From a virus, in IMG/VR virus record IMGVR_UViG_3300045999_007288, positions 1 to 64,000 of that record: DNA of 64,000 bases; one strand, written 5' to 3'. The stretch's first letter is position 1. The number at the start of each line of letters is the position of its first letter. Both the position numbers and the translations under genes were made by a program. The notes beneath the pieces are model-generated. The model was not told the DNA's origin, searched no databases, and was given only the letters and a program-made list of their open reading frames with translations. Shown one piece after another: positions 1 through 64,000 of the stretch.

Positions 1-1
1 C

Positions 2-520
2 AATCAGTATAACGGTGTAGCAGATGAGTTGCATACGCTGCAAGGTATCTTTGACAAAAAAGGCAAGATGGTTATTGATAAAAAAACCAAAGAGCCTAAG
101 GTTATTCCTAATCCCGAATGGATCTTATTTGAAAAATGTATGCGCGGTGACCCCACCGACAATGTGTTCAGTGCCTTTCCTGGTGTTCGTAAAACTAAAC
201 TAGAAGAAGCATACAACGATCGTGCCAACCGGGGGTTTGCGTGGAACAATCTCATGTTGCAATCTTGGACTGACCATAACGGTGTAGATCATAAAGTACT
301 CGACGACTATAATAGGAATCGTGTTCTAGTAGATTTAGCTGCTCAGCCCGACGATATTAAAATTAAGATTGCTGAAACCATTGCCAATGGCAGTGTGCGA
401 TTAAATCGACCAATGGTAGGAGCTCAGTTTCTAAAGTTCTGCGGTAAGTATGAACTTAATCGTTTAAGCGACAATGCCACAGCAATCAGCGATGTGTTGA
501 GTGCCAGCTATCCAGAATGA
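2..520 (+). CDS. rnh: RNase H-like 5'-3' flap nuclease, C-terminal part (partial, 5' end outside window)
   Basis: This is the C-terminal part of a T4 RNase H-type nuclease, which removes RNA primers and 5' flaps during lagging-strand synthesis. The frame is open from base 2 with no start, so the gene begins upstream. The visible landmark is the helix-three-turn-helix signature GDPTDNVFSAFPGVR, which binds DNA downstream of the metal site in FEN-1-like nucleases. The N-terminal acidic metal ligands are not in the window. The stop overlaps the next start by 4 bp (ATGA), suggesting translational coupling. The family call is fairly secure; the exact orthology is inferred from the H3TH motif and the T4-like context. 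Confidence 0.8.
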   Translation, partial: NQYNGVADELHTLQGIFDKKGKMVIDKKTKEPKVIPNPEWILFEKCMRGDPTDNVFSAFPGVRKTKLEEAYNDRANRGFAWNNLMLQSWTDHNGVDHKVLDDYNRNRVLVDLAAQPDDIKIKIAETIANGSVRLNRPMVGAQFLKFCGKYELNRLSDNATAISDVLSASYPE

Positions 521-732
521 TTAATATACAAGAATTATTAGATCAAGAAGCCGACTTAGCCAATACAGGACAAGCAGATAGTGAAGAAAGAAAAAAGATT
601 CATACGCTAATAAGACTTGCAAGAAATGAAGAAGTTCGCCCTCATTGTTTCGGTGACGATGACTGTTCTACTAGAATTTTATCCATGTGCCCATGGCGAA
701 TAGATTGCGGAGAAAATCAAAATTATGAATAA
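517..732 (+). CDS. small conserved phage protein with C-terminal cysteines
   Basis: A 71-residue protein of unknown function. It is rich in charged residues in the first half. The second half carries four cysteines arranged CFGDDDC and CPWRIDC, which could bind a metal ion. It starts inside the stop of the RNase H gene (ATGA) and its own end overlaps the next start by 8 bp, so it is read as part of one operon. I do not recognise the family. Confidence 0.6.
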   Translation: MINIQELLDQEADLANTGQADSEERKKIHTLIRLARNEEVRPHCFGDDDCSTRILSMCPWRIDCGENQNYE

Positions 733-949
733 AGAACTATTAAAGAACCTACAACTACAAGCGGGCGGTAGTCACTACCCCAGCATCAATCCAGAAATGC
801 AATTAGCGTTTGCTCGGCTAGTTGTAAACGAATGTATCGAAGCTGTTCGCAAAACAGATACGACTCATGCTTACACTACGTTTGACAAATCATTAATAGA
901 TGCTACAATTGAAAGATCTATTAAGTCAATTAAAGAAAAATTCAATTAA
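725..949 (+). CDS. small hypothetical protein
   Basis: A 74-residue protein of unknown function. The central stretch FARLVVNECIEAVRK is of a type I recall from many short T4-like phage proteins, where an ELIVRECA-like helix recurs. It overlaps the upstream gene and lies directly before the next start, so expression is probably coupled. No catalytic motif or membrane segment is seen. Confidence 0.55.
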   Translation: MNKELLKNLQLQAGGSHYPSINPEMQLAFARLVVNECIEAVRKTDTTHAYTTFDKSLIDATIERSIKSIKEKFN

Positions 950-950
950 A

Positions 951-1187
951 ATGGCATTTAAAAATCATCAAAGCCCGTTTCGTACTTTGCGATCAAAAGA
1001 TCCCAATTTCACGCTGACAGATGGACTACTAGTTACTCCAAGGGCTGGATTTGAAATCTCGTCCGGGTGCCCTTACAATTATCGAGAAATTATTCAGGAA
1101 TGCGTTCGCCATGGTTGGCTTAAACCTGTAGCGAATGTTTACGATCACGAATTAACTTTTGACGTATTAAAGGGAGTGACACAATGA
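951..1187 (+). CDS. small hypothetical protein
   Basis: A 78-residue protein of unknown function. The frame is open back to an ATG at 900, but that start would overlap the previous gene by 50 bp. The ATG at 951, just after the upstream stop, is the more economical choice. The C-terminal part (YREIIQECVRHGWLKPVA) is predicted to be helical. The stop overlaps the next ATG by 4 bp. Confidence 0.55.
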   Translation: MAFKNHQSPFRTLRSKDPNFTLTDGLLVTPRAGFEISSGCPYNYREIIQECVRHGWLKPVANVYDHELTFDVLKGVTQ

Positions 1188-1570
1188 AACTTATTGATGT
1201 AATTTTAGCCGCAGAAGGACGAGTCAGTGGGGGCAGCGAATATTGCTGGCACTGCTGGGGACAGAATGCAAGGTTCATGGAATTTGCCGATATCAATGGA
1301 CAAGAATTTTGTACTGCGGTATTTGACTGTAAGACTTACGATGTCTACGATATTCAAGTCTTTGTTCCGGGATCTGACCAATGTTTTATTTGGTGGAATC
1401 CTGAATTTAAAGAAGCTCATCACAACGAATCCAAAGTTCGCAACATTGACCCTTTAAGGGCCTATAGCAATATATTTTTTACCGAAGTAGACGAAAAAAC
1501 TATTATAGAATATCTTAAAGATATAACTGCCACAGTCTACGAACATTTGCCTCTATTAGAAACTGTATGA
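1184..1570 (+). CDS. hypothetical protein, aromatic- and cysteine-rich
   Basis: A 128-residue soluble protein of unknown function. It contains several Trp and Cys residues (CWHCWG near residue 21; CFIWWNPEF near residue 67), suggesting a compact mixed alpha/beta fold. Start and stop overlap both neighbours (ATGA type), which supports it as a genuine operon member. No recognised motif. Confidence 0.6.
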   Translation: MKLIDVILAAEGRVSGGSEYCWHCWGQNARFMEFADINGQEFCTAVFDCKTYDVYDIQVFVPGSDQCFIWWNPEFKEAHHNESKVRNIDPLRAYSNIFFTEVDEKTIIEYLKDITATVYEHLPLLETV

Positions 1571-1725
1571 AGTCATTTAGGAATTGGCTTAAAGATTTAT
1601 GGTATGAAAATCGAGAAGAACGTGCTTCTTGGGGAAACCCGGCTTTATCTTTAAAAGAATATTTTAATCAGTATAAATGGTGGCTGCGTCGAGAATATAG
1701 ATTCCAACAAAGGAATAACAAATGA
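1567..1725 (+). CDS. very small basic/aromatic protein (52 aa)
   Basis: A short frame of 52 residues (MKSFRNWLKDLWYENREER at the N-terminus), rich in Trp, Arg and Lys. It fills the gap between two well-supported genes and overlaps both by 4 bp (ATGA at 1567 and at 1722), the same coupling seen along this operon. AAGGA lies before the next start, inside its last codons. Function unknown; the call rests on context and spacing. Confidence 0.5.
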   Translation: MKSFRNWLKDLWYENREERASWGNPALSLKEYFNQYKWWLRREYRFQQRNNK

Positions 1726-2090
1726 TTGAAACTTTTATTTTTATTCTTGTTTTGTTACAAATCAAACACTGGTACATAGATTTTGTAAACCAAAATGATG
1801 AAGAAGTAAAACACAAAGGCATTTATCTCGACTGGCGAGGAGTTAAGCACAGTCTTAAGCACGGCATTGGGACTTTTGCTTGTTTATGGGCAGTAACCGG
1901 TTGGAGAACTATCGAGTTTGCATTTTTTATCGGCGTGCTAGATTTTATCTTGCATTATCATATCGACTGGGCAAAGATGAACTATGGTAATCGAGATATT
2001 ACCACTCCTCAGTTTTGGAATCATCTGGGACTAGATCAAATGGCACATCAACTTTGCTATATCGCATTCGCGGGACTTACAGTATTATGA
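1722..2090 (+). CDS. DUF3307-type membrane protein
   Basis: A 122-residue membrane protein with a hydrophobic N-terminus (about residues 3-15) and further hydrophobic segments near residues 47-75 and 105-120. The pattern of an early HWYIDFVNQ, then HGIGTF, then HYHIDWAK and a late LDQMAHQLCY matches the DUF3307 family of small phage and bacterial membrane proteins, whose function is unknown. Conserved His and Asp residues lie close to predicted helices. It overlaps both neighbours, so it belongs to the same early operon. The family call is from memory of the motif pattern. Confidence 0.65.
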   Translation: MIETFIFILVLLQIKHWYIDFVNQNDEEVKHKGIYLDWRGVKHSLKHGIGTFACLWAVTGWRTIEFAFFIGVLDFILHYHIDWAKMNYGNRDITTPQFWNHLGLDQMAHQLCYIAFAGLTVL

Positions 2091-2557
2091 ATGAATTAAT
2101 TGCTCGACCTATTATTAAAAACAAATATTGGATTGTAGAGTCAGAAGGCAATAAAGTTGCCACTATACAAGCTGTTGAAGACGGTGGTTTTGTGTATGTT
2201 TACAACAACGCACGTGAACGTTTTACTACAATTAAACTACTAAGCAAAGCTCGCAATGTGATCTTTGACAGTGCTGTAAAAAAAGAAAAACTTACACCAG
2301 AATATCATGAAGTATACGGTTACCCCGTAAGTAATAAACCATGGAATCTACTTTGGGACGTTAAGCACCAGTTTCCCATTTATACAAAAACCAACAAAAG
2401 TAAAAGTTATTATTGCGCTGGTTATTATATTATTAAATTTAATAATGGGTGGGTCAAAAGTTATTGTCCAAAATTTATTACATTAAACCGCTACGATTTT
2501 CAAGGTCCGTTTAAAACTAAAACAGACATGCAGGATGCACTAAAGGCGGTAAAATAA
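2087..2557 (+). CDS. conserved phage hypothetical protein
   Basis: A 156-residue protein of unknown function, likely conserved in T4-like marine phages. The frame is open back to 2015, but the ATG at 2087 overlaps the previous stop by 4 bp and avoids a long overlap, so I prefer it. The C-terminal half has the pattern HQFPIYTKTNKSKSYYCAG followed by CPKFITLNRYDFQGPFKT, basic and aromatic and probably mostly beta. The stop touches the next ATG. Confidence 0.6.
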   Translation: MNELIARPIIKNKYWIVESEGNKVATIQAVEDGGFVYVYNNARERFTTIKLLSKARNVIFDSAVKKEKLTPEYHEVYGYPVSNKPWNLLWDVKHQFPIYTKTNKSKSYYCAGYYIIKFNNGWVKSYCPKFITLNRYDFQGPFKTKTDMQDALKAVK

Positions 2558-2787
2558 TGAATGACACTAATTTAAGTCTGCATTTAAAAAATTTCAACGA
2601 CAAAGTTAAATTAATGAATCAGACCGGTGGAAGAAATCTTATGCTAACTGCTAACGAAGCAAGAAGTCTTCATTCCGATTTGTTTGATTTGCTAAATCAT
2701 TGTTCCACATTAAGCAAACAACTTGCAGCAGCAAAATCAGGGGATTCAGTAATCAGTATTGCTGTAGATGGGGGTGGATTTAAATAA
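2557..2787 (+). CDS. small hypothetical protein
   Basis: A 76-residue protein of unknown function, largely helical (KVKLMNQTGGRNLMLTAN then EARSLHSDLFDLLNHCSTL), ending in a glycine-rich tail. It starts one base into the upstream stop codon (TAATGA), consistent with coupled translation. The pattern resembles short proteins I recall from cyanophage genomes; no function is known to me. Confidence 0.55.
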   Translation: MNDTNLSLHLKNFNDKVKLMNQTGGRNLMLTANEARSLHSDLFDLLNHCSTLSKQLAAAKSGDSVISIAVDGGGFK

Positions 2788-2803
2788 TCTACGTACATTA
2801 AGA

Positions 2804-2811
2804 GATAAATA
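2804..2811 (+). promoter_or_regulatory. candidate late promoter element GATAAATA
   Basis: GATAAATA lies 19 bp before the ATG of the gene at 2830 and is followed by TTATTAG. It matches the NATAAATA elements ahead of the virion genes on the other strand. Similar sequences precede the genes at 7571 and 8048. Confidence 0.4.
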
Positions 2812-2829
2812 TTATTAGTTGATAAATCT

Positions 2830-3117
2830 ATGAGCAGACCTAAACCAAATGTATTAATCGAACATGTAAATAAATCTACCTACAAGAGTGAGCAAATTCT
2901 CAGTAGCGAAGGCATTTGGGCAGTATTTTATGATAATCAACCAATCAATTTGAAAAGCGGTAATATGCTAGTCAATTATCCAGGTCCTAAATATAAAAAG
3001 ACTTCGTTCTCAAATAAGGGACATGCCATTAATCTTTGCAAAAAACTAAACACTTTATTCAAAACAGATTTATTCTCTGTGGTATTAATGAAAAGTGGTA
3101 ACAAAATCTACCCTTAA
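2830..3117 (+). CDS. conserved small phage protein
   Basis: A 95-residue basic protein of unknown function. Features seen are MSRPKPNVLIEHVNKSTYKS at the start and KYKKTSFSNKGHAINLCKKL in the second half. I recall similar proteins in cyanophages, where they are also unassigned. A GATAAATA element just upstream suggests it may also be transcribed late. Confidence 0.6.
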   Translation: MSRPKPNVLIEHVNKSTYKSEQILSSEGIWAVFYDNQPINLKSGNMLVNYPGPKYKKTSFSNKGHAINLCKKLNTLFKTDLFSVVLMKSGNKIYP

Positions 3118-3469
3118 ACGATTTACACAAACTCAGCTGACTCAGATGTTTGCTGAAATGTCAAAGCAACATCCCAGTAAGTTAAGTTACATTATTTGGA
3201 ATAATCCCAAAGATCCCGCTAGTCTAAGATTAAGCCTTGCAGGATTTAAATTTCTCTCCACAGATCTCAAATTAAAATCCTATAAGTTTGAATTTGATCA
3301 ACCGTTGGCCAATAAACATTTACTTCAACTTGAGCGATTCTTTCAAGGTATGTATTACCTTATCGGTGCCCATAAAATTGTAGTTTTCGACGAGCAAGAA
3401 GCTGCCATGTTAAGCCTTATGGACGGCGATCTCAAAAAATACCTAGCTAATCTAGAAAATAATACTTAA
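3095..3469 (+). CDS. hypothetical protein
   Basis: A 124-residue protein of unknown function. The frame opens with GTG at 3095, overlapping the previous gene by 23 bp. The first in-frame ATG is about 19 residues later, so the exact start is uncertain. The sequence is mixed alpha/beta with no recognised motif. It is the last gene before a hairpin and a fresh promoter, so it probably closes the first transcription unit. Confidence 0.5.
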   Translation: MVTKSTLKRFTQTQLTQMFAEMSKQHPSKLSYIIWNNPKDPASLRLSLAGFKFLSTDLKLKSYKFEFDQPLANKHLLQLERFFQGMYYLIGAHKIVVFDEQEAAMLSLMDGDLKKYLANLENNT

Positions 3470-3481
3470 TTAGTACTACAA

Positions 3482-3509
3482 TTGTTGTAAAAATACAACA
3501 AAAATTTTG
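3482..3509 (+). terminator. possible weak terminator hairpin
   Basis: An 8-bp perfect stem (TTGTTGTA / TACAACAA) with an AAAA loop, followed after three A by TTTT. It sits between the gene ending at 3469 and the promoter at 3511. The stem is AT-rich and the T-run is short, so termination would be partial at best. Confidence 0.4.
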
Positions 3510-3510
3510 G

Positions 3511-3539
3511 TTGCTCGAAAATCTCAATTTTGCTATAAT
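3511..3539 (+). promoter_or_regulatory. sigma70-like promoter
   Basis: -35 TTGCTC (3511-3516), a 17-bp spacer and a perfect -10 TATAAT (3534-3539). It lies directly after a hairpin and about 30 bp before the gene at 3570. The 36-bp core is repeated almost exactly at 3868-3903. Confidence 0.7.
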
Positions 3540-3569
3540 ATTGATATTGTAGTTAACAAGGAGTTCAAG

Positions 3570-3854
3570 TTGAACCAATTGACCCAGATTCAGCAAGTTA
3601 ATCAAGCTATTATGTTTGGCGATTTTACCGACACCGAACTGACCAGCATTCTTAGTGCCGTACAATTTGCCAAGTCTCAACTTCGTAAAGATAAAATTCG
3701 TTCTATCAAGTTGGGCGATAATGTTCGTTTTACTAGTACTAAACGCGGTATGACTATCACTGGCACTGTAGACAAGATTGCTATTAAATTTGTAACAGTT
3801 CGTAGTCCGCAGGGCCTGTGGAAAGTGCCTGCTAACATGCTGGAAGTTGTTTAA
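3570..3854 (+). CDS. small protein with SH3-like C-terminal half
   Basis: A 94-residue protein of unknown function. I place the start at the TTG at 3570 because AAGGAG lies 6 bp upstream and the promoter ends at 3539; the frame is open further back to 3507. The C-terminal half (LGDNVRFTSTKRGMTITG, then TVRSPQGLWKVPANML) has the spacing of an SH3-like or KOW-type beta barrel. Such barrels often bind nucleic acid or ribosomes, so an RNA-related role is possible but unproven. The stop codon lies inside the hairpin that precedes the next promoter. Confidence 0.6.
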   Translation: MNQLTQIQQVNQAIMFGDFTDTELTSILSAVQFAKSQLRKDKIRSIKLGDNVRFTSTKRGMTITGTVDKIAIKFVTVRSPQGLWKVPANMLEVV

Positions 3855-3870
3855 AAACAACACATTTTTT
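3846..3870 (+). terminator. possible weak terminator hairpin
   Basis: A short stem GTTGTT / AACAAC with a TAAA loop that contains the stop codon of the upstream gene, followed by ACA and six T. It is immediately upstream of the second copy of the promoter cassette. Confidence 0.4.
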
Positions 3871-3872
3871 GG

Positions 3873-3901
3873 TTGTCCAAAAATCCCAATTTTGCTATAA
3901 T
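3873..3901 (+). promoter_or_regulatory. sigma70-like promoter (second copy of cassette)
   Basis: -35 TTGTCC (3873-3878), a 17-bp spacer and TATAAT (3896-3901). It drives the gene at 3935, which has its own purine-rich ribosome site (CGGAG). The region is nearly identical to the promoter at 3511-3539. Confidence 0.7.
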
Positions 3902-3934
3902 AGTGGCATACAGTAACAAAACGGAGTAAACGAA

Positions 3935-4360
3935 ATGGCTTATGTTTCTCAAGAACGTAAACAATCCCTGGCCCCTGCTATCAAGGCTGTCTTGAAAAAG
4001 TATGGCGTCAAAGGCTCTTTGTCAATTCGGACTCATTCGTCTTTGGTTCTGACTATCAAGTCAGGAAAGATTGATTTCATCGAAAATTTCATTGATACTG
4101 ATGCGACCAAACCCTACGCTAAACATATGTCCGGGGATGAAATTGAGCGTCTTCGTAAGAATAAATGCGTGGATGTAAACCCTTATTGGTATCATGAGCA
4201 CTTTTCAGGTAAGGCTAAAAACTTTCTGAAAGAGGTACTGGCTGCTATGAACAAAGGCAACCACGATAATTCAGACGCCATGACTGACTACTTCGATGTG
4301 GGGTGGTACGTGGACGTGAACATCGGTCGCTGGAATCAGCCCTATGTCTATGTTGCATAA
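3935..4360 (+). CDS. conserved phage hypothetical protein, possibly LPD29-like
   Basis: A 141-residue protein with its own strong promoter. It begins with a basic helix and then SIRTHSSLVLTIKSGKIDF, followed by a tryptophan/tyrosine-rich half (YFDVGWYVDVNIGRWNQPY near the end). The arrangement resembles the LPD29-type domains found in phage and mobile-element polyvalent proteins, but I hold that loosely. Function unknown. A dedicated promoter for one small gene suggests it is made early and in quantity. Confidence 0.55.
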   Translation: MAYVSQERKQSLAPAIKAVLKKYGVKGSLSIRTHSSLVLTIKSGKIDFIENFIDTDATKPYAKHMSGDEIERLRKNKCVDVNPYWYHEHFSGKAKNFLKEVLAAMNKGNHDNSDAMTDYFDVGWYVDVNIGRWNQPYVYVA

Positions 4361-4366
4361 TAACAA

Positions 4367-4395
4367 CAGACAATAATTCAAGTTTCAGATATAAT
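4367..4395 (+). promoter_or_regulatory. sigma70-like promoter
   Basis: -35 CAGACA (4367-4372), 17-bp spacer, -10 TATAAT (4390-4395). The AAAGGAG ribosome site and the ATG at 4425 follow, so it serves the AAA ATPase gene. Confidence 0.6.
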
Positions 4396-4424
4396 ATACT
4401 TTTACATCACAAAGGAGTTTTTAA

Positions 4425-5534
4425 ATGGCTAAAGAGACTGTAACCGAAAGCCGCACTGTTACCAGCGATGGTGCTCGTCGTGCTATTCTTAAATGTTTCA
4501 AGAAAAAGCGTCCGGCTTTTCTTTGGGGCCCTCCAGGCATTGGCAAGTCTGAGGTAATCGAAGGTATTGCTCGAGATTTGGGCGGTGCGTACATCGACCT
4601 GCGTCTTGCACAGATGGAACCCACTGACCTACGCGGTATTCCATACTTCAACAAAGAGCTGGGTAAAATGGATTGGGCGCCTCCCATCGATTTGCCTGAC
4701 GAAGAGTTCGCTAAACAGTATCCCTACGTGGTCCTGTTTATGGACGAAATGAACAGCGCCGCTCCTAGCATTCAGGCAGCAGCCTATCAGCTGATTCTTA
4801 ATCGCCGAATCGGCAAATATATTTTGCCCGACAATGTTGTTATGGTTGCCGCAGGTAACCGTGAAAGCGACAAGGGTGTTACCTTCCGCATGCCTGCTCC
4901 GTTGGCAAATCGTTTCATGCATTTTGAAATGCGTGTCGACCATGGCTCATGGGAGACTTGGGCAGTTAACAACAAAATCCACAAAGACGTGGTGGGTTAC
5001 ATCGGTTTTGCTAAACAAGACCTCTACGACTTTGATCCTCGTTCTAGCTCGCGTTCGTTTGCTACTCCACGTAGCTGGACCTTCGTCAGCGAAATTCTTG
5101 AAGATGAGGACACTTCAGATTCTGAATTGATCGATTTGGTTGCAGGTGCAGTTGGCGAAGGTGTTGCAGTTAAGTTTATGGCCCATCGCAAAGTTGCAGG
5201 ACAACTGCCTAAGCCTGCAGACATTTTGTCTGGCAAGGTTACTGAACTCAAAGTAAAAGAGATCAGTGCCATGTATTCGCTGACTATTGCTATGTGCTAC
5301 GAGCTCCAAGATGTTGCCAAGAAAGAAGGCGGCAAACCTTCCGCAGAATGGCATTCAATGAGTGACAACTTCTTTAAGTTCATGATGGATAATTTTACCA
5401 CTGAGCTTACTGTTATGGGTGCTCGTGTTGCGTTGACTACTTACAACCTGCCCTTTGTTCCTGGCAAGTTGAAGAACTTTGACGAGTTCCATAAGCGTTT
5501 TGGTAAGTACATCGTGGCAGCTAGCCAGAAATAA
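4425..5534 (+). CDS. MoxR-type AAA+ ATPase
   Basis: A 369-residue AAA+ ATPase of the MoxR branch. Walker A GPPGIGKS is at residues 35-42, Walker B FMDE at 105-108, and a sensor-1 asparagine sits in AAGNRES near 145. MoxR ATPases use ATP to remodel or activate partner proteins, commonly through a VWA-domain partner. That partner is encoded nearby at 5951, separated by one small gene. The gene has its own promoter and a strong AAAGGAG site. Homologous ATPase/VWA pairs occur in other T4-like phages to my knowledge, but the remodelled target is unknown. The length is normal for the family and the motifs look intact. Confidence 0.85.
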   Translation: MAKETVTESRTVTSDGARRAILKCFKKKRPAFLWGPPGIGKSEVIEGIARDLGGAYIDLRLAQMEPTDLRGIPYFNKELGKMDWAPPIDLPDEEFAKQYPYVVLFMDEMNSAAPSIQAAAYQLILNRRIGKYILPDNVVMVAAGNRESDKGVTFRMPAPLANRFMHFEMRVDHGSWETWAVNNKIHKDVVGYIGFAKQDLYDFDPRSSSRSFATPRSWTFVSEILEDEDTSDSELIDLVAGAVGEGVAVKFMAHRKVAGQLPKPADILSGKVTELKVKEISAMYSLTIAMCYELQDVAKKEGGKPSAEWHSMSDNFFKFMMDNFTTELTVMGARVALTTYNLPFVPGKLKNFDEFHKRFGKYIVAASQK

Positions 5535-5588
5535 AGTTAAAGGGAGGCAGGGTTTTACTCCTTTCACCGTAAGTCCTCCCGAATTATT

Positions 5589-5888
5589 ATGAAATTTAGA
5601 CTCGACAAATTAGATGGTCGCCATAAAGGTAGTAGCCTATTTACTCATAGGGTCTTTGTGCAAGGGCCTAAATTAGAAAAATGTAAAGATTTTTTAAAAC
5701 TTAGGCAATGGTGTTGGGAAACTTGGGGCCCGAGTTGTGAGCGAGAAATTTATCTATCTCTTGCACTTAATAATATCGATGACCGACCACGTGGGTGGGC
5801 TTGGCACTACGAAGATAATTATACAGAATGTTACATCTATCTGACAGGCTCGCAGCAGTTGGAATTTTTCACACTTAAATGGTTATAA
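5589..5888 (+). CDS. small hypothetical protein ending in FFTLKWL
   Basis: A 99-residue protein of unknown function. It contains many Trp residues (QWCWETWG near residue 40; GWAWHYED near 68) and ends in LEFFTLKWL. The same C-terminal pattern recurs in the genes at 7236 and 11684, suggesting a dispersed paralogous family. It lies between the MoxR ATPase and its VWA partner. Confidence 0.55.
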   Translation: MKFRLDKLDGRHKGSSLFTHRVFVQGPKLEKCKDFLKLRQWCWETWGPSCEREIYLSLALNNIDDRPRGWAWHYEDNYTECYIYLTGSQQLEFFTLKWL

Positions 5889-5897
5889 AAATTACTT

Positions 5898-5926
5898 TTG
5901 ACAATAAATCCAATTTCAAATATAAT
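5898..5926 (+). promoter_or_regulatory. consensus sigma70 promoter
   Basis: A perfect TTGACA (5898-5903), 17-bp spacer and perfect TATAAT (5921-5926). It is followed by AAGGAG and the ATG at 5951 of the VWA protein. This is the best match to the host consensus on the left arm. Confidence 0.8.
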
Positions 5927-5950
5927 ATAAGAATAAACAAGGAGTACTAA

Positions 5951-7249
5951 ATGGCTACTACATCAAGCGAAAAGAAAAGCGAACATAAACTTGCAGGTCA
6001 ATTGACTGAGAATACAGACCCTCGCCTAGACGCCACAGTGCGTGAAAAACTTGTTACTGCCCGAATTGGTCTCCTTCTTCGTGCGCCCTTTTTTGGCAAT
6101 CTTGCTACTCGCCTAAAATTGGTTAATGCAGATAGTTGGCTGGGCACTGCGGCCACCGATGGTCGTAACTTTTATTACAATACTGAATTTGTAAACAAAC
6201 TCAAACCCAAGGAAGTCGAGTTCCTTTTTGGACACGAAGTCCTACATAACGTATATGACCATATCGGCCGTACTGGCGACTTCCGTGACCGTCGCTTGTT
6301 TAACTGCGCCGCAGATTTTTGTGTAAACAGTGACCTTATCGAACAAAAGATTGGTGATAAGATTACTCCTTGCCTCTACGATCCAAAATACAAAGGTTGG
6401 AGTGCTGAAGAAGTCTACGACGACCTTTACGAAAAAGCAGAAAAAATCGACATCAGTGACCTTCTTCAGCAAGTGTTGGACGAGCACATGGACGGAGACG
6501 AGCAGTCCGACGGAGACGGTGAAGGCGAAGACGGCGATAAAAAAGGCAAAGGTCGTCCTCGCTTGAGCGAAGAAGAAAAGCGTCAGATCAAAGACGAAAT
6601 TCGTGAAGCACTGTTGCAGGCTGCTCAGGCTGTGGGCACAGGAAACTTGCCAGGTGGTGTTAAGCGTCTTATTAAAGATCTCACTAAACCCGTGGTGAAC
6701 TGGCGTGAACTGTTGCAACAACAAATTCAAAGCACCGTAAAAGATGACTTTAGCTGGATGCGTCCTAACCGTCGTGGCTGGCACATGGATGCAGTTATGC
6801 CAGGCATGAAGCCAGGCACCCAAATTGATGTCTGTGTTGCTATCGACACTTCAGGTTCTATCAGCGAAAAAGATCTTAAAGACTTCTTGAGCGAAGTTAA
6901 AGGTATCATGGAGTCCTACGACGAGTATAAGATTCGTGTTATTACATGGGATACCTCAGTGTATAACCCTGAAGAATTTACCAGTGACAACATGTCAGAT
7001 ATTACCAGCTATACTCCCGGTGGCGGCGGTGGCACTGATCCACATTGTGTTTGGGAATGGCTCAAAGACAACGACATCGAGCCTAAGAAGTTGATTATGT
7101 TTACTGACTTTTGCTTCTTCGGCTGGGATCCTGCCAGTGTTCAAGACTACTGTGACACTGTTTGGGTTATCAAAGGCAACAGAGATGCAGAGCCTGAGTT
7201 TGGTGTTTGGGCTCATTACGAAGAGGCAAAAAAACATGCTCATGCATAA
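5951..7249 (+). CDS. putative metallopeptidase with C-terminal VWA domain (DUF2201-like)
   Basis: A 432-residue two-domain protein. The N-terminal half carries HEVLH (residues 95-99) and a further His at 104, the zinc-peptidase-like signature of the DUF2201 family. A charged Asp/Glu/Gly-rich linker (about 180-205) separates it from a von Willebrand A domain with an intact metal-adhesion motif DTSGS (about 299-303) and a glycine-rich stretch near 350. VWA domains of this type pair with MoxR ATPases, and one is encoded at 4425. I infer an ATPase-VWA complex that remodels or cleaves a host or phage protein. Whether the HExxH site is active is unknown. The gene has its own consensus promoter. Confidence 0.8.
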   Translation: MATTSSEKKSEHKLAGQLTENTDPRLDATVREKLVTARIGLLLRAPFFGNLATRLKLVNADSWLGTAATDGRNFYYNTEFVNKLKPKEVEFLFGHEVLHNVYDHIGRTGDFRDRRLFNCAADFCVNSDLIEQKIGDKITPCLYDPKYKGWSAEEVYDDLYEKAEKIDISDLLQQVLDEHMDGDEQSDGDGEGEDGDKKGKGRPRLSEEEKRQIKDEIREALLQAAQAVGTGNLPGGVKRLIKDLTKPVVNWRELLQQQIQSTVKDDFSWMRPNRRGWHMDAVMPGMKPGTQIDVCVAIDTSGSISEKDLKDFLSEVKGIMESYDEYKIRVITWDTSVYNPEEFTSDNMSDITSYTPGGGGGTDPHCVWEWLKDNDIEPKKLIMFTDFCFFGWDPASVQDYCDTVWVIKGNRDAEPEFGVWAHYEEAKKHAHA

Positions 7250-7526
7250 AAATATTACCACCATTGACAAAGATATTGTCAATGATATTTTGGATACCAT
7301 GGCAAATGATGTATCAAAAGAAATTGATTTTGATTGTCTAGTAGAATGTCTGTCTAGTTGCGGATGGGCTATGGTAGATCTTCCGCCATTTGATAGTCGA
7401 TATAAAGTTAACGATATTGTAGATTGGGCATATCATCACTGCGGCGGCGAATTTGAAAATTTTGGTGTACGTTTTATTTTTGAAGATAAAAAGGATGCTA
7501 CGCTATTTGCGTTAAAATGGTTATAA
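7236..7526 (+). CDS. small hypothetical protein ending in ALKWL
   Basis: A 96-residue acidic protein of unknown function. The frame is open back to 7137, but the ATG at 7236 has a GAGG site 9 bp upstream and only a 14-bp overlap with the VWA gene, so I prefer it. It ends with FEDKKDATLFALKWL, like the C-termini of the proteins at 5589 and 11684. Confidence 0.55.
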   Translation: MLMHKNITTIDKDIVNDILDTMANDVSKEIDFDCLVECLSSCGWAMVDLPPFDSRYKVNDIVDWAYHHCGGEFENFGVRFIFEDKKDATLFALKWL

Positions 7527-7540
7527 CATCTTACTAAGAC

Positions 7541-7547
7541 TTAAATA
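7541..7547 (+). promoter_or_regulatory. candidate late-type promoter element TTAAATA
   Basis: TTAAATATTGTTAGTG sits 24 bp before the ATG at 7571, with a GAAGG ribosome site between. It resembles the GATAAATATTATTAG before the gene at 2830 and the element in the hairpin loop at 9042. The match to the late consensus is imperfect. Confidence 0.3.
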
Positions 7548-7570
7548 TTGTTAGTGTATCGAAGGTATAT

Positions 7571-7867
7571 ATGAGTCACGAACAAGACAAGCTTAAGAAC
7601 AGTAAACGTAGGTTTGAAGATGACAATGCTGTAAAAAAACAGACTAGGATTGCTAAAGAGCATGGTGCTCCAGTTACAGAGCCACACCGATTGCATAAAA
7701 AACATGCTATGGATTGTGGTAACTCAGAATGTTATCTTTGCGGCAATCCTCGAAAAATACATAAAGATAAATTAACAATACAAGAAAAAAGATTTTATCA
7801 GGACACAGACAAAGTCACCGATAGGCATAGTAACGGAATTTCCCCAAATGAAACGAATGAAAATTGA
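7571..7867 (+). CDS. small zinc-knuckle-like phage protein
   Basis: A 98-residue, highly charged protein. The middle contains HRLHKKHAMDCGNSECYLCG, with His and Cys residues spaced as in a small metal-binding knuckle, followed by NPRK and a basic helix. I recall short proteins with this CGNxxCxLCGNPRK pattern from several T4-like phages; their role is not known to me. Nucleic-acid or protein binding is possible. Confidence 0.6.
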   Translation: MSHEQDKLKNSKRRFEDDNAVKKQTRIAKEHGAPVTEPHRLHKKHAMDCGNSECYLCGNPRKIHKDKLTIQEKRFYQDTDKVTDRHSNGISPNETNEN

Positions 7868-8027
7868 TCTTCGAGATGCAATGGACGAAGATGAGTTTTA
7901 CAGTAAAAATCATCGAGAAACAGACGACGACTTTTATAAGAAGTCAAATAAAAATCTGAACAACAAGAAATCGAATAAAAATCGTCATTCTCAATATCGA
8001 GACGAAGACGACAAAGAGTTTCTATAA
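7848..8027 (+). CDS. small charged protein (59 aa)
   Basis: A 59-residue, strongly hydrophilic frame (starts MKRMKIDLRDAMDEDEF, ends DEDDKEFL), probably disordered. It starts inside the end of the previous gene and fills the space before the gene at 8048. The acidic and basic runs are typical of small phage proteins, but there is no recognised motif, so the call rests on fit and composition. Confidence 0.45.
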   Translation: MKRMKIDLRDAMDEDEFYSKNHRETDDDFYKKSNKNLNNKKSNKNRHSQYRDEDDKEFL

Positions 8028-8047
8028 AATATATTAGTGAATAAACT

Positions 8048-8275
8048 ATGAGCAAAAGAGTTGGACCTATTACCCTAGACAGTGACGCCGCGGATCGTAT
8101 CACTTTGTTAAACTTAAAAGAGTATCGCGGCTTTCTTAGAAAAGAACTTAGAGATTGGAGGAAAAATCCTTTGACAGATGATAATCCCATGGGACATTGG
8201 TTGCACCCCGAAGATGTCGCACTCAACATCCGTGTAATTGACGCACTAACTACAGTTATTAAGCAATTCGAATGA
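8048..8275 (+). CDS. small hypothetical protein
   Basis: A 75-residue protein of unknown function. The core LKEYRGFLRKELRDWRKN is an amphipathic basic helix, followed by NPMGHWLHPEDVALNIRVID. It overlaps the next start by 4 bp. TATAAAATATATTAG upstream (8023-8037) resembles the late-type elements before 2830 and 7571. Confidence 0.55.
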   Translation: MSKRVGPITLDSDAADRITLLNLKEYRGFLRKELRDWRKNPLTDDNPMGHWLHPEDVALNIRVIDALTTVIKQFE

Positions 8276-8745
8276 AGAAGATTTTCTACGAAAAAGTCGG
8301 CCGCAGGTATGTTCCTGTCAATGAATACGACAACGAACTCTTAGACAGTTTCCCTAAAGGTAATCATATTGTTATGTGCTACCCAGGTGGTCAGAGTCGT
8401 CGTTTTAATGTCGATCCCAACTATGCGGCCATGATTGCCGCTGGTCGTGTGGCCGAAGATGCAATGTGTACAGCAATTCGGAAGGCCAGTGAATTGCGGC
8501 CACAACGCCAACCATTAACTCCAGGTCAATTAAAGGCTTGGAAAAAACTTGCAAAAGAGTTCGGTGACGACTTAGCCACCTTGAGTATAGCCTGTTCTCG
8601 AGACATTGCAGAAGCAGGGCTTACTGCATTGCAAGAAGAAGCCGATAAACTGATGAAAAACGCAAGTGTGCGAGAAGCATATAATCAGTTCATTATGATG
8701 TGTGAACTTTGTAAAGAGCACGATGCTGAAGTACGGCGAAATTAA
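8272..8745 (+). CDS. hypothetical protein
   Basis: A 157-residue protein of unknown function. The N-terminal part (YEKVGRRYVPVNEYDNEL, then GNHIVMCYPGGQSRRFNV) looks beta-rich; the C-terminal two thirds is helical. It is coupled to the upstream gene by an ATGA overlap. I recall similar proteins in T4-like phages without assigned function. Confidence 0.55.
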   Translation: MKKIFYEKVGRRYVPVNEYDNELLDSFPKGNHIVMCYPGGQSRRFNVDPNYAAMIAAGRVAEDAMCTAIRKASELRPQRQPLTPGQLKAWKKLAKEFGDDLATLSIACSRDIAEAGLTALQEEADKLMKNASVREAYNQFIMMCELCKEHDAEVRRN

Positions 8746-8995
8746 TCCGTTGAATGTGTTCGGACTGCGAAGGGTAGACCATTGTCCCCCGCATTTTGAA
8801 AAAGTATATTTTGATTTACGTACCAGTGAAAAACATATCACTGATTGGATATATGAGCATCTGATTGGAAGATTTTGGTTTGGTGATTTTTACGACGATA
8901 AAAATACTTTGTGTAAATGTGCTGCTTTTGAAACAAAAAGCGAAGCCAGTTATTTTATGCTGATGATAGACTCCTTTAATGTTTATCAATCATAA
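8723..8995 (+). CDS. small hypothetical protein, possibly of the LKW-tail family
   Basis: A 90-residue protein of unknown function. The frame is open to a GTG at 8702, but the ATG at 8723 has AAAGAG just upstream and overlaps the previous gene less. The part FETKSEASYFMLMIDS aligns by eye with FEDKKDATLFALKWL in the gene at 7236, so it may be a diverged member of that family. Confidence 0.5.
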   Translation: MLKYGEINPLNVFGLRRVDHCPPHFEKVYFDLRTSEKHITDWIYEHLIGRFWFGDFYDDKNTLCKCAAFETKSEASYFMLMIDSFNVYQS

Positions 8996-9024
8996 GCATA
9001 TTCCTACTTAGATCTAAAAATTTT

Positions 9025-9066
9025 CTCCGATGATATAACAGGTTAAATAACTTTATATCATCGGAG
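9025..9066 (+). promoter_or_regulatory. hairpin that sequesters the ribosome binding site of the gene at 9072
   Basis: A perfect 14-bp inverted repeat: CTCCGATGATATAA at 9025-9038 and its complement at 9053-9066, with a 14-base loop. The 3' arm ends in CGGAG, the ribosome site for the ATG at 9072. The loop contains GTTAAATA (9042-9049), similar to late promoter elements. A transcript starting near 9056 would lack the 5' arm and leave the site free, as in T4 genes whose early transcripts are translationally silent. The structure is seen; the regulation is inferred. Confidence 0.65.
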
Positions 9067-9071
9067 TAGTA

Positions 9072-9278
9072 ATGAGCACTGAATCTAAACAAGTTCAAGT
9101 TCCTTCTAAGGAACTTCTTACAATCTTATCTAGTATGCAATTGGCCAGCAGCCGTGGTGCATTTAGGCCTGAAGAATTTACAGAAATTGGATCCGCATAT
9201 CAAGCATTATATGCGTTTTTAGCTGATCTGAATGTTATTGCACCAGCGCCAGCCGCTACAGAAACCCCCAATCAATAA
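9072..9278 (+). CDS. small hypothetical protein under hairpin control
   Basis: A 68-residue protein of unknown function, with a helical core (ELLTILSSMQLASSRGAF) and a proline/alanine-rich tail. Its CGGAG ribosome site lies within a 14-bp stem, so it should be poorly translated from read-through transcripts and better from a promoter in the loop. That suggests it acts late in infection. Confidence 0.6.
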   Translation: MSTESKQVQVPSKELLTILSSMQLASSRGAFRPEEFTEIGSAYQALYAFLADLNVIAPAPAATETPNQ

Positions 9279-9287
9279 GGATTTATT

Positions 9288-9974
9288 ATGATTAAACATG
9301 TAGGTAAACACAGCAACAAAAGATGTGTTATTTTATTTAAAACCGTACCAGGAGAAGAGCATATGTGTTTAGTCATATATCCTGATACATTACCCCGCCA
9401 TATTCATGACGATGTAATGACTGCGCTGGAAAGCGATTCTGGACAACAAGCTAAAGAGTTCAGTGATTATCTATTCAGATACACACTACAGGATGGCAAT
9501 AACGCATTAGAAACTTTACACAAAGAAGGCATGATTAAAAAAGTGCCGACTAATCAAGTTATCGTTACACCAAATGCTAAAAGCACTGTAAGATTAGACG
9601 AACTTAATTCAATTTTATCAAAGTTGTCACAAGGTGAAGAAGCTGTCAAAGCATTAGCCGACTTAGACAAAAACTCGGGTATGATAAACAAACGCCGAGT
9701 GCGCGAAGGTTTAGAACCTGGCGAAGTGAGGGCCCCGCGCGAATCTCGCAGTACCCCTGCTCAGATTACAAATAACATAAGTATTAATGATGTGCTGTCA
9801 GACGAAGACCTTGCCACACAACGTCTAGCTCAAGCACAGAAGCTGCAATCGGACGCCAAAGCATTGTTAGCAGAAGCAGCTCGTTTGCAAGAAGAAGCAT
9901 TAAAACTTAACGGTCCCGCAGCAAAAAATGGCACAACAAAATCCAAAAAAACAGTCAAAGCCAAAGAAGCTTAA
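9288..9974 (+). CDS. conserved T4-like marine phage protein of unknown function
   Basis: A 228-residue protein. The first ~145 residues match a family I recall from cyanophages: GKHSNKRCVILFKTVPGEEH, PDTLPRHIHDDVM, LHKEGMIKKVP and VRLDELNSIL. The tail (about 165-228) is Ala/Gln/Glu/Lys-rich and probably a coiled coil followed by a basic disordered end. It has an AAGGA site. Function is unknown. The basic tail would permit nucleic-acid contact, which is only inference. Confidence 0.65.
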   Translation: MIKHVGKHSNKRCVILFKTVPGEEHMCLVIYPDTLPRHIHDDVMTALESDSGQQAKEFSDYLFRYTLQDGNNALETLHKEGMIKKVPTNQVIVTPNAKSTVRLDELNSILSKLSQGEEAVKALADLDKNSGMINKRRVREGLEPGEVRAPRESRSTPAQITNNISINDVLSDEDLATQRLAQAQKLQSDAKALLAEAARLQEEALKLNGPAAKNGTTKSKKTVKAKEA

Positions 9975-10266
9975 TTTAAATACAAAAACTGCTTGGAGAA
10001 ATATACTAAAAGAAGTCGAGAAAAAAGAAGTACCTATACATGTTTTAGAAAAACTTATGGTATATCTTAAAGATGGCACTATGGTCACCGTGGATATTAA
10101 AAGACTGCTGGCTGAAGGTGCAGATCCTGACGAAATAGAACAACATGTTTCCAACAGACTCGATGAATTAGATTTATATATAGACAACGTAGATTTTTTT
10201 GTAGACATCGATCTAGTAGAAAAAACAGTACAACCAGAAACAGACAGGCTATTATCTAAACTATGA
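9928..10266 (+). CDS. conserved phage hypothetical protein
   Basis: A 112-residue protein of unknown function that begins 47 bp inside the previous gene. The first 20 residues are very basic; the rest holds LMVYLKDGTMVTVDIKRLLA and an acidic C-terminal half. It overlaps the DHFR gene by 4 bp. The size of the upstream overlap leaves the start slightly uncertain. Confidence 0.55.
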   Translation: MAQQNPKKQSKPKKLNLNTKTAWRNILKEVEKKEVPIHVLEKLMVYLKDGTMVTVDIKRLLAEGADPDEIEQHVSNRLDELDLYIDNVDFFVDIDLVEKTVQPETDRLLSKL

Positions 10267-10766
10267 TCAAGGCAATTTTTGCTGTAGATCACTGGGGAGG
10301 AATGGGGTTTAATGGATCATTGCCGTGGCCCCACCATCTCGAAGATTTACAATATTTCAAAGAACAAACCATGGGAGACATTGTCGTCATGGGAAGAAAA
10401 ACTTGGGACGACCCTAAGATGCCTAAGCCGTTGCCTGGCAGGATAAATTATGTAGCAACAAACAAACCTATTTTTGGTTACGGTATTACTACTATTCGCG
10501 GGGACCTTCAGGAAAACATTCGTAAAATTCAAAACGCATATCCAACAAAAACAGTTTGGATTATCGGCGGGCCTGATATTTTAATGGAAACACGAGATCT
10601 AGTAGATCAAGTTCATATTACCCATTTCAAAGGTCAATTTAAAACTGATCGACAAATTGATTTACGAAAATATTTGAGTTTATTCAGAGCTACCAGTGCT
10701 GCCACTAGTTTAGATAAAAAATGCAGTTGGATGACTTATAAAAACATTGACATATTTCGTCAATAA
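10263..10766 (+). CDS. folA: dihydrofolate reductase
   Basis: A 167-residue dihydrofolate reductase (T4 frd equivalent), which regenerates tetrahydrofolate for thymidylate synthesis. The N-terminus has the family core: IFAVDHWGGMGFNGSLPWP, then HLEDLQYFKE with the acidic substrate-binding position, VVMGRKTWDD for NADPH binding, and IIGGPDI near residue 102. Length is normal. It overlaps the upstream gene by 4 bp, and thymidylate synthase follows after 15 bp, matching T4 frd-td order. Confidence 0.9.
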   Translation: MIKAIFAVDHWGGMGFNGSLPWPHHLEDLQYFKEQTMGDIVVMGRKTWDDPKMPKPLPGRINYVATNKPIFGYGITTIRGDLQENIRKIQNAYPTKTVWIIGGPDILMETRDLVDQVHITHFKGQFKTDRQIDLRKYLSLFRATSAATSLDKKCSWMTYKNIDIFRQ

Positions 10767-10775
10767 AATTATACT
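10747..10775 (+). promoter_or_regulatory. candidate sigma70 promoter for thyA
   Basis: TTGACA (10747-10752), 17-bp spacer, TATACT (10770-10775), overlapping the end of the DHFR gene. The predicted start of transcription falls at about the thyA ATG (10782), so this would give a leaderless message. Part lies in coding sequence, so chance is possible. Confidence 0.4.
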
Positions 10776-10781
10776 TAATGC

Positions 10782-11687
10782 ATGGAACAACAATACTTAG
10801 ATGCATTAAAATATGTGCTAGAAAATGGCACTAACAAATCCGATCGCACCGGTACCGGCACTATTAGCGTATTTGGTATGCAACAACGCTACAACTTACA
10901 ACACGGATTCCCTGCCGTAACAACTAAGAAGCTCGCATGGAAATCTGTGGTATCAGAATTGCTGTGGTTCATTGAAGGGTCGGGGGACGAAAATCGTTTG
11001 CGAGAGATTCTACATGGTAGCAAACACACAGAAAAAACAACCATCTGGTCTGCCAATGCCACAGCACCTTATTGGACTAATAGATATAAAAAGTTTCCCC
11101 TGCGAGGGCCGCAATTTGAAGGCGACTTAGGTCGTGTATATGGCGTACAGTGGCGACATTGGCGCACCAGTGAAAAAAAATTAAATGATAATAACAACGA
11201 TATTGTTAACGTTGAAGTAGATCAACTTTCAGAATTAATTAAGGGAATAAAAGCAGACCCTCACGGACGAAGACATATATTATCTGCATGGAATCCAGGT
11301 GAATTACAAGACATGGCCTTGCCACCGTGCCACTGCTTTGCTCAATTTTATGTAGCAGATGGTAAACTAAGTTGCCAGATGTATCAAAGAAGTTGTGACA
11401 TGTTTTTAGGTGTTCCCTTCAACATCGCGAGCTACAGTTTGTTAACACATCTAGTGGCTCAAGTGTGCAATTTGGATGTTGGAGAGTTTGTTCACGTGCT
11501 GGGAGATGCACACATATATCTAAATCATGTAGAGCAGGTAAAAGAACAATTATCACGTGAACCATTGCCTGCCCCACAATTGTGGTTAAATCCAGACATC
11601 AATGATATCGATAAATTTACCATGGCCGATATTCAATTAGACAACTATCAAAGTCATGGTGCTATCAAAGCAGATATGGCTGTATGA
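10782..11687 (+). CDS. thyA: thymidylate synthase (ThyA type)
   Basis: A 301-residue folate-dependent thymidylate synthase that makes dTMP from dUMP. The substrate loop DRTGTGT is near residue 23, and the catalytic Cys lies in PPCHCF (C183). The following QMYQRSCDMFLGVPFNIASY and the C-terminal half are typical. A variable insert (about 128-145, KLNDNNND) is longer than in E. coli. There is no clear ribosome site before the ATG, so translation may be coupled or leaderless. With DHFR and dCMP deaminase (16508) it forms the phage dTMP pathway. Confidence 0.95.
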   Translation: MEQQYLDALKYVLENGTNKSDRTGTGTISVFGMQQRYNLQHGFPAVTTKKLAWKSVVSELLWFIEGSGDENRLREILHGSKHTEKTTIWSANATAPYWTNRYKKFPLRGPQFEGDLGRVYGVQWRHWRTSEKKLNDNNNDIVNVEVDQLSELIKGIKADPHGRRHILSAWNPGELQDMALPPCHCFAQFYVADGKLSCQMYQRSCDMFLGVPFNIASYSLLTHLVAQVCNLDVGEFVHVLGDAHIYLNHVEQVKEQLSREPLPAPQLWLNPDINDIDKFTMADIQLDNYQSHGAIKADMAV

Positions 11688-11926
11688 AAGTAAAAGTACA
11701 CGAGTTTACTATGAGTGACGTAGATGATTTTGCAATCTACGTTGCTGAACCTTTGTACAATTGGGAAAAGAGTGAACAAGGACAGTGGGTCATGGCCAAT
11801 GCCGCGGATAAACCTTCATGGCATTCAGGTTGGGACCATGTCACTTTTCAAAACAAAGTAACTATAATTGCAGATTTGGAAGAAAAAGATCTAACATATT
11901 TTACATTGAAATGGGGTATTAAATGA
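11684..11926 (+). CDS. small hypothetical protein ending in YFTLKWGIK
   Basis: An 80-residue protein of unknown function, coupled to both neighbours by ATGA overlaps. Its C-terminus (EEKDLTYFTLKWG) aligns with the ends of the proteins at 5589 and 7236, so it is the third clear member of that family. Tryptophans cluster in the middle (KPSWHSGWDH). Confidence 0.55.
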   Translation: MKVKVHEFTMSDVDDFAIYVAEPLYNWEKSEQGQWVMANAADKPSWHSGWDHVTFQNKVTIIADLEEKDLTYFTLKWGIK

Positions 11927-12891
11927 GATTCATAGTAACCGGCGGTGCAGGATTTATCGGACATAATGTAGTAAGACAATTAGAACAGTTGGGCCACGAA
12001 TGTTTTATCATTGACAGTGCCACCGATTATGGGTTTGTGCCTAAAGACGAACTGGCTTATTTGTTTAAGGCTCGACGAAATAGAATTCGTAGTTCTATTC
12101 ATCATTTAGACATCAGAGATCATTCTAGCTTAGAAACATTTTTTAAAACTTTTGGACATACCTGCGATGCTGTTATTCATTTGGCAAGTTTTCCTAGACA
12201 AAAAGTAGTCAATCAAAATCCAATTTGGGGCAGTGAAGTAATGAGTACTTCTTTAGTAAAACTACTAGAACTAACAAAAATTAGCCGAATCCCAAAATTT
12301 GTTTATATCAGCAGCAGTATGGTGTATGGAGACTTCACTGATCAGGTAACAGAGGACTTTAACTGTAAACCCCAAGGGCAGTATGGTATTATGAAATTAA
12401 TGGGCGAATGGTTGGTTAAAGATTATTCGAGAAGAAAATGTTTTGATCATGTCATTATTCGACCTAGTGCCGTATACGGCGAATATGATGTCGAAGATCG
12501 TGTGGTGTCTAAGTTTATGTTATCCGCGATGAGAGGACAAACCCTTAAAGTCAATGGAGCTGGAGAAACATTAGATTTCACTTACGTCGAAGATGCTGCA
12601 AGGGGTATAGTACAGGCTGTATTGAGTAGTAATGCTATTAATAAGACATACAATATCACAAAAAGTCATAGTCATAGTCTACTAGATGCTGCAAATTTAG
12701 CAGTAAAAATTGCGGGCCGCGGGTCGATCGAATGTAAAGACAAAGATGCTGACTTTCCCTCTAGAGGTGCATTAAACATAGATGCAGCTCGCAATGATTT
12801 TGGATTTGATCCCAAGATAGATGTCGAAGAAGGATTTCGTCGATATCATAATTGGTTTTCTGAAAGTAAATTTTGGAAGTCAAAACTATAA
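11923..12891 (+). CDS. NAD-dependent sugar-nucleotide epimerase/dehydratase
   Basis: A 322-residue extended short-chain dehydrogenase. The NAD-binding GGAGFIG is at residues 7-13, the active-site pair YGIMK at about 153-157 with a Ser-rich YISSSMVYG before it. The family interconverts or dehydrates nucleotide sugars, and the exact substrate cannot be read from sequence. The DegT aminotransferase overlaps its end, so the pair probably makes an amino sugar or 4-keto-derived sugar. It is coupled to the upstream gene by ATGA. Confidence 0.85.
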   Translation: MRFIVTGGAGFIGHNVVRQLEQLGHECFIIDSATDYGFVPKDELAYLFKARRNRIRSSIHHLDIRDHSSLETFFKTFGHTCDAVIHLASFPRQKVVNQNPIWGSEVMSTSLVKLLELTKISRIPKFVYISSSMVYGDFTDQVTEDFNCKPQGQYGIMKLMGEWLVKDYSRRKCFDHVIIRPSAVYGEYDVEDRVVSKFMLSAMRGQTLKVNGAGETLDFTYVEDAARGIVQAVLSSNAINKTYNITKSHSHSLLDAANLAVKIAGRGSIECKDKDADFPSRGALNIDAARNDFGFDPKIDVEEGFRRYHNWFSESKFWKSKL

Positions 12892-13982
12892 TTCCGTTTT
12901 TCGGAGTAAAAAGGCAATATGCCAATCTCCGAGATGAAATACTAAATGCTGTAGACGTTGTATACAGCACAGGTCAAGTATTGGACGGACATTACACTAA
13001 GGAGTTTGAAAATCAAATTGCAAAAAAATGCCATCGCCGATATGCTGTAGCGGTTAACAGTTGTAGCCAAGGTTTAATATTTGCTCAACAAGTTTTGTTC
13101 TCAGAGAATACAAAAATTCTCATTCCCACTATTAGCTTTGTATCTACAATCAATAGTGTATTACTAAATGGCAATGAACCAGTGTTGTGTGACACGGATG
13201 ATCAAGCGTTAATAAATTTAGAAAGCTTAGACTACGCTATTAAAGGGGCCGGTGTTCAAGGTATTATGTATGTTAACTTGTTTGGCAACACAGTTGACTG
13301 GGATAGGTTTAAGATGACCACAGAATTCTTTAATCAAGACTTGAAAATTATTGAAGATGCAGCACAGAGTTTTGGCGCTAGCTATAAAGGAACACCCAGC
13401 GGAGCATTAGGTGATATCAGTGTATTAAGTTTCGACCCTACAAAAAATTTACCCAATTACGGTAGTGGCGGTATGATACTAACAGATGATTTAGAAATAG
13501 CTACTTTTCTGAGAGACTTACGGGACAATGGTAAATCCAAAGGCCACGAAAACCCGGGCACTAACAGTAAAATGAGCGAAGCAGATTGTGCCCAAATGTT
13601 AGTTAAACTTGAATATTTTAATTCTTGGCAATCTCGTCGAACACAAATTGCAGAATATTATAACGCCGAACTAAACGATTACGTTGACACACCTAAGACC
13701 ACAGAAGGCACTATTCATGCTTGGCACAAGTATGTAATTAAGCTAAATGATCGAAATGGATTAAAACATCATTTAGCAATTAAAGGAGTAGAAACTAAAG
13801 TACACTACGAAGCTCCACTATACGAGCATCCAGTGGGATATCCTTATATTAACTATGCGTCAGAATTATATAGGGAAGCCAGTGCATTTTGCCAAGAGTG
13901 TTTGAGTTTACCTATATATCCAGAACTAACAGATTCTGAAGTTGAACACATAACTGAATCAGTTAAAGAGTTCTTTAACTAG
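12873..13982 (+). CDS. DegT/DnrJ/EryC1-type aminotransferase
   Basis: A 369-residue PLP-dependent sugar aminotransferase that puts an amino group on a keto nucleotide sugar. It has the family N-terminus (IPFFGVKRQYANL), the acidic PLP contact in IEDAAQSFGA, and SFDPTKNLPNYGSGGM with the PLP lysine at about K191. The only start keeping the family's N-terminus is TTG at 12873, overlapping the epimerase by 19 bp. It ends convergently with the ADP-ribosyltransferase-like gene, the two stops overlapping by 8 bp. Likely feeds the glycosyltransferases on the other strand. Confidence 0.85.
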   Translation: MEVKTIIPFFGVKRQYANLRDEILNAVDVVYSTGQVLDGHYTKEFENQIAKKCHRRYAVAVNSCSQGLIFAQQVLFSENTKILIPTISFVSTINSVLLNGNEPVLCDTDDQALINLESLDYAIKGAGVQGIMYVNLFGNTVDWDRFKMTTEFFNQDLKIIEDAAQSFGASYKGTPSGALGDISVLSFDPTKNLPNYGSGGMILTDDLEIATFLRDLRDNGKSKGHENPGTNSKMSEADCAQMLVKLEYFNSWQSRRTQIAEYYNAELNDYVDTPKTTEGTIHAWHKYVIKLNDRNGLKHHLAIKGVETKVHYEAPLYEHPVGYPYINYASELYREASAFCQECLSLPIYPELTDSEVEHITESVKEFFN

Positions 13983-14844
13983 AATTTGAATTCTTCCATT
14001 TAGCCGCTAATGCAGAGACTAAGTCTCCCACAGTGGTAAATCCATTTTGTTGCATAAACTTGATAATTTTAACTGCATTGGCTCTGTCGGCACCGCTGTT
14101 AGGTTTACGTGCATTGCTTAAATCAGTATTTAGACCGCGAGTAGCTTCTTCTTTATCATAGGTATACTGTAAACCGTAACGTAAATTATCTGCTTTTTTA
14201 CTTAATTGTGATTTGTTTTTTGCTTGTATTAACTCAATCCAGGGCATTAAGTAACCTTTGTGCATACTAACATATCCGCCGGTACGTTCTTGTCCCGTGA
14301 GTATCGAGATATCACCTTGTTTGCGTGTATCAAAATTACGCCATGCTGCAATGTCTGTGTAAAAATATGTAGATATATCACGACGTTTAGCTGTAATTAA
14401 TGCTTGTCTTGTCCATGCTTTAACTTCTGGATCTGCGTCCGACGCACAATACATGTGAACAGCAGTTACTCCATCGATGGATATTGTAGGGTCTTTACTG
14501 AATATCCGATCTTCTGCTTCATGGGACCTATGATGTGACTTTGATGGATCTCTATTTTCCCAATAATCAATAGGGCGAGAAATATAATGCTTATTGAACC
14601 AGTTGCCATCTAATACAAATAAGGTTGCCTGTTGTCCTATAATATCATGATAACCGCCGCGGCGTGATCTTGTGGTACTTAAAAAGTAAGGATAACCTTT
14701 GGGCGCATATTGTTGTTCAACGCTGCCTAATGCACTACTAAGTTGAAATGTGCCAGAACTTAAAATGGATAAAGCTGTTTTATTATTAGTATAGTGAAAT
14801 GCTATACGGCTTAAGCTTTCTGTAATAATCTCATTAATCTGCAT
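13975..14844 (-). CDS. ADP-ribosyltransferase-like protein with capsid-targeting-like N-terminus
   Basis: A 289-residue protein. IAFHYTNNKTALSILSSGTF, YFLSTTRSRRGGYH and the later EAEDRIFS resemble the H-Y, S-T-S and E blocks of ADP-ribosyltransferase-fold enzymes, which transfer ADP-ribose from NAD to host proteins. The N-terminus MQINEIITES resembles T4 capsid-targeting peptides and contains I-T-E, fitting the prohead protease consensus (L/I)-x-E. If right, it is packaged in the head and injected, as T4 Alt is. Both the fold and the targeting are by eye, not alignment. It abuts the upstream gene (TGA then ATG) at the end of the accessory operon. Confidence 0.55.
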   Translation of the reverse strand: MQINEIITESLSRIAFHYTNNKTALSILSSGTFQLSSALGSVEQQYAPKGYPYFLSTTRSRRGGYHDIIGQQATLFVLDGNWFNKHYISRPIDYWENRDPSKSHHRSHEAEDRIFSKDPTISIDGVTAVHMYCASDADPEVKAWTRQALITAKRRDISTYFYTDIAAWRNFDTRKQGDISILTGQERTGGYVSMHKGYLMPWIELIQAKNKSQLSKKADNLRYGLQYTYDKEEATRGLNTDLSNARKPNSGADRANAVKIIKFMQQNGFTTVGDLVSALAAKWKNSNSS

Positions 14845-16515
14845 TCAGTATTTAGTGTCATAATACTGTCTGAGCCATGCCCACTCGTAGGATAACATTA
14901 GCTTATCATACTCGCCGTTTACTGTGTCGTAGTACTCTATAGCATCTTGAGCTCCAAGAATACTCCATTCACCGTAATGCCCGTTGCCCACAGTTAACCA
15001 TTTTTTAAGTCTGAACTCAGTTTCAATACTGGGTTGCGTAATACTAAAATGTTTTAACTTAATAACTTCGCGAAATGCTGTACGCCATGTGGTCCAAGCA
15101 TCTTGGTCATAATGGGCAATGCCACTTAAAATGGGTACTACTTCGTGAGCTTTACTTAAAGTAAAATCTAATCCACTGTTCACAGTTTCCAGTACCAAAC
15201 GTTTATTGTAAGCAATCATTGCTTGATGTCCGTAGACCAATCCATTTACTGGATTTCGAGCATGAAAAATGTAGTGTTTTGGTTCTTGAAAGTAATCGGG
15301 TTGCCAAGACCAATCAAAATTTAGATCAATTTCTAATTTAGCAAACACTGCAAAAAACCACGGCGTATCACTACGTTCAGCTGCGGCTTTGTATGCGGCC
15401 ATACGGCCGTTTACATTTTGGACACGTTTGATTGTATTACTGAACTTTAGTACAGGAAATCCAGAGTCTTCCTGGTCCAAAACTTTACACAAATGATCAT
15501 ACCAACGTTCTGCTTCTGGCTCGCCATTACTAATATAGATGATGTCTAAACAGTCTTCTGTGCGTATAGATTCGCCCCTTTTTTCGACGTTTACGTAAGG
15601 ATAATCGTAGATTTGCGTGCGTAAATGTGTCTTAATGTCTCGGGGTACTACACAAATACTGTTGCTGTCTGTAAAACTTTCCACAGTCCTGTCTTTTTCA
15701 GTCCATAAGCAAATTTCACTGTTAAGTAAAATACTGGGCCGATTTGAAAATGCAGCGTAGGGGAATTTGAAGTCGTAATTACGAATCTCATCTACTAGAT
15801 TATCATGATCATAGTACACTTTTGGACAGGCATATCTATAGACCTTTTGATCTTCGCAGTAGTTTATAACATTAAACCAATCTAATAATTCCAAATCAAC
15901 CATTTGCTTTTTGAATGATTCCACATGAATATAAAAAGTGTCTCCGCGTTTTTGATTACCACTGGGGAAGCAATGAATCATTTCTTCTTGCCATTGAGCA
16001 GGGTGCCAAGTAAAGTCGAAATCTTTATAGTCACAGACACTGCTAATAACCCATACATATTCGGTGGTAGCTAAATTTACTATACGTTTTAGTACGTTTA
16101 AATGGTCTGATACGTATCTAGTAGATTTAATCGAAGGATGTGTTTCTTTAAGAGCAGCAAATTGTGGTTGACTTTCGGGATTCATGAAATCCATATAGAA
16201 AATATCAGTGCTACCGGTGCGAGGAACACAGTAATCATTTATAGGACAATGCCAGTGCCACTGATGCTCTTTTGTATTTTTTGGTATTAAATATGTGCCG
16301 CCGTTTTGTTGCCATTGGCTAGGCCAAACGTGTGTATGTTCCGCTTCATAACTGATAGGTCTCCAATAAAAGTCAAAGTTGCTATAGTTATTATGCCCGT
16401 CTATGTACCAAAAATATTCAGTTCGGCATAGCGCATCAGCTTCTTCAAGAGATGTCGCAGGTCGTTCAAAGGCAAACAAGTTAGGCTTAGGGCCTTTGTA
16501 AAATACATCAAACAT
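14845..16515 (-). CDS. large glycosyltransferase-like protein with repeated domains
   Basis: A 556-residue protein with at least three tandem segments that look alike. Each has a DI-Y or DV-Y opening, a short helix, a motif ending in W/F-YIDG-, WVISS- or FFAVF-like, then DF-x-W. These sit near residues 1-85, 105-210 and 310-440. The last segment has ARNPVNGLVYGHQAM, matching ARNHINGLMYGNGG in the glycosyltransferase-like protein at 30081, so I place it in that family. The middle and first units lack a clear DxD. Substrate unknown. It overlaps the dCMP deaminase gene by 8 bp. Confidence 0.55.
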   Translation of the reverse strand: MFDVFYKGPKPNLFAFERPATSLEEADALCRTEYFWYIDGHNNYSNFDFYWRPISYEAEHTHVWPSQWQQNGGTYLIPKNTKEHQWHWHCPINDYCVPRTGSTDIFYMDFMNPESQPQFAALKETHPSIKSTRYVSDHLNVLKRIVNLATTEYVWVISSVCDYKDFDFTWHPAQWQEEMIHCFPSGNQKRGDTFYIHVESFKKQMVDLELLDWFNVINYCEDQKVYRYACPKVYYDHDNLVDEIRNYDFKFPYAAFSNRPSILLNSEICLWTEKDRTVESFTDSNSICVVPRDIKTHLRTQIYDYPYVNVEKRGESIRTEDCLDIIYISNGEPEAERWYDHLCKVLDQEDSGFPVLKFSNTIKRVQNVNGRMAAYKAAAERSDTPWFFAVFAKLEIDLNFDWSWQPDYFQEPKHYIFHARNPVNGLVYGHQAMIAYNKRLVLETVNSGLDFTLSKAHEVVPILSGIAHYDQDAWTTWRTAFREVIKLKHFSITQPSIETEFRLKKWLTVGNGHYGEWSILGAQDAIEYYDTVNGEYDKLMLSYEWAWLRQYYDTKY

Positions 16516-16954
16516 CGAGTTGTTCTACTATAACTTTACATTTGTTTAAAAATTCAACACCAGATGTATCACGATAAGCTTGCCCAAAATAAACTTTTTT
16601 TATTCCGCTTTGATAAATCAGTTTAGAGCATTCTATGCATGGTGCATGAGTAATAAACATTGTTGCTCCGTCTCCGCTTTCGCTACTTCGTGCTAATTTA
16701 CTGATGGCATTCGATTCGGCGTGGAGCACTTCTGGTTTTGTTTTTAATTCGTAGTCGCCTGTTTTATCCCAAACTTTATCTTCACAGTTGTTATCCCAAC
16801 CTGCAGGCATGCCGTTATAGCCAATGCTGATAATTCTATCATCTTTAACTACAATAGCACCAACATGCAGTCGTCGAGCATGACTGAGTTCAGCAAATAT
16901 TTTTGCAGTCTGCATGTATGCTTGGATTAATTTTTTCTTCATTTTCTTAACCAA
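16508..16954 (-). CDS. dCMP deaminase
   Basis: A 148-residue deoxycytidylate deaminase, making dUMP from dCMP for thymidylate synthase. The zinc site is intact: HAE at residues 78-80 and PCIEC at 105-109. GYNGMPAGWDNNCED near 45-59 is the usual nucleotide-side loop. T4 cd is a little longer (193 residues). It sits inside the accessory block, overlapping the sulfotransferase-like gene by 16 bp, and is far from thyA, on the other strand. Confidence 0.9.
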   Translation of the reverse strand: MVKKMKKKLIQAYMQTAKIFAELSHARRLHVGAIVVKDDRIISIGYNGMPAGWDNNCEDKVWDKTGDYELKTKPEVLHAESNAISKLARSSESGDGATMFITHAPCIECSKLIYQSGIKKVYFGQAYRDTSGVEFLNKCKVIVEQLDV

Positions 16955-17634
16955 GAAATATTATCCCAAATATCGCCATTGGGATTAAATCTATTAGAAA
17001 CTCTATTATATAAATCGATATCAGGTAACAAATATTCCATTATTTTTTCATTGGGAGAAGAATTAAATTTTTCTTTTATATCTGCTTCGAGTCTCTTTTT
17101 TAAACTAGAGGAAATATTTGACTCCTGATCAGTTGCCCAATAACTATCTATATAAATTTTATATTTTTCTAAGAGTTTTGCAATTGCCCATTTAACCCCG
17201 TCATGATTTTTTACAGGTTCCAGTGGAATCCAATCAATTTGATTACAAAATTCTTCGTAATAGTTATAAACATATCCGTATGAATGTATATCTAAGATAG
17301 GGGTACTCAAAACAAAATTTTGCAATTCAACATTTTTATAATATTCAGTTATTAGATTTTTTTGAAATAACCATTCTGCTATTGCTTTATACCGTCTAGT
17401 CAAAGGATCCGACATCAAAGTAAAAACACGACTGTTGTCCCAATTAATTTCTGAAAACGGTATTTGTCTCCATCGACAGTTTTGATTAAAAGTGGCCGTC
17501 AAAAAACTGGATCCACATTTTAAAGTTGCAATACATGTCAATACCTCGCAGGTATACACTGCTGCTGTAGCCCCAGGCCTTCTTTCAAATTTATTGAATT
17601 CTTCAACTTCTAGAATATAAGGAGTTATGTCCAT
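16939..17634 (-). CDS. sulfotransferase-like protein
   Basis: A 231-residue protein. The segment TLKCGSSFLTATFNQ near residue 37 resembles the 5'-phosphosulfate-binding loop (K-x-G-S/T-S/T), and RVFTLMSDPLTRRYKAIAEW near 70 resembles the 3'-phosphate motif (RDPxxR) of PAPS-dependent sulfotransferases. Such enzymes transfer sulfate from PAPS to sugars, lipids or proteins. The APS-kinase-like fusion encoded just upstream could supply PAPS. The gene has its own consensus promoter with a very short leader. The RDP arginine is replaced (SDP), so activity is unproven. Confidence 0.55.
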   Translation of the reverse strand: MDITPYILEVEEFNKFERRPGATAAVYTCEVLTCIATLKCGSSFLTATFNQNCRWRQIPFSEINWDNSRVFTLMSDPLTRRYKAIAEWLFQKNLITEYYKNVELQNFVLSTPILDIHSYGYVYNYYEEFCNQIDWIPLEPVKNHDGVKWAIAKLLEKYKIYIDSYWATDQESNISSSLKKRLEADIKEKFNSSPNEKIMEYLLPDIDLYNRVSNRFNPNGDIWDNISWLRK

Positions 17635-17643
17635 GATTTACAA

Positions 17644-17674
17644 ATTATAATTAATTGACATCAAATTGTCAATT
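17644..17674 (-). promoter_or_regulatory. consensus sigma70 promoter with overlapping inverted repeat
   Basis: On the minus strand: TTGACA (17672-17667), 17-bp spacer, TATAAT (17649-17644). An 8-bp inverted repeat (AATTGACA 17653-17660 / TGTCAATT 17667-17674) covers the -35 and spacer and could be an operator. The predicted start is only about 3 bases before the ATG at 17634. Confidence 0.7.
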
Positions 17675-17699
17675 ATTAATTAATTGATAATAAAATATT

Positions 17700-17924
17700 T
17701 CAGTCTTTGTCTGTTACTATAACTGCAACTCGATCAACCCAGATCATTCTACCACGGCATGCTATATTCCATTTGGTTTCGCCGTGTTCGTGTGTACATT
17801 CTGTAAAAGTTTCCCCAACAATTCGAACATCTTTAGCTAAGTGTTCTACTCCGTTTTCAAATACACGCCAGACCAATTCACTGCCATTATGTTTAGTATT
17901 AAATCTGACGTGATATTTGTTCAT
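17700..17924 (-). CDS. small hypothetical protein
   Basis: A 74-residue, probably beta-rich protein of unknown function. It begins MNKYHVRFNTKHNG and has KWNIACRGRMIWVDRVAVIV near the end. It overlaps the stop of the kinase/nucleotidyltransferase by 4 bp (ATGA), so it is the last gene of that transcription unit before the 17634 promoter. I recall similar small proteins in other T4-like phages. Confidence 0.55.
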   Translation of the reverse strand: MNKYHVRFNTKHNGSELVWRVFENGVEHLAKDVRIVGETFTECTHEHGETKWNIACRGRMIWVDRVAVIVTDKD

Positions 17925-18712
17925 TTAAGTCCTAGTTCTTTTCTGATTTTAGTAGCAGAAATATCAGTGATAGATTCATCAAATGTTTCTTCACCAGCAG
18001 AATATCCCACACCACGACCCCATCCAATATGCACTATGTTAGGAACTACTTGTATTTCATATTGTCCTTGATACAATGGGTCTAAATCTCGACGGATAAA
18101 TGATTTCACTTTTTCTACTTCGAAGGGATTGGACCCTTGCCAGCCTTGTACATCACGGACTTGAATTATAACTTGGCCAGTGCGCTGTAGCAGTCTTTCA
18201 AATAATGCCCTGTGACCATCGTGCCAAGGTTGCCAACGCCCTAACATTTGTACCGTTTCTTTTTTCCAATCAAATACAGGCCGTCGACGATTGTCAATAA
18301 TGTGTTCAGCGATAAAATCTGCCCACTTAGCGGCATTCTGTTCATTAATTCGAAAATCATAAACTTCGGGCTCTACAAACATTTTATTAGTATCAGCGTA
18401 ACGACCTTCGCGTATAGTATCCACCCATACAGTCCAATCTGCTTTAAAATTGTTACGCATTTCTACTAATGGTGCAACAAAATCACATAGTGCATAATCT
18501 GTATGACATGACATCGACAAATCAAACATACGTTTACTTTGGCGAATTCTGCCAGCTTCGCTGAAATCCCAATCGTCAAATTGTTTTCTTACTTCGTCTG
18601 CGTTAAACCAAGTAACTGTTTTGCCATTGTCTTCCAATAACTTTTTTAATTCTGTTGCTAAGTAGGTTTTTCCTGCTCCAGGCAAGCCCATAATTAAAAT
18701 TCGTTGTGTCAT
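17921..18712 (-). CDS. APS kinase-like / nucleotidyltransferase fusion
   Basis: A 263-residue fusion. The N-terminal P-loop GLPGAGKT (9-16), then WFNADEVRKQFDDWDFS and GRIRQSKRM, follow the pattern of adenylylsulfate kinase, which makes PAPS from APS. The C-terminal domain has GRWQPWHDGH (about 157-166) and ISATKIRKELG at the end, the signature of HxGH nucleotidyltransferases such as NMN- or cytidylyl-transferases. Together with the sulfotransferase-like protein it may make and use activated sulfate. Another reading is a NadR-like kinase/adenylyltransferase for NAD salvage. It overlaps both neighbours by 4 bp. Confidence 0.75.
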   Translation of the reverse strand: MTQRILIMGLPGAGKTYLATELKKLLEDNGKTVTWFNADEVRKQFDDWDFSEAGRIRQSKRMFDLSMSCHTDYALCDFVAPLVEMRNNFKADWTVWVDTIREGRYADTNKMFVEPEVYDFRINEQNAAKWADFIAEHIIDNRRRPVFDWKKETVQMLGRWQPWHDGHRALFERLLQRTGQVIIQVRDVQGWQGSNPFEVEKVKSFIRRDLDPLYQGQYEIQVVPNIVHIGWGRGVGYSAGEETFDESITDISATKIRKELGLK

Positions 18713-20190
18713 GATAGTACCTTTACTCCATATAATTTTTCAAATCTATCAGCGTCCTTACGATCATTGACCATAGGTTCGCCTCGAATGTTCAGACTAG
18801 TATTTAATAGCATAGGGCAGCCTGTGACAATAAACCATTTCTCTAATAGTTCTCGTATACCTGACCCGTCCTTTGGTACAGTCTGAACACGACTAGTTCC
18901 GTCATGATGCACAATAGCAGGAAATAAGTCAGGATGCCTGCAAAGAGCGACTGATTGCATATACCTACTGCTACTGAAGCCACTGGGCATGCCAAAATAC
19001 TCGTTGGCAAACTCTTCCAAAATAACTGGTGCGAAGGGTCTGAATTTTTGTCTACGTTTAATTTCATTTACTCGATCTTTTATATCTGGTCCCCGGGGAT
19101 CGGCCAACAAGCTACGATTACCTAATGCTCTGGGGCCGAATTCAGCACGGCCACTGGCAATGCCAACAATACGATTAGCAATAAGCTCATCTAACGCAGC
19201 ATTAGTAGGGTAAGGTCCGGGAATATTGTGACCTAAGAAAGCATCGCGCCAATTAATCCTACCACCATAAGCCAGTGCAGCAGCACCCAAACTAGAACCT
19301 GCATCGCCAGGATTGGGCATTATCCATATATTATCAAAATAAGGACCTATTCTGCCGTTGGCCACACAATTAAGAGCAACCCCGCCCATATAAACTAAAT
19401 TTTTGCTCCAGTTAAAGTCTTTTGCTCTACGCATAACATTTAGTACAAGATCTTCTGTTAAGTCTTGTGCGCTGGCTGCAATATCCATATCTCCAACATA
19501 AGACAAATACTTTTCTTCTATGCCAGTATGAAGATTTTCTTTAAATTTAATTTCCCACTCATTATGTAAAAATTTAGACTTAAACAAATCAGTGAACGCA
19601 GGCGCACCATATGCTGCCATACCCATTAAAATGTATTCTTCTTCATTGGGTTTAAGTCCAACACGTTCTGTCATTGCACTGTAAAACAATCCTATACTAT
19701 GCGGATATTTTTGGCGCCATAATCTTTTATAAACGGCTTTTCCTTGAACATATTCTGCTGCCCAAATACTTATTGTGTCCCATTCCCCAATGGCGTCTAT
19801 CACAACCACTGTGGCTTTATTAAATGAGCTTGTTTGAAACCCTGCGGCTGCATGACATAGGTGATGATTATGGGTTGAAATCTTACCTGGAAATTTAGAA
19901 AATTCTTTGCCTATTTGCCTAGTAAGAATCTGTCGGGCAGTAAGTTTATTCCATTCAAGGCCCTGACCACTGTACAGTTGTCTTAACTGTTTATTCCATG
20001 GTCGTTCATAGTAAGCAACATGATCAATCCTATAATCAATTATTTCTTTGATTATACCAGGACTTAAATTTGGATCATTCTTAATTTTACTATAGCGTTC
20101 GCTGTGGCCCGCATATAATATATTTCCATAATTACCAATGACACTTATTGCAGCGTCATGAAATCCTGCAGATATTCCTAAAATATTCAT
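18709..20190 (-). CDS. NodU-type O-carbamoyltransferase
   Basis: A 493-residue carbamoyltransferase of the NodU/TobZ family, which moves a carbamoyl group from carbamoyl phosphate to a hydroxyl, usually on a sugar. Seen are the N-terminal MNILGISAGFHDAAISV, the metal-binding HNHHLCHA (107-114) and a C-terminal YrdC-like half with GRAEFGPRALGNRS, normally the adenylate site. Length is slightly below the usual ~550-600. The start ATG overlaps the stop of a 33-residue gene. A role in decorating a glycan made by the neighbouring glycosyltransferases is inferred. Confidence 0.85.
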   Translation of the reverse strand: MNILGISAGFHDAAISVIGNYGNILYAGHSERYSKIKNDPNLSPGIIKEIIDYRIDHVAYYERPWNKQLRQLYSGQGLEWNKLTARQILTRQIGKEFSKFPGKISTHNHHLCHAAAGFQTSSFNKATVVVIDAIGEWDTISIWAAEYVQGKAVYKRLWRQKYPHSIGLFYSAMTERVGLKPNEEEYILMGMAAYGAPAFTDLFKSKFLHNEWEIKFKENLHTGIEEKYLSYVGDMDIAASAQDLTEDLVLNVMRRAKDFNWSKNLVYMGGVALNCVANGRIGPYFDNIWIMPNPGDAGSSLGAAALAYGGRINWRDAFLGHNIPGPYPTNAALDELIANRIVGIASGRAEFGPRALGNRSLLADPRGPDIKDRVNEIKRRQKFRPFAPVILEEFANEYFGMPSGFSSSRYMQSVALCRHPDLFPAIVHHDGTSRVQTVPKDGSGIRELLEKWFIVTGCPMLLNTSLNIRGEPMVNDRKDADRFEKLYGVKVLS

Positions 20191-20288
20191 TTGTATATAA
20201 AAGGATCTTGCTTTCGTAATTCTTTGAGTCTGCGACGATAAGTGATTTCTAATTTAATTCTGTAGTATAAATTTTTAAGCCATGTCAT
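20187..20288 (-). CDS. very small basic protein (33 aa)
   Basis: A 33-residue frame, very basic (YYRIKLEITYRRRLKELRK) and ending KQDPFIYK. It begins 4 bp after the gene upstream and its TGA overlaps the carbamoyltransferase ATG (ATGA), so it is very likely translated. Short proteins ending in a similar KxxDPFIY tail are, to my recollection, found in other T4-like phages. Function unknown. Confidence 0.5.
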   Translation of the reverse strand: MTWLKNLYYRIKLEITYRRRLKELRKQDPFIYK

Positions 20289-20292
20289 GATA

Positions 20293-21393
20293 TTATTTAT
20301 TGAGCAAACTACTGCTGTAATCGTAACCAGGTTTTAATCTTTCAATTTGTTGATCATAGTAGTCCTTATCTGACCAAGTATAAGAATATACAGAGCTCAA
20401 AATGTTTCCTGACCCATCATCGCATTGAATCGAATATATGTCTAAATAACACGATAGTATCGGCCAAACTTCACTGTATTTGATCGTCCCAAAACTTCTT
20501 TGTAGATCAACTTGACCCACTGAATGGTATCCGAAGTTGTATTGATTGTCTTCGGGGTCGAATCCGTTTCGTTCGAGCCATGATTTAAACCCAGACATTT
20601 CTTTGGTGTACCAAGGATGCGGCCCATTATAACATACATCCTGTGCCCATTCGATGTCAAATTCCCCGCTATAGTAACGTAGATGTGTAATAGCATCACA
20701 GGTAGCCTTGTCAATGTCAATGCCTTTTTCGTCTCGATACACTTCATATAACGTTTTACCGATTTGTGTCCAATGCAGATATACTTCCCCAAATTTTCGA
20801 TCATATCTGGATTCGTCAAAAGTAGTTTTATGTATTGCTGGAAATTCGTATCGTGCGGCGTTCAAAAATGTAGTAATTTGACTAGGTCTGACCCATTCTG
20901 GTAATGTTACTTTTTTACGTTGACTTAACATTAAACTCTCTGCTTCATGACATAAATTATTCAATTGTCTAATAGCAAATTTAGTTGTATAATCTGCCCG
21001 TTTATAATAATCACTGAGTCCCCATACAGTTCCTTGTAAAATCTCAAAATGATTGTGCAATTTGTTCATTAAATCCTGATTAGGATTTAATGTTTTAGGA
21101 TCCCGTAGAGTAAAAGGGTAAAAGTTTTCTTCTATTTTATATTCATCCCGAAAGAAATCATTTATTACATTCTTAACCCAATATAGTTCTTTACAAATAT
21201 ATTCTAAATCTCTTTGACTGTCGGGGAATCCTAAAAAGCAAAAGTTCTTTTCTAGATATTTGTGTTGCTGTACGATTTCTTGTAGTGCTGTAAACCATTG
21301 CTGAGCCATTTCGTGCTCGTAGACATCGATAATATAATCTAATGTTTTTGTTTTATCTAACGGATTGCGTAGTGTTACTATTACTTTATTCAA
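20293..21393 (-). CDS. unknown protein between radical SAM and carbamoyltransferase genes
   Basis: A 366-residue soluble protein. It is rich in aromatic residues and has many Tyr/Trp in the last third (FGYHSVGQVDLQRSFG; YSYTWSDKDYYDQQIERLKP). I see no P-loop, Fe-S cysteines or DxD. It overlaps the preceding radical SAM gene by 8 bp and sits in the same operon, so a role in the same pathway is likely. It could be a partner or substrate-handling protein, but no function can be assigned. Confidence 0.6.
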   Translation of the reverse strand: MNKVIVTLRNPLDKTKTLDYIIDVYEHEMAQQWFTALQEIVQQHKYLEKNFCFLGFPDSQRDLEYICKELYWVKNVINDFFRDEYKIEENFYPFTLRDPKTLNPNQDLMNKLHNHFEILQGTVWGLSDYYKRADYTTKFAIRQLNNLCHEAESLMLSQRKKVTLPEWVRPSQITTFLNAARYEFPAIHKTTFDESRYDRKFGEVYLHWTQIGKTLYEVYRDEKGIDIDKATCDAITHLRYYSGEFDIEWAQDVCYNGPHPWYTKEMSGFKSWLERNGFDPEDNQYNFGYHSVGQVDLQRSFGTIKYSEVWPILSCYLDIYSIQCDDGSGNILSSVYSYTWSDKDYYDQQIERLKPGYDYSSSLLNK

Positions 21394-22675
21394 TTGAATT
21401 CCACCATTTTAATACTTCGGGTCTAGCTGAAAATATATCATGCATAGTATAGCTATCATTTCGAATTTGTTCAAGTTTTTCGATTCTTGCTTTTCCTTTA
21501 CGCAAGCCAAATTGATATCCATCGGGCCACTGTTCTTGAAATGTAGGTCTAGTTTTTAGCTGTACAAGTATATCCTTTAAGGCGCCGCCTACAGTGGGTA
21601 TAATTTCATCTATCCAAGGTTCTAATAGATCCCTGGGCAGTGATAAAGGTGACATAACTATGTCCGGGCTAAAACTAAAAATTACTTTCGCGAGAATATC
21701 GACTTTTTCTTCTTCTGCAAGTCGCTGGATACTAGCAACTTCGAACATGCCGGGCAAAGTGAGCGTAAAGTCAATTCGCATTTGACGTCGGTGACTAGCA
21801 ATTTTAGTTCCTTGACGGAAGTTCTCAAGCCATTCATTGTAGTTAAGGCCTGTTCTAATGTATTCGCCAATCGAGCCCGTGCCGTCGATGCTTGCACAAA
21901 TCTGCCAATCACGAAGCCTGCTGAGAATATCACTATAAAGATTGACACCTTTATAATTAATTCTTGATAAATTTGTATTATATCTAGCATAAACATTTGG
22001 CCCGTCTCCTAATTCTATAATCCTCTGCATGTAGCGCCAATGCTGTTCATACATAAGAGGTTCACCGCCAACCCAATATACTTCCTCTACGCGGTGTTCT
22101 TCGACGGCTTGACTAAACTCTGCCTCAATCTGTGTGTCTTGAAATTGTTCGATTTGTTTTTTGATTTCGGCTTGCATCCAATTATTCTTAGGATCATGCC
22201 AATTAACCATATTGTATTGACGTTGCTCGCTTTCCCATGCACTACTTAACATGTCTCCACACATGCGACATTTAAAATTACAAAGATTACTAAATCTGTA
22301 ATCCCAACTTACAGGCTTCATATCTGTCGAGCCGTCGGGCCGAGTCTTTTCCATCGCCTCATTGTACTTATTCCCAAACAAACTATTAAAATAACTACGG
22401 TAAACAGATGTGTTCAACAACTTATCATTACATACTTCACACTCGGGCAAAGTTTCTCCTGCTATCATACGGCGACGAACAGACTTCATATGTTCGCTGT
22501 TCCAATGTTCGTCCAACGTAACAGGTATATATTCTCCTGTGCCGTTAGTTGTGTCGATGTACTGTTTAAAATTCTGTGCGGGTTCGCGACTAGCGCAGCA
22601 TAATCTGCGTTCGGTCTGCGGACTTAAATATGTATGTGTCCAAGGGGCCATGCACAAAGTATCAGGTTTAATCAT
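21386..22675 (-). CDS. radical SAM protein with N-terminal twitch/SPASM-like cysteines
   Basis: A 429-residue radical SAM enzyme. The cluster motif CNFKCRMC binds the SAM-cleaving 4Fe-4S cluster and VGGEPL follows in the SAM site. Before the core, CMAPW (C8), CC near 26 and ECEVC near 80 are spaced like an auxiliary-cluster domain (twitch/SPASM type) placed N-terminally. Such enzymes do radical chemistry on peptides or sugars; the substrate is unknown. It is one of six in this operon and is of the CRxCG subtype, like the two upstream. It overlaps both neighbours by 8 bp. Confidence 0.85.
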   Translation of the reverse strand: MIKPDTLCMAPWTHTYLSPQTERRLCCASREPAQNFKQYIDTTNGTGEYIPVTLDEHWNSEHMKSVRRRMIAGETLPECEVCNDKLLNTSVYRSYFNSLFGNKYNEAMEKTRPDGSTDMKPVSWDYRFSNLCNFKCRMCGDMLSSAWESEQRQYNMVNWHDPKNNWMQAEIKKQIEQFQDTQIEAEFSQAVEEHRVEEVYWVGGEPLMYEQHWRYMQRIIELGDGPNVYARYNTNLSRINYKGVNLYSDILSRLRDWQICASIDGTGSIGEYIRTGLNYNEWLENFRQGTKIASHRRQMRIDFTLTLPGMFEVASIQRLAEEEKVDILAKVIFSFSPDIVMSPLSLPRDLLEPWIDEIIPTVGGALKDILVQLKTRPTFQEQWPDGYQFGLRKGKARIEKLEQIRNDSYTMHDIFSARPEVLKWWNSIE

Positions 22676-23873
22676 ATCCCATAGCCTTGGCTATTTCAGA
22701 GTGTGTATCCATAAAGTTCTGTTTTCTATATGTATCTGTGCGCTTCATATTGTTTATGAATACTTGCCCGTCACTGCCTGGGCCATTTTCGATAAATTTA
22801 ATTACATTCTCAATTTCTTGATGATGTTCTTTTGTATTCCAAAAAGTTGTTTTGAGTTTATTTAAAACTAATTCTCTGGCTGCGGGTGTTAATCGTTGAA
22901 TACTCATATGATCAGGGCTGTGTAACATATTAAAATAAATGCTGTCAAAAGGTTTGGTGCTTGCCCAAGCCAGTAACTCATCTAAGTAATATACATTTTG
23001 AATATTAATAGTGAAACAAAGTTGAGTAGTAATGTTAGGCGTGTCAACATCTCGTGCAAAATGAACTCCGTCGATTATTTCGTTGGCTTTATCCCAGTCT
23101 GCACCGTATCTTTCATATTCAAATCTCGCGCCAACATTGTCGATACTAAATGCAATATCTACACGACCGAAATGATTCCATAAATCTGATTTTTGTATGC
23201 CTAACCCGTTAATAGTTGCATTGGTATTATAATGAATATCAATATGTTTACTATGACCTGTAGCTACTGCATATCGCAGTAATTCCCAATGTTCTTCGAT
23301 TAACCAAGGTTCACCCCCAGTAAATTCAAAATACTTAATATTGGGCAGTAATGATTTTAAATTCTCCCAAAAATCAGGACTCTCTTCTGGCCACTTACCT
23401 TGTTTAAGCCAGGTATATGCAACATGTTTTTTCTTATCATGTCCTTGCGGCAAGTACTCTAATTCTTCTGCTGCCCACTTGCTACTGCTCCAGCTTCCAC
23501 ATATCCTGCACTTTAAATTACAAATGTTGCCTAGCTTTAAATCAATGAACCACAATTGATCAGGTACATCGTTTTGCCAATCAACCAATGGGTATAACTC
23601 CTTGAGTCTGACTTGGCTGTGAATACGTTTACTAGTCCTATTTGCTGCTTCCTCATCCCAGCATAATTTACAGGTATTTGGTTTTTCGCCGCGGCGGAAT
23701 TGTCTGCGTAAGTTTTGCATATACTCGCTGGTGTATGCATCTTGCAATGTATGTCTTCTAAGATCAATACCAGTAATATCTTCCCTTGCAAGACAACAAG
23801 GTCTTGCAGTACCCATGGGACTAGTCTCAATACTAATCCATGGCAGCATACAAATACTATTAGGTAGTGTCAT
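22668..23873 (-). CDS. radical SAM protein with N-terminal twitch/SPASM-like cysteines
   Basis: A 401-residue radical SAM enzyme. CNLKCRIC is followed by SSSKW and later FTGGEPW. N-terminal cysteines occur in ICMLPW, RPCC and NTCKLC. It is most like the copies on either side, pointing to gene duplication. The GGEPW variant differs from GGEPL in the other copies. Its end overlaps the next start by 8 bp. Substrate unknown. Confidence 0.85.
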   Translation of the reverse strand: MTLPNSICMLPWISIETSPMGTARPCCLAREDITGIDLRRHTLQDAYTSEYMQNLRRQFRRGEKPNTCKLCWDEEAANRTSKRIHSQVRLKELYPLVDWQNDVPDQLWFIDLKLGNICNLKCRICGSWSSSKWAAEELEYLPQGHDKKKHVAYTWLKQGKWPEESPDFWENLKSLLPNIKYFEFTGGEPWLIEEHWELLRYAVATGHSKHIDIHYNTNATINGLGIQKSDLWNHFGRVDIAFSIDNVGARFEYERYGADWDKANEIIDGVHFARDVDTPNITTQLCFTINIQNVYYLDELLAWASTKPFDSIYFNMLHSPDHMSIQRLTPAARELVLNKLKTTFWNTKEHHQEIENVIKFIENGPGSDGQVFINNMKRTDTYRKQNFMDTHSEIAKAMGYD

Positions 23874-25207
23874 TTATTTTTTAACTCGCTTAATTCAGAA
23901 AATGTATTCCAAAAGTTTTCTCCCCTGAGATTATCAATTAAATTAATTTCTTGTTTAAATTTATCCCAGTGCTGTGAGCCGTTGGTGGCCATTAGAAAAT
24001 TAATAGCACTCTTAAATCCAGTTGTTGCACGTTTTAATGGGTCTTGTGGTTCTAACCATTCAATATGACGCTCGTATGCTGGTTTAATTACTTGCTCTTT
24101 AAATTCTTGAGAGAATATGTCAACTCTATACCATTCGGGACTTTGGCAAATATTAACGTTAAAGTCCTTGGGTTTAATAAATCCTAAATCAACCCACTCC
24201 TTATGAAAATCCAATACGTGAAGAACGTTCATTGCACTAATAGTAGATGCTATATAAAAATCTACGTGCGGCACTTCTTCTAACATGCGTTCACGATTAC
24301 GAACTGTTTGTTTCCAGTCTGTGCCTTTTCTCATTAATTCTGCTCTAGTCCCGCTGGCATCCAGACTAGCACCTACACCCACTGTTCTAAAGTGTTTCCA
24401 GTATTCAAATACGTGTTTGTCTTTGAATGCTAATTCGCTAAAGTTTGTATTGTACTGGATACATACGTCTGTTCGACCGGCTTCAATGAGTTTTTCTAAT
24501 AGATAATAGTGTTCCTTCATAATCAAAGGTTCGCCGCCTGCAAAATAGACTTGTTCCAAGTAGGGAATATGTTCTTCCATTTGTGCAATCATATAATCTT
24601 CGTCACCGGCAGCATATTCAATTCTGGCCAAATCTTTGCCGTTTACGTCAGGCACTCTATTGAATAATTTGACATGATCATTATACCAGTTACTGCTAAA
24701 AACAGGGCCGCACGTTCTGCAACGAAAATTACACAGATTACTAAATCTAACGTCCCAATATCTAATCTTAAATTCTGGATGAGTTCCATCTGGCAATGTT
24801 TTATCTACGTCTGCAATGTTATGTCCGTAACTACGATTAGCGTCATAGCGCATACTAAAGAATCCGTTTTCTTCTTGTTCATAACATTTGGTGCATTGTT
24901 TGACTGGCTGATCTGCCATCATTAAACGTCTGATCTCTTTATATCCTTCTTGATTCCAAACTTCTTGCATTGAATTCTTTTTTAAATTCCCAATTGGATG
25001 AAAATATTCTGCAAAACAACAAGGATACACACGACCATCCGGGTACGCATGTTGATGAACCCAGGGCAACATACAAAATGACTTACTATTAGTTAATCTA
25101 CTGATCTGTGTTTCTGTAAGGGAGTTTGAATCTATAAACAGTGGCTTTCGACTATTGTAGTCATAGCCACGTTTATAAAATCTATCAGTTTTTTTGTCTT
25201 CGCTCAT
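23870..25207 (-). CDS. radical SAM protein with N-terminal twitch/SPASM-like cysteines
   Basis: A 445-residue radical SAM enzyme. CNFRCRTC and FAGGEPL mark the core; CMLPWVHQHAYPDGRVYPCC and QCTKCYEQEENG mark the N-terminal auxiliary cysteine domain, the clearest example of it here. An RYWDVRFSN stretch before the core is also in the copy at 21386 as SWDYRFSN. It overlaps its neighbours by 4 bp on both sides. Substrate unknown. Confidence 0.85.
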   Translation of the reverse strand: MSEDKKTDRFYKRGYDYNSRKPLFIDSNSLTETQISRLTNSKSFCMLPWVHQHAYPDGRVYPCCFAEYFHPIGNLKKNSMQEVWNQEGYKEIRRLMMADQPVKQCTKCYEQEENGFFSMRYDANRSYGHNIADVDKTLPDGTHPEFKIRYWDVRFSNLCNFRCRTCGPVFSSNWYNDHVKLFNRVPDVNGKDLARIEYAAGDEDYMIAQMEEHIPYLEQVYFAGGEPLIMKEHYYLLEKLIEAGRTDVCIQYNTNFSELAFKDKHVFEYWKHFRTVGVGASLDASGTRAELMRKGTDWKQTVRNRERMLEEVPHVDFYIASTISAMNVLHVLDFHKEWVDLGFIKPKDFNVNICQSPEWYRVDIFSQEFKEQVIKPAYERHIEWLEPQDPLKRATTGFKSAINFLMATNGSQHWDKFKQEINLIDNLRGENFWNTFSELSELKNK

Positions 25208-26553
25208 AGTGTATTATACCAATCTGCTAATGCAGGAAATGTTTTGCAGAAGTCTTTTCCTCTGCGTTGATCGTATTGTGTGTAAAATTGTTTAAAATCG
25301 TTTTGTAATTTTGGCAATTCAAAAGAATCGCTGTGGGGTGTCTTAACAACATCCAAATAATCTATTAGACGCAGTACATGATTTATTTCGTGCTCGTGTA
25401 AGTAGTTATGCCCTTTATGGCGAACAACAAAATCAATTAGCCGATTACGATATTTTGTTTTAATGTCGTCTGGCAATATCAATGGACTTTGAAAACTAGG
25501 GAAACGTAAAATGTTTAATGTAAAATTAGGAAAGTCTCTTCCAAAGTCTTTCTTTAAATTAACCATTGTATCTAAGAAATCGGGTAATGTGTCTAAACAC
25601 AATGCATTGATCGTACACATCACATGCAATCTATAAAACTTTTTACTTTGTGTAAGTTTTATAACATGTTCTAACCATAGATTATAATTCAGTCCATCGC
25701 GAATATATTCTGCTTGATCATATTCGCTTTCGTTGCTAGTATATAAATCTATTTCAAGTCCATCTACACTGTCAATTAGTCTATCTATATCAACTTGATA
25801 TCCTAAATTACTGTTGATAGCAAGTCGAGTTTTACTACGGCCTTTATTTGCTTTAAACCAATCTAATAATTTCCAAGTTTCTGCACTCATCAGAGGTTCT
25901 CCACCAGTAATGCGTAATTCGTCTAATGTTTTATGGAGATCGCTTTCCCACCATTTATGGAATGCTTCAACGTATGGATTAGATTCGCCAAATTTATAAA
26001 GTTGTGAACTATCATGGGTGTGCGTAAAGTGATTTCTACCATCACTAACAAGATTATTATAGGGCCCGTTACGTTTAATATCGTTGACCCATGTACTACT
26101 AAAAGCAGGATTACAATAACTACAAGCAAACTGACAAGTTCTATCAAACGCGATTTCAAGAGTTTTAAGATCGAAATCTTCTCGAGCTGGTGTTCTATAT
26201 GCGCGGGCCAAGTCTTCATCATTGTAAATCACAGTTTTGTATACACGATCACTTACTGCATCTCGGCCCATGTCTTCAATCTTCCAGCAATACTCACAAC
26301 CAGATGGACGCTCACCTTTTTGCATTTGTTCGCGTTCCATCTTTTTCTTTTGAGTATTGTGTAATGCCTTAGGATTGTTGATCACATCATCTATTTCGAC
26401 TTTATGAGGCAATGGATGATGACAGCTAGTGGTCATACCGCTGCCTAACCATATAGTAGCATTATACCACTTAGCTCCGCAAAAAGATTTTGATTTAATA
26501 TCGATTACTCTACGTTTGTAATCTAAGTCTGTTTCATTGTTTAGTCTTGGCAT
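25204..26553 (-). CDS. radical SAM protein, CxYC subtype
   Basis: A 449-residue radical SAM enzyme with CQFACSYC, SSTW and ITGGEPL. The N-terminal auxiliary region has FCGAKW, SCHHP in place of CC, and GCEYCWKIED, matching the copies at 27561 and 28690 rather than those downstream. The loss of the second Cys of the pair may change the auxiliary cluster. It overlaps the glycosyltransferase-like gene by 20 bp. Substrate unknown. Confidence 0.85.
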   Translation of the reverse strand: MPRLNNETDLDYKRRVIDIKSKSFCGAKWYNATIWLGSGMTTSCHHPLPHKVEIDDVINNPKALHNTQKKKMEREQMQKGERPSGCEYCWKIEDMGRDAVSDRVYKTVIYNDEDLARAYRTPAREDFDLKTLEIAFDRTCQFACSYCNPAFSSTWVNDIKRNGPYNNLVSDGRNHFTHTHDSSQLYKFGESNPYVEAFHKWWESDLHKTLDELRITGGEPLMSAETWKLLDWFKANKGRSKTRLAINSNLGYQVDIDRLIDSVDGLEIDLYTSNESEYDQAEYIRDGLNYNLWLEHVIKLTQSKKFYRLHVMCTINALCLDTLPDFLDTMVNLKKDFGRDFPNFTLNILRFPSFQSPLILPDDIKTKYRNRLIDFVVRHKGHNYLHEHEINHVLRLIDYLDVVKTPHSDSFELPKLQNDFKQFYTQYDQRRGKDFCKTFPALADWYNTL

Positions 26554-27574
26554 AGTTGTTAAATTTAGTTATAAAATCATTTATTAGTTGTTTATCCTCG
26601 CCGGGTGGTTGCGTGGATATCATTACATTCCTATTGTGTCTACAAATATCTTCGGCTTCATTTAAAAATTCTTCTAAATTAGAATTGCAAAGAAATTCTA
26701 TCACATCTACTATTCGATTTAATCGTTTATCGTTGTCGTCTATTAGATCAAACGATTCGTCTATTAGATGACCAAACGTTTTAAATCCTTGATTATGTAA
26801 ATCTTTATAGAATCCATAGTTTGCCGCTACTACAAATGGGTGTCCAATTTTAAGTGGCTTGTAAATTTTTTCTGTTCTGAAGCTATAGGGCAAATAAAAA
26901 TTTGTTTCTGTTACAACACTGAAATAAGAATCTTCAAAAATATTTGCAAATATTTGCCCGTCAGGCCAGTCGTTTAATTTATATTTTCCGTTTACTACAT
27001 TATCACTGTTGACTTGAAATTGGTAGTCTTTGGGCAAAAATTTATTGTCGTAGAGTGCAGACCATAAACTTCGTTCTAACAAATCTTTTTTATTTAATTT
27101 TTCTATCAGTAATGAACGATGAGATCTTTCTATCCCATTTAAAAAATTAAACAAAAAAGTTTTATTCCTTTTTAAAAAAATTTGATCAATTATCTTCGAA
27201 TCTCTTTGTTCGAGCTCAGTTGTTGTACGTCCTAAGATATACCTAAATATGTCTACTGTTATATGTGCTATATTCGAGGGCAAATCTCCCGACGACACGA
27301 TAAACGGTAGACGCACAAAATCATTCCATCCTAATGCGTTTAATGTATCTAATACTGTATTGGTACCTTCGTGTAGCATACTTAGTATAAACAAATTTTT
27401 GCTGTCCACAGAAATAATATTTTTTTTAATAATATTTCCTGTTAATAAAACAATACCATTGTCTGAAATTAAACTTTCTACTGTATCGTGCTCCACTACA
27501 TCAAAATAATCAGGATACCAATTAAAAAATTCTAAATTGTCGTTTTTTAACGAGTTAATTTTAATCTTTTGCAT
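26534..27574 (-). CDS. glycosyltransferase-like protein (fucosyltransferase/exostosin-like C-terminus)
   Basis: A 346-residue protein. The C-terminal part has SVVTETNFYLPYSF, then RTEKIYKPLKIGHPFVVAAN and GFKTFGHLIDES, the pattern of GT-B transferases such as fucosyltransferase- or exostosin-type proteins where a donor-binding loop and TEK-YK motif occur. The N-terminal part is not recognised. It is embedded between radical SAM genes with overlapping ends, so sugar transfer and radical chemistry probably act in one pathway. Donor and acceptor unknown. Confidence 0.6.
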   Translation of the reverse strand: MQKIKINSLKNDNLEFFNWYPDYFDVVEHDTVESLISDNGIVLLTGNIIKKNIISVDSKNLFILSMLHEGTNTVLDTLNALGWNDFVRLPFIVSSGDLPSNIAHITVDIFRYILGRTTTELEQRDSKIIDQIFLKRNKTFLFNFLNGIERSHRSLLIEKLNKKDLLERSLWSALYDNKFLPKDYQFQVNSDNVVNGKYKLNDWPDGQIFANIFEDSYFSVVTETNFYLPYSFRTEKIYKPLKIGHPFVVAANYGFYKDLHNQGFKTFGHLIDESFDLIDDNDKRLNRIVDVIEFLCNSNLEEFLNEAEDICRHNRNVMISTQPPGEDKQLINDFITKFNNYAKTKQ

Positions 27575-28706
27575 TTAAAAGATCCTTAACTTTGACAGGA
27601 AGAGTTATATTTTTTCTATCTTCCCATTGTTTTAAAAAATGTAAAAATTCTGAAAATAAAGTTTTATTAAATTTAGTTGAAGACAATATACTTAACACAA
27701 CATCAACATTCTTTATATTTTTATTATCTAACAACGTTAATAGCACAGTCTCTGCTTGTTTTTTAATGTTATCCGGAGTTGCTTCAATGCTTTGAATTCT
27801 GGGATGTTGACCATATGACAGTGCCCAATGAAAGTTATCTTTATATTTTTCTATTCTGGGCAGTATTACACCAGATGAAAAGTTTTCGATATCACAGAGA
27901 GTTAAATTAGTCATCAAACTCAATATATTAATTTTGATATTTTCTTCACTACGTTCTAATAGATAGTCCAAATTTTTCAAAAATAAATCATAATCAAGTC
28001 CATACCTAACAAATTCTGATATTTCCTTGCAAGAATCTAAACTGACATTTATTACAATGTATTTAAATTTATTTCTATTAGATAGTAGTTTATCAATTGA
28101 TGTTTTATCGACCATTAAATTTGAAGTTACATCTAAAATTCCTTTATGGTCTATTGTATCTAAGATATTAAAAAAATTTTTATTTATTAATGGCTCGCCA
28201 CCTATTATTCTCAAAGTTTCAAATTTTAGAGTGTTTAACAATTTTAAATTTTCGACCACTAATTGTTTATTTTTAATATCAACACTGTAGATATGTCGAT
28301 CTGTAAACAATTGATATTTTTGATTTTGTACGTCCTTTTCCCATTGACTGCTAAACTTTGGATTACAATATATGCATTGCATATTGCAAGCATTGCCAAC
28401 ATTAATTTCAATTACCTTAGGCGATTTATTATTTTTATATTCATCGAATGTTGATACTTCAAATTTTTCTAAAAACTGAGTTCTGAGGCTGGTGCCGTTT
28501 GTTTTTTCAGAATTCCAACAGTAAGAACAACTGGAATCTTGCACATTGTTTAATAAATTTTGTTTTTGATGATCGATAATTTTGTTGTAATCGTCGACAA
28601 ATTTTTCCGGTCTTGCTTTACAACAACCATACACATAATTATAACTAGTATTAATGACTAATTCGTCCCATTTAGCCGGACAAAAAGTGTTAGGTAGTTG
28701 TTGCAT
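27561..28706 (-). CDS. radical SAM protein, CxYC subtype
   Basis: A 381-residue radical SAM enzyme, the smallest copy. The core is CNMQCIYC with SSQW and IIGGEPL. The N-terminal cysteines are FCPAKW, GCC and SCSYCW. It is noticeably more AT-rich in codon choice (many Asn, Lys, Ile, AAA/AAT codons) than the others, as is the glycosyltransferase-like gene after it, so these two may have arrived together. It overlaps both neighbours. Substrate unknown. Confidence 0.85.
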   Translation of the reverse strand: MQQLPNTFCPAKWDELVINTSYNYVYGCCKARPEKFVDDYNKIIDHQKQNLLNNVQDSSCSYCWNSEKTNGTSLRTQFLEKFEVSTFDEYKNNKSPKVIEINVGNACNMQCIYCNPKFSSQWEKDVQNQKYQLFTDRHIYSVDIKNKQLVVENLKLLNTLKFETLRIIGGEPLINKNFFNILDTIDHKGILDVTSNLMVDKTSIDKLLSNRNKFKYIVINVSLDSCKEISEFVRYGLDYDLFLKNLDYLLERSEENIKINILSLMTNLTLCDIENFSSGVILPRIEKYKDNFHWALSYGQHPRIQSIEATPDNIKKQAETVLLTLLDNKNIKNVDVVLSILSSTKFNKTLFSEFLHFLKQWEDRKNITLPVKVKDLLNAKD

Positions 28707-30081
28707 AATATTTGCATTCCTTCCAAAAATCTACCATTTCTGGAAATGCCAAAATAAAGTTAGTGCCGCGGCGGCGATCATGTTCATTGAAAAATTTATA
28801 AAAATTTGCTTTTTGCATTTTAACATAATCAGGATCTAATTTGCTACCTTCTCTCATCCAATCAATGACTCTTTGTAAACGTTGAACTTCATAATCTTTG
28901 AAACCGTGAAACGGAGTCTCAGGTTGCTCCATTTTTGTAATCATAAAACTCCATGACATTTCTAAGTTATCTATATAACTTTCTGGTAATAGTTGTAAGC
29001 TTTGCCATTCTGGTTTACGAAGAATCGGAGTATCAAACCACACACGCTGATACGTTTTACTGTGTATTTGTCTGAGTCCTAATATACAACCTAGTAAATT
29101 TTGAAGGCCGGCCACATTTAAATTATTCATAGTAATTATAAATGTTAAACTACTACGATTGGGCACTTCATATAAAAATCTGTTGACGTTATCCCAAAAT
29201 CTTTCAAAATTTAATCCATGTCTGATATATTCGGCCTGTAGAAAAGTGGCATCTATACTAACATACTGCATGAAATGCTCAATTTTTTTATCTTCATTGC
29301 TGCACAATCGTTTCACATAATCTAAGTATTTTTCAAACAATGCAGGGTCAACGCTGAAATTAGAAGTCACATTTAAATGTAGTTTTGGATTAGGATTTTC
29401 CAATACATAATCAAATACACGATATGTATTCTTATCCATGAGAGGCTCTCCGCCAGTCATTCTGAAATGTTCCAATTCTGGATATAGCGTAGGCCACCAA
29501 GACCAGAACGCATCAACATAAGGATTATCTTCCCTTGCAGGAATAACTTTTCTTTCTCCAGTAAAATGACTGGGGTCGTTGTGCAGTGGGCTTGTGGGAA
29601 AAGCGCCATTACGTTCTACTTCACTGGCCCAACTACTAGAGTATTGGGGGCTGCAATAACTGCAAGATAAGTTGCAAGCATTATTGAAATTGACTTCTAC
29701 GTAGGAAGGAAGCACATCCTCGTCTCCAGTGGAATTAACTATTTTTTCAAAATCTTTTGTTGCCCACGGCTCTCCACTACGATAATGTCGATCGCTTAAA
29801 TTGCCCAAATCTTCTTGTGTCCAACAATAACTACATTCTTGTGGGCGCTCATTATGCAGCATAATCTTACGCTGTTCTTTTTTGTAAGGAGTGTTATGCA
29901 ATGCACCAGGATTATCTTTTAATAGTGTTGAATCTATTTTATGTAAAGGTGGGTGATAGCAACTGTTATTAAGTCCCGTCGGTAAATGTAAGCTAACTTG
30001 TTTCCATTTGGCCAAACAAAGTGCAGGACCTAATTTAGATTTTGCGTCTTCCGCAGAATTTAAAAATACGCTTTTAGACAT
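28690..30081 (-). CDS. radical SAM protein, CxYC subtype
   Basis: A 463-residue radical SAM enzyme. The ATG at 30081 overlaps the upstream stop as TAATG, better than the TTG at 30087. The core is CNLSCSYC with SSSW and MTGGEPL; the N-terminal cysteines are LCLAKW, SCYHP and ECSYCW. It is close to the copy at 25204, including the shared GALHNT/KALHNT block near residue 60. Substrate unknown. Confidence 0.85.
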   Translation of the reverse strand: MSKSVFLNSAEDAKSKLGPALCLAKWKQVSLHLPTGLNNSCYHPPLHKIDSTLLKDNPGALHNTPYKKEQRKIMLHNERPQECSYCWTQEDLGNLSDRHYRSGEPWATKDFEKIVNSTGDEDVLPSYVEVNFNNACNLSCSYCSPQYSSSWASEVERNGAFPTSPLHNDPSHFTGERKVIPAREDNPYVDAFWSWWPTLYPELEHFRMTGGEPLMDKNTYRVFDYVLENPNPKLHLNVTSNFSVDPALFEKYLDYVKRLCSNEDKKIEHFMQYVSIDATFLQAEYIRHGLNFERFWDNVNRFLYEVPNRSSLTFIITMNNLNVAGLQNLLGCILGLRQIHSKTYQRVWFDTPILRKPEWQSLQLLPESYIDNLEMSWSFMITKMEQPETPFHGFKDYEVQRLQRVIDWMREGSKLDPDYVKMQKANFYKFFNEHDRRRGTNFILAFPEMVDFWKECKYYATTT

Positions 30082-31007
30082 TACCAACCCTCAACTCGTC
30101 GAATAACATCTAGTTCAGTCATTGTTGTTCCCATGTTACGATGCACTGCTTTATAATGATGTTTAAAAAATGCACTCTGGTCTGGATTCATATCTACTAT
30201 CGGCAATCCCAATCGTGTACGCAATGTTTGTCCAATGTTTTCACAGGCAGGTTCTTCGTCTTTGCTAAAGCTGTTCCAAAGATATGCGAGATGGTCAAAA
30301 TCTTGCACTTGTTTATAATCCCAGTCCCTTAACATAGTCATGTACGTACCTAGCCGAGCACCGTATATAGCCCACCAACCATTTTCTACATCTTGCCCTA
30401 CGCTCTGCCAGATGCATAAATGATCGTAATTACGGGCATGAACTTTTTGTTCAAACTCTTGTAAGCTAGGTTTCTTACCACGATTCAAACACATTTTAAC
30501 GCCTTCACGAAAGCCTGCTCGCCAAGCTTGAAAAGGTGTTGCATTGGGAAAGGTAGTACTATAGCAATCATGCATGGGAATATACTTTGGATCAAAGCAA
30601 AACTCTACCACAGTCTCATCTCTGCCATCAGTGGCTTCGTGTGTTCGCATATTGTTGACGAACTCTTTGGTCCAGCAACTTATTCCGCCATTGCCGTACA
30701 TCAATCCATTGATATGATTACGAGCTTTCCACCTAAATACACAGTCGTGATTGTTATCATCAAATTTAAGTTGAAGATTAAAAAATTCAGCATCTGGTAT
30801 ATTGTCCCCATCTATTAGCACGAACCTATCAGTGTCACTGGCCGCAGCAGCGGCTTTGTGTGCAGCATCACTGCCTTTAATACCGTCCACATGTTTAGCC
30901 CACGGAATTAAATTTTGAATCTTAATCCAAAATTCTTCTTTTTTCGGTTCGTCGTAGGTTAAAAATATGCAATCGAGGTCAGCAATATCAACGATTTTTG
31001 TAGTCAT
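30081..31007 (-). CDS. glycosyltransferase-like protein
   Basis: A 308-residue protein. CIFLTYDEPKKEEFW opens the nucleotide-binding half, and FVLIDGDNIPD (about 62-72) is a DxD-type metal/sugar-nucleotide site, as in GT-A glycosyltransferases. ARNHINGLMYGNGG is shared with the last unit of the 556-residue protein at 14845. I recall this family in cyanophage genomes. It overlaps the gene upstream by 20 bp and the radical SAM gene downstream by TAATG. Confidence 0.65.
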   Translation of the reverse strand: MTTKIVDIADLDCIFLTYDEPKKEEFWIKIQNLIPWAKHVDGIKGSDAAHKAAAAASDTDRFVLIDGDNIPDAEFFNLQLKFDDNNHDCVFRWKARNHINGLMYGNGGISCWTKEFVNNMRTHEATDGRDETVVEFCFDPKYIPMHDCYSTTFPNATPFQAWRAGFREGVKMCLNRGKKPSLQEFEQKVHARNYDHLCIWQSVGQDVENGWWAIYGARLGTYMTMLRDWDYKQVQDFDHLAYLWNSFSKDEEPACENIGQTLRTRLGLPIVDMNPDQSAFFKHHYKAVHRNMGTTMTELDVIRRVEGW

Positions 31008-31413
31008 AGTGTTCTACATCTTTATAAGTTTCACCATCTTCCAAAATTATGCCTGGAACATTTTTTACTGTTTTAAATCCTGTCTGACTTTTTTCAAGTT
31101 GCGGTGTTTGCGCGGCATTGTCTTTTTTAACTGCAATTTTATTATTATATACCGTATACTTGTGTAATTCTGCATATACACTCTTATAAGTATCCTCATC
31201 TACTATGATATAATCGCCGGTGAGGCCATACATTTCAGCATCTTTTACTGTAGGCGATGTTGCTATAATATTGCCAGACGCATCATAATAAATTCGATAT
31301 TCGTATTCAATTATCGAAGGTTTATCTATTAGACCCAACTCGTCTAATTGTCTAATTATTTCTTCAAGAGTGGTGTCTTCATTAACTGTTATGGTAGGTT
31401 CGTTCGTATTCAT
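30988..31413 (-). CDS. acidic hypothetical protein in the glycan/radical SAM operon
   Basis: A 141-residue acidic protein. The middle part IEYEYRIYYDASGNIIATS and GDYIIVDEDTYKSVYAE is a beta-rich block that I recall from short cyanophage proteins of unknown function. The N-terminus has an acidic helix (LEEIIRQLDELGLID). No cysteines for catalysis are visible. Position among glycosyltransferases and radical SAM genes suggests a partner or substrate role, which is only inference. Confidence 0.55.
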   Translation of the reverse strand: MNTNEPTITVNEDTTLEEIIRQLDELGLIDKPSIIEYEYRIYYDASGNIIATSPTVKDAEMYGLTGDYIIVDEDTYKSVYAELHKYTVYNNKIAVKKDNAAQTPQLEKSQTGFKTVKNVPGIILEDGETYKDVEHYDYKNR

Positions 31414-32230
31414 GTATTAATTCCTCTGTTACATATGATTTATCATAATAATGCACTGGGCTGTATTGATTCAGATTATGAATTTTAATCATATGGTTAT
31501 CTCTATCATGCAGCACTATGTCTTGCCAAGACTGATCTGTATTGCCCCAGCCGTTGATACCAGGTTTCAAATGTACGAAATTAATGAAATCCATGGTTGG
31601 TATGGTACACAATTCAACCCCTATAGTTTTTGCTGTTAAAGCATACAGTACATCAGTGCTAGGCGTGTCTTCTCGACAATTTTTTAGAACATTATCTCTA
31701 AAATATTCCCAATTTCTTAAAATTCGTTGGGCTGTTAAAAAGAAATCATTGGCTACTTTGCTATATCTAAAATACATTAAACCATTGTAAATGTCTGGTA
31801 ACTCGTTGTCATCAAAAAATTTTCTATAAAGTCTAGTTGTAGCTAGTTCTTGCCTATATGTTTTGCATCCTGTACTTAATACAACGTCCCGCAGTCTAAA
31901 CGCATTCCACCAATGATCGATATTTCTGGTGAATAACAAATCGCTTTCTAATTTAATAGTTTCTTTAAAAGGACTCAGTGAAAAAACTTGGTATTCATTG
32001 GATAGTTTCCATGTACTGTCTTTATCATTTTCGTCATAGGGTATTTCGATTATATGATTAAATACTTTTTTATGTTTATCTGTGATTTGCTCGATGGTAT
32101 TTTTATCGCAAATCACTGCATACTTGGCAGTTGGATGCAGGCTTTTTACATTCATTGCTTGGCAATACGCAAGGGATAGATAATCCACCTTATCTGTATT
32201 TTGTGCAAATGTTAGAAACCCTTTAGTCAT
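31382..32230 (-). CDS. glycosyltransferase-like protein (ESD variant)
   Basis: A 282-residue protein whose start FLTFAQNTDKVDYLSLAYC and TAKYAVICD parallel the gene just upstream, so the two are tandem duplicates. The expected DxD is KLESDLLF (about 93-100), keeping two acidic residues. A likely GT-A sugar transferase whose metal-binding motif is altered. It overlaps both neighbours. Confidence 0.6.
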   Translation of the reverse strand: MTKGFLTFAQNTDKVDYLSLAYCQAMNVKSLHPTAKYAVICDKNTIEQITDKHKKVFNHIIEIPYDENDKDSTWKLSNEYQVFSLSPFKETIKLESDLLFTRNIDHWWNAFRLRDVVLSTGCKTYRQELATTRLYRKFFDDNELPDIYNGLMYFRYSKVANDFFLTAQRILRNWEYFRDNVLKNCREDTPSTDVLYALTAKTIGVELCTIPTMDFINFVHLKPGINGWGNTDQSWQDIVLHDRDNHMIKIHNLNQYSPVHYYDKSYVTEELIHEYERTYHNS

Positions 32231-33062
32231 TGCAGATCCTTTCTACAAAATTTTTGAATTGATCCGACAGTAGATAATTCTTATCCATGATATGTAAATT
32301 TTGTCTGCTTATCACATCTGCTCGGCTATCATACTTGACCGTTAAAAATTTATTTTTAAGATCAATTGCCTCGATGTTATCTTCTATAGTTAACATTGGC
32401 CATGGTATACTTTGTTCGGGAGTAAGGGTGTGCCCATTTAAAATAATATTGGCCATACTAAATGCAAAATCATTTCTATAGTTTGTTTCTCTAATAGAAA
32501 ATAAACTTCTATAATACCCATAGTTTCTTTGTATGCGTCCTACTAAATCAAAAAATAATTTGGCTCTTAGAGTTTTTCGAAATAACACAACTGTGGCCCA
32601 CACCATAGGCAAACTTGCAGGTCCCATTTCATCTATGTTAAGTGCTTGAGGAGTCTGCATGTTATACATTAACCTATAATCAAAAGGTTGATCTAACAAT
32701 TTTAACAAGCTAGTGTCCAGCATCAAATAATCTGTGTCTATTAGAATAGTTTCATCATAGGGGCTGAAGTCGAATGCTCGATATCTGTCAAAATTTTTCC
32801 ATTCGTATACTTGTTGATCCTTAGAAAATCTAACATTGCCAGTTTTACTGTCAACACGAATTACTTGATCATAATCAAATTTTAATTCAGCATCTACGTC
32901 AGTGACCAGAGTCACAGGAAGTCCCAATGTACGATTGATCAATCTGCTGGTTTGGTCTGCTATTTCGGTATACTTAACTTTTTGACTATTAAAAGCAAAT
33001 ACCAGTACACCTTTAGATTTTTCTAATTCGCTTGAGCTCTTCATGTTGTTGATGCCATTCAT
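32223..33062 (-). CDS. glycosyltransferase-like protein (DTD motif)
   Basis: A 279-residue GT-A-like protein. GVLVFAFNSQKVKYTEIA opens a nucleotide-binding fold, and YDETILIDTDYLML (about 103-116) holds a DxD motif that would bind the metal and nucleotide sugar. It overlaps the previous gene by 50 bp if the ATG at 33062 is used; the ATG at 33044 is an alternative. Neither has a strong ribosome site. Paralogue of the gene at 31382. Confidence 0.6.
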   Translation of the reverse strand: MNGINNMKSSSELEKSKGVLVFAFNSQKVKYTEIADQTSRLINRTLGLPVTLVTDVDAELKFDYDQVIRVDSKTGNVRFSKDQQVYEWKNFDRYRAFDFSPYDETILIDTDYLMLDTSLLKLLDQPFDYRLMYNMQTPQALNIDEMGPASLPMVWATVVLFRKTLRAKLFFDLVGRIQRNYGYYRSLFSIRETNYRNDFAFSMANIILNGHTLTPEQSIPWPMLTIEDNIEAIDLKNKFLTVKYDSRADVISRQNLHIMDKNYLLSDQFKNFVERICND

Positions 33063-33339
33063 TCATTACACTTTGATAATGTTGTCGAGCCTTTGTTAAA
33101 AACGATTGTTTATCTAATTTAATCGGATTCAAATAGATATCTTCTATGTACAAGATATCATCGGGCCACGTTGCTACAAATGCCAATAATTCCGGATTTA
33201 TTTTGAACAATCCGTTTTCATAGGGCATATGCAATTCTGTTAAAATACGCTCGCGCAAGACTCTTTTATTGATTTGATAATCTGTAGCCAGTTTTACCTG
33301 ATTGACTATTTCTTCGACAGTGCTGTTCATATTGGGCAT
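33013..33339 (-). CDS. conserved small phage protein, first gene of the accessory operon
   Basis: A 108-residue, mostly helical protein of unknown function. I recall relatives in T4-like marine phages: EEIVNQVKLATDYQINKRVLRERI, then the helical NEWHQQHEELKRIRKI tail. It is the first gene after the promoter/palindrome at 33346-33388 and overlaps the next gene. Confidence 0.6.
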   Translation of the reverse strand: MPNMNSTVEEIVNQVKLATDYQINKRVLRERILTELHMPYENGLFKINPELLAFVATWPDDILYIEDIYLNPIKLDKQSFLTKARQHYQSVMNEWHQQHEELKRIRKI

Positions 33340-33345
33340 AAAATA

Positions 33346-33388
33346 ATAGGTATATACTATTATAATATATACCTATCTCAGATGTCAA
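33346..33388 (-). promoter_or_regulatory. sigma70-like promoter overlapping an 11-bp palindrome
   Basis: On the minus strand: TTGACA (33388-33383), 18-bp spacer, TATAAT (33364-33359). A perfect inverted repeat, ATAGGTATATA (33346-33356) and its complement (33366-33376), brackets the -10 with a 9-base centre. It could be an operator, or an AT-rich terminator hairpin for the fiber gene that ends at 33400. It should drive the accessory operon. Confidence 0.6.
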
Positions 33389-33399
33389 GTCTTGAAAAA

Positions 33400-34335
33400 T
33401 TAAGTTATGGTAGCTGTTCCCCAGGTATTTGTTAAGTTAGTAGTTTCTGGGTATCGTACTGTGCATGTTATTTGATCGGTAACATTAATCGAATCTGCTG
33501 GTTGAGTAGAGCCTGTGGTTGCAGAGAACAATGTAATAGTGATTGTAAGAACGTTGCCATTTGCACCATATGACCCAGCAGTGCCATTGGTAGAATAGTT
33601 AATAGACAAAAAATCACCCGTATAGTAACTGGTGCTGTTTACTCGAAACATTTGTGTAGGAGTAGTAGTTAAACCGTAATACCCGCCGGTGGTAGTATCT
33701 GTTACTAACGTTCCGCCTGAACCAGCCCTTGCTCCATACGATGCGGCATTTAATCTCTTAGAGGAAAAATTAGTCGAAGCAAGAGTACCGATACTGGCGC
33801 CACGACTTGTTCCGCCTGTATTAGTAAAAACTACCTGTTCTATTAGAATGGAGCCGCCAGCATTGAAAAAATATCGTGTGGCGTCAACACCGCTGCCAAA
33901 CGTGATTGTAAATGTAATAGTCCCAGTCGCAGACACTCCAGCTGCTGCATTCAAAGTTGTTGATTTAGTCGATGACGTTGTTGTGCCAGTAGTAGCGGCA
34001 CTGAGACGATTAGTGGCTGCTGTGGAAACTGCTGATGTCAGTGTCGATAAAAATGTAACAGTAGTTCCAGCAGTGGGCGCACTTATACCAGATCCGCTGC
34101 CGCTTTGGTGTATCCTTGCAGAATTTAATGTATTAACTAAACTTGCCCAGTTAGTTGCAGCTACTGTGCCGCTTACAGACACGTTACTGACTGCGGTTTG
34201 ACCGTATCCATAATTTCCTTGACCGGTGGACCAAACTGGATTAAGTTGGGTTCCACCACCTTGTGTGCCAGCAGATGCACCTACTATATTATTAAAGTCA
34301 CTTGCCTGTATTAATCCACCAGATGCGTATGTCAT
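33400..34335 (-). CDS. virion structural/tail-fiber-like protein
   Basis: A 311-residue protein rich in Thr, Ser, Gly and Ala, with few charged residues, like fibrous phage proteins. It starts MTYASGGLIQASDFNNIVG and ends in a beta-rich part (VRYPETTNLTNTWGTATIT). It is the last gene of the late virion operon and follows the fiber at 34348. Similar short-repeat proteins occur in the tail region of cyanophages, but the exact location on the virion is unknown. Confidence 0.6.
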   Translation of the reverse strand: MTYASGGLIQASDFNNIVGASAGTQGGGTQLNPVWSTGQGNYGYGQTAVSNVSVSGTVAATNWASLVNTLNSARIHQSGSGSGISAPTAGTTVTFLSTLTSAVSTAATNRLSAATTGTTTSSTKSTTLNAAAGVSATGTITFTITFGSGVDATRYFFNAGGSILIEQVVFTNTGGTSRGASIGTLASTNFSSKRLNAASYGARAGSGGTLVTDTTTGGYYGLTTTPTQMFRVNSTSYYTGDFLSINYSTNGTAGSYGANGNVLTITITLFSATTGSTQPADSINVTDQITCTVRYPETTNLTNTWGTATIT

Positions 34336-34347
34336 ATTTTGTTCCGT

Positions 34348-36000
34348 TTAACTATTTAATGTTACGATGGCGTATATTGTTCCTTCGCCGTCGTCAGACT
34401 TGTTTTCCAGTGCTCGGCCAATTACATTAAATGGTGTAATTTCATCCTTATTTGCGGCACGAGCCATTCCCCGACCAGCACTAACCAGCCTGTCTCCTTT
34501 ACGCACTGAGCCAATGACTTTAACAGGAACACGACCACTGACCGCAACAGGAGGATGAGTTTCATTGGATCCAGCTTGACTGTTCATCAAATAAGCTGCT
34601 CGTGTACTTACAACTCCGAATACATCATCGCTCAATTCTTCATCGGCTAATGTAACTTCTTTTTCGCCGCCCATGGTCAACACTGTGCCGGGCTGGTAAT
34701 ATGCGTCGGCTTCAAATCTTTCGGCCAAGTCAGCATATAATGCATTAATTGCAACACCGTTAAAGAATGCTCCATTCACATTTCCCTGTGCAAATATTGC
34801 TCCAGTTAAACTCATTCCGCCCGAAATTCGAACAGCGCCTGTTACGTTACTAGTAGCAGCTTCGCCCCCAGTTACCAATAGGTAAGCAGCAGTTGATACA
34901 TTGCCCGTGGCCTGAACACGCCCACCAGCAACTACATTTCCAGAAGTTATAACACTGTTAGATGTAAACAAGTTTCCGGTTAGACCAATACCGCCAGTTA
35001 CCCTAATGGCTCCAGTTACATTACTAGTAGCATTATCCCCTTGGGTAGTCTGAATAAAACCAGAAGTAACAAATGCGCCAGTTGTATTTAAATTTGCAAT
35101 GCTAGTAACGCCGTTTTGGCCATTTACTGTCAATACAGGAGTAGAAACACCTAGCACGTTGGCAACAACTTGTAGGTTTCCGCCATTCACGTTGTTTACT
35201 AGTTGAGTAGTATTACCGGTAATAGAAACTGTAAAATTATTACCTGTGCCGACTGTTAGTCCGCTGTTATTGTTTATATTAATTGTATTAGCAAACGTAG
35301 TAGCAATATCTGTTCTGGCATAGCTACTAGCAGGTTGACTGCCTAAATTATTAGAATTGGTTGCATTACCCACGAATGCAATATTTCCGACCACTGAAGT
35401 TGATGCTAAATTAAATCCAGGTTTAATAGTTGTAAATCCAGTTGGACTGTCTGCTGGTGTATATTCTTGATCTCTACTAATAATACCTATTAAGGTTGTA
35501 CCAACAAACACGTTAACTGCAACGTGATCTGCCACCAGTGGATTACTGTCTGCAATTTGTCCTACGCTAACTCCAGACTGGCCGACGTTACTTGTAAATG
35601 CAGGACCGATTAATACCCAACTTGAACCATTATAAATATTCAACTGTTGAGAATTTGTATCCCACCATGCATTTCCTGTCTTAGAACCAGTGGGCTGTGT
35701 GTTACTGGAAGTCATCGTTCCCATGGTGCGCCATGTCGATCCAGTGTAAACTTTTAAATTTCCAGCCAGATCCCACCATAACTGGCCTGTTAACGGGTTA
35801 GGAATAGCTGAACTATCGCCACCAGCAGTAGACACACTGGCGAAATTTTCCAACATGTGTACTAAGTCAGAATTCAAAAATGTTCCGTAGCCTGCATAGT
35901 TTTTACCTATCAGAGCTAAACTGGTACTAGTTTGATTAACAGTACCATCTTGAATTGTGGTTAAAAGTGTACCGTTACTTAAAGTTATTGTATAGGCCAT
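34348..36000 (-). CDS. tail fiber protein with C-terminal Peptidase_G2/chaperone-like domain
   Basis: A 550-residue fiber. The N-terminal part has repeated LTGQLWWDLAGNLKVYTG and GNAWWDTNSQQLNIYNG units. The middle is beta-rich with two copies of TSNVTGA-R-x-GG-x-LTG about 60 residues apart (near 325 and 387). YADLAERFEADAYYQPGTVL (about 415-435), GVVSTRAAYLMN and VPVKVIG mark a C-terminal domain resembling the Peptidase_G2 autocleavage domain of cyanophage fibers. The domain would aid trimer folding and then be cleaved; cleavage is inferred. It has the best late promoter of the window (TATAAATA at 36029-36022). Confidence 0.75.
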   Translation of the reverse strand: MAYTITLSNGTLLTTIQDGTVNQTSTSLALIGKNYAGYGTFLNSDLVHMLENFASVSTAGGDSSAIPNPLTGQLWWDLAGNLKVYTGSTWRTMGTMTSSNTQPTGSKTGNAWWDTNSQQLNIYNGSSWVLIGPAFTSNVGQSGVSVGQIADSNPLVADHVAVNVFVGTTLIGIISRDQEYTPADSPTGFTTIKPGFNLASTSVVGNIAFVGNATNSNNLGSQPASSYARTDIATTFANTININNNSGLTVGTGNNFTVSITGNTTQLVNNVNGGNLQVVANVLGVSTPVLTVNGQNGVTSIANLNTTGAFVTSGFIQTTQGDNATSNVTGAIRVTGGIGLTGNLFTSNSVITSGNVVAGGRVQATGNVSTAAYLLVTGGEAATSNVTGAVRISGGMSLTGAIFAQGNVNGAFFNGVAINALYADLAERFEADAYYQPGTVLTMGGEKEVTLADEELSDDVFGVVSTRAAYLMNSQAGSNETHPPVAVSGRVPVKVIGSVRKGDRLVSAGRGMARAANKDEITPFNVIGRALENKSDDGEGTIYAIVTLNS

Positions 36001-36021
36001 CGTTCATGTATCCGTTTAGTG

Positions 36022-36029
36022 TATTTATA
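36022..36029 (-). promoter_or_regulatory. late promoter TATAAATA
   Basis: A perfect T4-type late promoter element on the minus strand, 22 bp before the ATG of the fiber gene at 36000. Expected to be used by polymerase carrying gp55. Confidence 0.8.
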
Positions 36030-36040
36030 TTTCTTTTTAA

Positions 36041-36634
36041 TTACAAATTCGTACTCAAATTGGTCAAAGTTTGAATTCTGATAGTGTAATCAATTTGAAT
36101 AAGTCTGTTAAGTGCTTTTTGCACTGGGTGAAAAATTACGTGAGTCAGTAATTTTCCGCTTTCGCTGATTAATCCTAATTCGTCAAATACGTAGGTTCCG
36201 CTCATTGTTGCACTGTTGTCAAATGCTTGTTGTCCAGCTGGTTCTGTGTAATCTAATAGACAACTTACAAAAATATCAGTATAGATCAAACCTGGTGTAT
36301 GTCTTACTTCGATGTAATTTCTTGCTGGATCCGTGTTTAATGCACTGGTATTGTCGACTATTTTACTGTAAGTTTGGTTGTACAAACTAGCATTTTGTCC
36401 AAAAGTATTAGTAGGCAAATATGTAATAACACCAGTACTATCTACCGCAGTTGCTCCGTTTCCGAACGCCATGTTTTGTATATACCCAATACCTTTGTTC
36501 GCAATGCTTTGTGCTAACGCTTCACTCATATTTTCATAATGAATGGCGTTGGGTTTATCTCTGAAAATTTCGCCGGTTGCAGGATCCCAAATTTTAATGT
36601 GTCCTTGTATCATTGTATTTGTTTTATCTAGCAT
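36041..36634 (-). CDS. conserved virion structural protein
   Basis: A 197-residue protein. The N-terminus QGHIKIWDPATGEIFRDKPNAIHYENMSEAL followed by beta-rich segments matches a conserved cyanophage tail-region protein as I recall it. The same GxxKIxDPxSG opening is in the 56-residue gene just upstream. Position between the giant protein and the fiber suggests a tail or baseplate peripheral part. Function not established. Confidence 0.6.
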   Translation of the reverse strand: MLDKTNTMIQGHIKIWDPATGEIFRDKPNAIHYENMSEALAQSIANKGIGYIQNMAFGNGATAVDSTGVITYLPTNTFGQNASLYNQTYSKIVDNTSALNTDPARNYIEVRHTPGLIYTDIFVSCLLDYTEPAGQQAFDNSATMSGTYVFDELGLISESGKLLTHVIFHPVQKALNRLIQIDYTIRIQTLTNLSTNL

Positions 36635-36644
36635 AAGTGATCCA

Positions 36645-36815
36645 TTAATTTCCAGTTTCTACTATTACATCACCAGATTCTGGATCTGTAATTTTTACAA
36701 AACCACGCATATAAATTCCTGTAGATTCGTTTGGTTTTTCTGGAACAGATTTTTCGAGTTTTTGTTCCAAATCAGTGTTTGTATGGTTATTTATCATGGT
36801 CTTCTGTGTGTTCAT
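36645..36815 (-). CDS. very small protein related to the N-terminus of its neighbour (56 aa)
   Basis: A 56-residue frame between the giant gene and the 197-residue gene. Its second half GIYMRGFVKITDPESGDVIV parallels the start of the next protein. Two ATGs are possible: 36815 (56 residues) or 36797 (50 residues). AATAAATA lies 7 bp before the first ATG, so a late transcript would start at or next to it. Confidence 0.55.
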   Translation of the reverse strand: MNTQKTMINNHTNTDLEQKLEKSVPEKPNESTGIYMRGFVKITDPESGDVIVETGN

Positions 36816-36821
36816 TGTTAA

Positions 36822-36829
36822 TATTTATT
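36822..36829 (-). promoter_or_regulatory. candidate late promoter AATAAATA
   Basis: AATAAATAT on the minus strand between the end of the giant gene (36837) and the small gene at 36815. It would let the fiber end of the operon be transcribed independently of the 14-kb gene upstream. Confidence 0.5.
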
Positions 36830-36836
36830 TGCTTTT

Positions 36837-39800
36837 TTACCCTTGCAATCCTTGTTTTAAGAAACTAATTGGTAAAGTATTGGCGTTAAACAATCCTTGT
36901 CCATTTGTGGCTGTTGTATTTCCTAGCACTCCGGTAGCATTTGCCTGAGCAGAATTGCCCAAACTGTACCAACTATTGGTTTGTACATAAGCAACATTTG
37001 CCTCAAACGTATAGTATGTAGTGAATCTTTCGTTTGTTAGAGTTGCCGAAGAGTTACTGCTGATATAGGCAGAAGTATTACTTACTACATTACTAATAGT
37101 GCCTATTAAGTTTCCACCATTATCGTATAAATCATTGCCAACATTTAATTCGGCTAAGAATATTGTACCATTTCCGGTAACAATATTACTGCTGTTATTT
37201 GCTGTAATATTTCCCGTATATCGAACGGTGACATTAGATATGTTTGCAGCTACAAAATACGGTGTATTATTCGCAGAAATATATGCCCATTCAACCGGGA
37301 TTCCTTCTGGTGCATTTGGATTTCTCTTTGTAACTTGTAATAGTGCAACTGTATCACTTAATACACTGCTGATAGTACCTATTAACTGTTGACCAGTAAA
37401 AGTAGAACTTGTACTAGAATTTCCCAAAGTTGACTCTACTGCATTTTCTTCATTAGTACCGGCAAATATTTGTGTCCCTGGAGTTAACGTAGTGAATGTA
37501 GTGCCCACACCTTCTAATGTACTACTGTAAACATTTACATTAATTGTACCAGGTCCCTGCGATCTTGCATACCAAACATAATTTCCAGACTCAGGTATTA
37601 CTTGATTCTGACTTCCGTCAAGTACCACATTACCTGTAAAATGATTTTTAGCTCCGGTGCCGCCGGTTCCTCTGCGAATTCTTCCCAAAGTATTAGTTGA
37701 TAAGTCTTTAGAATAATAAGTAATTCTTTCACCGTTAATATATACAACCCCAGGTTGCCCTCCGTTGGGAGACGGAGTGGCTAACTTACTGGCATCTGTT
37801 ACTTGAATAGTAGTGTCCGTCAAACTTAAATTTGCGGCCAATGTAGTGGTACTTGCACCATCCTCTCTGAGATATGTAAAGTTATCATTCATATCTTTAA
37901 AGATTCGGTAAGACATCATCGGCCATGCATTTCCGTTTGGAGAAACGCTTAATTTCATTATCGCCGTAGCAATTATCGGAGATGTATTGGCTCCTGTTAT
38001 TATTACTTCGGGTGTAGTATCATATCCTCCACCATTATTAACTACTTGGAATGATACCGCAGATCCGTTTGAGTTCAATATTACCTGTGCTTGTGCTTGT
38101 GTAAAATATGAACCGCCTGTTAACGTTACACCGATGTCTGATGGAGAATATCCGCTTCCTGGATCAATAATTTGTATATAATCAAGTTGTATTCCCCCAG
38201 CTGTCGACCAGTTAGTATAATAACTAGCAGTAGGATCCGTTGCTATGGTAGTAACCGTCATATCTAAAGTATCATATACTCTTCCGGGAACCATTTCTTC
38301 GGGAGCATGACTTGCATATGGCCCTACATTATAAATGGTTAAATTGGCTGTAGAAAATACATTTCCTGTAGTAGTTGGTGTAACCACATACCATACTTTA
38401 TCGTTATAAGAAATTAAATCGCCTTTGTCATAATAACTATTAGCTTTCCACTCAGTGAAGTAACTATAAACAAAAGGTCCCCCATCAACAATAATGTCTT
38501 CGGGTTTTGTCCCTAAGGTGATATCATCGAAAGTGCTGGTTATTTTAGCATCTAAGATGGCATCACTTAAAATAGGAATTCCGTTTTCATCAAATTCCAA
38601 AGGATCGAATAGAGTAGCATCAAAACCATCAGCAGCACTAATGCCAGGTAGCGGGGGCTCAGGACCTGATCCGCCGAATCCTCCGTTATCGCTGAATGTT
38701 GGGCCTTCTACTTTTACCCCGGGATAATCGATGCCTGATTGCAATAATGACAAATCTTTTCCAGGCTGTCCTAATTCGGGCTGATAATACGCTTGAATTC
38801 TATCATTTGCATTGTTAATATTATCAATAGGATAAACTGTTAAAAAACTAAGAACATTCGAATTGAATGTTGTAGGCGAAGTAAATGTCTGATTTACGAT
38901 GTACGCAACACCGGCGTAATCAATTATTGTACCTTGTGTGAACGTAGTTTCTGGTTTCCAATCTACGATTGTAGTAGAATATGTATATCTGTCATACACC
39001 AGAGTAGTTTTAACATTTCGGACTAATCCATTAACTAAATTAGCTCTGGCGATAGCTCCTGTACCGTTACCGCCGTCTATAGTAACCACTGGCGTTGTAA
39101 CATAATCACTGCCGGGGTATAGTAATATTATTTTTGTTAGCACTCCGTCAGTTATTAGTGCCCGGGCAACTGCATTGTTTCCGTTCCTACTGCCTGTAAT
39201 TGTAATAATTGGAGGTAAGGTATAACCTGAGCCGCCATCTATTATATCTATAGAAGAGATACTGTAAGCATAATTAGATAACCAATTGGCATATTCAGGT
39301 TGTTGTAACAATCTTGCATCTTGAATAAATTCGCCGCTGGGACTTCTTGTAGTTTTTAATACACTATCGTAAGTCGGCGGAACATCAAAGTCAGACACAT
39401 AACTGTTATAGTTGTCATAACCCTGATAGTCTACTACATACTCTCGAAGAGTAGTTTTGTAAGGTTTAACTTCCTCTATGTATTGTTTATAGAATTCTTG
39501 ATTTTCTTTGATATAGATTGCAGGTTGATTTAATCCCTGTATCTTTTGCAATACATTAATAAAACTAGTTTTAAATAACCAATCCACATACTTTTGTTCA
39601 TCTAGTATATAATTAATGAATACAAAGAATAAATTTAAGAATTCAGAATCAAGTTGATCAATAAAAATATCATCTTTAAGAGTTTGAATAATCTGTCGAG
39701 TTTCGATTCCAGGGTTTTGGTCAAATCTTGTAGTGTCAAAATTATCTGCGTCAAAACCAAGCCCAAATTCTTCTAGTGCGTAAAGATTTTTCTTAAGTTC

Positions 39801-42800
39801 AATGGTACCATCTTGAATCCCGACCGTGACCACGGTGTTAGGATATACCTGAATTAAGAACCATTTGCCTTGACCATTGTTATTAATTTTAACAAGATCT
39901 TTTGATCTTAGAGTCAAATCATTTAATTGAGCACTAGTTTCAATGATATAAGTTGGTTTGACTGTTCTATCAAACCCTTGAGCATACCAATCTTTATATT
40001 GCCAGTATTCACTGGTTGCATAACTTTGTACTCTATTTAAATTCCATTCATTTTGTACTTGATAGTAAGTATAATCGTTTACATCAAATGTTGCACCAGT
40101 TGTAATAGTTTGATTTACAGTATACGTGATGCCGTTATAGTTGACGATTGTATTTGTTAAATATCGAGTGTTTGGTTGCCAATTGTCGACTACGCCATCT
40201 TTAATATAGATAGTCCATAAATTATCCACAGAACTATCACTCTGGACTAATACCTTGTAGCCCATTGGTAGAATTTCAATATTTACATAACTTAATTCTT
40301 CAAGGTTAGCTACTTTTAAATCATAAGCTCCAGAATTAGGAGTTGGTTCAGGCTCACCTTCGCTTAGTCTAGTTAAATCATAACCTTGACTAATAACATT
40401 TAAGTCAAAGATAGAATTAACATAGAGAACCATTTCTCGAATAGCTTCATTTCTATTAATGAACATACTTTGTCGAGGCCTGATATCAATGCCATATCTA
40501 TTTTGCACTGCAAGTGTTGGGTCTGGAACCGGATTACCAAATCTATCAATCCCGCTGGCACTATCTAATAATTTATTGTATATATTATTTGGAATATTTT
40601 CAGACTTGTTATTAGTGGCCGATAACAATGCATATTCATTATGAATGATGTTACTGTTTAACAATTTTGCATAATCTAAATGAAATATGATATCCCTGCC
40701 CACTGCTTCGTTGACCATATTATAAAGAGCAATCGAATCGTTTCTCACTGCGGCAAAATATTTCACTCCGCTATTTTTAGGAGACTCAATATAACTTGCA
40801 ACAGTCGTGGTAGGAATAGTTCTTCCAAATTGATTAGTGGACACAGTTGTTTTATTTTTTACCCAGAAATAATATTTCACTGTGGCAAAATTTGTAGCAG
40901 GATCTACGTAGGTTAGTGTTACGTATGCACCATTACCGTTGTATTTGGGTTCTCCATCCCCGCCGTTTGCAACATACTGACTAGGGGGGTATAAACTTTC
41001 TACCCATTCGTAGACGTCTATGCTACTGCCTGGAAATACTCGTCCCCAGTTTGTGGTTCTGTACTTAATACTACCTTGCTCATAATCAATATACCTAACG
41101 GTGCTTAAATCCCACCACAATTGTCCTACTTGTTGGTCAGTCCAATAAAGGTTATTGTTAACACTTACATTGTCGACACTAGCATTGTTGTAGATAGCAG
41201 GATCATAATCAATTTTATAAGTAAGTTCCTGCTCAGCTAGGCCAAGAATTTTACCTTTTGCTGGATCAATATAATCTAAGTTATATTGAACTGTTTGTGT
41301 TAGTGCATTATAGGTATATGACTTAATAATACCATTAATATCAACAGTAGGTTCTTGACTTCTAAGTACATCCCACCCTAATAGATTTGTTGGGTTAGCA
41401 AATTTATAAACTCTTCCACCATTGAATGCTAACTGTTTGTTATTCTTAGATCCAACAATCAACTCATATTTACTAATAGATATAGCACTACCAAATCTAT
41501 CATTTGTTTTTAATCCATCGTTTGTAGTGGTAGGAGTTAACTGCTGTATGAAAGTAAATATACCAGGAAATTCTATAGTAGATACATTATTTGGCAAATA
41601 TGAATAAATCCAAACTGCACCGCTGTCATCTACAGGTTCACTGAAGATCGTCAATTCTCCGTCAAACGTCGTAGGACTTGGTGTGTACGTCTTAGAGTTA
41701 TCAAAAACAGTAGATTGCAATGTTGCTGCAATGTCACTGGCCACCACTAGTATATCACTGTTGTTGTTTACTTTGACAAGTTTTCCAAAGTAATCATATG
41801 ATTTAGTTGAATTATTATAAATGATATCCACTTCGGGGAAAATATCTAGTCCTAAATCTGAAATTGCCGTTCCTACGCCGGGCAATATATTCAATTTGTC
41901 AAATGTAACTTCCGAATCACTGACTAATTTTAATTTATTATTTTCAATACTTGCGGTAACACCTGGAATCTTAGGACCAATAGGTTCACCGAGTGCATTT
42001 ACATTGTTAATAGCATTAACTACACTTGACAATGATGTGTCGGTGAATTGTACGGCGTAATTATTAATTCTAATAGAATCTCCACTATTTACTATAGCGT
42101 TAGCTTTAGTTCCTACTATTTCACCGTATACCTTTCCCTGATTCAGGAATCGATATACTGCCCCGTTATATAAATTGACCTGAGATTGATAAGGAGCCCC
42201 TGTATATAAACTACAACTGTTTGTGCATATATCAACACTATAACCAAATTGTTGATCAGTGTATGGCTGCTTTGGTACTATAGTTTGAATTGGATGAAAT
42301 ACATTTGTTTCTATAGTTAATATTTTACTTTGTCCAGGTGGGCTGTAAAATGTTATTAAATTCAGTGTACTGTTACTGACATACCAGTCTATCCCGACAA
42401 ATTTTTCTATGTTATCAATATATACTCTTGTATAATTGGTAATAGGTGCAATGGCGTCGAATGTAACAGTAAACTCATCTTGAACAATAAAATTATTAAT
42501 TGATCTGTTCCATAAATGTATTGCACCAGAACCTGTATATGTGGTAATATTACCACTGATATTGGCTGTTACATCTTCTAAAGGGGCACCAATCATGATT
42601 TGCGACCCGTCGACGGTAGCACTTAAACTATAACCAAATTGGCTACCTGCATTGCCTGAAATTGTTCCTACTAGATTATAACCTGGCCCTTGGGAAATAA
42701 TTATTGTTCCTGCAGGCGGCGGTGACGTAAATGTAATAGTCGACGAACTTACAGTATAATCCCTGTGGGGAACATATGTTGCCGACGATCCTTGAACATA

Positions 42801-45800
42801 AATGGTTTCTGCACTCACTGGGACATATGGCAGAGTAAACGAACTAACTGATCCGTTTGGAGTTAATGTTACTACGTCTTGATCAGGCACAGTGTTATCA
42901 TACCCATATATGTAAACAATATCGTCATCTGGGGCGCCAATATATAACCAGTTATCATCTGCGCTAATAGCAATACTAGTTCCAAAACTCCCAATGTTAC
43001 TGCTGGCCGGCGACAGTATTTGTACGTCAGACAATGTTCCGATGTTTTCTCTTTCGTATATAAAAACATAACCGATACCATTACCGCTGGATGGTGCTCC
43101 TGTTATTACCTTAGCATTTCCACTTTCGATAACAGACCCCAATCCAACTGTAGCATTTGCGCTGGAAGTAAGAGTCACATCTTCTACTAGAATTCCGTTA
43201 AAGTTAATTACATAGTTAGTAATAGCACCAACATTACCATTGTATCCAGGTTGACCGATTACTGCAAAATTATCGTCGCTTGCAAGATTTACTGCTGCAC
43301 CAAATTGAAAATTATTTTCTAATGTTCCTTTTTGTAATGCTGTAGTTAATTTCCATGGATTTGTTTTATTATAAACTGCCCAATCACTATTAGAATTATA
43401 AGAATTTACCCATACTTTATTGTTAACACTCCATCCCAGTCTCGGAGTTAATTCGGTAATACCGAGAGGATTTTCAGTTTTCATACTGATTAATTTATAC
43501 AACTGGCCAGTCTGGTTAAATGTGCTAAATCCTCTGAGATCACCCGTAAATTCAATTATAAAACTAGTTAATCCAACAATACTTTGAACTTTATAAAATC
43601 CAGTAAATTTGTCTACTCCAGTTAATAAAATGGTATCGTTTTTTACTAACCCGTGTGATTTGTTAGTAGTTACCTGAACTCTTGTATTCAGTGCATTGCT
43701 TAAACTTATAACATTGGATTCAGAATCTGATACTCTGTACACATTCCAATTTTGTTCATAATCTTTTGCTATCCAGATTGTCGATCCAGCAGTTATATTA
43801 GATATGTCTACATTTAATGTAGAAACATTGGTTAAATCAAATAGTGTAAAGTCGATGTCGTCGACGCTAACATAACCCGCAGTTTGAATGTCATCGCTGT
43901 AATCGCTATCAATTGTCCTGTTTATTAAAAATGGTGGCGACCATGGAACTACACTAGTTTTATACAGTCCTTGACTATCATTGTAAAGAGAGCTAAACAA
44001 TACAGAATTATTCGATCGAACTTCTAAGCTAGTGGGATTGCTTAATACGTATCTTTCGTCAAGGACCAATTCTATAGATTGATTTGTTCCAGTACTGCCA
44101 TAAGATCCAACTCTAAATGCCCAATCTTCGCTGATAGTCACATCGCTTGGACGACCGCTGAAGCTAACTTTACCTAAGGCATTAATAGCATTTAACGTGC
44201 CTTTTTCTTTAATGAATCCTTGATAGAATTTAACTTGGCTAGTATCATCTAGACCTAAATCATTTAAATAATTTCTATTTCTATAACCAATTAGCCCCAA
44301 AGCGTACTGATCGAATTCGCTTTCCAAATTGACTCTATCAACATTATAAAATGTTTCCCCAATGCCTGCATTTCGAGCAAAGTTGTTTAATAATCCTGTT
44401 CTAATTTTATTCTTATCTACAGGCAACCAATCACTGAATTTAAACTCAGTTGACCCTGGCAGATTTTTACTAGCAGTATAATAAAAACTCTTGTATTCAA
44501 CTAAGTCGCCTTGTAAATAATCTTTATTTTGTCTCCAAGCAGCTACACCTGGTTGGTTGTAAATAAATCCTGATGCAGATAATGTTCCAGTCCACTCCCC
44601 TGTTTTAGAACCGATAAGTTTTAAACGATACTGGCGTTGTCCCATTATAGGATCGTATATAATGTCATTGAACTGTGTCTTATTATCAAAAATTAAAACA
44701 TGTTCGTATTGTACCAAATTAAGGTCCACATATCCTATTAGGTCTGTGGTACTAGTTAATGATAGAGCAAATGTGTTATTATCTCTGGTTACAGTATAAT
44801 TGTCTGTATTCAAAACTTTATAGTTTTGATTTAACACTTTCGTGCCGTAGAATGTATTATTGATTCCATCCACTACAGCGGTGTTATTGAATAATTTTAA
44901 ATTATTAGACGCAGGACTTAATACAATAACACTGTTATTTGTCCATCCTTGCTGTACCCAGAATAAAAATTCTTTAGTGCTTAATTGCCAATTTTTAATT
45001 TGGGCCAGTGTTTCGTCATAGTACTCAAATTTAAAACCTTGCAATTGCAAATACTGTTCGTATCCACTTATAAAGTTTGCAACTTGTTGTAAGGTAGTTA
45101 GTTCAGTACCGTATGGTATATTAATTTTAAAATTCGTAAATTCATTGAAGTACTTTACAGTTTGCCCTTCTGATGTAACTAGTAGATAATCGCCAGTCTG
45201 CGAAGGTGGAACAATTGTAAAATACGGCCTTGCGCTATCATATCCAGAAATAGTAAAGCCGTTGCCAGTTTTTTCTATGATCACAGCACTATACCTAGAA
45301 TTAAAAACAGGAGTAGACTTGTTTAATATTAACGCATAGTTATCATCTGGAATAATAATAGTTTCATTAGTGCTGTTTGGACTATTTTGTTCAGCTAATA
45401 TTTTTAAATAATTTTTGCCGCTGAACCCTGCCATTCTATAAGACAATTGAATAGAATAGTCTCTAACAAAATTTAACAATGGAGTTTTGTTTGTTGCTCC
45501 ACGAGTTACTTGATAATCACTGATCCAATTTAAATACCCTGAAGATCTGGATATATCCCCTGAAGAGTTCACATACCCATTAACGTCGATATCTTCCTGT
45601 GTAATTCTGTTATTTGTCCCTGTTATCAAATATTGATCTAAATCAGGGTTGTATCGATATTTGTTTGTTGTAATACCGTATGCAAAATATTTTCCAGGAT
45701 TAATTATTGCAGCAGTATATTGCACTGCAAACGGATATTCACTGCTATTTCTCCAAGCAGTTTCAACTGGACTGAACTGTCCCATATTCCAATTGTCATT

Positions 45801-48800
45801 GAACTGAGTGGAATCATACTTATTAGTTAAAAGACCGATAGGTGGCAACAATTGTCCGTTTTCATTTACTGGAATAAATTTACTTAGGCCTGGTCTCGCA
45901 AATTTTTGGTCGGTACCAACCCTAGGCCCGGCCGCAATATATCCGGCTTCTAAATCGTCCCATAAAATTTTATTACCCGAGGTATAAGGAGCAGGACCGT
46001 AAGTAGATCTCCACCAGTCTGGTTCTTCACTGAATCCCAGCATTTCCCAAGGTGAAGTATTGGGGCGTTGAGTATCATAAAAATACTGAAAACATGCACG
46101 CCAAGAACCAGGTAGAATTTGACCATCAACAATGTCTAACGCAGTACTGTAATTATAACTAAAAGGTGCATCATTTTGATACGTAGTATTCTCTACATAA
46201 TTTAAATTATTAACACTGGCCCATTGCAGATAAAAGCGAGATAATAAATTATTATACTGGGATATCGTAAATCCAGTATCTCTAAATTTGCCCGGAATAG
46301 AATCGTAAGGAGATACTAATTTATTGCTATATTGAACTTTAATATTGTTGTATATACGCTTTTCTAATTCTAAAACAATGTTATCTCTAAAATCACCGAA
46401 GCTAGGCGTTAGACTACCGTCATGACCTCTGATCATAAGTTGAGGTTCTGTATATGTTATGTCAGTATAAATTGCTGGTGTAAATTTTGGATAAAGTCCT
46501 AATTTTGAAGGTGTTTCAGGAATCCAATTACCGTCTGTGTCTTGATATTCAACAATAGTAAGAGTGTTACCAACTGCTAATGTTATATTGTTTTTAATAC
46601 CGACACCAGGGCCTGTTACTAAAAATTCATAATCACGTCCGTATAATAGTTGACTGCCGTTCAAATAAATTAAAATAGACTTGTTGCTTAATGTTTCATT
46701 TGAAAAGATAGTTGTAATTTCATAATTACGTTGTTGCGGATTAAAAATGTTGTATGTGATTACATTTTTATTATCTCCGTACGGTACCATGTCACTGTAG
46801 TACCATGGAAAAGTTTTATCTTTAACTGAATTTATTTGTTTAATAATGTAGTCTACTGCTCCAACAGGATCACTAGGGTTAATCTGATTGCTGTTACTAG
46901 CAATGTTTATAAACTTATTTTTAAATCTTGTATATTCTTGTTGAGCATTAATTAATCCAGATGCAAAATTATACTTTTCATCGCTTAAGAACATGGCAGC
47001 AAAGCTAACTGGTGCGCTTTGCTGCAACATAGTACCAGACTGATTTTCGATGTACAAATCTCTAAGATTACTCACCCCAGGATAATTTCCAACAAAATAT
47101 AAACTATTTCTACTCAATGAACCTATGTGGTTACGTAGTTCTCCCAATGTTGGACTTGCTAGCGTCCTATTCTGTGCATTTAAATTTAAATTATCGGGTA
47201 TTTGATAAAATCCAAGATTGCTGGTATTTTTACTGTAGACAAGAATATCAATTCTATCATTTATTTGTAGTTTATTTCTTTTTATAACAATTAAAATGCC
47301 ATCTGGTACAGTATATGCCAAATAATCGTTAATTGATATTTCTTTAAAATTGACATAGACCAACAAGTTAGGTTTAACAGTTGCCACTTCTGGAGTGACG
47401 TCGATTTTGAATGTGTTATCTATACCATCATACGTAAATGGTATATCTTGCATTTGTCTAGTGTTAGTATTAACATTAGTCCATACATTAAGTTTGGTAA
47501 TACTAGCATCTGCATTGTTTTTATACAGCAAACCTGAATCTATTTTTTTAGTATACACAACTTTGTCGATTCCGTAACTGAACGACTCGACATCGAAATT
47601 ATTTTCGAACTGTATATCACCAATATTATTAAAATTTTTATAGCTTAAAGGAAACCCAAGCACCGGGTCAGGTGTACCGGTACCAAGTTTATAACTAAAA
47701 ATCTTTGTGCCCAAAAATTGAGTAGCCGAGTTAATAACTGGATATTTTATTTGATTAGAAAAACTAATTCCGTCAGTGTCAAATACATCAAATAACGGTG
47801 GTTGATTTATGCTAGTTTTACTCTGACCTTCGACCCAACTGTCACCTAGAAAGTAAAAACTTTTACCGTTATTAACTACACCATTAAAAACACTGACCGT
47901 ATTAAATTCTTCTATTACGTCCACTTGAATTAAATGAATTATGTCTGAGCCTAACGGGTTACCAGATACATTTTCCAGCGTCACTTCCCAAATTTTATTT
48001 CTTACAAATGGATCTTGATCAGCAGCAAAGATTACACGCATTCCTTGCACTAGATTAATACCGTCCACGAAAATAGAAGTTTTACCTTCAATTGATAAAA
48101 ATGCATTTGTGTAGACTGTATCAAATATATCAACCGGCGGCTTGGCTGTTTTTCCAAAATTAATTAACTGTAAATCTGCATCAAATTCAATTATGGGCCT
48201 TTTCGCTCGCTGTTCTGAATCAAAAATTTGCGGAGTATTATTGTATAAACTAGTTAATTCAATAATGTCTTTATGAAACCAACGATTTCTTCTGGTCCAC
48301 GGATTAAGATCCCTACTAGCTCTACTGATTACAATATAGTCAGGCGTAGACAAACTGGTATTGGTGTCTATGCTTGTACTTCCATAAAATGCTCTGCCAA
48401 TTATATAAGGATAAATTGGAGATCCGTTGCTGGCCTGTGTTGTAAAATATGCATAAGTTCCATTTGGAAATTCTGGTGTTACACAAAAGCGGCCATTATA
48501 CTGATCCAATGTGCCACTGCCTTCTACATAAGAATAATCTTCGATGAAGGCTCCTGCTAAAAATTCAAATGTTAAAGTTGTACCAGCTGTTAATGTAACA
48601 TTGCTGCTTAATTGCACTTGGCTGGCTGTGCCCGAGAACGGCGACAATCCTGTTGCTGTTTTTAGACCGTTATTGATAATCCATACACTGCCAGACTCAA
48701 GCCCACCAGAGTTAACTGTTACTCTCATGCCAGGATTTAATCCATTCGTACTAGATACAGTAATTAAATTATTGTTGATTACATCAGCAGTGATAGTTAC

Positions 48801-50858
48801 AGTTTGTGGCACGGGCCGAAATAGACCGTCATTGGTAGATTCGTATGAACTCACCATGCGAATAATAGAACTGCCGGCGTTTATTGGATTTGAATACCCA
48901 AACGGTCCGTAAATAGGATATCCGTCTGCCGCGAATCCTATAAGTTTACTATGATTTGTTGTAGGATCTAAATACCCATTAGTAAAGCCCGATACATTTC
49001 CCCATGCATTGGCTGTAATAAAATTAGAATTTGTATAAACATAGCGACCATTTTCCAATGGATAACCGCCGTAGCTGTCTTGCCCATTTATTAGCACCTG
49101 AGTAGTATCATAATTCCATTTACTGCCGTCTAATCCAGGAACCGAAGCACCATTGCTTACACCATTGATAAGAATTCCTGGTAATGTGACCCCGATTACG
49201 TCAGACGAGTATGTAAGATTGTCGTGTTCTCCAGGATCATTCAGTCCGGGTCTATACGGATATTTCAATTTGAGATCTTGAGCGACGATATAATTTGTAT
49301 TAACACTGTTAGGAAAAGTGCCAACTTTTACGTTCACACCGTCAGGGAAATTAGTTGTGGTTATAGTAAGTTGATCTTCTGCCAAATTAAGATTAGCAGT
49401 TGCATACAATACAAATTTGTTGCCAGGGTCATAATTCGATTTTGCTTGTGCTTGGTTAACTACTAAATCTGACACTGGAATTAATCGAATTCCTGTTCCT
49501 ACTCCGTCAACATAATATTCTTTATTTTGATAAGATGCAGGCGTAACGCTGTTGTCGAAATTAATTTTTAGTCCGTTGGTAAAAACAATACCATTGGGGC
49601 TAATATAATTTGTTTTACCAATTACTTCTTCATCTATGTTAATGATATTATTATTAGAATCTATAAGCCTGATCGTACCAACTTGATTTGCATCCGATCC
49701 ATCTTGATAATACAATGTATTCAAAGGAGCAGTAATTACTGGTATCTGTTCTAATTTATTTTCAGAATTTGTATACCATTCCGTATTACCATAACTAATG
49801 CCTGACAGGACTAACACTTTATTTTCATTAGGTATAGGTAAGTAATAAACTAGATTAATTACGAAATCTGCTCCTGCAGGTGTTAATACAATCTCCCAAA
49901 TTCCATATCGTTGCCCGATTGGTACTGCGGTTGAGTTAGCGACCCAATCAGAGTCTGAATTAAATGTAGGAAAAATTAAATATTTTCCGTTTAAATTTGC
50001 AACTTGGCCGTCAATGCCGCTGTAATTATTTTTAATGTCAGACAACAGTTTGCCTTGTAAATTAGCATAGCTTATTGTGCTTACTAAATCTACTGTTTGC
50101 ACTGTTGGCATAGTAATATAGAAATCTTGTGCTGTTGGGTCTGGAACAAAGAAAGTTATAGTGCCAACATCTGTTCCGTTATTTTGTACACCCAACACTT
50201 GCCTTGTACTTAAATTAGTTTGAGGACTTAGTCCGCTTAATCCTGGATTTGTTTGGATCCAAAAAGGCTTGCCAGGTTGATTAACTTTAAATGTGTAATT
50301 TCCTCCGCGGGCCAATACAATATCGGGATTAGGCGCAGTGTTATATCCACTTACATTATAGACTTGTAGACCATTTTCGGCATAGATATTAAATGTACGT
50401 AACATATCTGCTTCGCCTGCAAATACATCAACTGATTCTGGACCATTTGGTAGCCAATAGTATTGACTAAAGTTAATAAATGCATCAGCATTTATTCTTG
50501 GATTATAACTGTAAAAATCACTTTCCCACAGATTGTCTTGATTACTAATCTTTCCGCCGTAAAAATCTATTTTTTGTAAAACTTCAGGATAGGTAGTATG
50601 AAAATCCACTTCCCCTGTTTCTTTATTTTTTACGACTATACTGGGCTCAAGTTGATAGTCTGCACGAAGTGCAGTAGGCTCTTTAACATACGTGTTGATT
50701 CCTTTGAACCCGGGCGCAAATTTTCTTCCAACATAACCATTAATGGGAACCAAATTTGGTTCTGTCATTAGTTGGTCAAGAGTAGCGTTTAAAAACCGCT
50801 TGTTGGTATCAGACTGGAATACCGCTGGAAGAAAATTTATTGTTTTAGTAATTGGCAT
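36837..50858 (-). CDS. giant tail/baseplate structural protein (4673 aa)
   Basis: A single uninterrupted 4673-residue frame directly after gp6, where T4 has gp7-gp8. The N-terminus (NFLPAVFQSDTNKRFL, then NGYVGRKFAPGF) resembles large cyanophage structural proteins I recall. A YHYH domain (GFAADGYPIYGPFGY) is near residue 640; FG-GAP-like blade repeats with phrases such as FGTSIAISADDNWLYIGAP span about 2510-3140; four W-x5-Y-x-x-G/N-x-V/I-x-Y modules, carbohydrate-binding-like, lie near 2110, 3570, 3970 and 4140; GSGY-type beta repeats occur near 3870-4280. A gp7-like wedge role with host-surface contacts is inferred. Confidence 0.75.
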   Translation of the reverse strand: MPITKTINFLPAVFQSDTNKRFLNATLDQLMTEPNLVPINGYVGRKFAPGFKGINTYVKEPTALRADYQLEPSIVVKNKETGEVDFHTTYPEVLQKIDFYGGKISNQDNLWESDFYSYNPRINADAFINFSQYYWLPNGPESVDVFAGEADMLRTFNIYAENGLQVYNVSGYNTAPNPDIVLARGGNYTFKVNQPGKPFWIQTNPGLSGLSPQTNLSTRQVLGVQNNGTDVGTITFFVPDPTAQDFYITMPTVQTVDLVSTISYANLQGKLLSDIKNNYSGIDGQVANLNGKYLIFPTFNSDSDWVANSTAVPIGQRYGIWEIVLTPAGADFVINLVYYLPIPNENKVLVLSGISYGNTEWYTNSENKLEQIPVITAPLNTLYYQDGSDANQVGTIRLIDSNNNIINIDEEVIGKTNYISPNGIVFTNGLKINFDNSVTPASYQNKEYYVDGVGTGIRLIPVSDLVVNQAQAKSNYDPGNKFVLYATANLNLAEDQLTITTTNFPDGVNVKVGTFPNSVNTNYIVAQDLKLKYPYRPGLNDPGEHDNLTYSSDVIGVTLPGILINGVSNGASVPGLDGSKWNYDTTQVLINGQDSYGGYPLENGRYVYTNSNFITANAWGNVSGFTNGYLDPTTNHSKLIGFAADGYPIYGPFGYSNPINAGSSIIRMVSSYESTNDGLFRPVPQTVTITADVINNNLITVSSTNGLNPGMRVTVNSGGLESGSVWIINNGLKTATGLSPFSGTASQVQLSSNVTLTAGTTLTFEFLAGAFIEDYSYVEGSGTLDQYNGRFCVTPEFPNGTYAYFTTQASNGSPIYPYIIGRAFYGSTSIDTNTSLSTPDYIVISRASRDLNPWTRRNRWFHKDIIELTSLYNNTPQIFDSEQRAKRPIIEFDADLQLINFGKTAKPPVDIFDTVYTNAFLSIEGKTSIFVDGINLVQGMRVIFAADQDPFVRNKIWEVTLENVSGNPLGSDIIHLIQVDVIEEFNTVSVFNGVVNNGKSFYFLGDSWVEGQSKTSINQPPLFDVFDTDGISFSNQIKYPVINSATQFLGTKIFSYKLGTGTPDPVLGFPLSYKNFNNIGDIQFENNFDVESFSYGIDKVVYTKKIDSGLLYKNNADASITKLNVWTNVNTNTRQMQDIPFTYDGIDNTFKIDVTPEVATVKPNLLVYVNFKEISINDYLAYTVPDGILIVIKRNKLQINDRIDILVYSKNTSNLGFYQIPDNLNLNAQNRTLASPTLGELRNHIGSLSRNSLYFVGNYPGVSNLRDLYIENQSGTMLQQSAPVSFAAMFLSDEKYNFASGLINAQQEYTRFKNKFINIASNSNQINPSDPVGAVDYIIKQINSVKDKTFPWYYSDMVPYGDNKNVITYNIFNPQQRNYEITTIFSNETLSNKSILIYLNGSQLLYGRDYEFLVTGPGVGIKNNITLAVGNTLTIVEYQDTDGNWIPETPSKLGLYPKFTPAIYTDITYTEPQLMIRGHDGSLTPSFGDFRDNIVLELEKRIYNNIKVQYSNKLVSPYDSIPGKFRDTGFTISQYNNLLSRFYLQWASVNNLNYVENTTYQNDAPFSYNYSTALDIVDGQILPGSWRACFQYFYDTQRPNTSPWEMLGFSEEPDWWRSTYGPAPYTSGNKILWDDLEAGYIAAGPRVGTDQKFARPGLSKFIPVNENGQLLPPIGLLTNKYDSTQFNDNWNMGQFSPVETAWRNSSEYPFAVQYTAAIINPGKYFAYGITTNKYRYNPDLDQYLITGTNNRITQEDIDVNGYVNSSGDISRSSGYLNWISDYQVTRGATNKTPLLNFVRDYSIQLSYRMAGFSGKNYLKILAEQNSPNSTNETIIIPDDNYALILNKSTPVFNSRYSAVIIEKTGNGFTISGYDSARPYFTIVPPSQTGDYLLVTSEGQTVKYFNEFTNFKINIPYGTELTTLQQVANFISGYEQYLQLQGFKFEYYDETLAQIKNWQLSTKEFLFWVQQGWTNNSVIVLSPASNNLKLFNNTAVVDGINNTFYGTKVLNQNYKVLNTDNYTVTRDNNTFALSLTSTTDLIGYVDLNLVQYEHVLIFDNKTQFNDIIYDPIMGQRQYRLKLIGSKTGEWTGTLSASGFIYNQPGVAAWRQNKDYLQGDLVEYKSFYYTASKNLPGSTEFKFSDWLPVDKNKIRTGLLNNFARNAGIGETFYNVDRVNLESEFDQYALGLIGYRNRNYLNDLGLDDTSQVKFYQGFIKEKGTLNAINALGKVSFSGRPSDVTISEDWAFRVGSYGSTGTNQSIELVLDERYVLSNPTSLEVRSNNSVLFSSLYNDSQGLYKTSVVPWSPPFLINRTIDSDYSDDIQTAGYVSVDDIDFTLFDLTNVSTLNVDISNITAGSTIWIAKDYEQNWNVYRVSDSESNVISLSNALNTRVQVTTNKSHGLVKNDTILLTGVDKFTGFYKVQSIVGLTSFIIEFTGDLRGFSTFNQTGQLYKLISMKTENPLGITELTPRLGWSVNNKVWVNSYNSNSDWAVYNKTNPWKLTTALQKGTLENNFQFGAAVNLASDDNFAVIGQPGYNGNVGAITNYVINFNGILVEDVTLTSSANATVGLGSVIESGNAKVITGAPSSGNGIGYVFIYERENIGTLSDVQILSPASSNIGSFGTSIAISADDNWLYIGAPDDDIVYIYGYDNTVPDQDVVTLTPNGSVSSFTLPYVPVSAETIYVQGSSATYVPHRDYTVSSSTITFTSPPPAGTIIISQGPGYNLVGTISGNAGSQFGYSLSATVDGSQIMIGAPLEDVTANISGNITTYTGSGAIHLWNRSINNFIVQDEFTVTFDAIAPITNYTRVYIDNIEKFVGIDWYVSNSTLNLITFYSPPGQSKILTIETNVFHPIQTIVPKQPYTDQQFGYSVDICTNSCSLYTGAPYQSQVNLYNGAVYRFLNQGKVYGEIVGTKANAIVNSGDSIRINNYAVQFTDTSLSSVVNAINNVNALGEPIGPKIPGVTASIENNKLKLVSDSEVTFDKLNILPGVGTAISDLGLDIFPEVDIIYNNSTKSYDYFGKLVKVNNNSDILVVASDIAATLQSTVFDNSKTYTPSPTTFDGELTIFSEPVDDSGAVWIYSYLPNNVSTIEFPGIFTFIQQLTPTTTNDGLKTNDRFGSAISISKYELIVGSKNNKQLAFNGGRVYKFANPTNLLGWDVLRSQEPTVDINGIIKSYTYNALTQTVQYNLDYIDPAKGKILGLAEQELTYKIDYDPAIYNNASVDNVSVNNNLYWTDQQVGQLWWDLSTVRYIDYEQGSIKYRTTNWGRVFPGSSIDVYEWVESLYPPSQYVANGGDGEPKYNGNGAYVTLTYVDPATNFATVKYYFWVKNKTTVSTNQFGRTIPTTTVASYIESPKNSGVKYFAAVRNDSIALYNMVNEAVGRDIIFHLDYAKLLNSNIIHNEYALLSATNNKSENIPNNIYNKLLDSASGIDRFGNPVPDPTLAVQNRYGIDIRPRQSMFINRNEAIREMVLYVNSIFDLNVISQGYDLTRLSEGEPEPTPNSGAYDLKVANLEELSYVNIEILPMGYKVLVQSDSSVDNLWTIYIKDGVVDNWQPNTRYLTNTIVNYNGITYTVNQTITTGATFDVNDYTYYQVQNEWNLNRVQSYATSEYWQYKDWYAQGFDRTVKPTYIIETSAQLNDLTLRSKDLVKINNNGQGKWFLIQVYPNTVVTVGIQDGTIELKKNLYALEEFGLGFDADNFDTTRFDQNPGIETRQIIQTLKDDIFIDQLDSEFLNLFFVFINYILDEQKYVDWLFKTSFINVLQKIQGLNQPAIYIKENQEFYKQYIEEVKPYKTTLREYVVDYQGYDNYNSYVSDFDVPPTYDSVLKTTRSPSGEFIQDARLLQQPEYANWLSNYAYSISSIDIIDGGSGYTLPPIITITGSRNGNNAVARALITDGVLTKIILLYPGSDYVTTPVVTIDGGNGTGAIARANLVNGLVRNVKTTLVYDRYTYSTTIVDWKPETTFTQGTIIDYAGVAYIVNQTFTSPTTFNSNVLSFLTVYPIDNINNANDRIQAYYQPELGQPGKDLSLLQSGIDYPGVKVEGPTFSDNGGFGGSGPEPPLPGISAADGFDATLFDPLEFDENGIPILSDAILDAKITSTFDDITLGTKPEDIIVDGGPFVYSYFTEWKANSYYDKGDLISYNDKVWYVVTPTTTGNVFSTANLTIYNVGPYASHAPEEMVPGRVYDTLDMTVTTIATDPTASYYTNWSTAGGIQLDYIQIIDPGSGYSPSDIGVTLTGGSYFTQAQAQVILNSNGSAVSFQVVNNGGGYDTTPEVIITGANTSPIIATAIMKLSVSPNGNAWPMMSYRIFKDMNDNFTYLREDGASTTTLAANLSLTDTTIQVTDASKLATPSPNGGQPGVVYINGERITYYSKDLSTNTLGRIRRGTGGTGAKNHFTGNVVLDGSQNQVIPESGNYVWYARSQGPGTINVNVYSSTLEGVGTTFTTLTPGTQIFAGTNEENAVESTLGNSSTSSTFTGQQLIGTISSVLSDTVALLQVTKRNPNAPEGIPVEWAYISANNTPYFVAANISNVTVRYTGNITANNSSNIVTGNGTIFLAELNVGNDLYDNGGNLIGTISNVVSNTSAYISSNSSATLTNERFTTYYTFEANVAYVQTNSWYSLGNSAQANATGVLGNTTATNGQGLFNANTLPISFLKQGLQG

Positions 50859-50866
50859 CTTTAAGA

Positions 50867-53800
50867 TTAATTAATTATAGTATTTACCGTTAAATTTTGT
50901 ATGTTTAATTGTGCTGCGGTAATAGCACTAATAATTTCAATATTTTCTACTGTGGCACAGCTTATTAAAATTTCGTTAGGTTCGCTGTTGATCTGTTGTA
51001 ATGATCCATATGTTTGACTAGTACTGTTGGGCACAATAATAATACTACTGATGTTTGGCGCTAGACCTTGTTGGATATATGTTGCCAATTCAGTGAAATA
51101 AAATGTTTCTCCAAAATCCCAGTTACCCACTGCAAAAAATGCATTGATATACGCAAGTACTTGGCTTCGGATTTCGCTGTCAGTTAAGTTAATATTTGAA
51201 TTTTTAATAATTTTAAATGTAGCTTGAAGTTCAGGTCTGGCTTTATTGCCAAACAAAGGTTTAAACTCTGCTGCATTATAAATGATAGCATCGCTGACCG
51301 ATTTATAATTTTCTAAATCTCCGAATGCTAATTTTAGGCTTTCTCCTGTTTCTTTTTCAGGTTCCTGAACTGTTCCAGTAGTATCCAATACCCATGCTCG
51401 ATATTCTGTTTCATATTCTTTAGTTAGCACATACAAATCTATTAGATTACTTGGGCTTGGATCTATTCTTCTACTGCCAGGTGCATTATGTTTATATTGA
51501 AAATACAATGATGATCGACCAACTCTTGCAATATAATCATTGCTTTCAGTTAACGATCTTGTAGTAAGATCGATGGTTAAAACATAAAAAGTTTCTTCTT
51601 CGTATGCATAAAAAATCTGTCCTTCGATATAATTGTTAATATTTGGAATAACCTCAAGTCGATTTCCAACAATCACAACTGCGGACGAAGGAATAGGTGT
51701 GAACGTTACAAAGCTATTATACCCATAAGTTTTTTCAAAGAAAACAAACTTAGTAGGAGGATCATTGTTTACATCCGGCTGCACTACGGTATTGAAAATA
51801 TCCGGATCATCTGGAACTCCGTCATTGTTTATATCACTATACGTAACCAACACTTTACTAGCATCCACATACCCATCTGATTCTGCAATCTGATCGTATA
51901 TATACCAGAGTACATTTTCTGTTAGTGGTTGACCAGTGTCGGGATCTCCATTAACTTTTAAAATATTTACACTATCGTTAACTGTAAACCCAGTTATTGG
52001 ATCAAAAATCTTTATTCTATTATCAAAATAAAATTTTGTTTCTTGTGTGCTTTCAAAAATATAACTTAATCCCCTAATTTGCACTGTATAAATCGAATTT
52101 GAAACAGTGAAGCTCAATAGCCAACTTGCATCCAAATTTTGACCGCTAGTTGAACCTTGATAGATTTGACTAAACGGATCAGTCAAATTTAAATCTTGGG
52201 CACTAATAGTTTGCCAAGTTTGAGTGTTTTGATCATATCTGATACCAAATTCACTGTAGTTACTAATTAATCCTATAAGTTTAGAAACAAACTCTGTTGT
52301 AAAAGTATTACTAAATGTAGGTATTACAGTAATAGCTTGGGCATTGGACGGTAAATTTAAACTTAATTTAACTGGGCCTTCGCCATTACTTAAATTGCCT
52401 TGATTACCGTTGCCCACTAAATTTGTAATAGAAACATAAAGTAAAGGTTGTCCGTTTTGCGGTACTTGACCACTAGAAGGTAATGCTACTATTTCGTTGG
52501 CAGAGTTAAAATAATTGCCAGGACCAGGACTGAATACAATAATACAGCCTTCGGTCAAATATCTATTATTTCCCACCACACCTGTCCCTACAGCAACTTT
52601 ATTTCCTGAAGACGGAAAATCTAAGAAATATCCAGTACTACTGCCAGATCCTGCGGTGCTTCTATTCCAATATAAGTTAGTCAGAGAGAATCTATTAAAA
52701 TATTCATAATAAAAATGTTGCAGTGACTTACTTCTTATGCTAGGCAAAATTTGATTTTCGATGATTCTATTAATATCTGCTGTTGTTCCAAATGTAAAAC
52801 TAAAACTAGAATCAGCATCTTCTTTATATAAAATTCCGTCTTCTGAGAAAATATTAGTGCTGCTGTACCTGCCACTGGTATCAAATATATCTAAGTATCT
52901 ACTAATTCCGCTGCTAGTTCGATTAACAGCTTTTACTTTACTGATTGTGCTATAGTTTGCATAAGGGAAAGTATTATAATCTTCCCCAGTGACCATACGA
53001 TTTTGTGTATAGTATAATTGTGGTGCTTTGGTTTTAATTTCAGTGATGCTTTCCCTAGGAATAGCATTGGCCACTGTATATTTTAGACTGGCAACAATGG
53101 TTAATGTTTCCAATCTACCTGCACGACTAATATAAGGTATAGTCAGACGAATATTTGTCATTTCGTCTGGTGTAATTTTATAACTTAATCCAGTACTAGT
53201 TCTAAAATAAGTTATGAAACTGCCCACAGGGATAGCAGCAAAAGTTCCATCGCCGAATACTAAATCAATTTGATCTCCTGCCCTGGTGTTAACTTGATAA
53301 CTTTTTTGTGCTGCATTATTATTATAGATAATATTGACCCCGTTAACACTGGGAATTTGATTCCATGCTTGCCCTATGTTACCCAAACTGCCAATTTCGT
53401 ATAACCACACATCTGAATTATTAATGTTATCAAAATTGATACTGGCTAAATTATTAGGTAAGCTTTCAGGAAACCGGAATGTCTGTGTTTGCAAGTTTCC
53501 TTGTTTAAAATAAAAGAAAAATCCTGTGTTGTTGCTGGCATTACCTAAATTATCATTTTTGTAAATTACGTTAAGCGGGCGGCCTGGAGCCGGGGCTGCT
53601 TCATAAATGTAACTCTCGTCTACACTGGTGCCGCTGACTACTTCAAAATTTAAAGCTGCATTTTCAATTTGAGTGTTATATCCAAAAACTGGTAATGTTC
53701 CAGGTGGTAAGTTTATATTGTACTCTGCGTTTAATACTCCAGCAATAGTCTTGCTATTACTGGGTTTACCAACTTGCTGATTGGTTGGCAAGGCTGCGTT

Positions 53801-54280
53801 AATTATTGTAATAAATTGTTCGTACCAATTAACGTTTCCGTTATCGTTCCAATTTACAATAAGATTAGTAAGGTCGATGCCGTTGCTGTCTTGTAATCTT
53901 TCAGTGGTTTGTACACTATCGAATTTTATAAAACCATTGGCCGTTTGGTTACGTTTAGGTACATAGCTAATTAATTTAGCTAGTTTTAAAACACTGTCTC
54001 TACGTTCTGCTGTATCAATAAAATTTTCACGGGCATTTAAATCTGTGCGAAATGCAAGACTTTGCCCTAAAAATGCGATAAGGTCAATTAATGCTATGTA
54101 TTCACTGGATTCGATAAAATCGTTAAAATTTTCTGGATAGTATATGCGTAGATAATCCAACATTGTTTTACGCAAAGTTTGAAAATCATAACTCTGGAAA
54201 TCCGCGTTTCTGAAAGTTTCGTAAAGAATAGTCCAGTCTTGATTGACTAAAAGACTACTTTGTCTGGTTGTAAGTGCCAT
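50867..54280 (-). CDS. gp6: baseplate wedge protein gp6
   Basis: A 1137-residue protein whose first ~130 residues are clear gp6: LDYLRIYYPENFNDFIESSE then ALIDLIAFLGQSLAFRTDLN and AERRDSVLKLAKLISY. In T4, gp6 forms the baseplate's inner ring by joining wedges. It is much longer than T4 gp6 (660 residues), with extra beta-rich sequence in the middle and a gp6/J-like C-terminal part (LGNKARPELQATFKII-like context near 1040; INAFFAVGNWDFGETFYF). A late promoter variant and a GAGGACAGG site precede the start. Confidence 0.85.
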   Translation of the reverse strand: MALTTRQSSLLVNQDWTILYETFRNADFQSYDFQTLRKTMLDYLRIYYPENFNDFIESSEYIALIDLIAFLGQSLAFRTDLNARENFIDTAERRDSVLKLAKLISYVPKRNQTANGFIKFDSVQTTERLQDSNGIDLTNLIVNWNDNGNVNWYEQFITIINAALPTNQQVGKPSNSKTIAGVLNAEYNINLPPGTLPVFGYNTQIENAALNFEVVSGTSVDESYIYEAAPAPGRPLNVIYKNDNLGNASNNTGFFFYFKQGNLQTQTFRFPESLPNNLASINFDNINNSDVWLYEIGSLGNIGQAWNQIPSVNGVNIIYNNNAAQKSYQVNTRAGDQIDLVFGDGTFAAIPVGSFITYFRTSTGLSYKITPDEMTNIRLTIPYISRAGRLETLTIVASLKYTVANAIPRESITEIKTKAPQLYYTQNRMVTGEDYNTFPYANYSTISKVKAVNRTSSGISRYLDIFDTSGRYSSTNIFSEDGILYKEDADSSFSFTFGTTADINRIIENQILPSIRSKSLQHFYYEYFNRFSLTNLYWNRSTAGSGSSTGYFLDFPSSGNKVAVGTGVVGNNRYLTEGCIIVFSPGPGNYFNSANEIVALPSSGQVPQNGQPLLYVSITNLVGNGNQGNLSNGEGPVKLSLNLPSNAQAITVIPTFSNTFTTEFVSKLIGLISNYSEFGIRYDQNTQTWQTISAQDLNLTDPFSQIYQGSTSGQNLDASWLLSFTVSNSIYTVQIRGLSYIFESTQETKFYFDNRIKIFDPITGFTVNDSVNILKVNGDPDTGQPLTENVLWYIYDQIAESDGYVDASKVLVTYSDINNDGVPDDPDIFNTVVQPDVNNDPPTKFVFFEKTYGYNSFVTFTPIPSSAVVIVGNRLEVIPNINNYIEGQIFYAYEEETFYVLTIDLTTRSLTESNDYIARVGRSSLYFQYKHNAPGSRRIDPSPSNLIDLYVLTKEYETEYRAWVLDTTGTVQEPEKETGESLKLAFGDLENYKSVSDAIIYNAAEFKPLFGNKARPELQATFKIIKNSNINLTDSEIRSQVLAYINAFFAVGNWDFGETFYFTELATYIQQGLAPNISSIIIVPNSTSQTYGSLQQINSEPNEILISCATVENIEIISAITAAQLNIQNLTVNTIIN

Positions 54281-54298
54281 GCCTGTCCTCGTTTTATG

Positions 54299-54306
54299 TA
54301 TTTATT
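54299..54306 (-). promoter_or_regulatory. candidate late promoter AATAAATA
   Basis: CAATAAATAC on the minus strand, 19 bp before the gp6 ATG, with GAGGACAGG as the ribosome site in the leader. One base off the T4 consensus at its first position. Confidence 0.55.
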
Positions 54307-54325
54307 GAGAACAAAATATGGTATT

Positions 54326-54703
54326 TTAAAGCATTGAATTATTTTGAATCATTTGCTGATCAAACTGCACAGCCAATTTAGCAGTCTGATTTGTTTGGAT
54401 ATAAATCAGATCTAATTCTATTTGTAATCCTCTGTCATACTGAGTTACAATCACATTCTGGGCTGCAATCCTTGGATCGTTTGCAACAATACGTTTTATG
54501 TCCTGTATTATTGTAGTTTTACTTTCTTCATTTAGGGGTTCGAATAGCATATCCCATATTATAGTACCAAATTCGGGATTCATTAACTTTTCGCCTTTGC
54601 GAATGTTAAAATGATTTTGTAGATCTCGTTTGACTAATTCAAAATCAGTCAATCGAAATCTCTTGTTACTTTCTAATGTGCTGAATCCGTTGTATAATAC
54701 CAT
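54326..54703 (-). CDS. gp25: baseplate wedge protein gp25
   Basis: A 125-residue member of the gp25/GPW family, which in T4 helps hold the sheath's first ring to the baseplate. Seen are the family helix DFELVKRDLQNHFNIRKGEK, NPEFGTIIWDMLFEPLNEES with the conserved EPL, and the terminal beta strands. Length is that of T4 gp25 (132). It follows the gp5 stop by 8 bp. Confidence 0.9.
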   Translation of the reverse strand: MVLYNGFSTLESNKRFRLTDFELVKRDLQNHFNIRKGEKLMNPEFGTIIWDMLFEPLNEESKTTIIQDIKRIVANDPRIAAQNVIVTQYDRGLQIELDLIYIQTNQTAKLAVQFDQQMIQNNSML

Positions 54704-54711
54704 AACTATAT

Positions 54712-56868
54712 TTACCCTGTGCTAGTTATATTAGAGCTTTCAACACTAGCTTGTATAACGGGAACCTGTGTTTGACTGTATTTTCCTTGATTATAAAAAG
54801 CAGAAGCAGTTCTGCCATTATCGTCGGCTGTAGGTTGCCCTGTTTTATACCAGTTAGTTGCAGCAGCAGATCCGACTAAATGGGCAGCACTAACAATGCC
54901 TGCAACATCGTCTACGGAGCTGTTTGCTGCGATAATACCATTTTTTTGTAATCTTGCATAGTTCTCTTTAGTATAGTTATACATTGCCTTTTCTTGAATG
55001 GTTCCATTTTCTCTGAATGAATCCGAGCTCGAAATACCATCTTTTCCAGTCCAATTGTTGGGATTATTCAATGCTTCTGCTGTCTGCGGCGTTCCGGCCT
55101 TAATATATCCTAACTCTTGCAGTGCAAGAGACCCCAATTGATACTTGCCTTGATACCCTGCGTCATTTTGTGCTTGATAAGACCCGCCGCTTTCACTGTG
55201 TCCAATTTGTGCCATAACAGCTCTGAGTTGATTTTTATCTAATACGCCCATACTATCAATGGGCTCGGGCTGAGCAATAAAAATTCCAGCTGGTGCTGCT
55301 CCTGTTAAGTTTTCAGTAGCTGCTTGAGTTGGCCCTACATCAGTGATGTCGGTTGGAGGATTAATAGGATCTCCCAAAACATCTTTTGGCAAGCTAGCCA
55401 CTGTTTCTCTTTGACTCTGAAATACTGCTGCTGCATCACCTCTGATGTATGGTTCGTGAGTTGGTACTTTATAATTTGTAGAAATTAAAGAATTTTGTTG
55501 CGCGAACCAAATACCTGGATTAGCAACTTTAGCATCGGGTAATTGATATAAGTTTATCCTACTGGGCGGATTTATTTCTGCGCCACCACCACCACCATTT
55601 AATGCTATCGCAGCACCGTTGACTGCAATAGAGCCACCTGCTCGTATACCCATAGATTGTTGGGCAACTAAAGACAATCCAGAGCCGCTTCTTAGTTGTG
55701 CTTGTTTACCATAAAGATTTAATGCAGTTTCTGCACTAGCTTGGACTAATTGTCCTGCCATTTTAACACTGCCCACTGCTTGCATATTAATATTACGACC
55801 TGCAAAGAAGCTAATATTACTATCACTGTGCATCATAATATTACCCTGAGTACGTAAAGCAAAATCTTTTGCACCGTAGACTAAAATGTCTCCTTCTTTG
55901 GTAAGTTCTATCCATGCAGTTCCGTTAGAATTTGCAACATATATAAAACCTTCAGTGTCGTTTAACATTATCTGATGGCCCATTGCTGTTTTTAATCTTA
56001 CCAAATTATCTTTACCTAATAGATCCCCGTCGTCCATGACAAGACTATGGCCGCCCACTCTTGTTGTAACATTGTATGTCGCGGGATTAAATTCCCCTGA
56101 CACCAATTTTTGTGCGATATTAGGATCTGTTGCTGGATCTTGATTGCCAAAAGGTCTGCCAGGTGTACTAAATCCAAATACTGTACTCACTGGATCGCGT
56201 TGACTACTGCTACTAATAGCTCCACGAACATTATCACTATCTAGTCCCTGTACAATCAATCTAATTGTTTGCGGAATATGTAGTGGTTTTTGTAAGTTAG
56301 GAAGAAAACTTGATTTGCCGTAAACATCTGCACTTTCCACTGTTTCTGCTACAGGATAAAATTTTCCCGGTAATAAGTAAGGGCCTAGTCCTGATTCAGA
56401 AATGCTTTCTTGAGAAATATAACTAAGTTCTACTGAACCAATTGCCGGAGTCATATTTCTTGTAATCGAAGAATTCACGCACGCAAACCAATACCCTTCT
56501 TGGCTTCCTGGAACAAAACAACACAAGACTTCTGTTCCAATATCCGGCGGACTCATATAAAATCCGTAACTCTGGGTCGAATCTGCAAAAGTATTTTGAT
56601 TTGACTTAGGTTGTGTGTATTCTCCTAATCTACTAGATGTGCTGCCCAAAAAAGGGCTGGCATATGATACTAGTTTCCACGCCGACGCAAGATCGGGATT
56701 TGCGCCGCCAAACTGTGGTATAAACACTTGCAGTCTCCCTGACCTGGTGTTAGTGTCGATGGCTTTTACTTTTCCGATATATATTCCGCTGGGTTGCGGA
56801 ATATCAATTTTTGTAGTATCGATGAATGTAGGGTGTTTTGTACCTAAGTATGGTTGATTGTATGACAT
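54712..56868 (-). CDS. gp5: baseplate central spike protein gp5 with C-terminal lysozyme-like domain
   Basis: A 718-residue spike protein. The N-terminal OB fold (about 1-150) has GIYIGKVKAIDTNTRSGRLQVFIPQFGG and EVLCCFVPG. A VgrG/gp5-like beta-helix occupies about 265-425 (repeats such as QGNIMMHSDSNISFFAGRNI). At the C-terminus (about 540-700) IGHSESGGSYQAQNDAGYQG, with a catalytic-like Glu near 558, looks like a lytic transglycosylase/lysozyme fold. In T4 the lysozyme lies between the OB fold and the helix, so the order differs. It pierces the envelope and digests peptidoglycan by analogy. Confidence 0.85.
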   Translation of the reverse strand: MSYNQPYLGTKHPTFIDTTKIDIPQPSGIYIGKVKAIDTNTRSGRLQVFIPQFGGANPDLASAWKLVSYASPFLGSTSSRLGEYTQPKSNQNTFADSTQSYGFYMSPPDIGTEVLCCFVPGSQEGYWFACVNSSITRNMTPAIGSVELSYISQESISESGLGPYLLPGKFYPVAETVESADVYGKSSFLPNLQKPLHIPQTIRLIVQGLDSDNVRGAISSSSQRDPVSTVFGFSTPGRPFGNQDPATDPNIAQKLVSGEFNPATYNVTTRVGGHSLVMDDGDLLGKDNLVRLKTAMGHQIMLNDTEGFIYVANSNGTAWIELTKEGDILVYGAKDFALRTQGNIMMHSDSNISFFAGRNINMQAVGSVKMAGQLVQASAETALNLYGKQAQLRSGSGLSLVAQQSMGIRAGGSIAVNGAAIALNGGGGGAEINPPSRINLYQLPDAKVANPGIWFAQQNSLISTNYKVPTHEPYIRGDAAAVFQSQRETVASLPKDVLGDPINPPTDITDVGPTQAATENLTGAAPAGIFIAQPEPIDSMGVLDKNQLRAVMAQIGHSESGGSYQAQNDAGYQGKYQLGSLALQELGYIKAGTPQTAEALNNPNNWTGKDGISSSDSFRENGTIQEKAMYNYTKENYARLQKNGIIAANSSVDDVAGIVSAAHLVGSAAATNWYKTGQPTADDNGRTASAFYNQGKYSQTQVPVIQASVESSNITSTG

Positions 56869-56871
56869 AAT

Positions 56872-59661
56872 TTAAATGAAATTAGTAAAGTCGCCGAATT
56901 CTAAATCGCCCAAACTTGCAAATGCTGCGGTCACATCAACATCTGTCACTCCAACATCCAAACTAATAAAATCGTTGATTGCAATTTGTTCCGCTGCGCT
57001 GGCCAATCCTGCGTATTGAAAATCTCCAATGGAATCAAAACTAGTATTGTAGTCTGTGCCTAATGCGCCTAAAGCCGTCGGACTCTTAAGCGCATCACTA
57101 ATTCCAGTTGTTATTTTATCTACTGCAATATTTAATCCTCGGCCAACAACGTTATTAATTAAAGATCCTGCTACTTGTGCGCCCAGTGCTTGAAGGAAGC
57201 TTCCACCTTGACCGTTAGCCAAAGCAGCAGCTCCTGCTACTGCAAGATTTACTGCTGCTGAAGAATTAATAGCTGGAATTAAAGAAGAAATATTAGTTCT
57301 CGGACCTGCAAATCTGATTGCTGTGTTCACTGTCGGAGTTAGCGCATTTGACAATGCAGTTTCTGTTCTTTGTGCAGCGGAAGAAGGAACCAATGGCTTT
57401 CCTTCTTGATCATACAATAGTTTTGCTAAAGTTAGTGATTGTTCAAATTTTCCATTAGAAAAAGAATTGTCAACAGTAATTATTTTATAAACTCCGCTAA
57501 ATTCGCTGTATCTATATCTACTAGATGCTACGTCTGCTATACCTTTAATTTCGTCATAGTCCACTGGACTTTGAAAATTTACAAATACATATAGCTCTCC
57601 GCCGTCCATGTATAAACTACTACCCGAACTGTTATTTAAAAATTGACCTGATGGAGCCCCCAATCCTTGTCCCATGAATAAATCATCTTGTTTAATAAAT
57701 TGCGGATCTCCTACAATTTTTAAATTTAATGTTATCATGTCTCCTTTGGCCCCTAGCATCAAAGATCTCTGCAGATCTCCTGCGTCTGCAGATGCCTGTG
57801 GTAGTCCACCAGCTCTCATAGTTGTCGCAACATTGTCGCTGACTAGTGCTATAGAAGTTGGTGCAACATTCTCTTGTGGTCTTTCTTCAGTATTGGGATT
57901 AGGATAAGCATCAGCATTGGGTCTAATGGGAGTTCCTGTTTGTGATTGTGTGCTTTTTGTACGATTTGTGGACATCTCTACTAGATATAAAGTGTTAAAA
58001 TCTATTTGTAAATCGATTACGTCTTTATTTTTTCCTGTAAAAATATAATCATATTTTTTTACAAATCCAGGCACACGACCTTTGGGATAAAATGGGTGTT
58101 TAGCAGATAAGTTATATGGCTTTACATAAAATACAATGTCCATACCATATCTGTTTTGTGTTGGATCATACTCTCTAATAGAGATACTAGGAATAATTCT
58201 AAACCATTTTAGCCACGTGATGGTATTAGGGTTTCCACCTGACAGAATACTGTCCCGTTGTTGTTGTGTTATTGTTGGGTCTTTTAACTGTTCACTTATA
58301 TATGCACTGTTTCTAACTGCCCAATCAATCATTCTGTCAATGGTAGTACCTGCAGGAATATTTACGGTTGCCCCATCAAATCGAAGCCCCCCTTTGGCAG
58401 CGCCCGATGCTGCCTGAATTTGTGATCTTTGTGCAGCAGTTGACGTTCCGCTGGCTGGAGCTCCAGCTGCATTAACAGGACCTGTATATAATTTACTGTT
58501 GCCTATTTTTGCATCAAATACAACCCTAACAGTGTTGACTATAGATATTTGTTTTTGTGCTTTTAATGAACTAAAATAACTATTGATAGCGGCGCAGAAT
58601 CCAGTTATTCCAAAACTTGAATATTCATTGTTTAATTGACTGGTCAAATCGCCTATTCGGGCCCGGGTGTCAGCCACAATGCTGGCATCAAATGGATCGC
58701 TGGACGCGGATGCTGCAAATGGTCTAAGTTCTGTATTAAGGCTTGTAATTTGTCTTTCAAGATTTGCTCTACTGGCAAGTTTTGCAGAAAATTCGTTGTC
58801 GCTGGCTGATACTTCAGCCGGACCACCAAATACTTGACTGACTGTGGTGGCTGTAACTGTGGTGCTAACAGGTAAGCTTACATGTGTTTGATTAAATGCC
58901 TGATGATTAAATGGCACTGCATCAATTTGATATTCTGTGCCTTTTGATGTTAATTTAGACTTGATATTAGTTATCCTAATAGGAATAAATTTTGAATGTT
59001 CTTTGAGCGGCCCGGGTAGATCTCCGTCGACACTGCCAAAGAAATCAATTTGTAACATGTAAGGCATTTGCAAATAACTTCCTACTCCTTGATTAACTCT
59101 GTTTGCAGCATCCAACATTCTATTAATTAGTGTAAACCCCAATGGCTCGATAATTGTAAAACTACATTCAATTAAGTTACTGTTTCTATTTCTGGAAGTA
59201 GTATTAACTATGGTCTTTACTTTTAAGTTTTCGAAATAAAAATCTTCTTCAAATGCTGGATCTCGTCTGAAAGTTGCACCGTATCTTCCTGCACTACTGA
59301 TTAAAACATTTTGCGGTACATACTTTTTTTGTAATGAACTGTCTCTGCTGACCAAATTATTGTAGTTTTGTATTCCCATTAAATGCAGACTCAGACAATA
59401 AGTGTAAGAATCATATTCTAACAATGGGTTATCAACTACACCTTGTCTGGTATTAGAACCTATAAAAGCAGTAGTGCCAAATATTGCACGGCCTTCTGCA
59501 TTACGTATTTGCGCCAACTCATTTTCGTTGGCTGCATCTATTGCTTCATCACCCACAGCTGGAATTAGATCTATTGCAGGAGTGGCAATATTTTGTCTTT
59601 CATTTAAGGAAATAGCAACAGCCGATGCATTGATGACCGTAGAATCTAAAGGATTTATCAT
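56872..59661 (-). CDS. large baseplate/hub-like structural protein
   Basis: A 929-residue protein next to gp5. The N-terminal ~280 residues (NVLISSAGRYGATF, then CSFTIIEPLGFTLINRML and YMLQIDFFGSVDG) match a conserved large structural protein of cyanophages as I recall it, with features resembling hub proteins. A coiled region lies near 295-345. A beta-rich middle region (VDYDEIKGIADVASSRYRY near 700) precedes an Ala-rich C-terminus. Location suggests it replaces gp27 in the hub or surrounds gp5. No T4 protein of this size is in that place, so the T4 equivalence is an inference. Confidence 0.6.
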   Translation of the reverse strand: MINPLDSTVINASAVAISLNERQNIATPAIDLIPAVGDEAIDAANENELAQIRNAEGRAIFGTTAFIGSNTRQGVVDNPLLEYDSYTYCLSLHLMGIQNYNNLVSRDSSLQKKYVPQNVLISSAGRYGATFRRDPAFEEDFYFENLKVKTIVNTTSRNRNSNLIECSFTIIEPLGFTLINRMLDAANRVNQGVGSYLQMPYMLQIDFFGSVDGDLPGPLKEHSKFIPIRITNIKSKLTSKGTEYQIDAVPFNHQAFNQTHVSLPVSTTVTATTVSQVFGGPAEVSASDNEFSAKLASRANLERQITSLNTELRPFAASASSDPFDASIVADTRARIGDLTSQLNNEYSSFGITGFCAAINSYFSSLKAQKQISIVNTVRVVFDAKIGNSKLYTGPVNAAGAPASGTSTAAQRSQIQAASGAAKGGLRFDGATVNIPAGTTIDRMIDWAVRNSAYISEQLKDPTITQQQRDSILSGGNPNTITWLKWFRIIPSISIREYDPTQNRYGMDIVFYVKPYNLSAKHPFYPKGRVPGFVKKYDYIFTGKNKDVIDLQIDFNTLYLVEMSTNRTKSTQSQTGTPIRPNADAYPNPNTEERPQENVAPTSIALVSDNVATTMRAGGLPQASADAGDLQRSLMLGAKGDMITLNLKIVGDPQFIKQDDLFMGQGLGAPSGQFLNNSSGSSLYMDGGELYVFVNFQSPVDYDEIKGIADVASSRYRYSEFSGVYKIITVDNSFSNGKFEQSLTLAKLLYDQEGKPLVPSSAAQRTETALSNALTPTVNTAIRFAGPRTNISSLIPAINSSAAVNLAVAGAAALANGQGGSFLQALGAQVAGSLINNVVGRGLNIAVDKITTGISDALKSPTALGALGTDYNTSFDSIGDFQYAGLASAAEQIAINDFISLDVGVTDVDVTAAFASLGDLEFGDFTNFI

Positions 59662-59665
59662 CTTA

Positions 59666-59968
59666 TTATCCTATTGCGCTGGTTATTGCAGCTTTCTTAG
59701 GCAAAAATATTCTATTGCCTATTTTCATATCGAAGATAGGATCTTTAATAGTGTTAGGATTGCGTAGTGCAAACACCCACCAAAGTCCAGTATCTTGATA
59801 AAGGTCGTATGCTAATAAATCTGGCCTATACTGATATGTTCTGTTTATTGCAAACAACACATCGTCGGGATTCTTGGGTATTACTGGAAAATTAGCAAGA
59901 TCTAAAAAGTCTCCGTAAAAAGGTGTTTTAGAATATAAGCTATTTTGAGCATATTGAATTTCAGCCAT
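59666..59968 (-). CDS. gp53: gp53-like baseplate wedge protein
   Basis: A 100-residue protein. RPDLLAYDLYQDTGLWWVFALRNPN and IKDPIFDMKIGNRIFLP follow the T4 gp53/LysM-like pattern (a short LxxxxYGxxxLWWVLxxxN block). T4 gp53 is 196 residues, so this is a shorter form, and it lies beside gp5 as in T4. It overlaps the upstream stop by one base. Good family match, moderate certainty on orthology. Confidence 0.65.
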   Translation of the reverse strand: MAEIQYAQNSLYSKTPFYGDFLDLANFPVIPKNPDDVLFAINRTYQYRPDLLAYDLYQDTGLWWVFALRNPNTIKDPIFDMKIGNRIFLPKKAAITSAIG

Positions 59969-60855
59969 TATAGGAAACCTCCGATAGGTGAATTACCATT
60001 TTGTATTAGAGCACCTCGCGAGAATCTATCTAGTGTAAAGTTTCTAGAAATATTTTGTTTGCTGTATACAGGTTGTAAAGTAATGTTCACCGTGCTACTT
60101 GTTGGCAGTCGGACTGGGCCTCCTATATTTTGTGTAGGCGAACCTATCACCGTGCCTGACATAGATGCGCCAACTGGAATGGCAACATAATCCACTTCCC
60201 CTGGCATAGTATGACTGAATGCCGTTACCACACAAGGAACATGAGGAAGATATGCTGCCCCAAATCCATCTAAAAATACCAGCGGAGGAGGACTACCTGC
60301 ATTTTGATCTGCACCAAAAAACATCTTAGTAACAGTTCTAAAAAAATGTATTACAGCCATTAGATACAAACCTTCTTTGATATTCTGCACTGTAAATTCT
60401 CCGGCTATATTAATAGCAGCAACTTCGCTGCCTTCATAAGAATAACTGGAGTAATTGCTATGCGTCAATGAAGTAGAGCCATATCTTGCATTGTGGGTCA
60501 CAGTTAAGGTTGGGGTATATGGAAAAATTACCCCGCTGGTTTCTGCTAGTGGACGTAGAATGACACTATCTGCCCTGTTGTAAAATAAATCAGCAGTGGG
60601 TCTTGCCATACTAATTCGCACTCGCCAATCATCTTCTGGTTTTATAGGCGACCCGTCTGTACCATTAAAATTGATGTTAAATACACTGCCGGCGGCGTCT
60701 GCTAGTAATCCAGTGGCCCCAGGTGTTAAGCCAGAATTTGATAATCGGGCACCGCTGGTAGATGCTGCTCCAGTGGAACCTAACGGTGGATTACTTCCGT
60801 ACAATGAATTCTGGTTAGAACCGTCCCCTGCAAAATTAGAAGTGTTATATGACAT
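59968..60855 (-). CDS. baseplate/tail-tube-associated structural protein, possibly gp48/gp54-like
   Basis: A 295-residue protein, first gene of the late virion operon. The N-terminus is Ser/Gly/Asn-rich. A folded part from about 85 includes FPYTPTLTVTHNARYGSTSL, then EFTVQNIKEGLYLMAVIHFF and TVTKMFFG, which resembles cyanophage baseplate tube-cap/initiator proteins by memory. It may initiate tube assembly on the baseplate. It has a late promoter variant upstream. The assignment to gp48 or gp54 cannot be resolved by eye. Confidence 0.5.
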   Translation of the reverse strand: MSYNTSNFAGDGSNQNSLYGSNPPLGSTGAASTSGARLSNSGLTPGATGLLADAAGSVFNINFNGTDGSPIKPEDDWRVRISMARPTADLFYNRADSVILRPLAETSGVIFPYTPTLTVTHNARYGSTSLTHSNYSSYSYEGSEVAAINIAGEFTVQNIKEGLYLMAVIHFFRTVTKMFFGADQNAGSPPPLVFLDGFGAAYLPHVPCVVTAFSHTMPGEVDYVAIPVGASMSGTVIGSPTQNIGGPVRLPTSSTVNITLQPVYSKQNISRNFTLDRFSRGALIQNGNSPIGGFL

Positions 60856-60872
60856 TTTTTACCTGTTTTAGA

Positions 60873-60880
60873 TATTTATC
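60873..60880 (-). promoter_or_regulatory. candidate late promoter GATAAATA
   Basis: GATAAATAT on the minus strand, 18 bp before the ATG at 60855, with CAGG as the ribosome site. It heads the virion operon and faces away from the gp55 promoter at 60911. Confidence 0.55.
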
Positions 60881-60910
60881 GAACCAAAAATAGTAGCTTA
60901 TTATTAAAAG

Positions 60911-60939
60911 TTGACATTGCTTGCTTAACATGTTAGTAT
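60911..60939 (+). promoter_or_regulatory. sigma70 promoter for gp55
   Basis: TTGACA (60911-60916), 17-bp spacer, TAGTAT (60934-60939). It is followed by AAAGGA and the ATG at 60967. Divergent from the late operon. Confidence 0.7.
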
Positions 60940-60966
60940 GCGCTAACCGTGAATTTAAAGGACAAA

Positions 60967-61848
60967 ATGAAATCAAACTACTTAAATAATAAAGATATTC
61001 TTAAAGAGATACACAAAAGCAAAAATTCATACTGCTCATTTATTAGCCCAGACGTTGCAGATTATGATATGATTCTGCCAGACGTTAAGAAAATTAACAA
61101 AAAAAATATCTTAGATGCTCGTAAGTTAAGAGCAGAAAGATTAAGTAAATTGGCACACGAAGCTGCCGTGGCAGCCACTGGAGAAAAGCAAAAAGCTGAT
61201 CAATTTGAAATCAAATATACTAAAATTCCCCAAACTGAAGTAGTCTTTCGAATTATGACATGGGAACACATACCACTAGATGACGTTAAAACTAAAAAAG
61301 CCAAAGACGCAGCCAAAGAATTATTCGACGACGAAGACGAAACTTCTCATACTGAATACGATGAAGATGATCCTAAACACAACAAATACGTTAAAGTTAA
61401 CTTCCCGCCGTTTTTTCATTACAAAGTAGATGAAGAAGGCAACCCTATTCTAGTAGGCAAAAGTCATTGGTCGGGAGAATTAGATACTGGTTCGTTTAAT
61501 AGAGATCACGGAGCAATGACTAACAAACTAGCTCACATGTTTATGAAACTGTGTGAACGTTATGCAACTAGAAGTAATTGGAGAGGTTATACTTATAACG
61601 ACGAAATGAGAAGTCAAGCCTTGCTACAGCTCAGCCAAATTGGACTTCAATTCGACGAATCGAAATCACAGAACCCTTTTGCTTATTATACTGCCGCTAT
61701 CACTAATAGCTTCACTCGTGTGCTAAACATCGAAAAACGCAATCAAAACTTACGTGACGACATTTTAGAAATGAACAATCTCAATCCAAGCTACACTAGA
61801 CAAGGATTGAGTTCTGGTGGAGGAGGCTCTAACTTTTACGATGAGTAA
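60967..61848 (+). CDS. gp55: late-transcription sigma factor gp55
   Basis: A 293-residue homologue of T4 gp55, which directs host RNA polymerase to TATAAATA-type late promoters. The N-terminus YLNNKDILKEIHKSKNSYC, and HMFMKLCERYATRSNWRGYTYNDEMRSQALLQL with NPFAYYTAAITNSFTRVLNI in the second half, are the conserved sigma-2-like parts. The ATG at 60967 has AAAGGA just before it; the GTG at 60949 is less likely. T4 gp55 is 185 residues; the extra length comes from a mid-region with an acidic run (DDEDETSHTEYDEDD). The virion operon's late promoters begin right beside it. Confidence 0.85.
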   Translation: MKSNYLNNKDILKEIHKSKNSYCSFISPDVADYDMILPDVKKINKKNILDARKLRAERLSKLAHEAAVAATGEKQKADQFEIKYTKIPQTEVVFRIMTWEHIPLDDVKTKKAKDAAKELFDDEDETSHTEYDEDDPKHNKYVKVNFPPFFHYKVDEEGNPILVGKSHWSGELDTGSFNRDHGAMTNKLAHMFMKLCERYATRSNWRGYTYNDEMRSQALLQLSQIGLQFDESKSQNPFAYYTAAITNSFTRVLNIEKRNQNLRDDILEMNNLNPSYTRQGLSSGGGGSNFYDE

Positions 61849-62740
61849 CAAAATGGCAGTTTTAAATATAACCGAATCGACATTTGACTTCAATAATGTT
61901 GACCCGTACAGTAAATTATTAATTTCCGGAGACAAAATCATTGACAATAACTATAACTATCATACTTCAATGGCAGATATGACTTCTGAAGAAATTTTAA
62001 ATATTGCCAATCAATTTGAATCTATAAATTTTGTCTCGCAAGGGTTTGACACAACATCAGATGCCTACAAAGAATCGTTAATGTTGATAAGTGTATTGTG
62101 TCACAAAAAACTTGTTACAGGGTATGAGCCACCGCCTATTACTCAATTTTTATCAATAGACGTTACCGATCGCCCAGATACTCCGGTACTCTGGGTATTT
62201 GGATGTAGTCATAGTCACGGCGTTGGGCTAAAATCTGACGAGAAAAATTTTGGCCAGATAGTTGCAGATGTATTAAAAATTCCGTTGTTAAACATTACTC
62301 AGCCAGGTTCTAGTCTAAATTGGAGTTTTAGACATTTAATTAATGCCGACATTAGGCCCGGCGATCGTGTTATATGGCAAATCACTACTCCACATCGATT
62401 GAGTGTATTTACCAACGGTCGTGTAACAGAAGTTGTATTAAACAACACATTAAATAGGTGTTTGCTCGATGTTAATAATGATGATCAAGTATTTTTCAAT
62501 CATGTCAATCTGTTAACTTCTGGAGTTAGATATCTAAGGGCAATAAAGAATCAATTTTTGTTAACTGACCTTACTAGCCGCACTTGTTGTAATTTTTACA
62601 AATATAAATTGGAATATTCAAAATATCCCGAATATGTGTATCATCCAACCCTATATCTTGATTACGGGTCAGATAGAGTACATGCTGGTCCTTTGAGCCA
62701 CAAGGCTCTTGCTCAACGTATACTAGATTGTGTATACTAA
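61841..62740 (+). CDS. SGNH/GDSL hydrolase-like protein
   Basis: A 299-residue protein. VLWVFGCSHSHGVGLKSDEKNF (about 115) resembles the block-I Ser motif, and SDRVHAGPLSHKALAQRIL at the end resembles the D-x-x-H block-V of SGNH hydrolases. These are esterases/acyl hydrolases acting on lipids or acetylated glycans. The block-II and III residues are not obvious, so the class is tentative. It overlaps the end of gp55 by 8 bp and lies before gp47, an unusual place. The first ~110 residues are not recognised. Confidence 0.6.
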   Translation: MSNKMAVLNITESTFDFNNVDPYSKLLISGDKIIDNNYNYHTSMADMTSEEILNIANQFESINFVSQGFDTTSDAYKESLMLISVLCHKKLVTGYEPPPITQFLSIDVTDRPDTPVLWVFGCSHSHGVGLKSDEKNFGQIVADVLKIPLLNITQPGSSLNWSFRHLINADIRPGDRVIWQITTPHRLSVFTNGRVTEVVLNNTLNRCLLDVNNDDQVFFNHVNLLTSGVRYLRAIKNQFLLTDLTSRTCCNFYKYKLEYSKYPEYVYHPTLYLDYGSDRVHAGPLSHKALAQRILDCVY

Positions 62741-62744
62741 ATAG

Positions 62745-63761
62745 ATGAGTAATTTATTTAAAAAAGCTGCGATATTTACTGACATCCACTTCGGATTAAA
62801 ATCAAATAGTCAGTTACACAACGAAGATTGTTTAAATTTTGTTAAGTGGGCAACTAACAAAGCAAAACAAGAAGGCTGCGAAACCGCCATGTTTCTTGGC
62901 GATTGGCACAACAATCGAGCCAGTATTAATATTGTTACTCTCAATTACAGTTTAAAAGCACTGGAGTACTTGAATGATAATTTTGAACGTGTTTATTTTA
63001 TTCCTGGTAATCATGATTTGTATTATCGGGATAAACGTGATATTCAATCGGTTGAATGGGCTCGTCATCTCCCGAACGTTCAAATTGTTAACGATTGGTT
63101 TACTAGCGGCGATGTGGTTATTGCTCCTTGGCTTGTCGGAGACGACCACAAACGAATTTCCAAACTCAGAGGAAAATACATGTTTGGACACTTCGAGCTG
63201 CCCCACTTCTATATGAACGCCATGGTGCAGATGCCTGATCACGGCGAAATTAAAAATGAACATTTTGGAAATTTTGATCAAGTATTCACTGGACATTTTC
63301 ATAAAAGACAGCAACGTCAGAATATTACATATATTGGAAATTGTTTCCCTCACAACTACGCCGATGCCGGCGATGATGAACGGGGATTAACTATTTTAGA
63401 ATGGGGCAAACCCCCAGAACATCATGCATGGCCCGACCAACCCCGTTATCGTGTATTAGGATTAGGCGCTATTTTGAATAACGCAGATTCGGTTTTAGGA
63501 CAAGGTATGCATGTTCGTGTTAACATCGACATCGACATTAGTTACGAAGAAGCAACGTTTATTAAAGAAACGTTTATGCAAAGTCACAAATTACGTGAAA
63601 TTACATTAATTCCACAAAAAAATGTAGACTTAAATGAATTTGCAATTCAAGGCAATGTTAATTTTGAAAGTGTAGATCAAATTGTTACAAATCAGTTAAC
63701 CGCTATTACTAGCGACCACTACGACAACAATTTGTTGCTGGATATTTACAGAAATTTATAA
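62745..63761 (+). CDS. gp47: recombination endonuclease subunit gp47 (SbcD/Mre11-like)
   Basis: A 338-residue metallophosphoesterase, the nuclease subunit of the T4-type recombination complex that processes DNA ends with gp46. Metal-binding motifs are intact: D13-I-H15, GDWHN at 52-56, GNHD at 88-91 and GHFH at 183-186. Length matches T4 gp47 (339). gp46 starts 2 bp after its stop. Confidence 0.92.
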   Translation: MSNLFKKAAIFTDIHFGLKSNSQLHNEDCLNFVKWATNKAKQEGCETAMFLGDWHNNRASINIVTLNYSLKALEYLNDNFERVYFIPGNHDLYYRDKRDIQSVEWARHLPNVQIVNDWFTSGDVVIAPWLVGDDHKRISKLRGKYMFGHFELPHFYMNAMVQMPDHGEIKNEHFGNFDQVFTGHFHKRQQRQNITYIGNCFPHNYADAGDDERGLTILEWGKPPEHHAWPDQPRYRVLGLGAILNNADSVLGQGMHVRVNIDIDISYEEATFIKETFMQSHKLREITLIPQKNVDLNEFAIQGNVNFESVDQIVTNQLTAITSDHYDNNLLLDIYRNL

Positions 63762-63763
63762 TC

Positions 63764-64000
63764 ATGTTTAAGATTAAATCACTGTCAGTTAAAAACTTTA
63801 TGAGTGTAGGCAATGCCACTCAGGGCATCGATTTCGATCGCAATGACTTAACATTGGTATTGGGTGAAAATTTGGACTTAGGCGGCGATGACAGTGGTGC
63901 TCGAAATGGAACTGGTAAAACTACTATCATTAACGCATTAAGCTATAGTCTGTTCGGCCAGGCACTAACTAATATTAAAAAAGACAATTTGATTAATAAA
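63764..64000 (+). CDS. gp46: recombination endonuclease subunit gp46 (SbcC/Rad50-like), 5' part
   Basis: The first 79 residues of the ATPase partner of gp47, truncated by the window end. IKSLSVKNFMSVGN and LVLGENLD lead to Walker A at NGTGKTT (about 48-54), with a Rad50-like ABC N-terminus. The insert DLGGDDSGAR before the P-loop resembles that of T4 gp46 relatives. Confidence 0.9.
   Translation, partial: MFKIKSLSVKNFMSVGNATQGIDFDRNDLTLVLGENLDLGGDDSGARNGTGKTTIINALSYSLFGQALTNIKKDNLINK

What the first reader, a model, noticed from the sequence alone, without database searches (positions are those of the whole stretch)
9025..9072. Hairpin hides a ribosome site with a late-like promoter in its loop
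A perfect 14-bp stem with a 14-base loop places CGGAG of the gene at 9072 in its 3' arm. GTTAAATA in the loop could start transcription near 9056, giving RNA that lacks the 5' arm. This is the logic T4 uses for genes such as e, soc and 49. Long early RNA would be silent, and late RNA would be translated.
Basis: partly seen in the sequence, partly recalled or inferred. Interest (0 to 1): 0.6.

Follow-up and report, generated by a model that had tools for sequence, protein, structure and literature searches.

The report
Late promoter inside ribosome-site-masking hairpin
In an uncultured T4-related phage, a gene inside what looks like an early operon has its ribosome-binding site locked in an RNA hairpin whose loop holds a late promoter, so probably only the shorter late RNA is translated; relatives conserve this through matched base changes, and the trick is already known from phage T4.

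Summary
The hairpin is real and more than chance: perfect 14-bp stem (9025-9038/9053-9066), GGAG in the 3' arm, TAAATA in the loop, ATG at 9072. Its start site is the most occluded of 61 predicted starts in the window. The phage encodes a gp55-type late sigma factor. TAAATA lies upstream of 7 of 12 virion genes against 4 of 52 others. A perfect sigma-70 promoter 3.1 kb upstream on the same strand could supply read-through RNA. Of 94 distinct leaders of the homologous gene, 88 have TAAATA within 48 nt of the start. In 76 leaders with a Shine-Dalgarno site, cutting the RNA back to the predicted late start eases opening of the start region by 6.5 kcal/mol on average, against 2.6 in shuffles. Close relatives show compensatory changes in the stem. 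T4 e, 49 and I-TevII behave alike in the same calculation. It is a widely conserved new member of a known kind. One related branch appears to use other means at the same gene: a leaderless start (TAAATA-N5-ATG), often behind an intrinsic terminator. The two controlled proteins have no known function.

The parts
9025..9038 (+). 5' arm of the hairpin, CTCCGATGATATAA; absent from the predicted late RNA
   Evidence: covariation
9039..9052 (+). loop CAGGTTAAATAACT
9044..9049 (+). TAAATA, predicted late-promoter core, inside the loop
   Evidence: in 88 of 94 homologous leaders and upstream of 7/12 virion genes
9055..9057 (+). predicted start of late RNA
   Evidence: inferred from T4 late-promoter spacing; not measured
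9053..9066 (+). 3' arm TTATATCATCGGAG, which contains the Shine-Dalgarno site
9063..9066 (+). Shine-Dalgarno GGAG
9072..9278 (+). 68-aa gene under control; predicted two-helix protein of unknown function
9288..9974 (+). 228-aa gene downstream (phrog_15894, unknown function), probably on the same late RNA
5898..5926 (+). candidate early promoter TTGACA-N17-TATAAT (12/12) upstream of the gene at 5951; possible source of long RNA over 9072
60949..61848 (+). gp55-type sigma factor for late transcription
   Evidence: phrog_12791 E 1.3e-76
36022..36027 (-). TAAATA (part of TATAAATA) 27 nt upstream of a virion-region gene; example of the phage's late-promoter motif. Others lie upstream of starts 34335, 50858, 54280, 54703 and 60855

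Best explanation
A cis-acting timing switch of the T4 gene e / I-TevII type. Long RNA from sigma-70-like promoters upstream forms the 14-bp hairpin, which buries the Shine-Dalgarno site of the gene at 9072, so the 68-aa protein is hardly made early. Later, RNA polymerase with the phage's gp55-type sigma factor starts at TAAATA in the loop; this RNA begins near 9055, lacks the 5' arm and is translated. Shown: the hairpin, its conservation with compensatory changes, the late-promoter motif in this phage, and the predicted loss of masking. Inferred: early read-through, the late start in the loop, the effect on translation, and that the 228-aa gene downstream follows.
For: Perfect 14-bp stem over the SD, z -4.5. 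Opening energy of SD-to-AUG 15.6 kcal/mol in long RNA and 2.7 in late RNA. In 13 close leaders 7 of 14 pairs change on both sides, covariation 0.325 vs 0.146 shuffled (0/500) and at most 0.10 in slid registers. TAAATA in 88/94 leaders. Over 76 SD leaders the long-minus-late difference is 6.5 vs 2.6 (sd 0.23) in shuffles. gp55 homolog. TAAATA at 7/12 virion genes vs 4/52 others. Sigma-70 consensus 12/12 at 5898-5926. T4 positive controls e 17.1/4.2, 49 12.1/2.8, I-TevII 13.1/0.4; mechanism documented in T4 (PMC3014915).
Against: No transcript or protein data. The promoter matches T4's TATAAATA at only 6 of 8 positions. About 29% of the SD leaders in relatives do not reach a 4 kcal/mol difference, some of them near relatives (L013, L014, L047), and 25% of shuffled leaders do reach it. 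Read-through from 5898 over 3.1 kb is assumed. The leaders are related, so the counts are not independent.
Confidence: 0.82

Rival explanations
1. The hairpin is a general translational control element (binding site of a regulator, thermosensor or ligand sensor) that acts on every RNA of the gene, and the TAAATA in its loop is incidental.
For: An SD-masking hairpin alone would look the same in the window; the loop and upstream A/T tract are conserved in close relatives.
Against: TAAATA is the most constant feature (88/94 leaders), is also found at virion genes, and is kept where the masking helix has quite different sequences. No Rfam match. The loop sequence outside TAAATA is not conserved across clades.
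Confidence: 0.09
2. The inverted repeat is a DNA operator for a protein that controls the late promoter; RNA pairing is a by-product.
For: A perfect palindrome flanks the promoter core.
Against: One position is U-G in 7 of 13 leaders, which is a pair in RNA but a mismatch in a DNA palindrome; the stem sequence changes freely as long as pairing is kept; the 3' arm stays anchored on the SD.
Confidence: 0.05
3. Chance inverted repeat without function.
For: 25% of shuffled leaders also reach a 4 kcal/mol long-minus-late difference.
Against: z -4.5, compensatory changes, and a mean effect far above shuffles over 76 leaders.
Confidence: 0.02

Closest known systems
T4 I-TevII and I-TevI leaders (RBS-sequestering hairpin in early/middle RNA, late promoter inside it; PMC3014915, PMC2988022)
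   Same: For I-TevII, computed here, the late promoter lies in the loop and the SD in the 3' arm; opening energies long/late 13.1/0.4 vs 15.6/2.7 here. Also near thymidylate synthase in the case of I-TevI.
   Different: Controls homing endonucleases in introns, not a conserved two-gene cassette; sequence unrelated; mechanism shown by experiment for I-TevI, only predicted here.
T4 gene e (lysozyme) leader
   Same: Long early RNA masks the SD, late promoters remove the 5' side (PMC3014915 section 29); 17.1/4.2 here.
   Different: Two late promoters, overlapping the hairpin differently; lysis gene; about 100-fold effect measured in T4, none measured here.
T4 soc and gene 49 leaders
   Same: Same logic; 49 gives 12.1/2.8 and soc 8.3/5.9.
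   Different: In both, the helix lies just downstream of the TAAATA, as in relatives L041 and L186, rather than around it.
Aeromonas phage Aeh1 mobE hairpin (PMC3014915, PMC2988022)
   Same: RNA hairpin that sequesters the ribosome-binding site in a T4-related phage.
   Different: Homing endonuclease gene; not compared by sequence here.

Membership tests
T4-type late-promoter-in-RBS-hairpin switch | Shine-Dalgarno site paired in a stable hairpin of the long RNA | tested here: met
   14/14 pairs, opening 15.6 kcal/mol, z -4.5
T4-type late-promoter-in-RBS-hairpin switch | Late promoter placed so that late RNA lacks the 5' arm | tested here: met
   TAAATA in the loop; predicted start 9055-9057; opening falls to 2.7 kcal/mol. 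Sequence level only
T4-type late-promoter-in-RBS-hairpin switch | Phage uses a gp55-type late sigma factor | tested here: met
   window 60949-61848, phrog_12791 E 1.3e-76
T4-type late-promoter-in-RBS-hairpin switch | Promoter matches the late consensus | tested here: inconclusive
   GTTAAATA matches T4 TATAAATA at 6 of 8, but the core TAAATA is what virion genes of this phage share (7/12 vs 4/52)
T4-type late-promoter-in-RBS-hairpin switch | Pairing kept by selection in relatives | tested here: met
   7/14 pairs with changes on both sides, 0/500 shuffles reach the score; 76 leaders
T4-type late-promoter-in-RBS-hairpin switch | Early or middle RNA reads into the gene from upstream | tested here: inconclusive
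   Candidate sigma-70 promoter at 5898-5926 on the same strand, only weak terminator-like sites between; no RNA data
T4-type late-promoter-in-RBS-hairpin switch | Mapped late 5' end and measured rise in translation | not testable with these tools
   needs infection RNA and reporters
T4 late transcription (gp55-gp33-gp45) | gp33 and gp45 present | not tested
   record holds only 74 kb of a larger genome

The most novel reading that the evidence does not exclude
At one conserved gene a phage family has kept strictly late expression but exchanged the means: an SD-masking hairpin holding the late promoter, rebuilt with new sequences and geometries; a leaderless late mRNA (TAAATA-N5-ATG) that leaves early RNA no Shine-Dalgarno site; or an intrinsic terminator just upstream. 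This would show strong selection for late-only expression of a small protein of unknown function.
Probability: 0.5. Interest if true: 0.62.

Novelty: new member of a known kind. Interest (0 to 1): 0.5.

Why it matters
It extends a switch known from a few T4 genes to a family of uncultured phages distantly related to jumbo phages, with comparative evidence (compensatory changes, 94 leaders) rather than one example. It marks an unknown two-gene cassette near thymidylate synthase as probably late-only, which is a lead to its function, and gives a simple sequence signature for finding such switches.

Tried and rejected
Intrinsic terminator: no U-run after the 3' arm. Rfam: no match. Repeated element: the only second match in the genome is the hairpin's own reverse complement. 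Isolated phages: no DNA match; distant homologs of the 228-aa protein only, in RaK2, Phosso, XaC1, Vibrio 2.275.O and others, and those four leaders lack the hairpin. Function of the 228-aa protein: PDB sequence and fold searches found nothing significant, viral fold matches are unnamed or uncharacterised. A base-by-base test of 5'-arm against SD variants over all clades was inconclusive because the arms cannot be put in one register. My first control set of other TAAATA genes was contaminated with members of the same family, so I collected leaders by position instead. The RaK2 virion mass-spectrometry list is in a supplement that could not be read.

Full report
Observation. The hairpin is exactly as described: 14/14 paired stem 9025-9038/9053-9066, 14-base loop with GTTAAATA, GGAG in the 3' arm, ATG at 9072. 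It is more stable than shuffles (z -4.5), and its start region is the hardest to open of 61 predicted starts in the window (17.7 kcal/mol, mean 4.9, sd 2.95).

The phage. The window is 64 kb of a 74-kb IMG/VR virus record. It encodes a gp55-type late sigma factor (phrog_12791, E 1.3e-76), a baseplate wedge protein and an SbcD-like (gp47-type) nuclease subunit. TAAATA lies 10-48 nt upstream of 7 of 12 virion genes but only 4 of 52 others (Fisher p 3e-4), with 0.02 expected per region; I take it as the phage's late-promoter core. A perfect sigma-70 promoter (12/12, spacer 17) lies at 5898-5926 on the same strand, with weaker ones at 3873 and 4367, and only weak terminator-like sites lie between them and 9072. 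A long early RNA over 9072 is therefore plausible but not shown.

Relatives. From I collected by position the leaders of the small gene in front of the 228-aa homolog. There are 94 distinct leaders, and 88 have TAAATA within 48 nt of the start. In 13 leaders close to the window, 7 of 14 stem pairs show changes on both sides; the covariation score is 0.325 against 0.146 in shuffles (0/500), and sliding the register gives at most 0.10. An unsupervised consensus fold finds the same lower stem. U-G pairs at one position in 7 of 13 leaders favour RNA over a DNA palindrome.

Mechanism test. For each leader I computed the energy needed to open SD-to-AUG in the long RNA and in an RNA starting 6 nt after TAAATA (T4 spacing, my own knowledge). 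Over 76 leaders with an SD the means are 9.2 and 2.7 kcal/mol. The difference of 6.5 compares with 2.6 (sd 0.23) when the 5' part and spacer are shuffled; 71% of leaders reach a difference of 4, against 25% of shuffled ones. The leaders are related, so these are not 76 independent tests. The window leader gives 15.6/2.7. As a yardstick T4 e gives 17.1/4.2, 49 gives 12.1/2.8, I-TevII 13.1/0.4 and soc 8.3/5.9. Five other TAAATA genes in the window open easily in long RNA (1.6-3.8); one baseplate gene has a weaker masking hairpin (8.9/2.0). In T4 the switch is documented for e, soc, 49 and I-TevI (PMC3014915 section 29; also PMC2988022).

Other arrangements. Masking recurs with unrelated sequences, for example L138 TAATCCTCG/CGAGGATTA, L139 TCCTCG/CGAGGA and L147 CCTCTTT/AAAGAGG, and with the 5' arm just after TAAATA (L186, L041). 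In one part of the tree 12 leaders have TAAATA, five bases, then ATG, which with T4 spacing means leaderless RNA; L146 is similar with seven bases. A terminator search found intrinsic terminators in 7 of these 13 leaders, and in L019 and RaK2, but in none of the 54 masked leaders. These share ancestry, so the contrast is suggestive only.

What is controlled. The 68-aa protein is predicted to be two helices. The 228-aa protein has an N-terminal domain and a long C-terminal helix with no relative of known function. The order small ORF, 228-aa homolog, thymidylate synthase is kept in RaK2 and XaC1. Whether either protein is in the virion is unknown.

Verdict. It is a new member of a known kind of switch; the transcript start, early read-through and translational effect are inferred.

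Noticed in passing
L136, L140-L144, L231-L233, L237-L239 (leader of the small gene): TAAATA-N5-ATG: with T4 spacing the late RNA would start at the A of the start codon (leaderless); several have an intrinsic terminator directly upstream.
   Followed up: partly
window 54703-54714 (-): The same TAAATA-N5-ATG arrangement in front of the 125-aa virion-region gene 54326-54703 of this phage, so leaderless late RNA may occur here too.
   Followed up: no
window 54282-54315 (-): A second, weaker hairpin (9 pairs) with TAAATA in its loop and the SD GAGG in its 3' arm, in front of the baseplate wedge gene 50867-54280; opening 8.9 vs 2.0 kcal/mol.
   Followed up: partly
window 7542-7571 (+): TAAATA 29 nt before the 98-aa gene at 7571, in the same early-looking operon; kept in L008, and a homolog in L056 has TAAATA-N5-ATG. 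Possibly another embedded late gene.
   Followed up: partly
window 9016-9024 and homologous leaders: An A-run followed by a T-run and often CC, just upstream of the 5' arm and about 20-25 nt before TAAATA, is conserved even where the stem differs; role unknown, not seen at the other late promoters of the window.
   Followed up: no
window 21386-30087 (-): A run of large proteins that look by eye like radical-SAM enzymes, beside glycosyltransferase-like and carbamoyltransferase-like proteins; an unusual number for a phage. Not searched.
   Followed up: no
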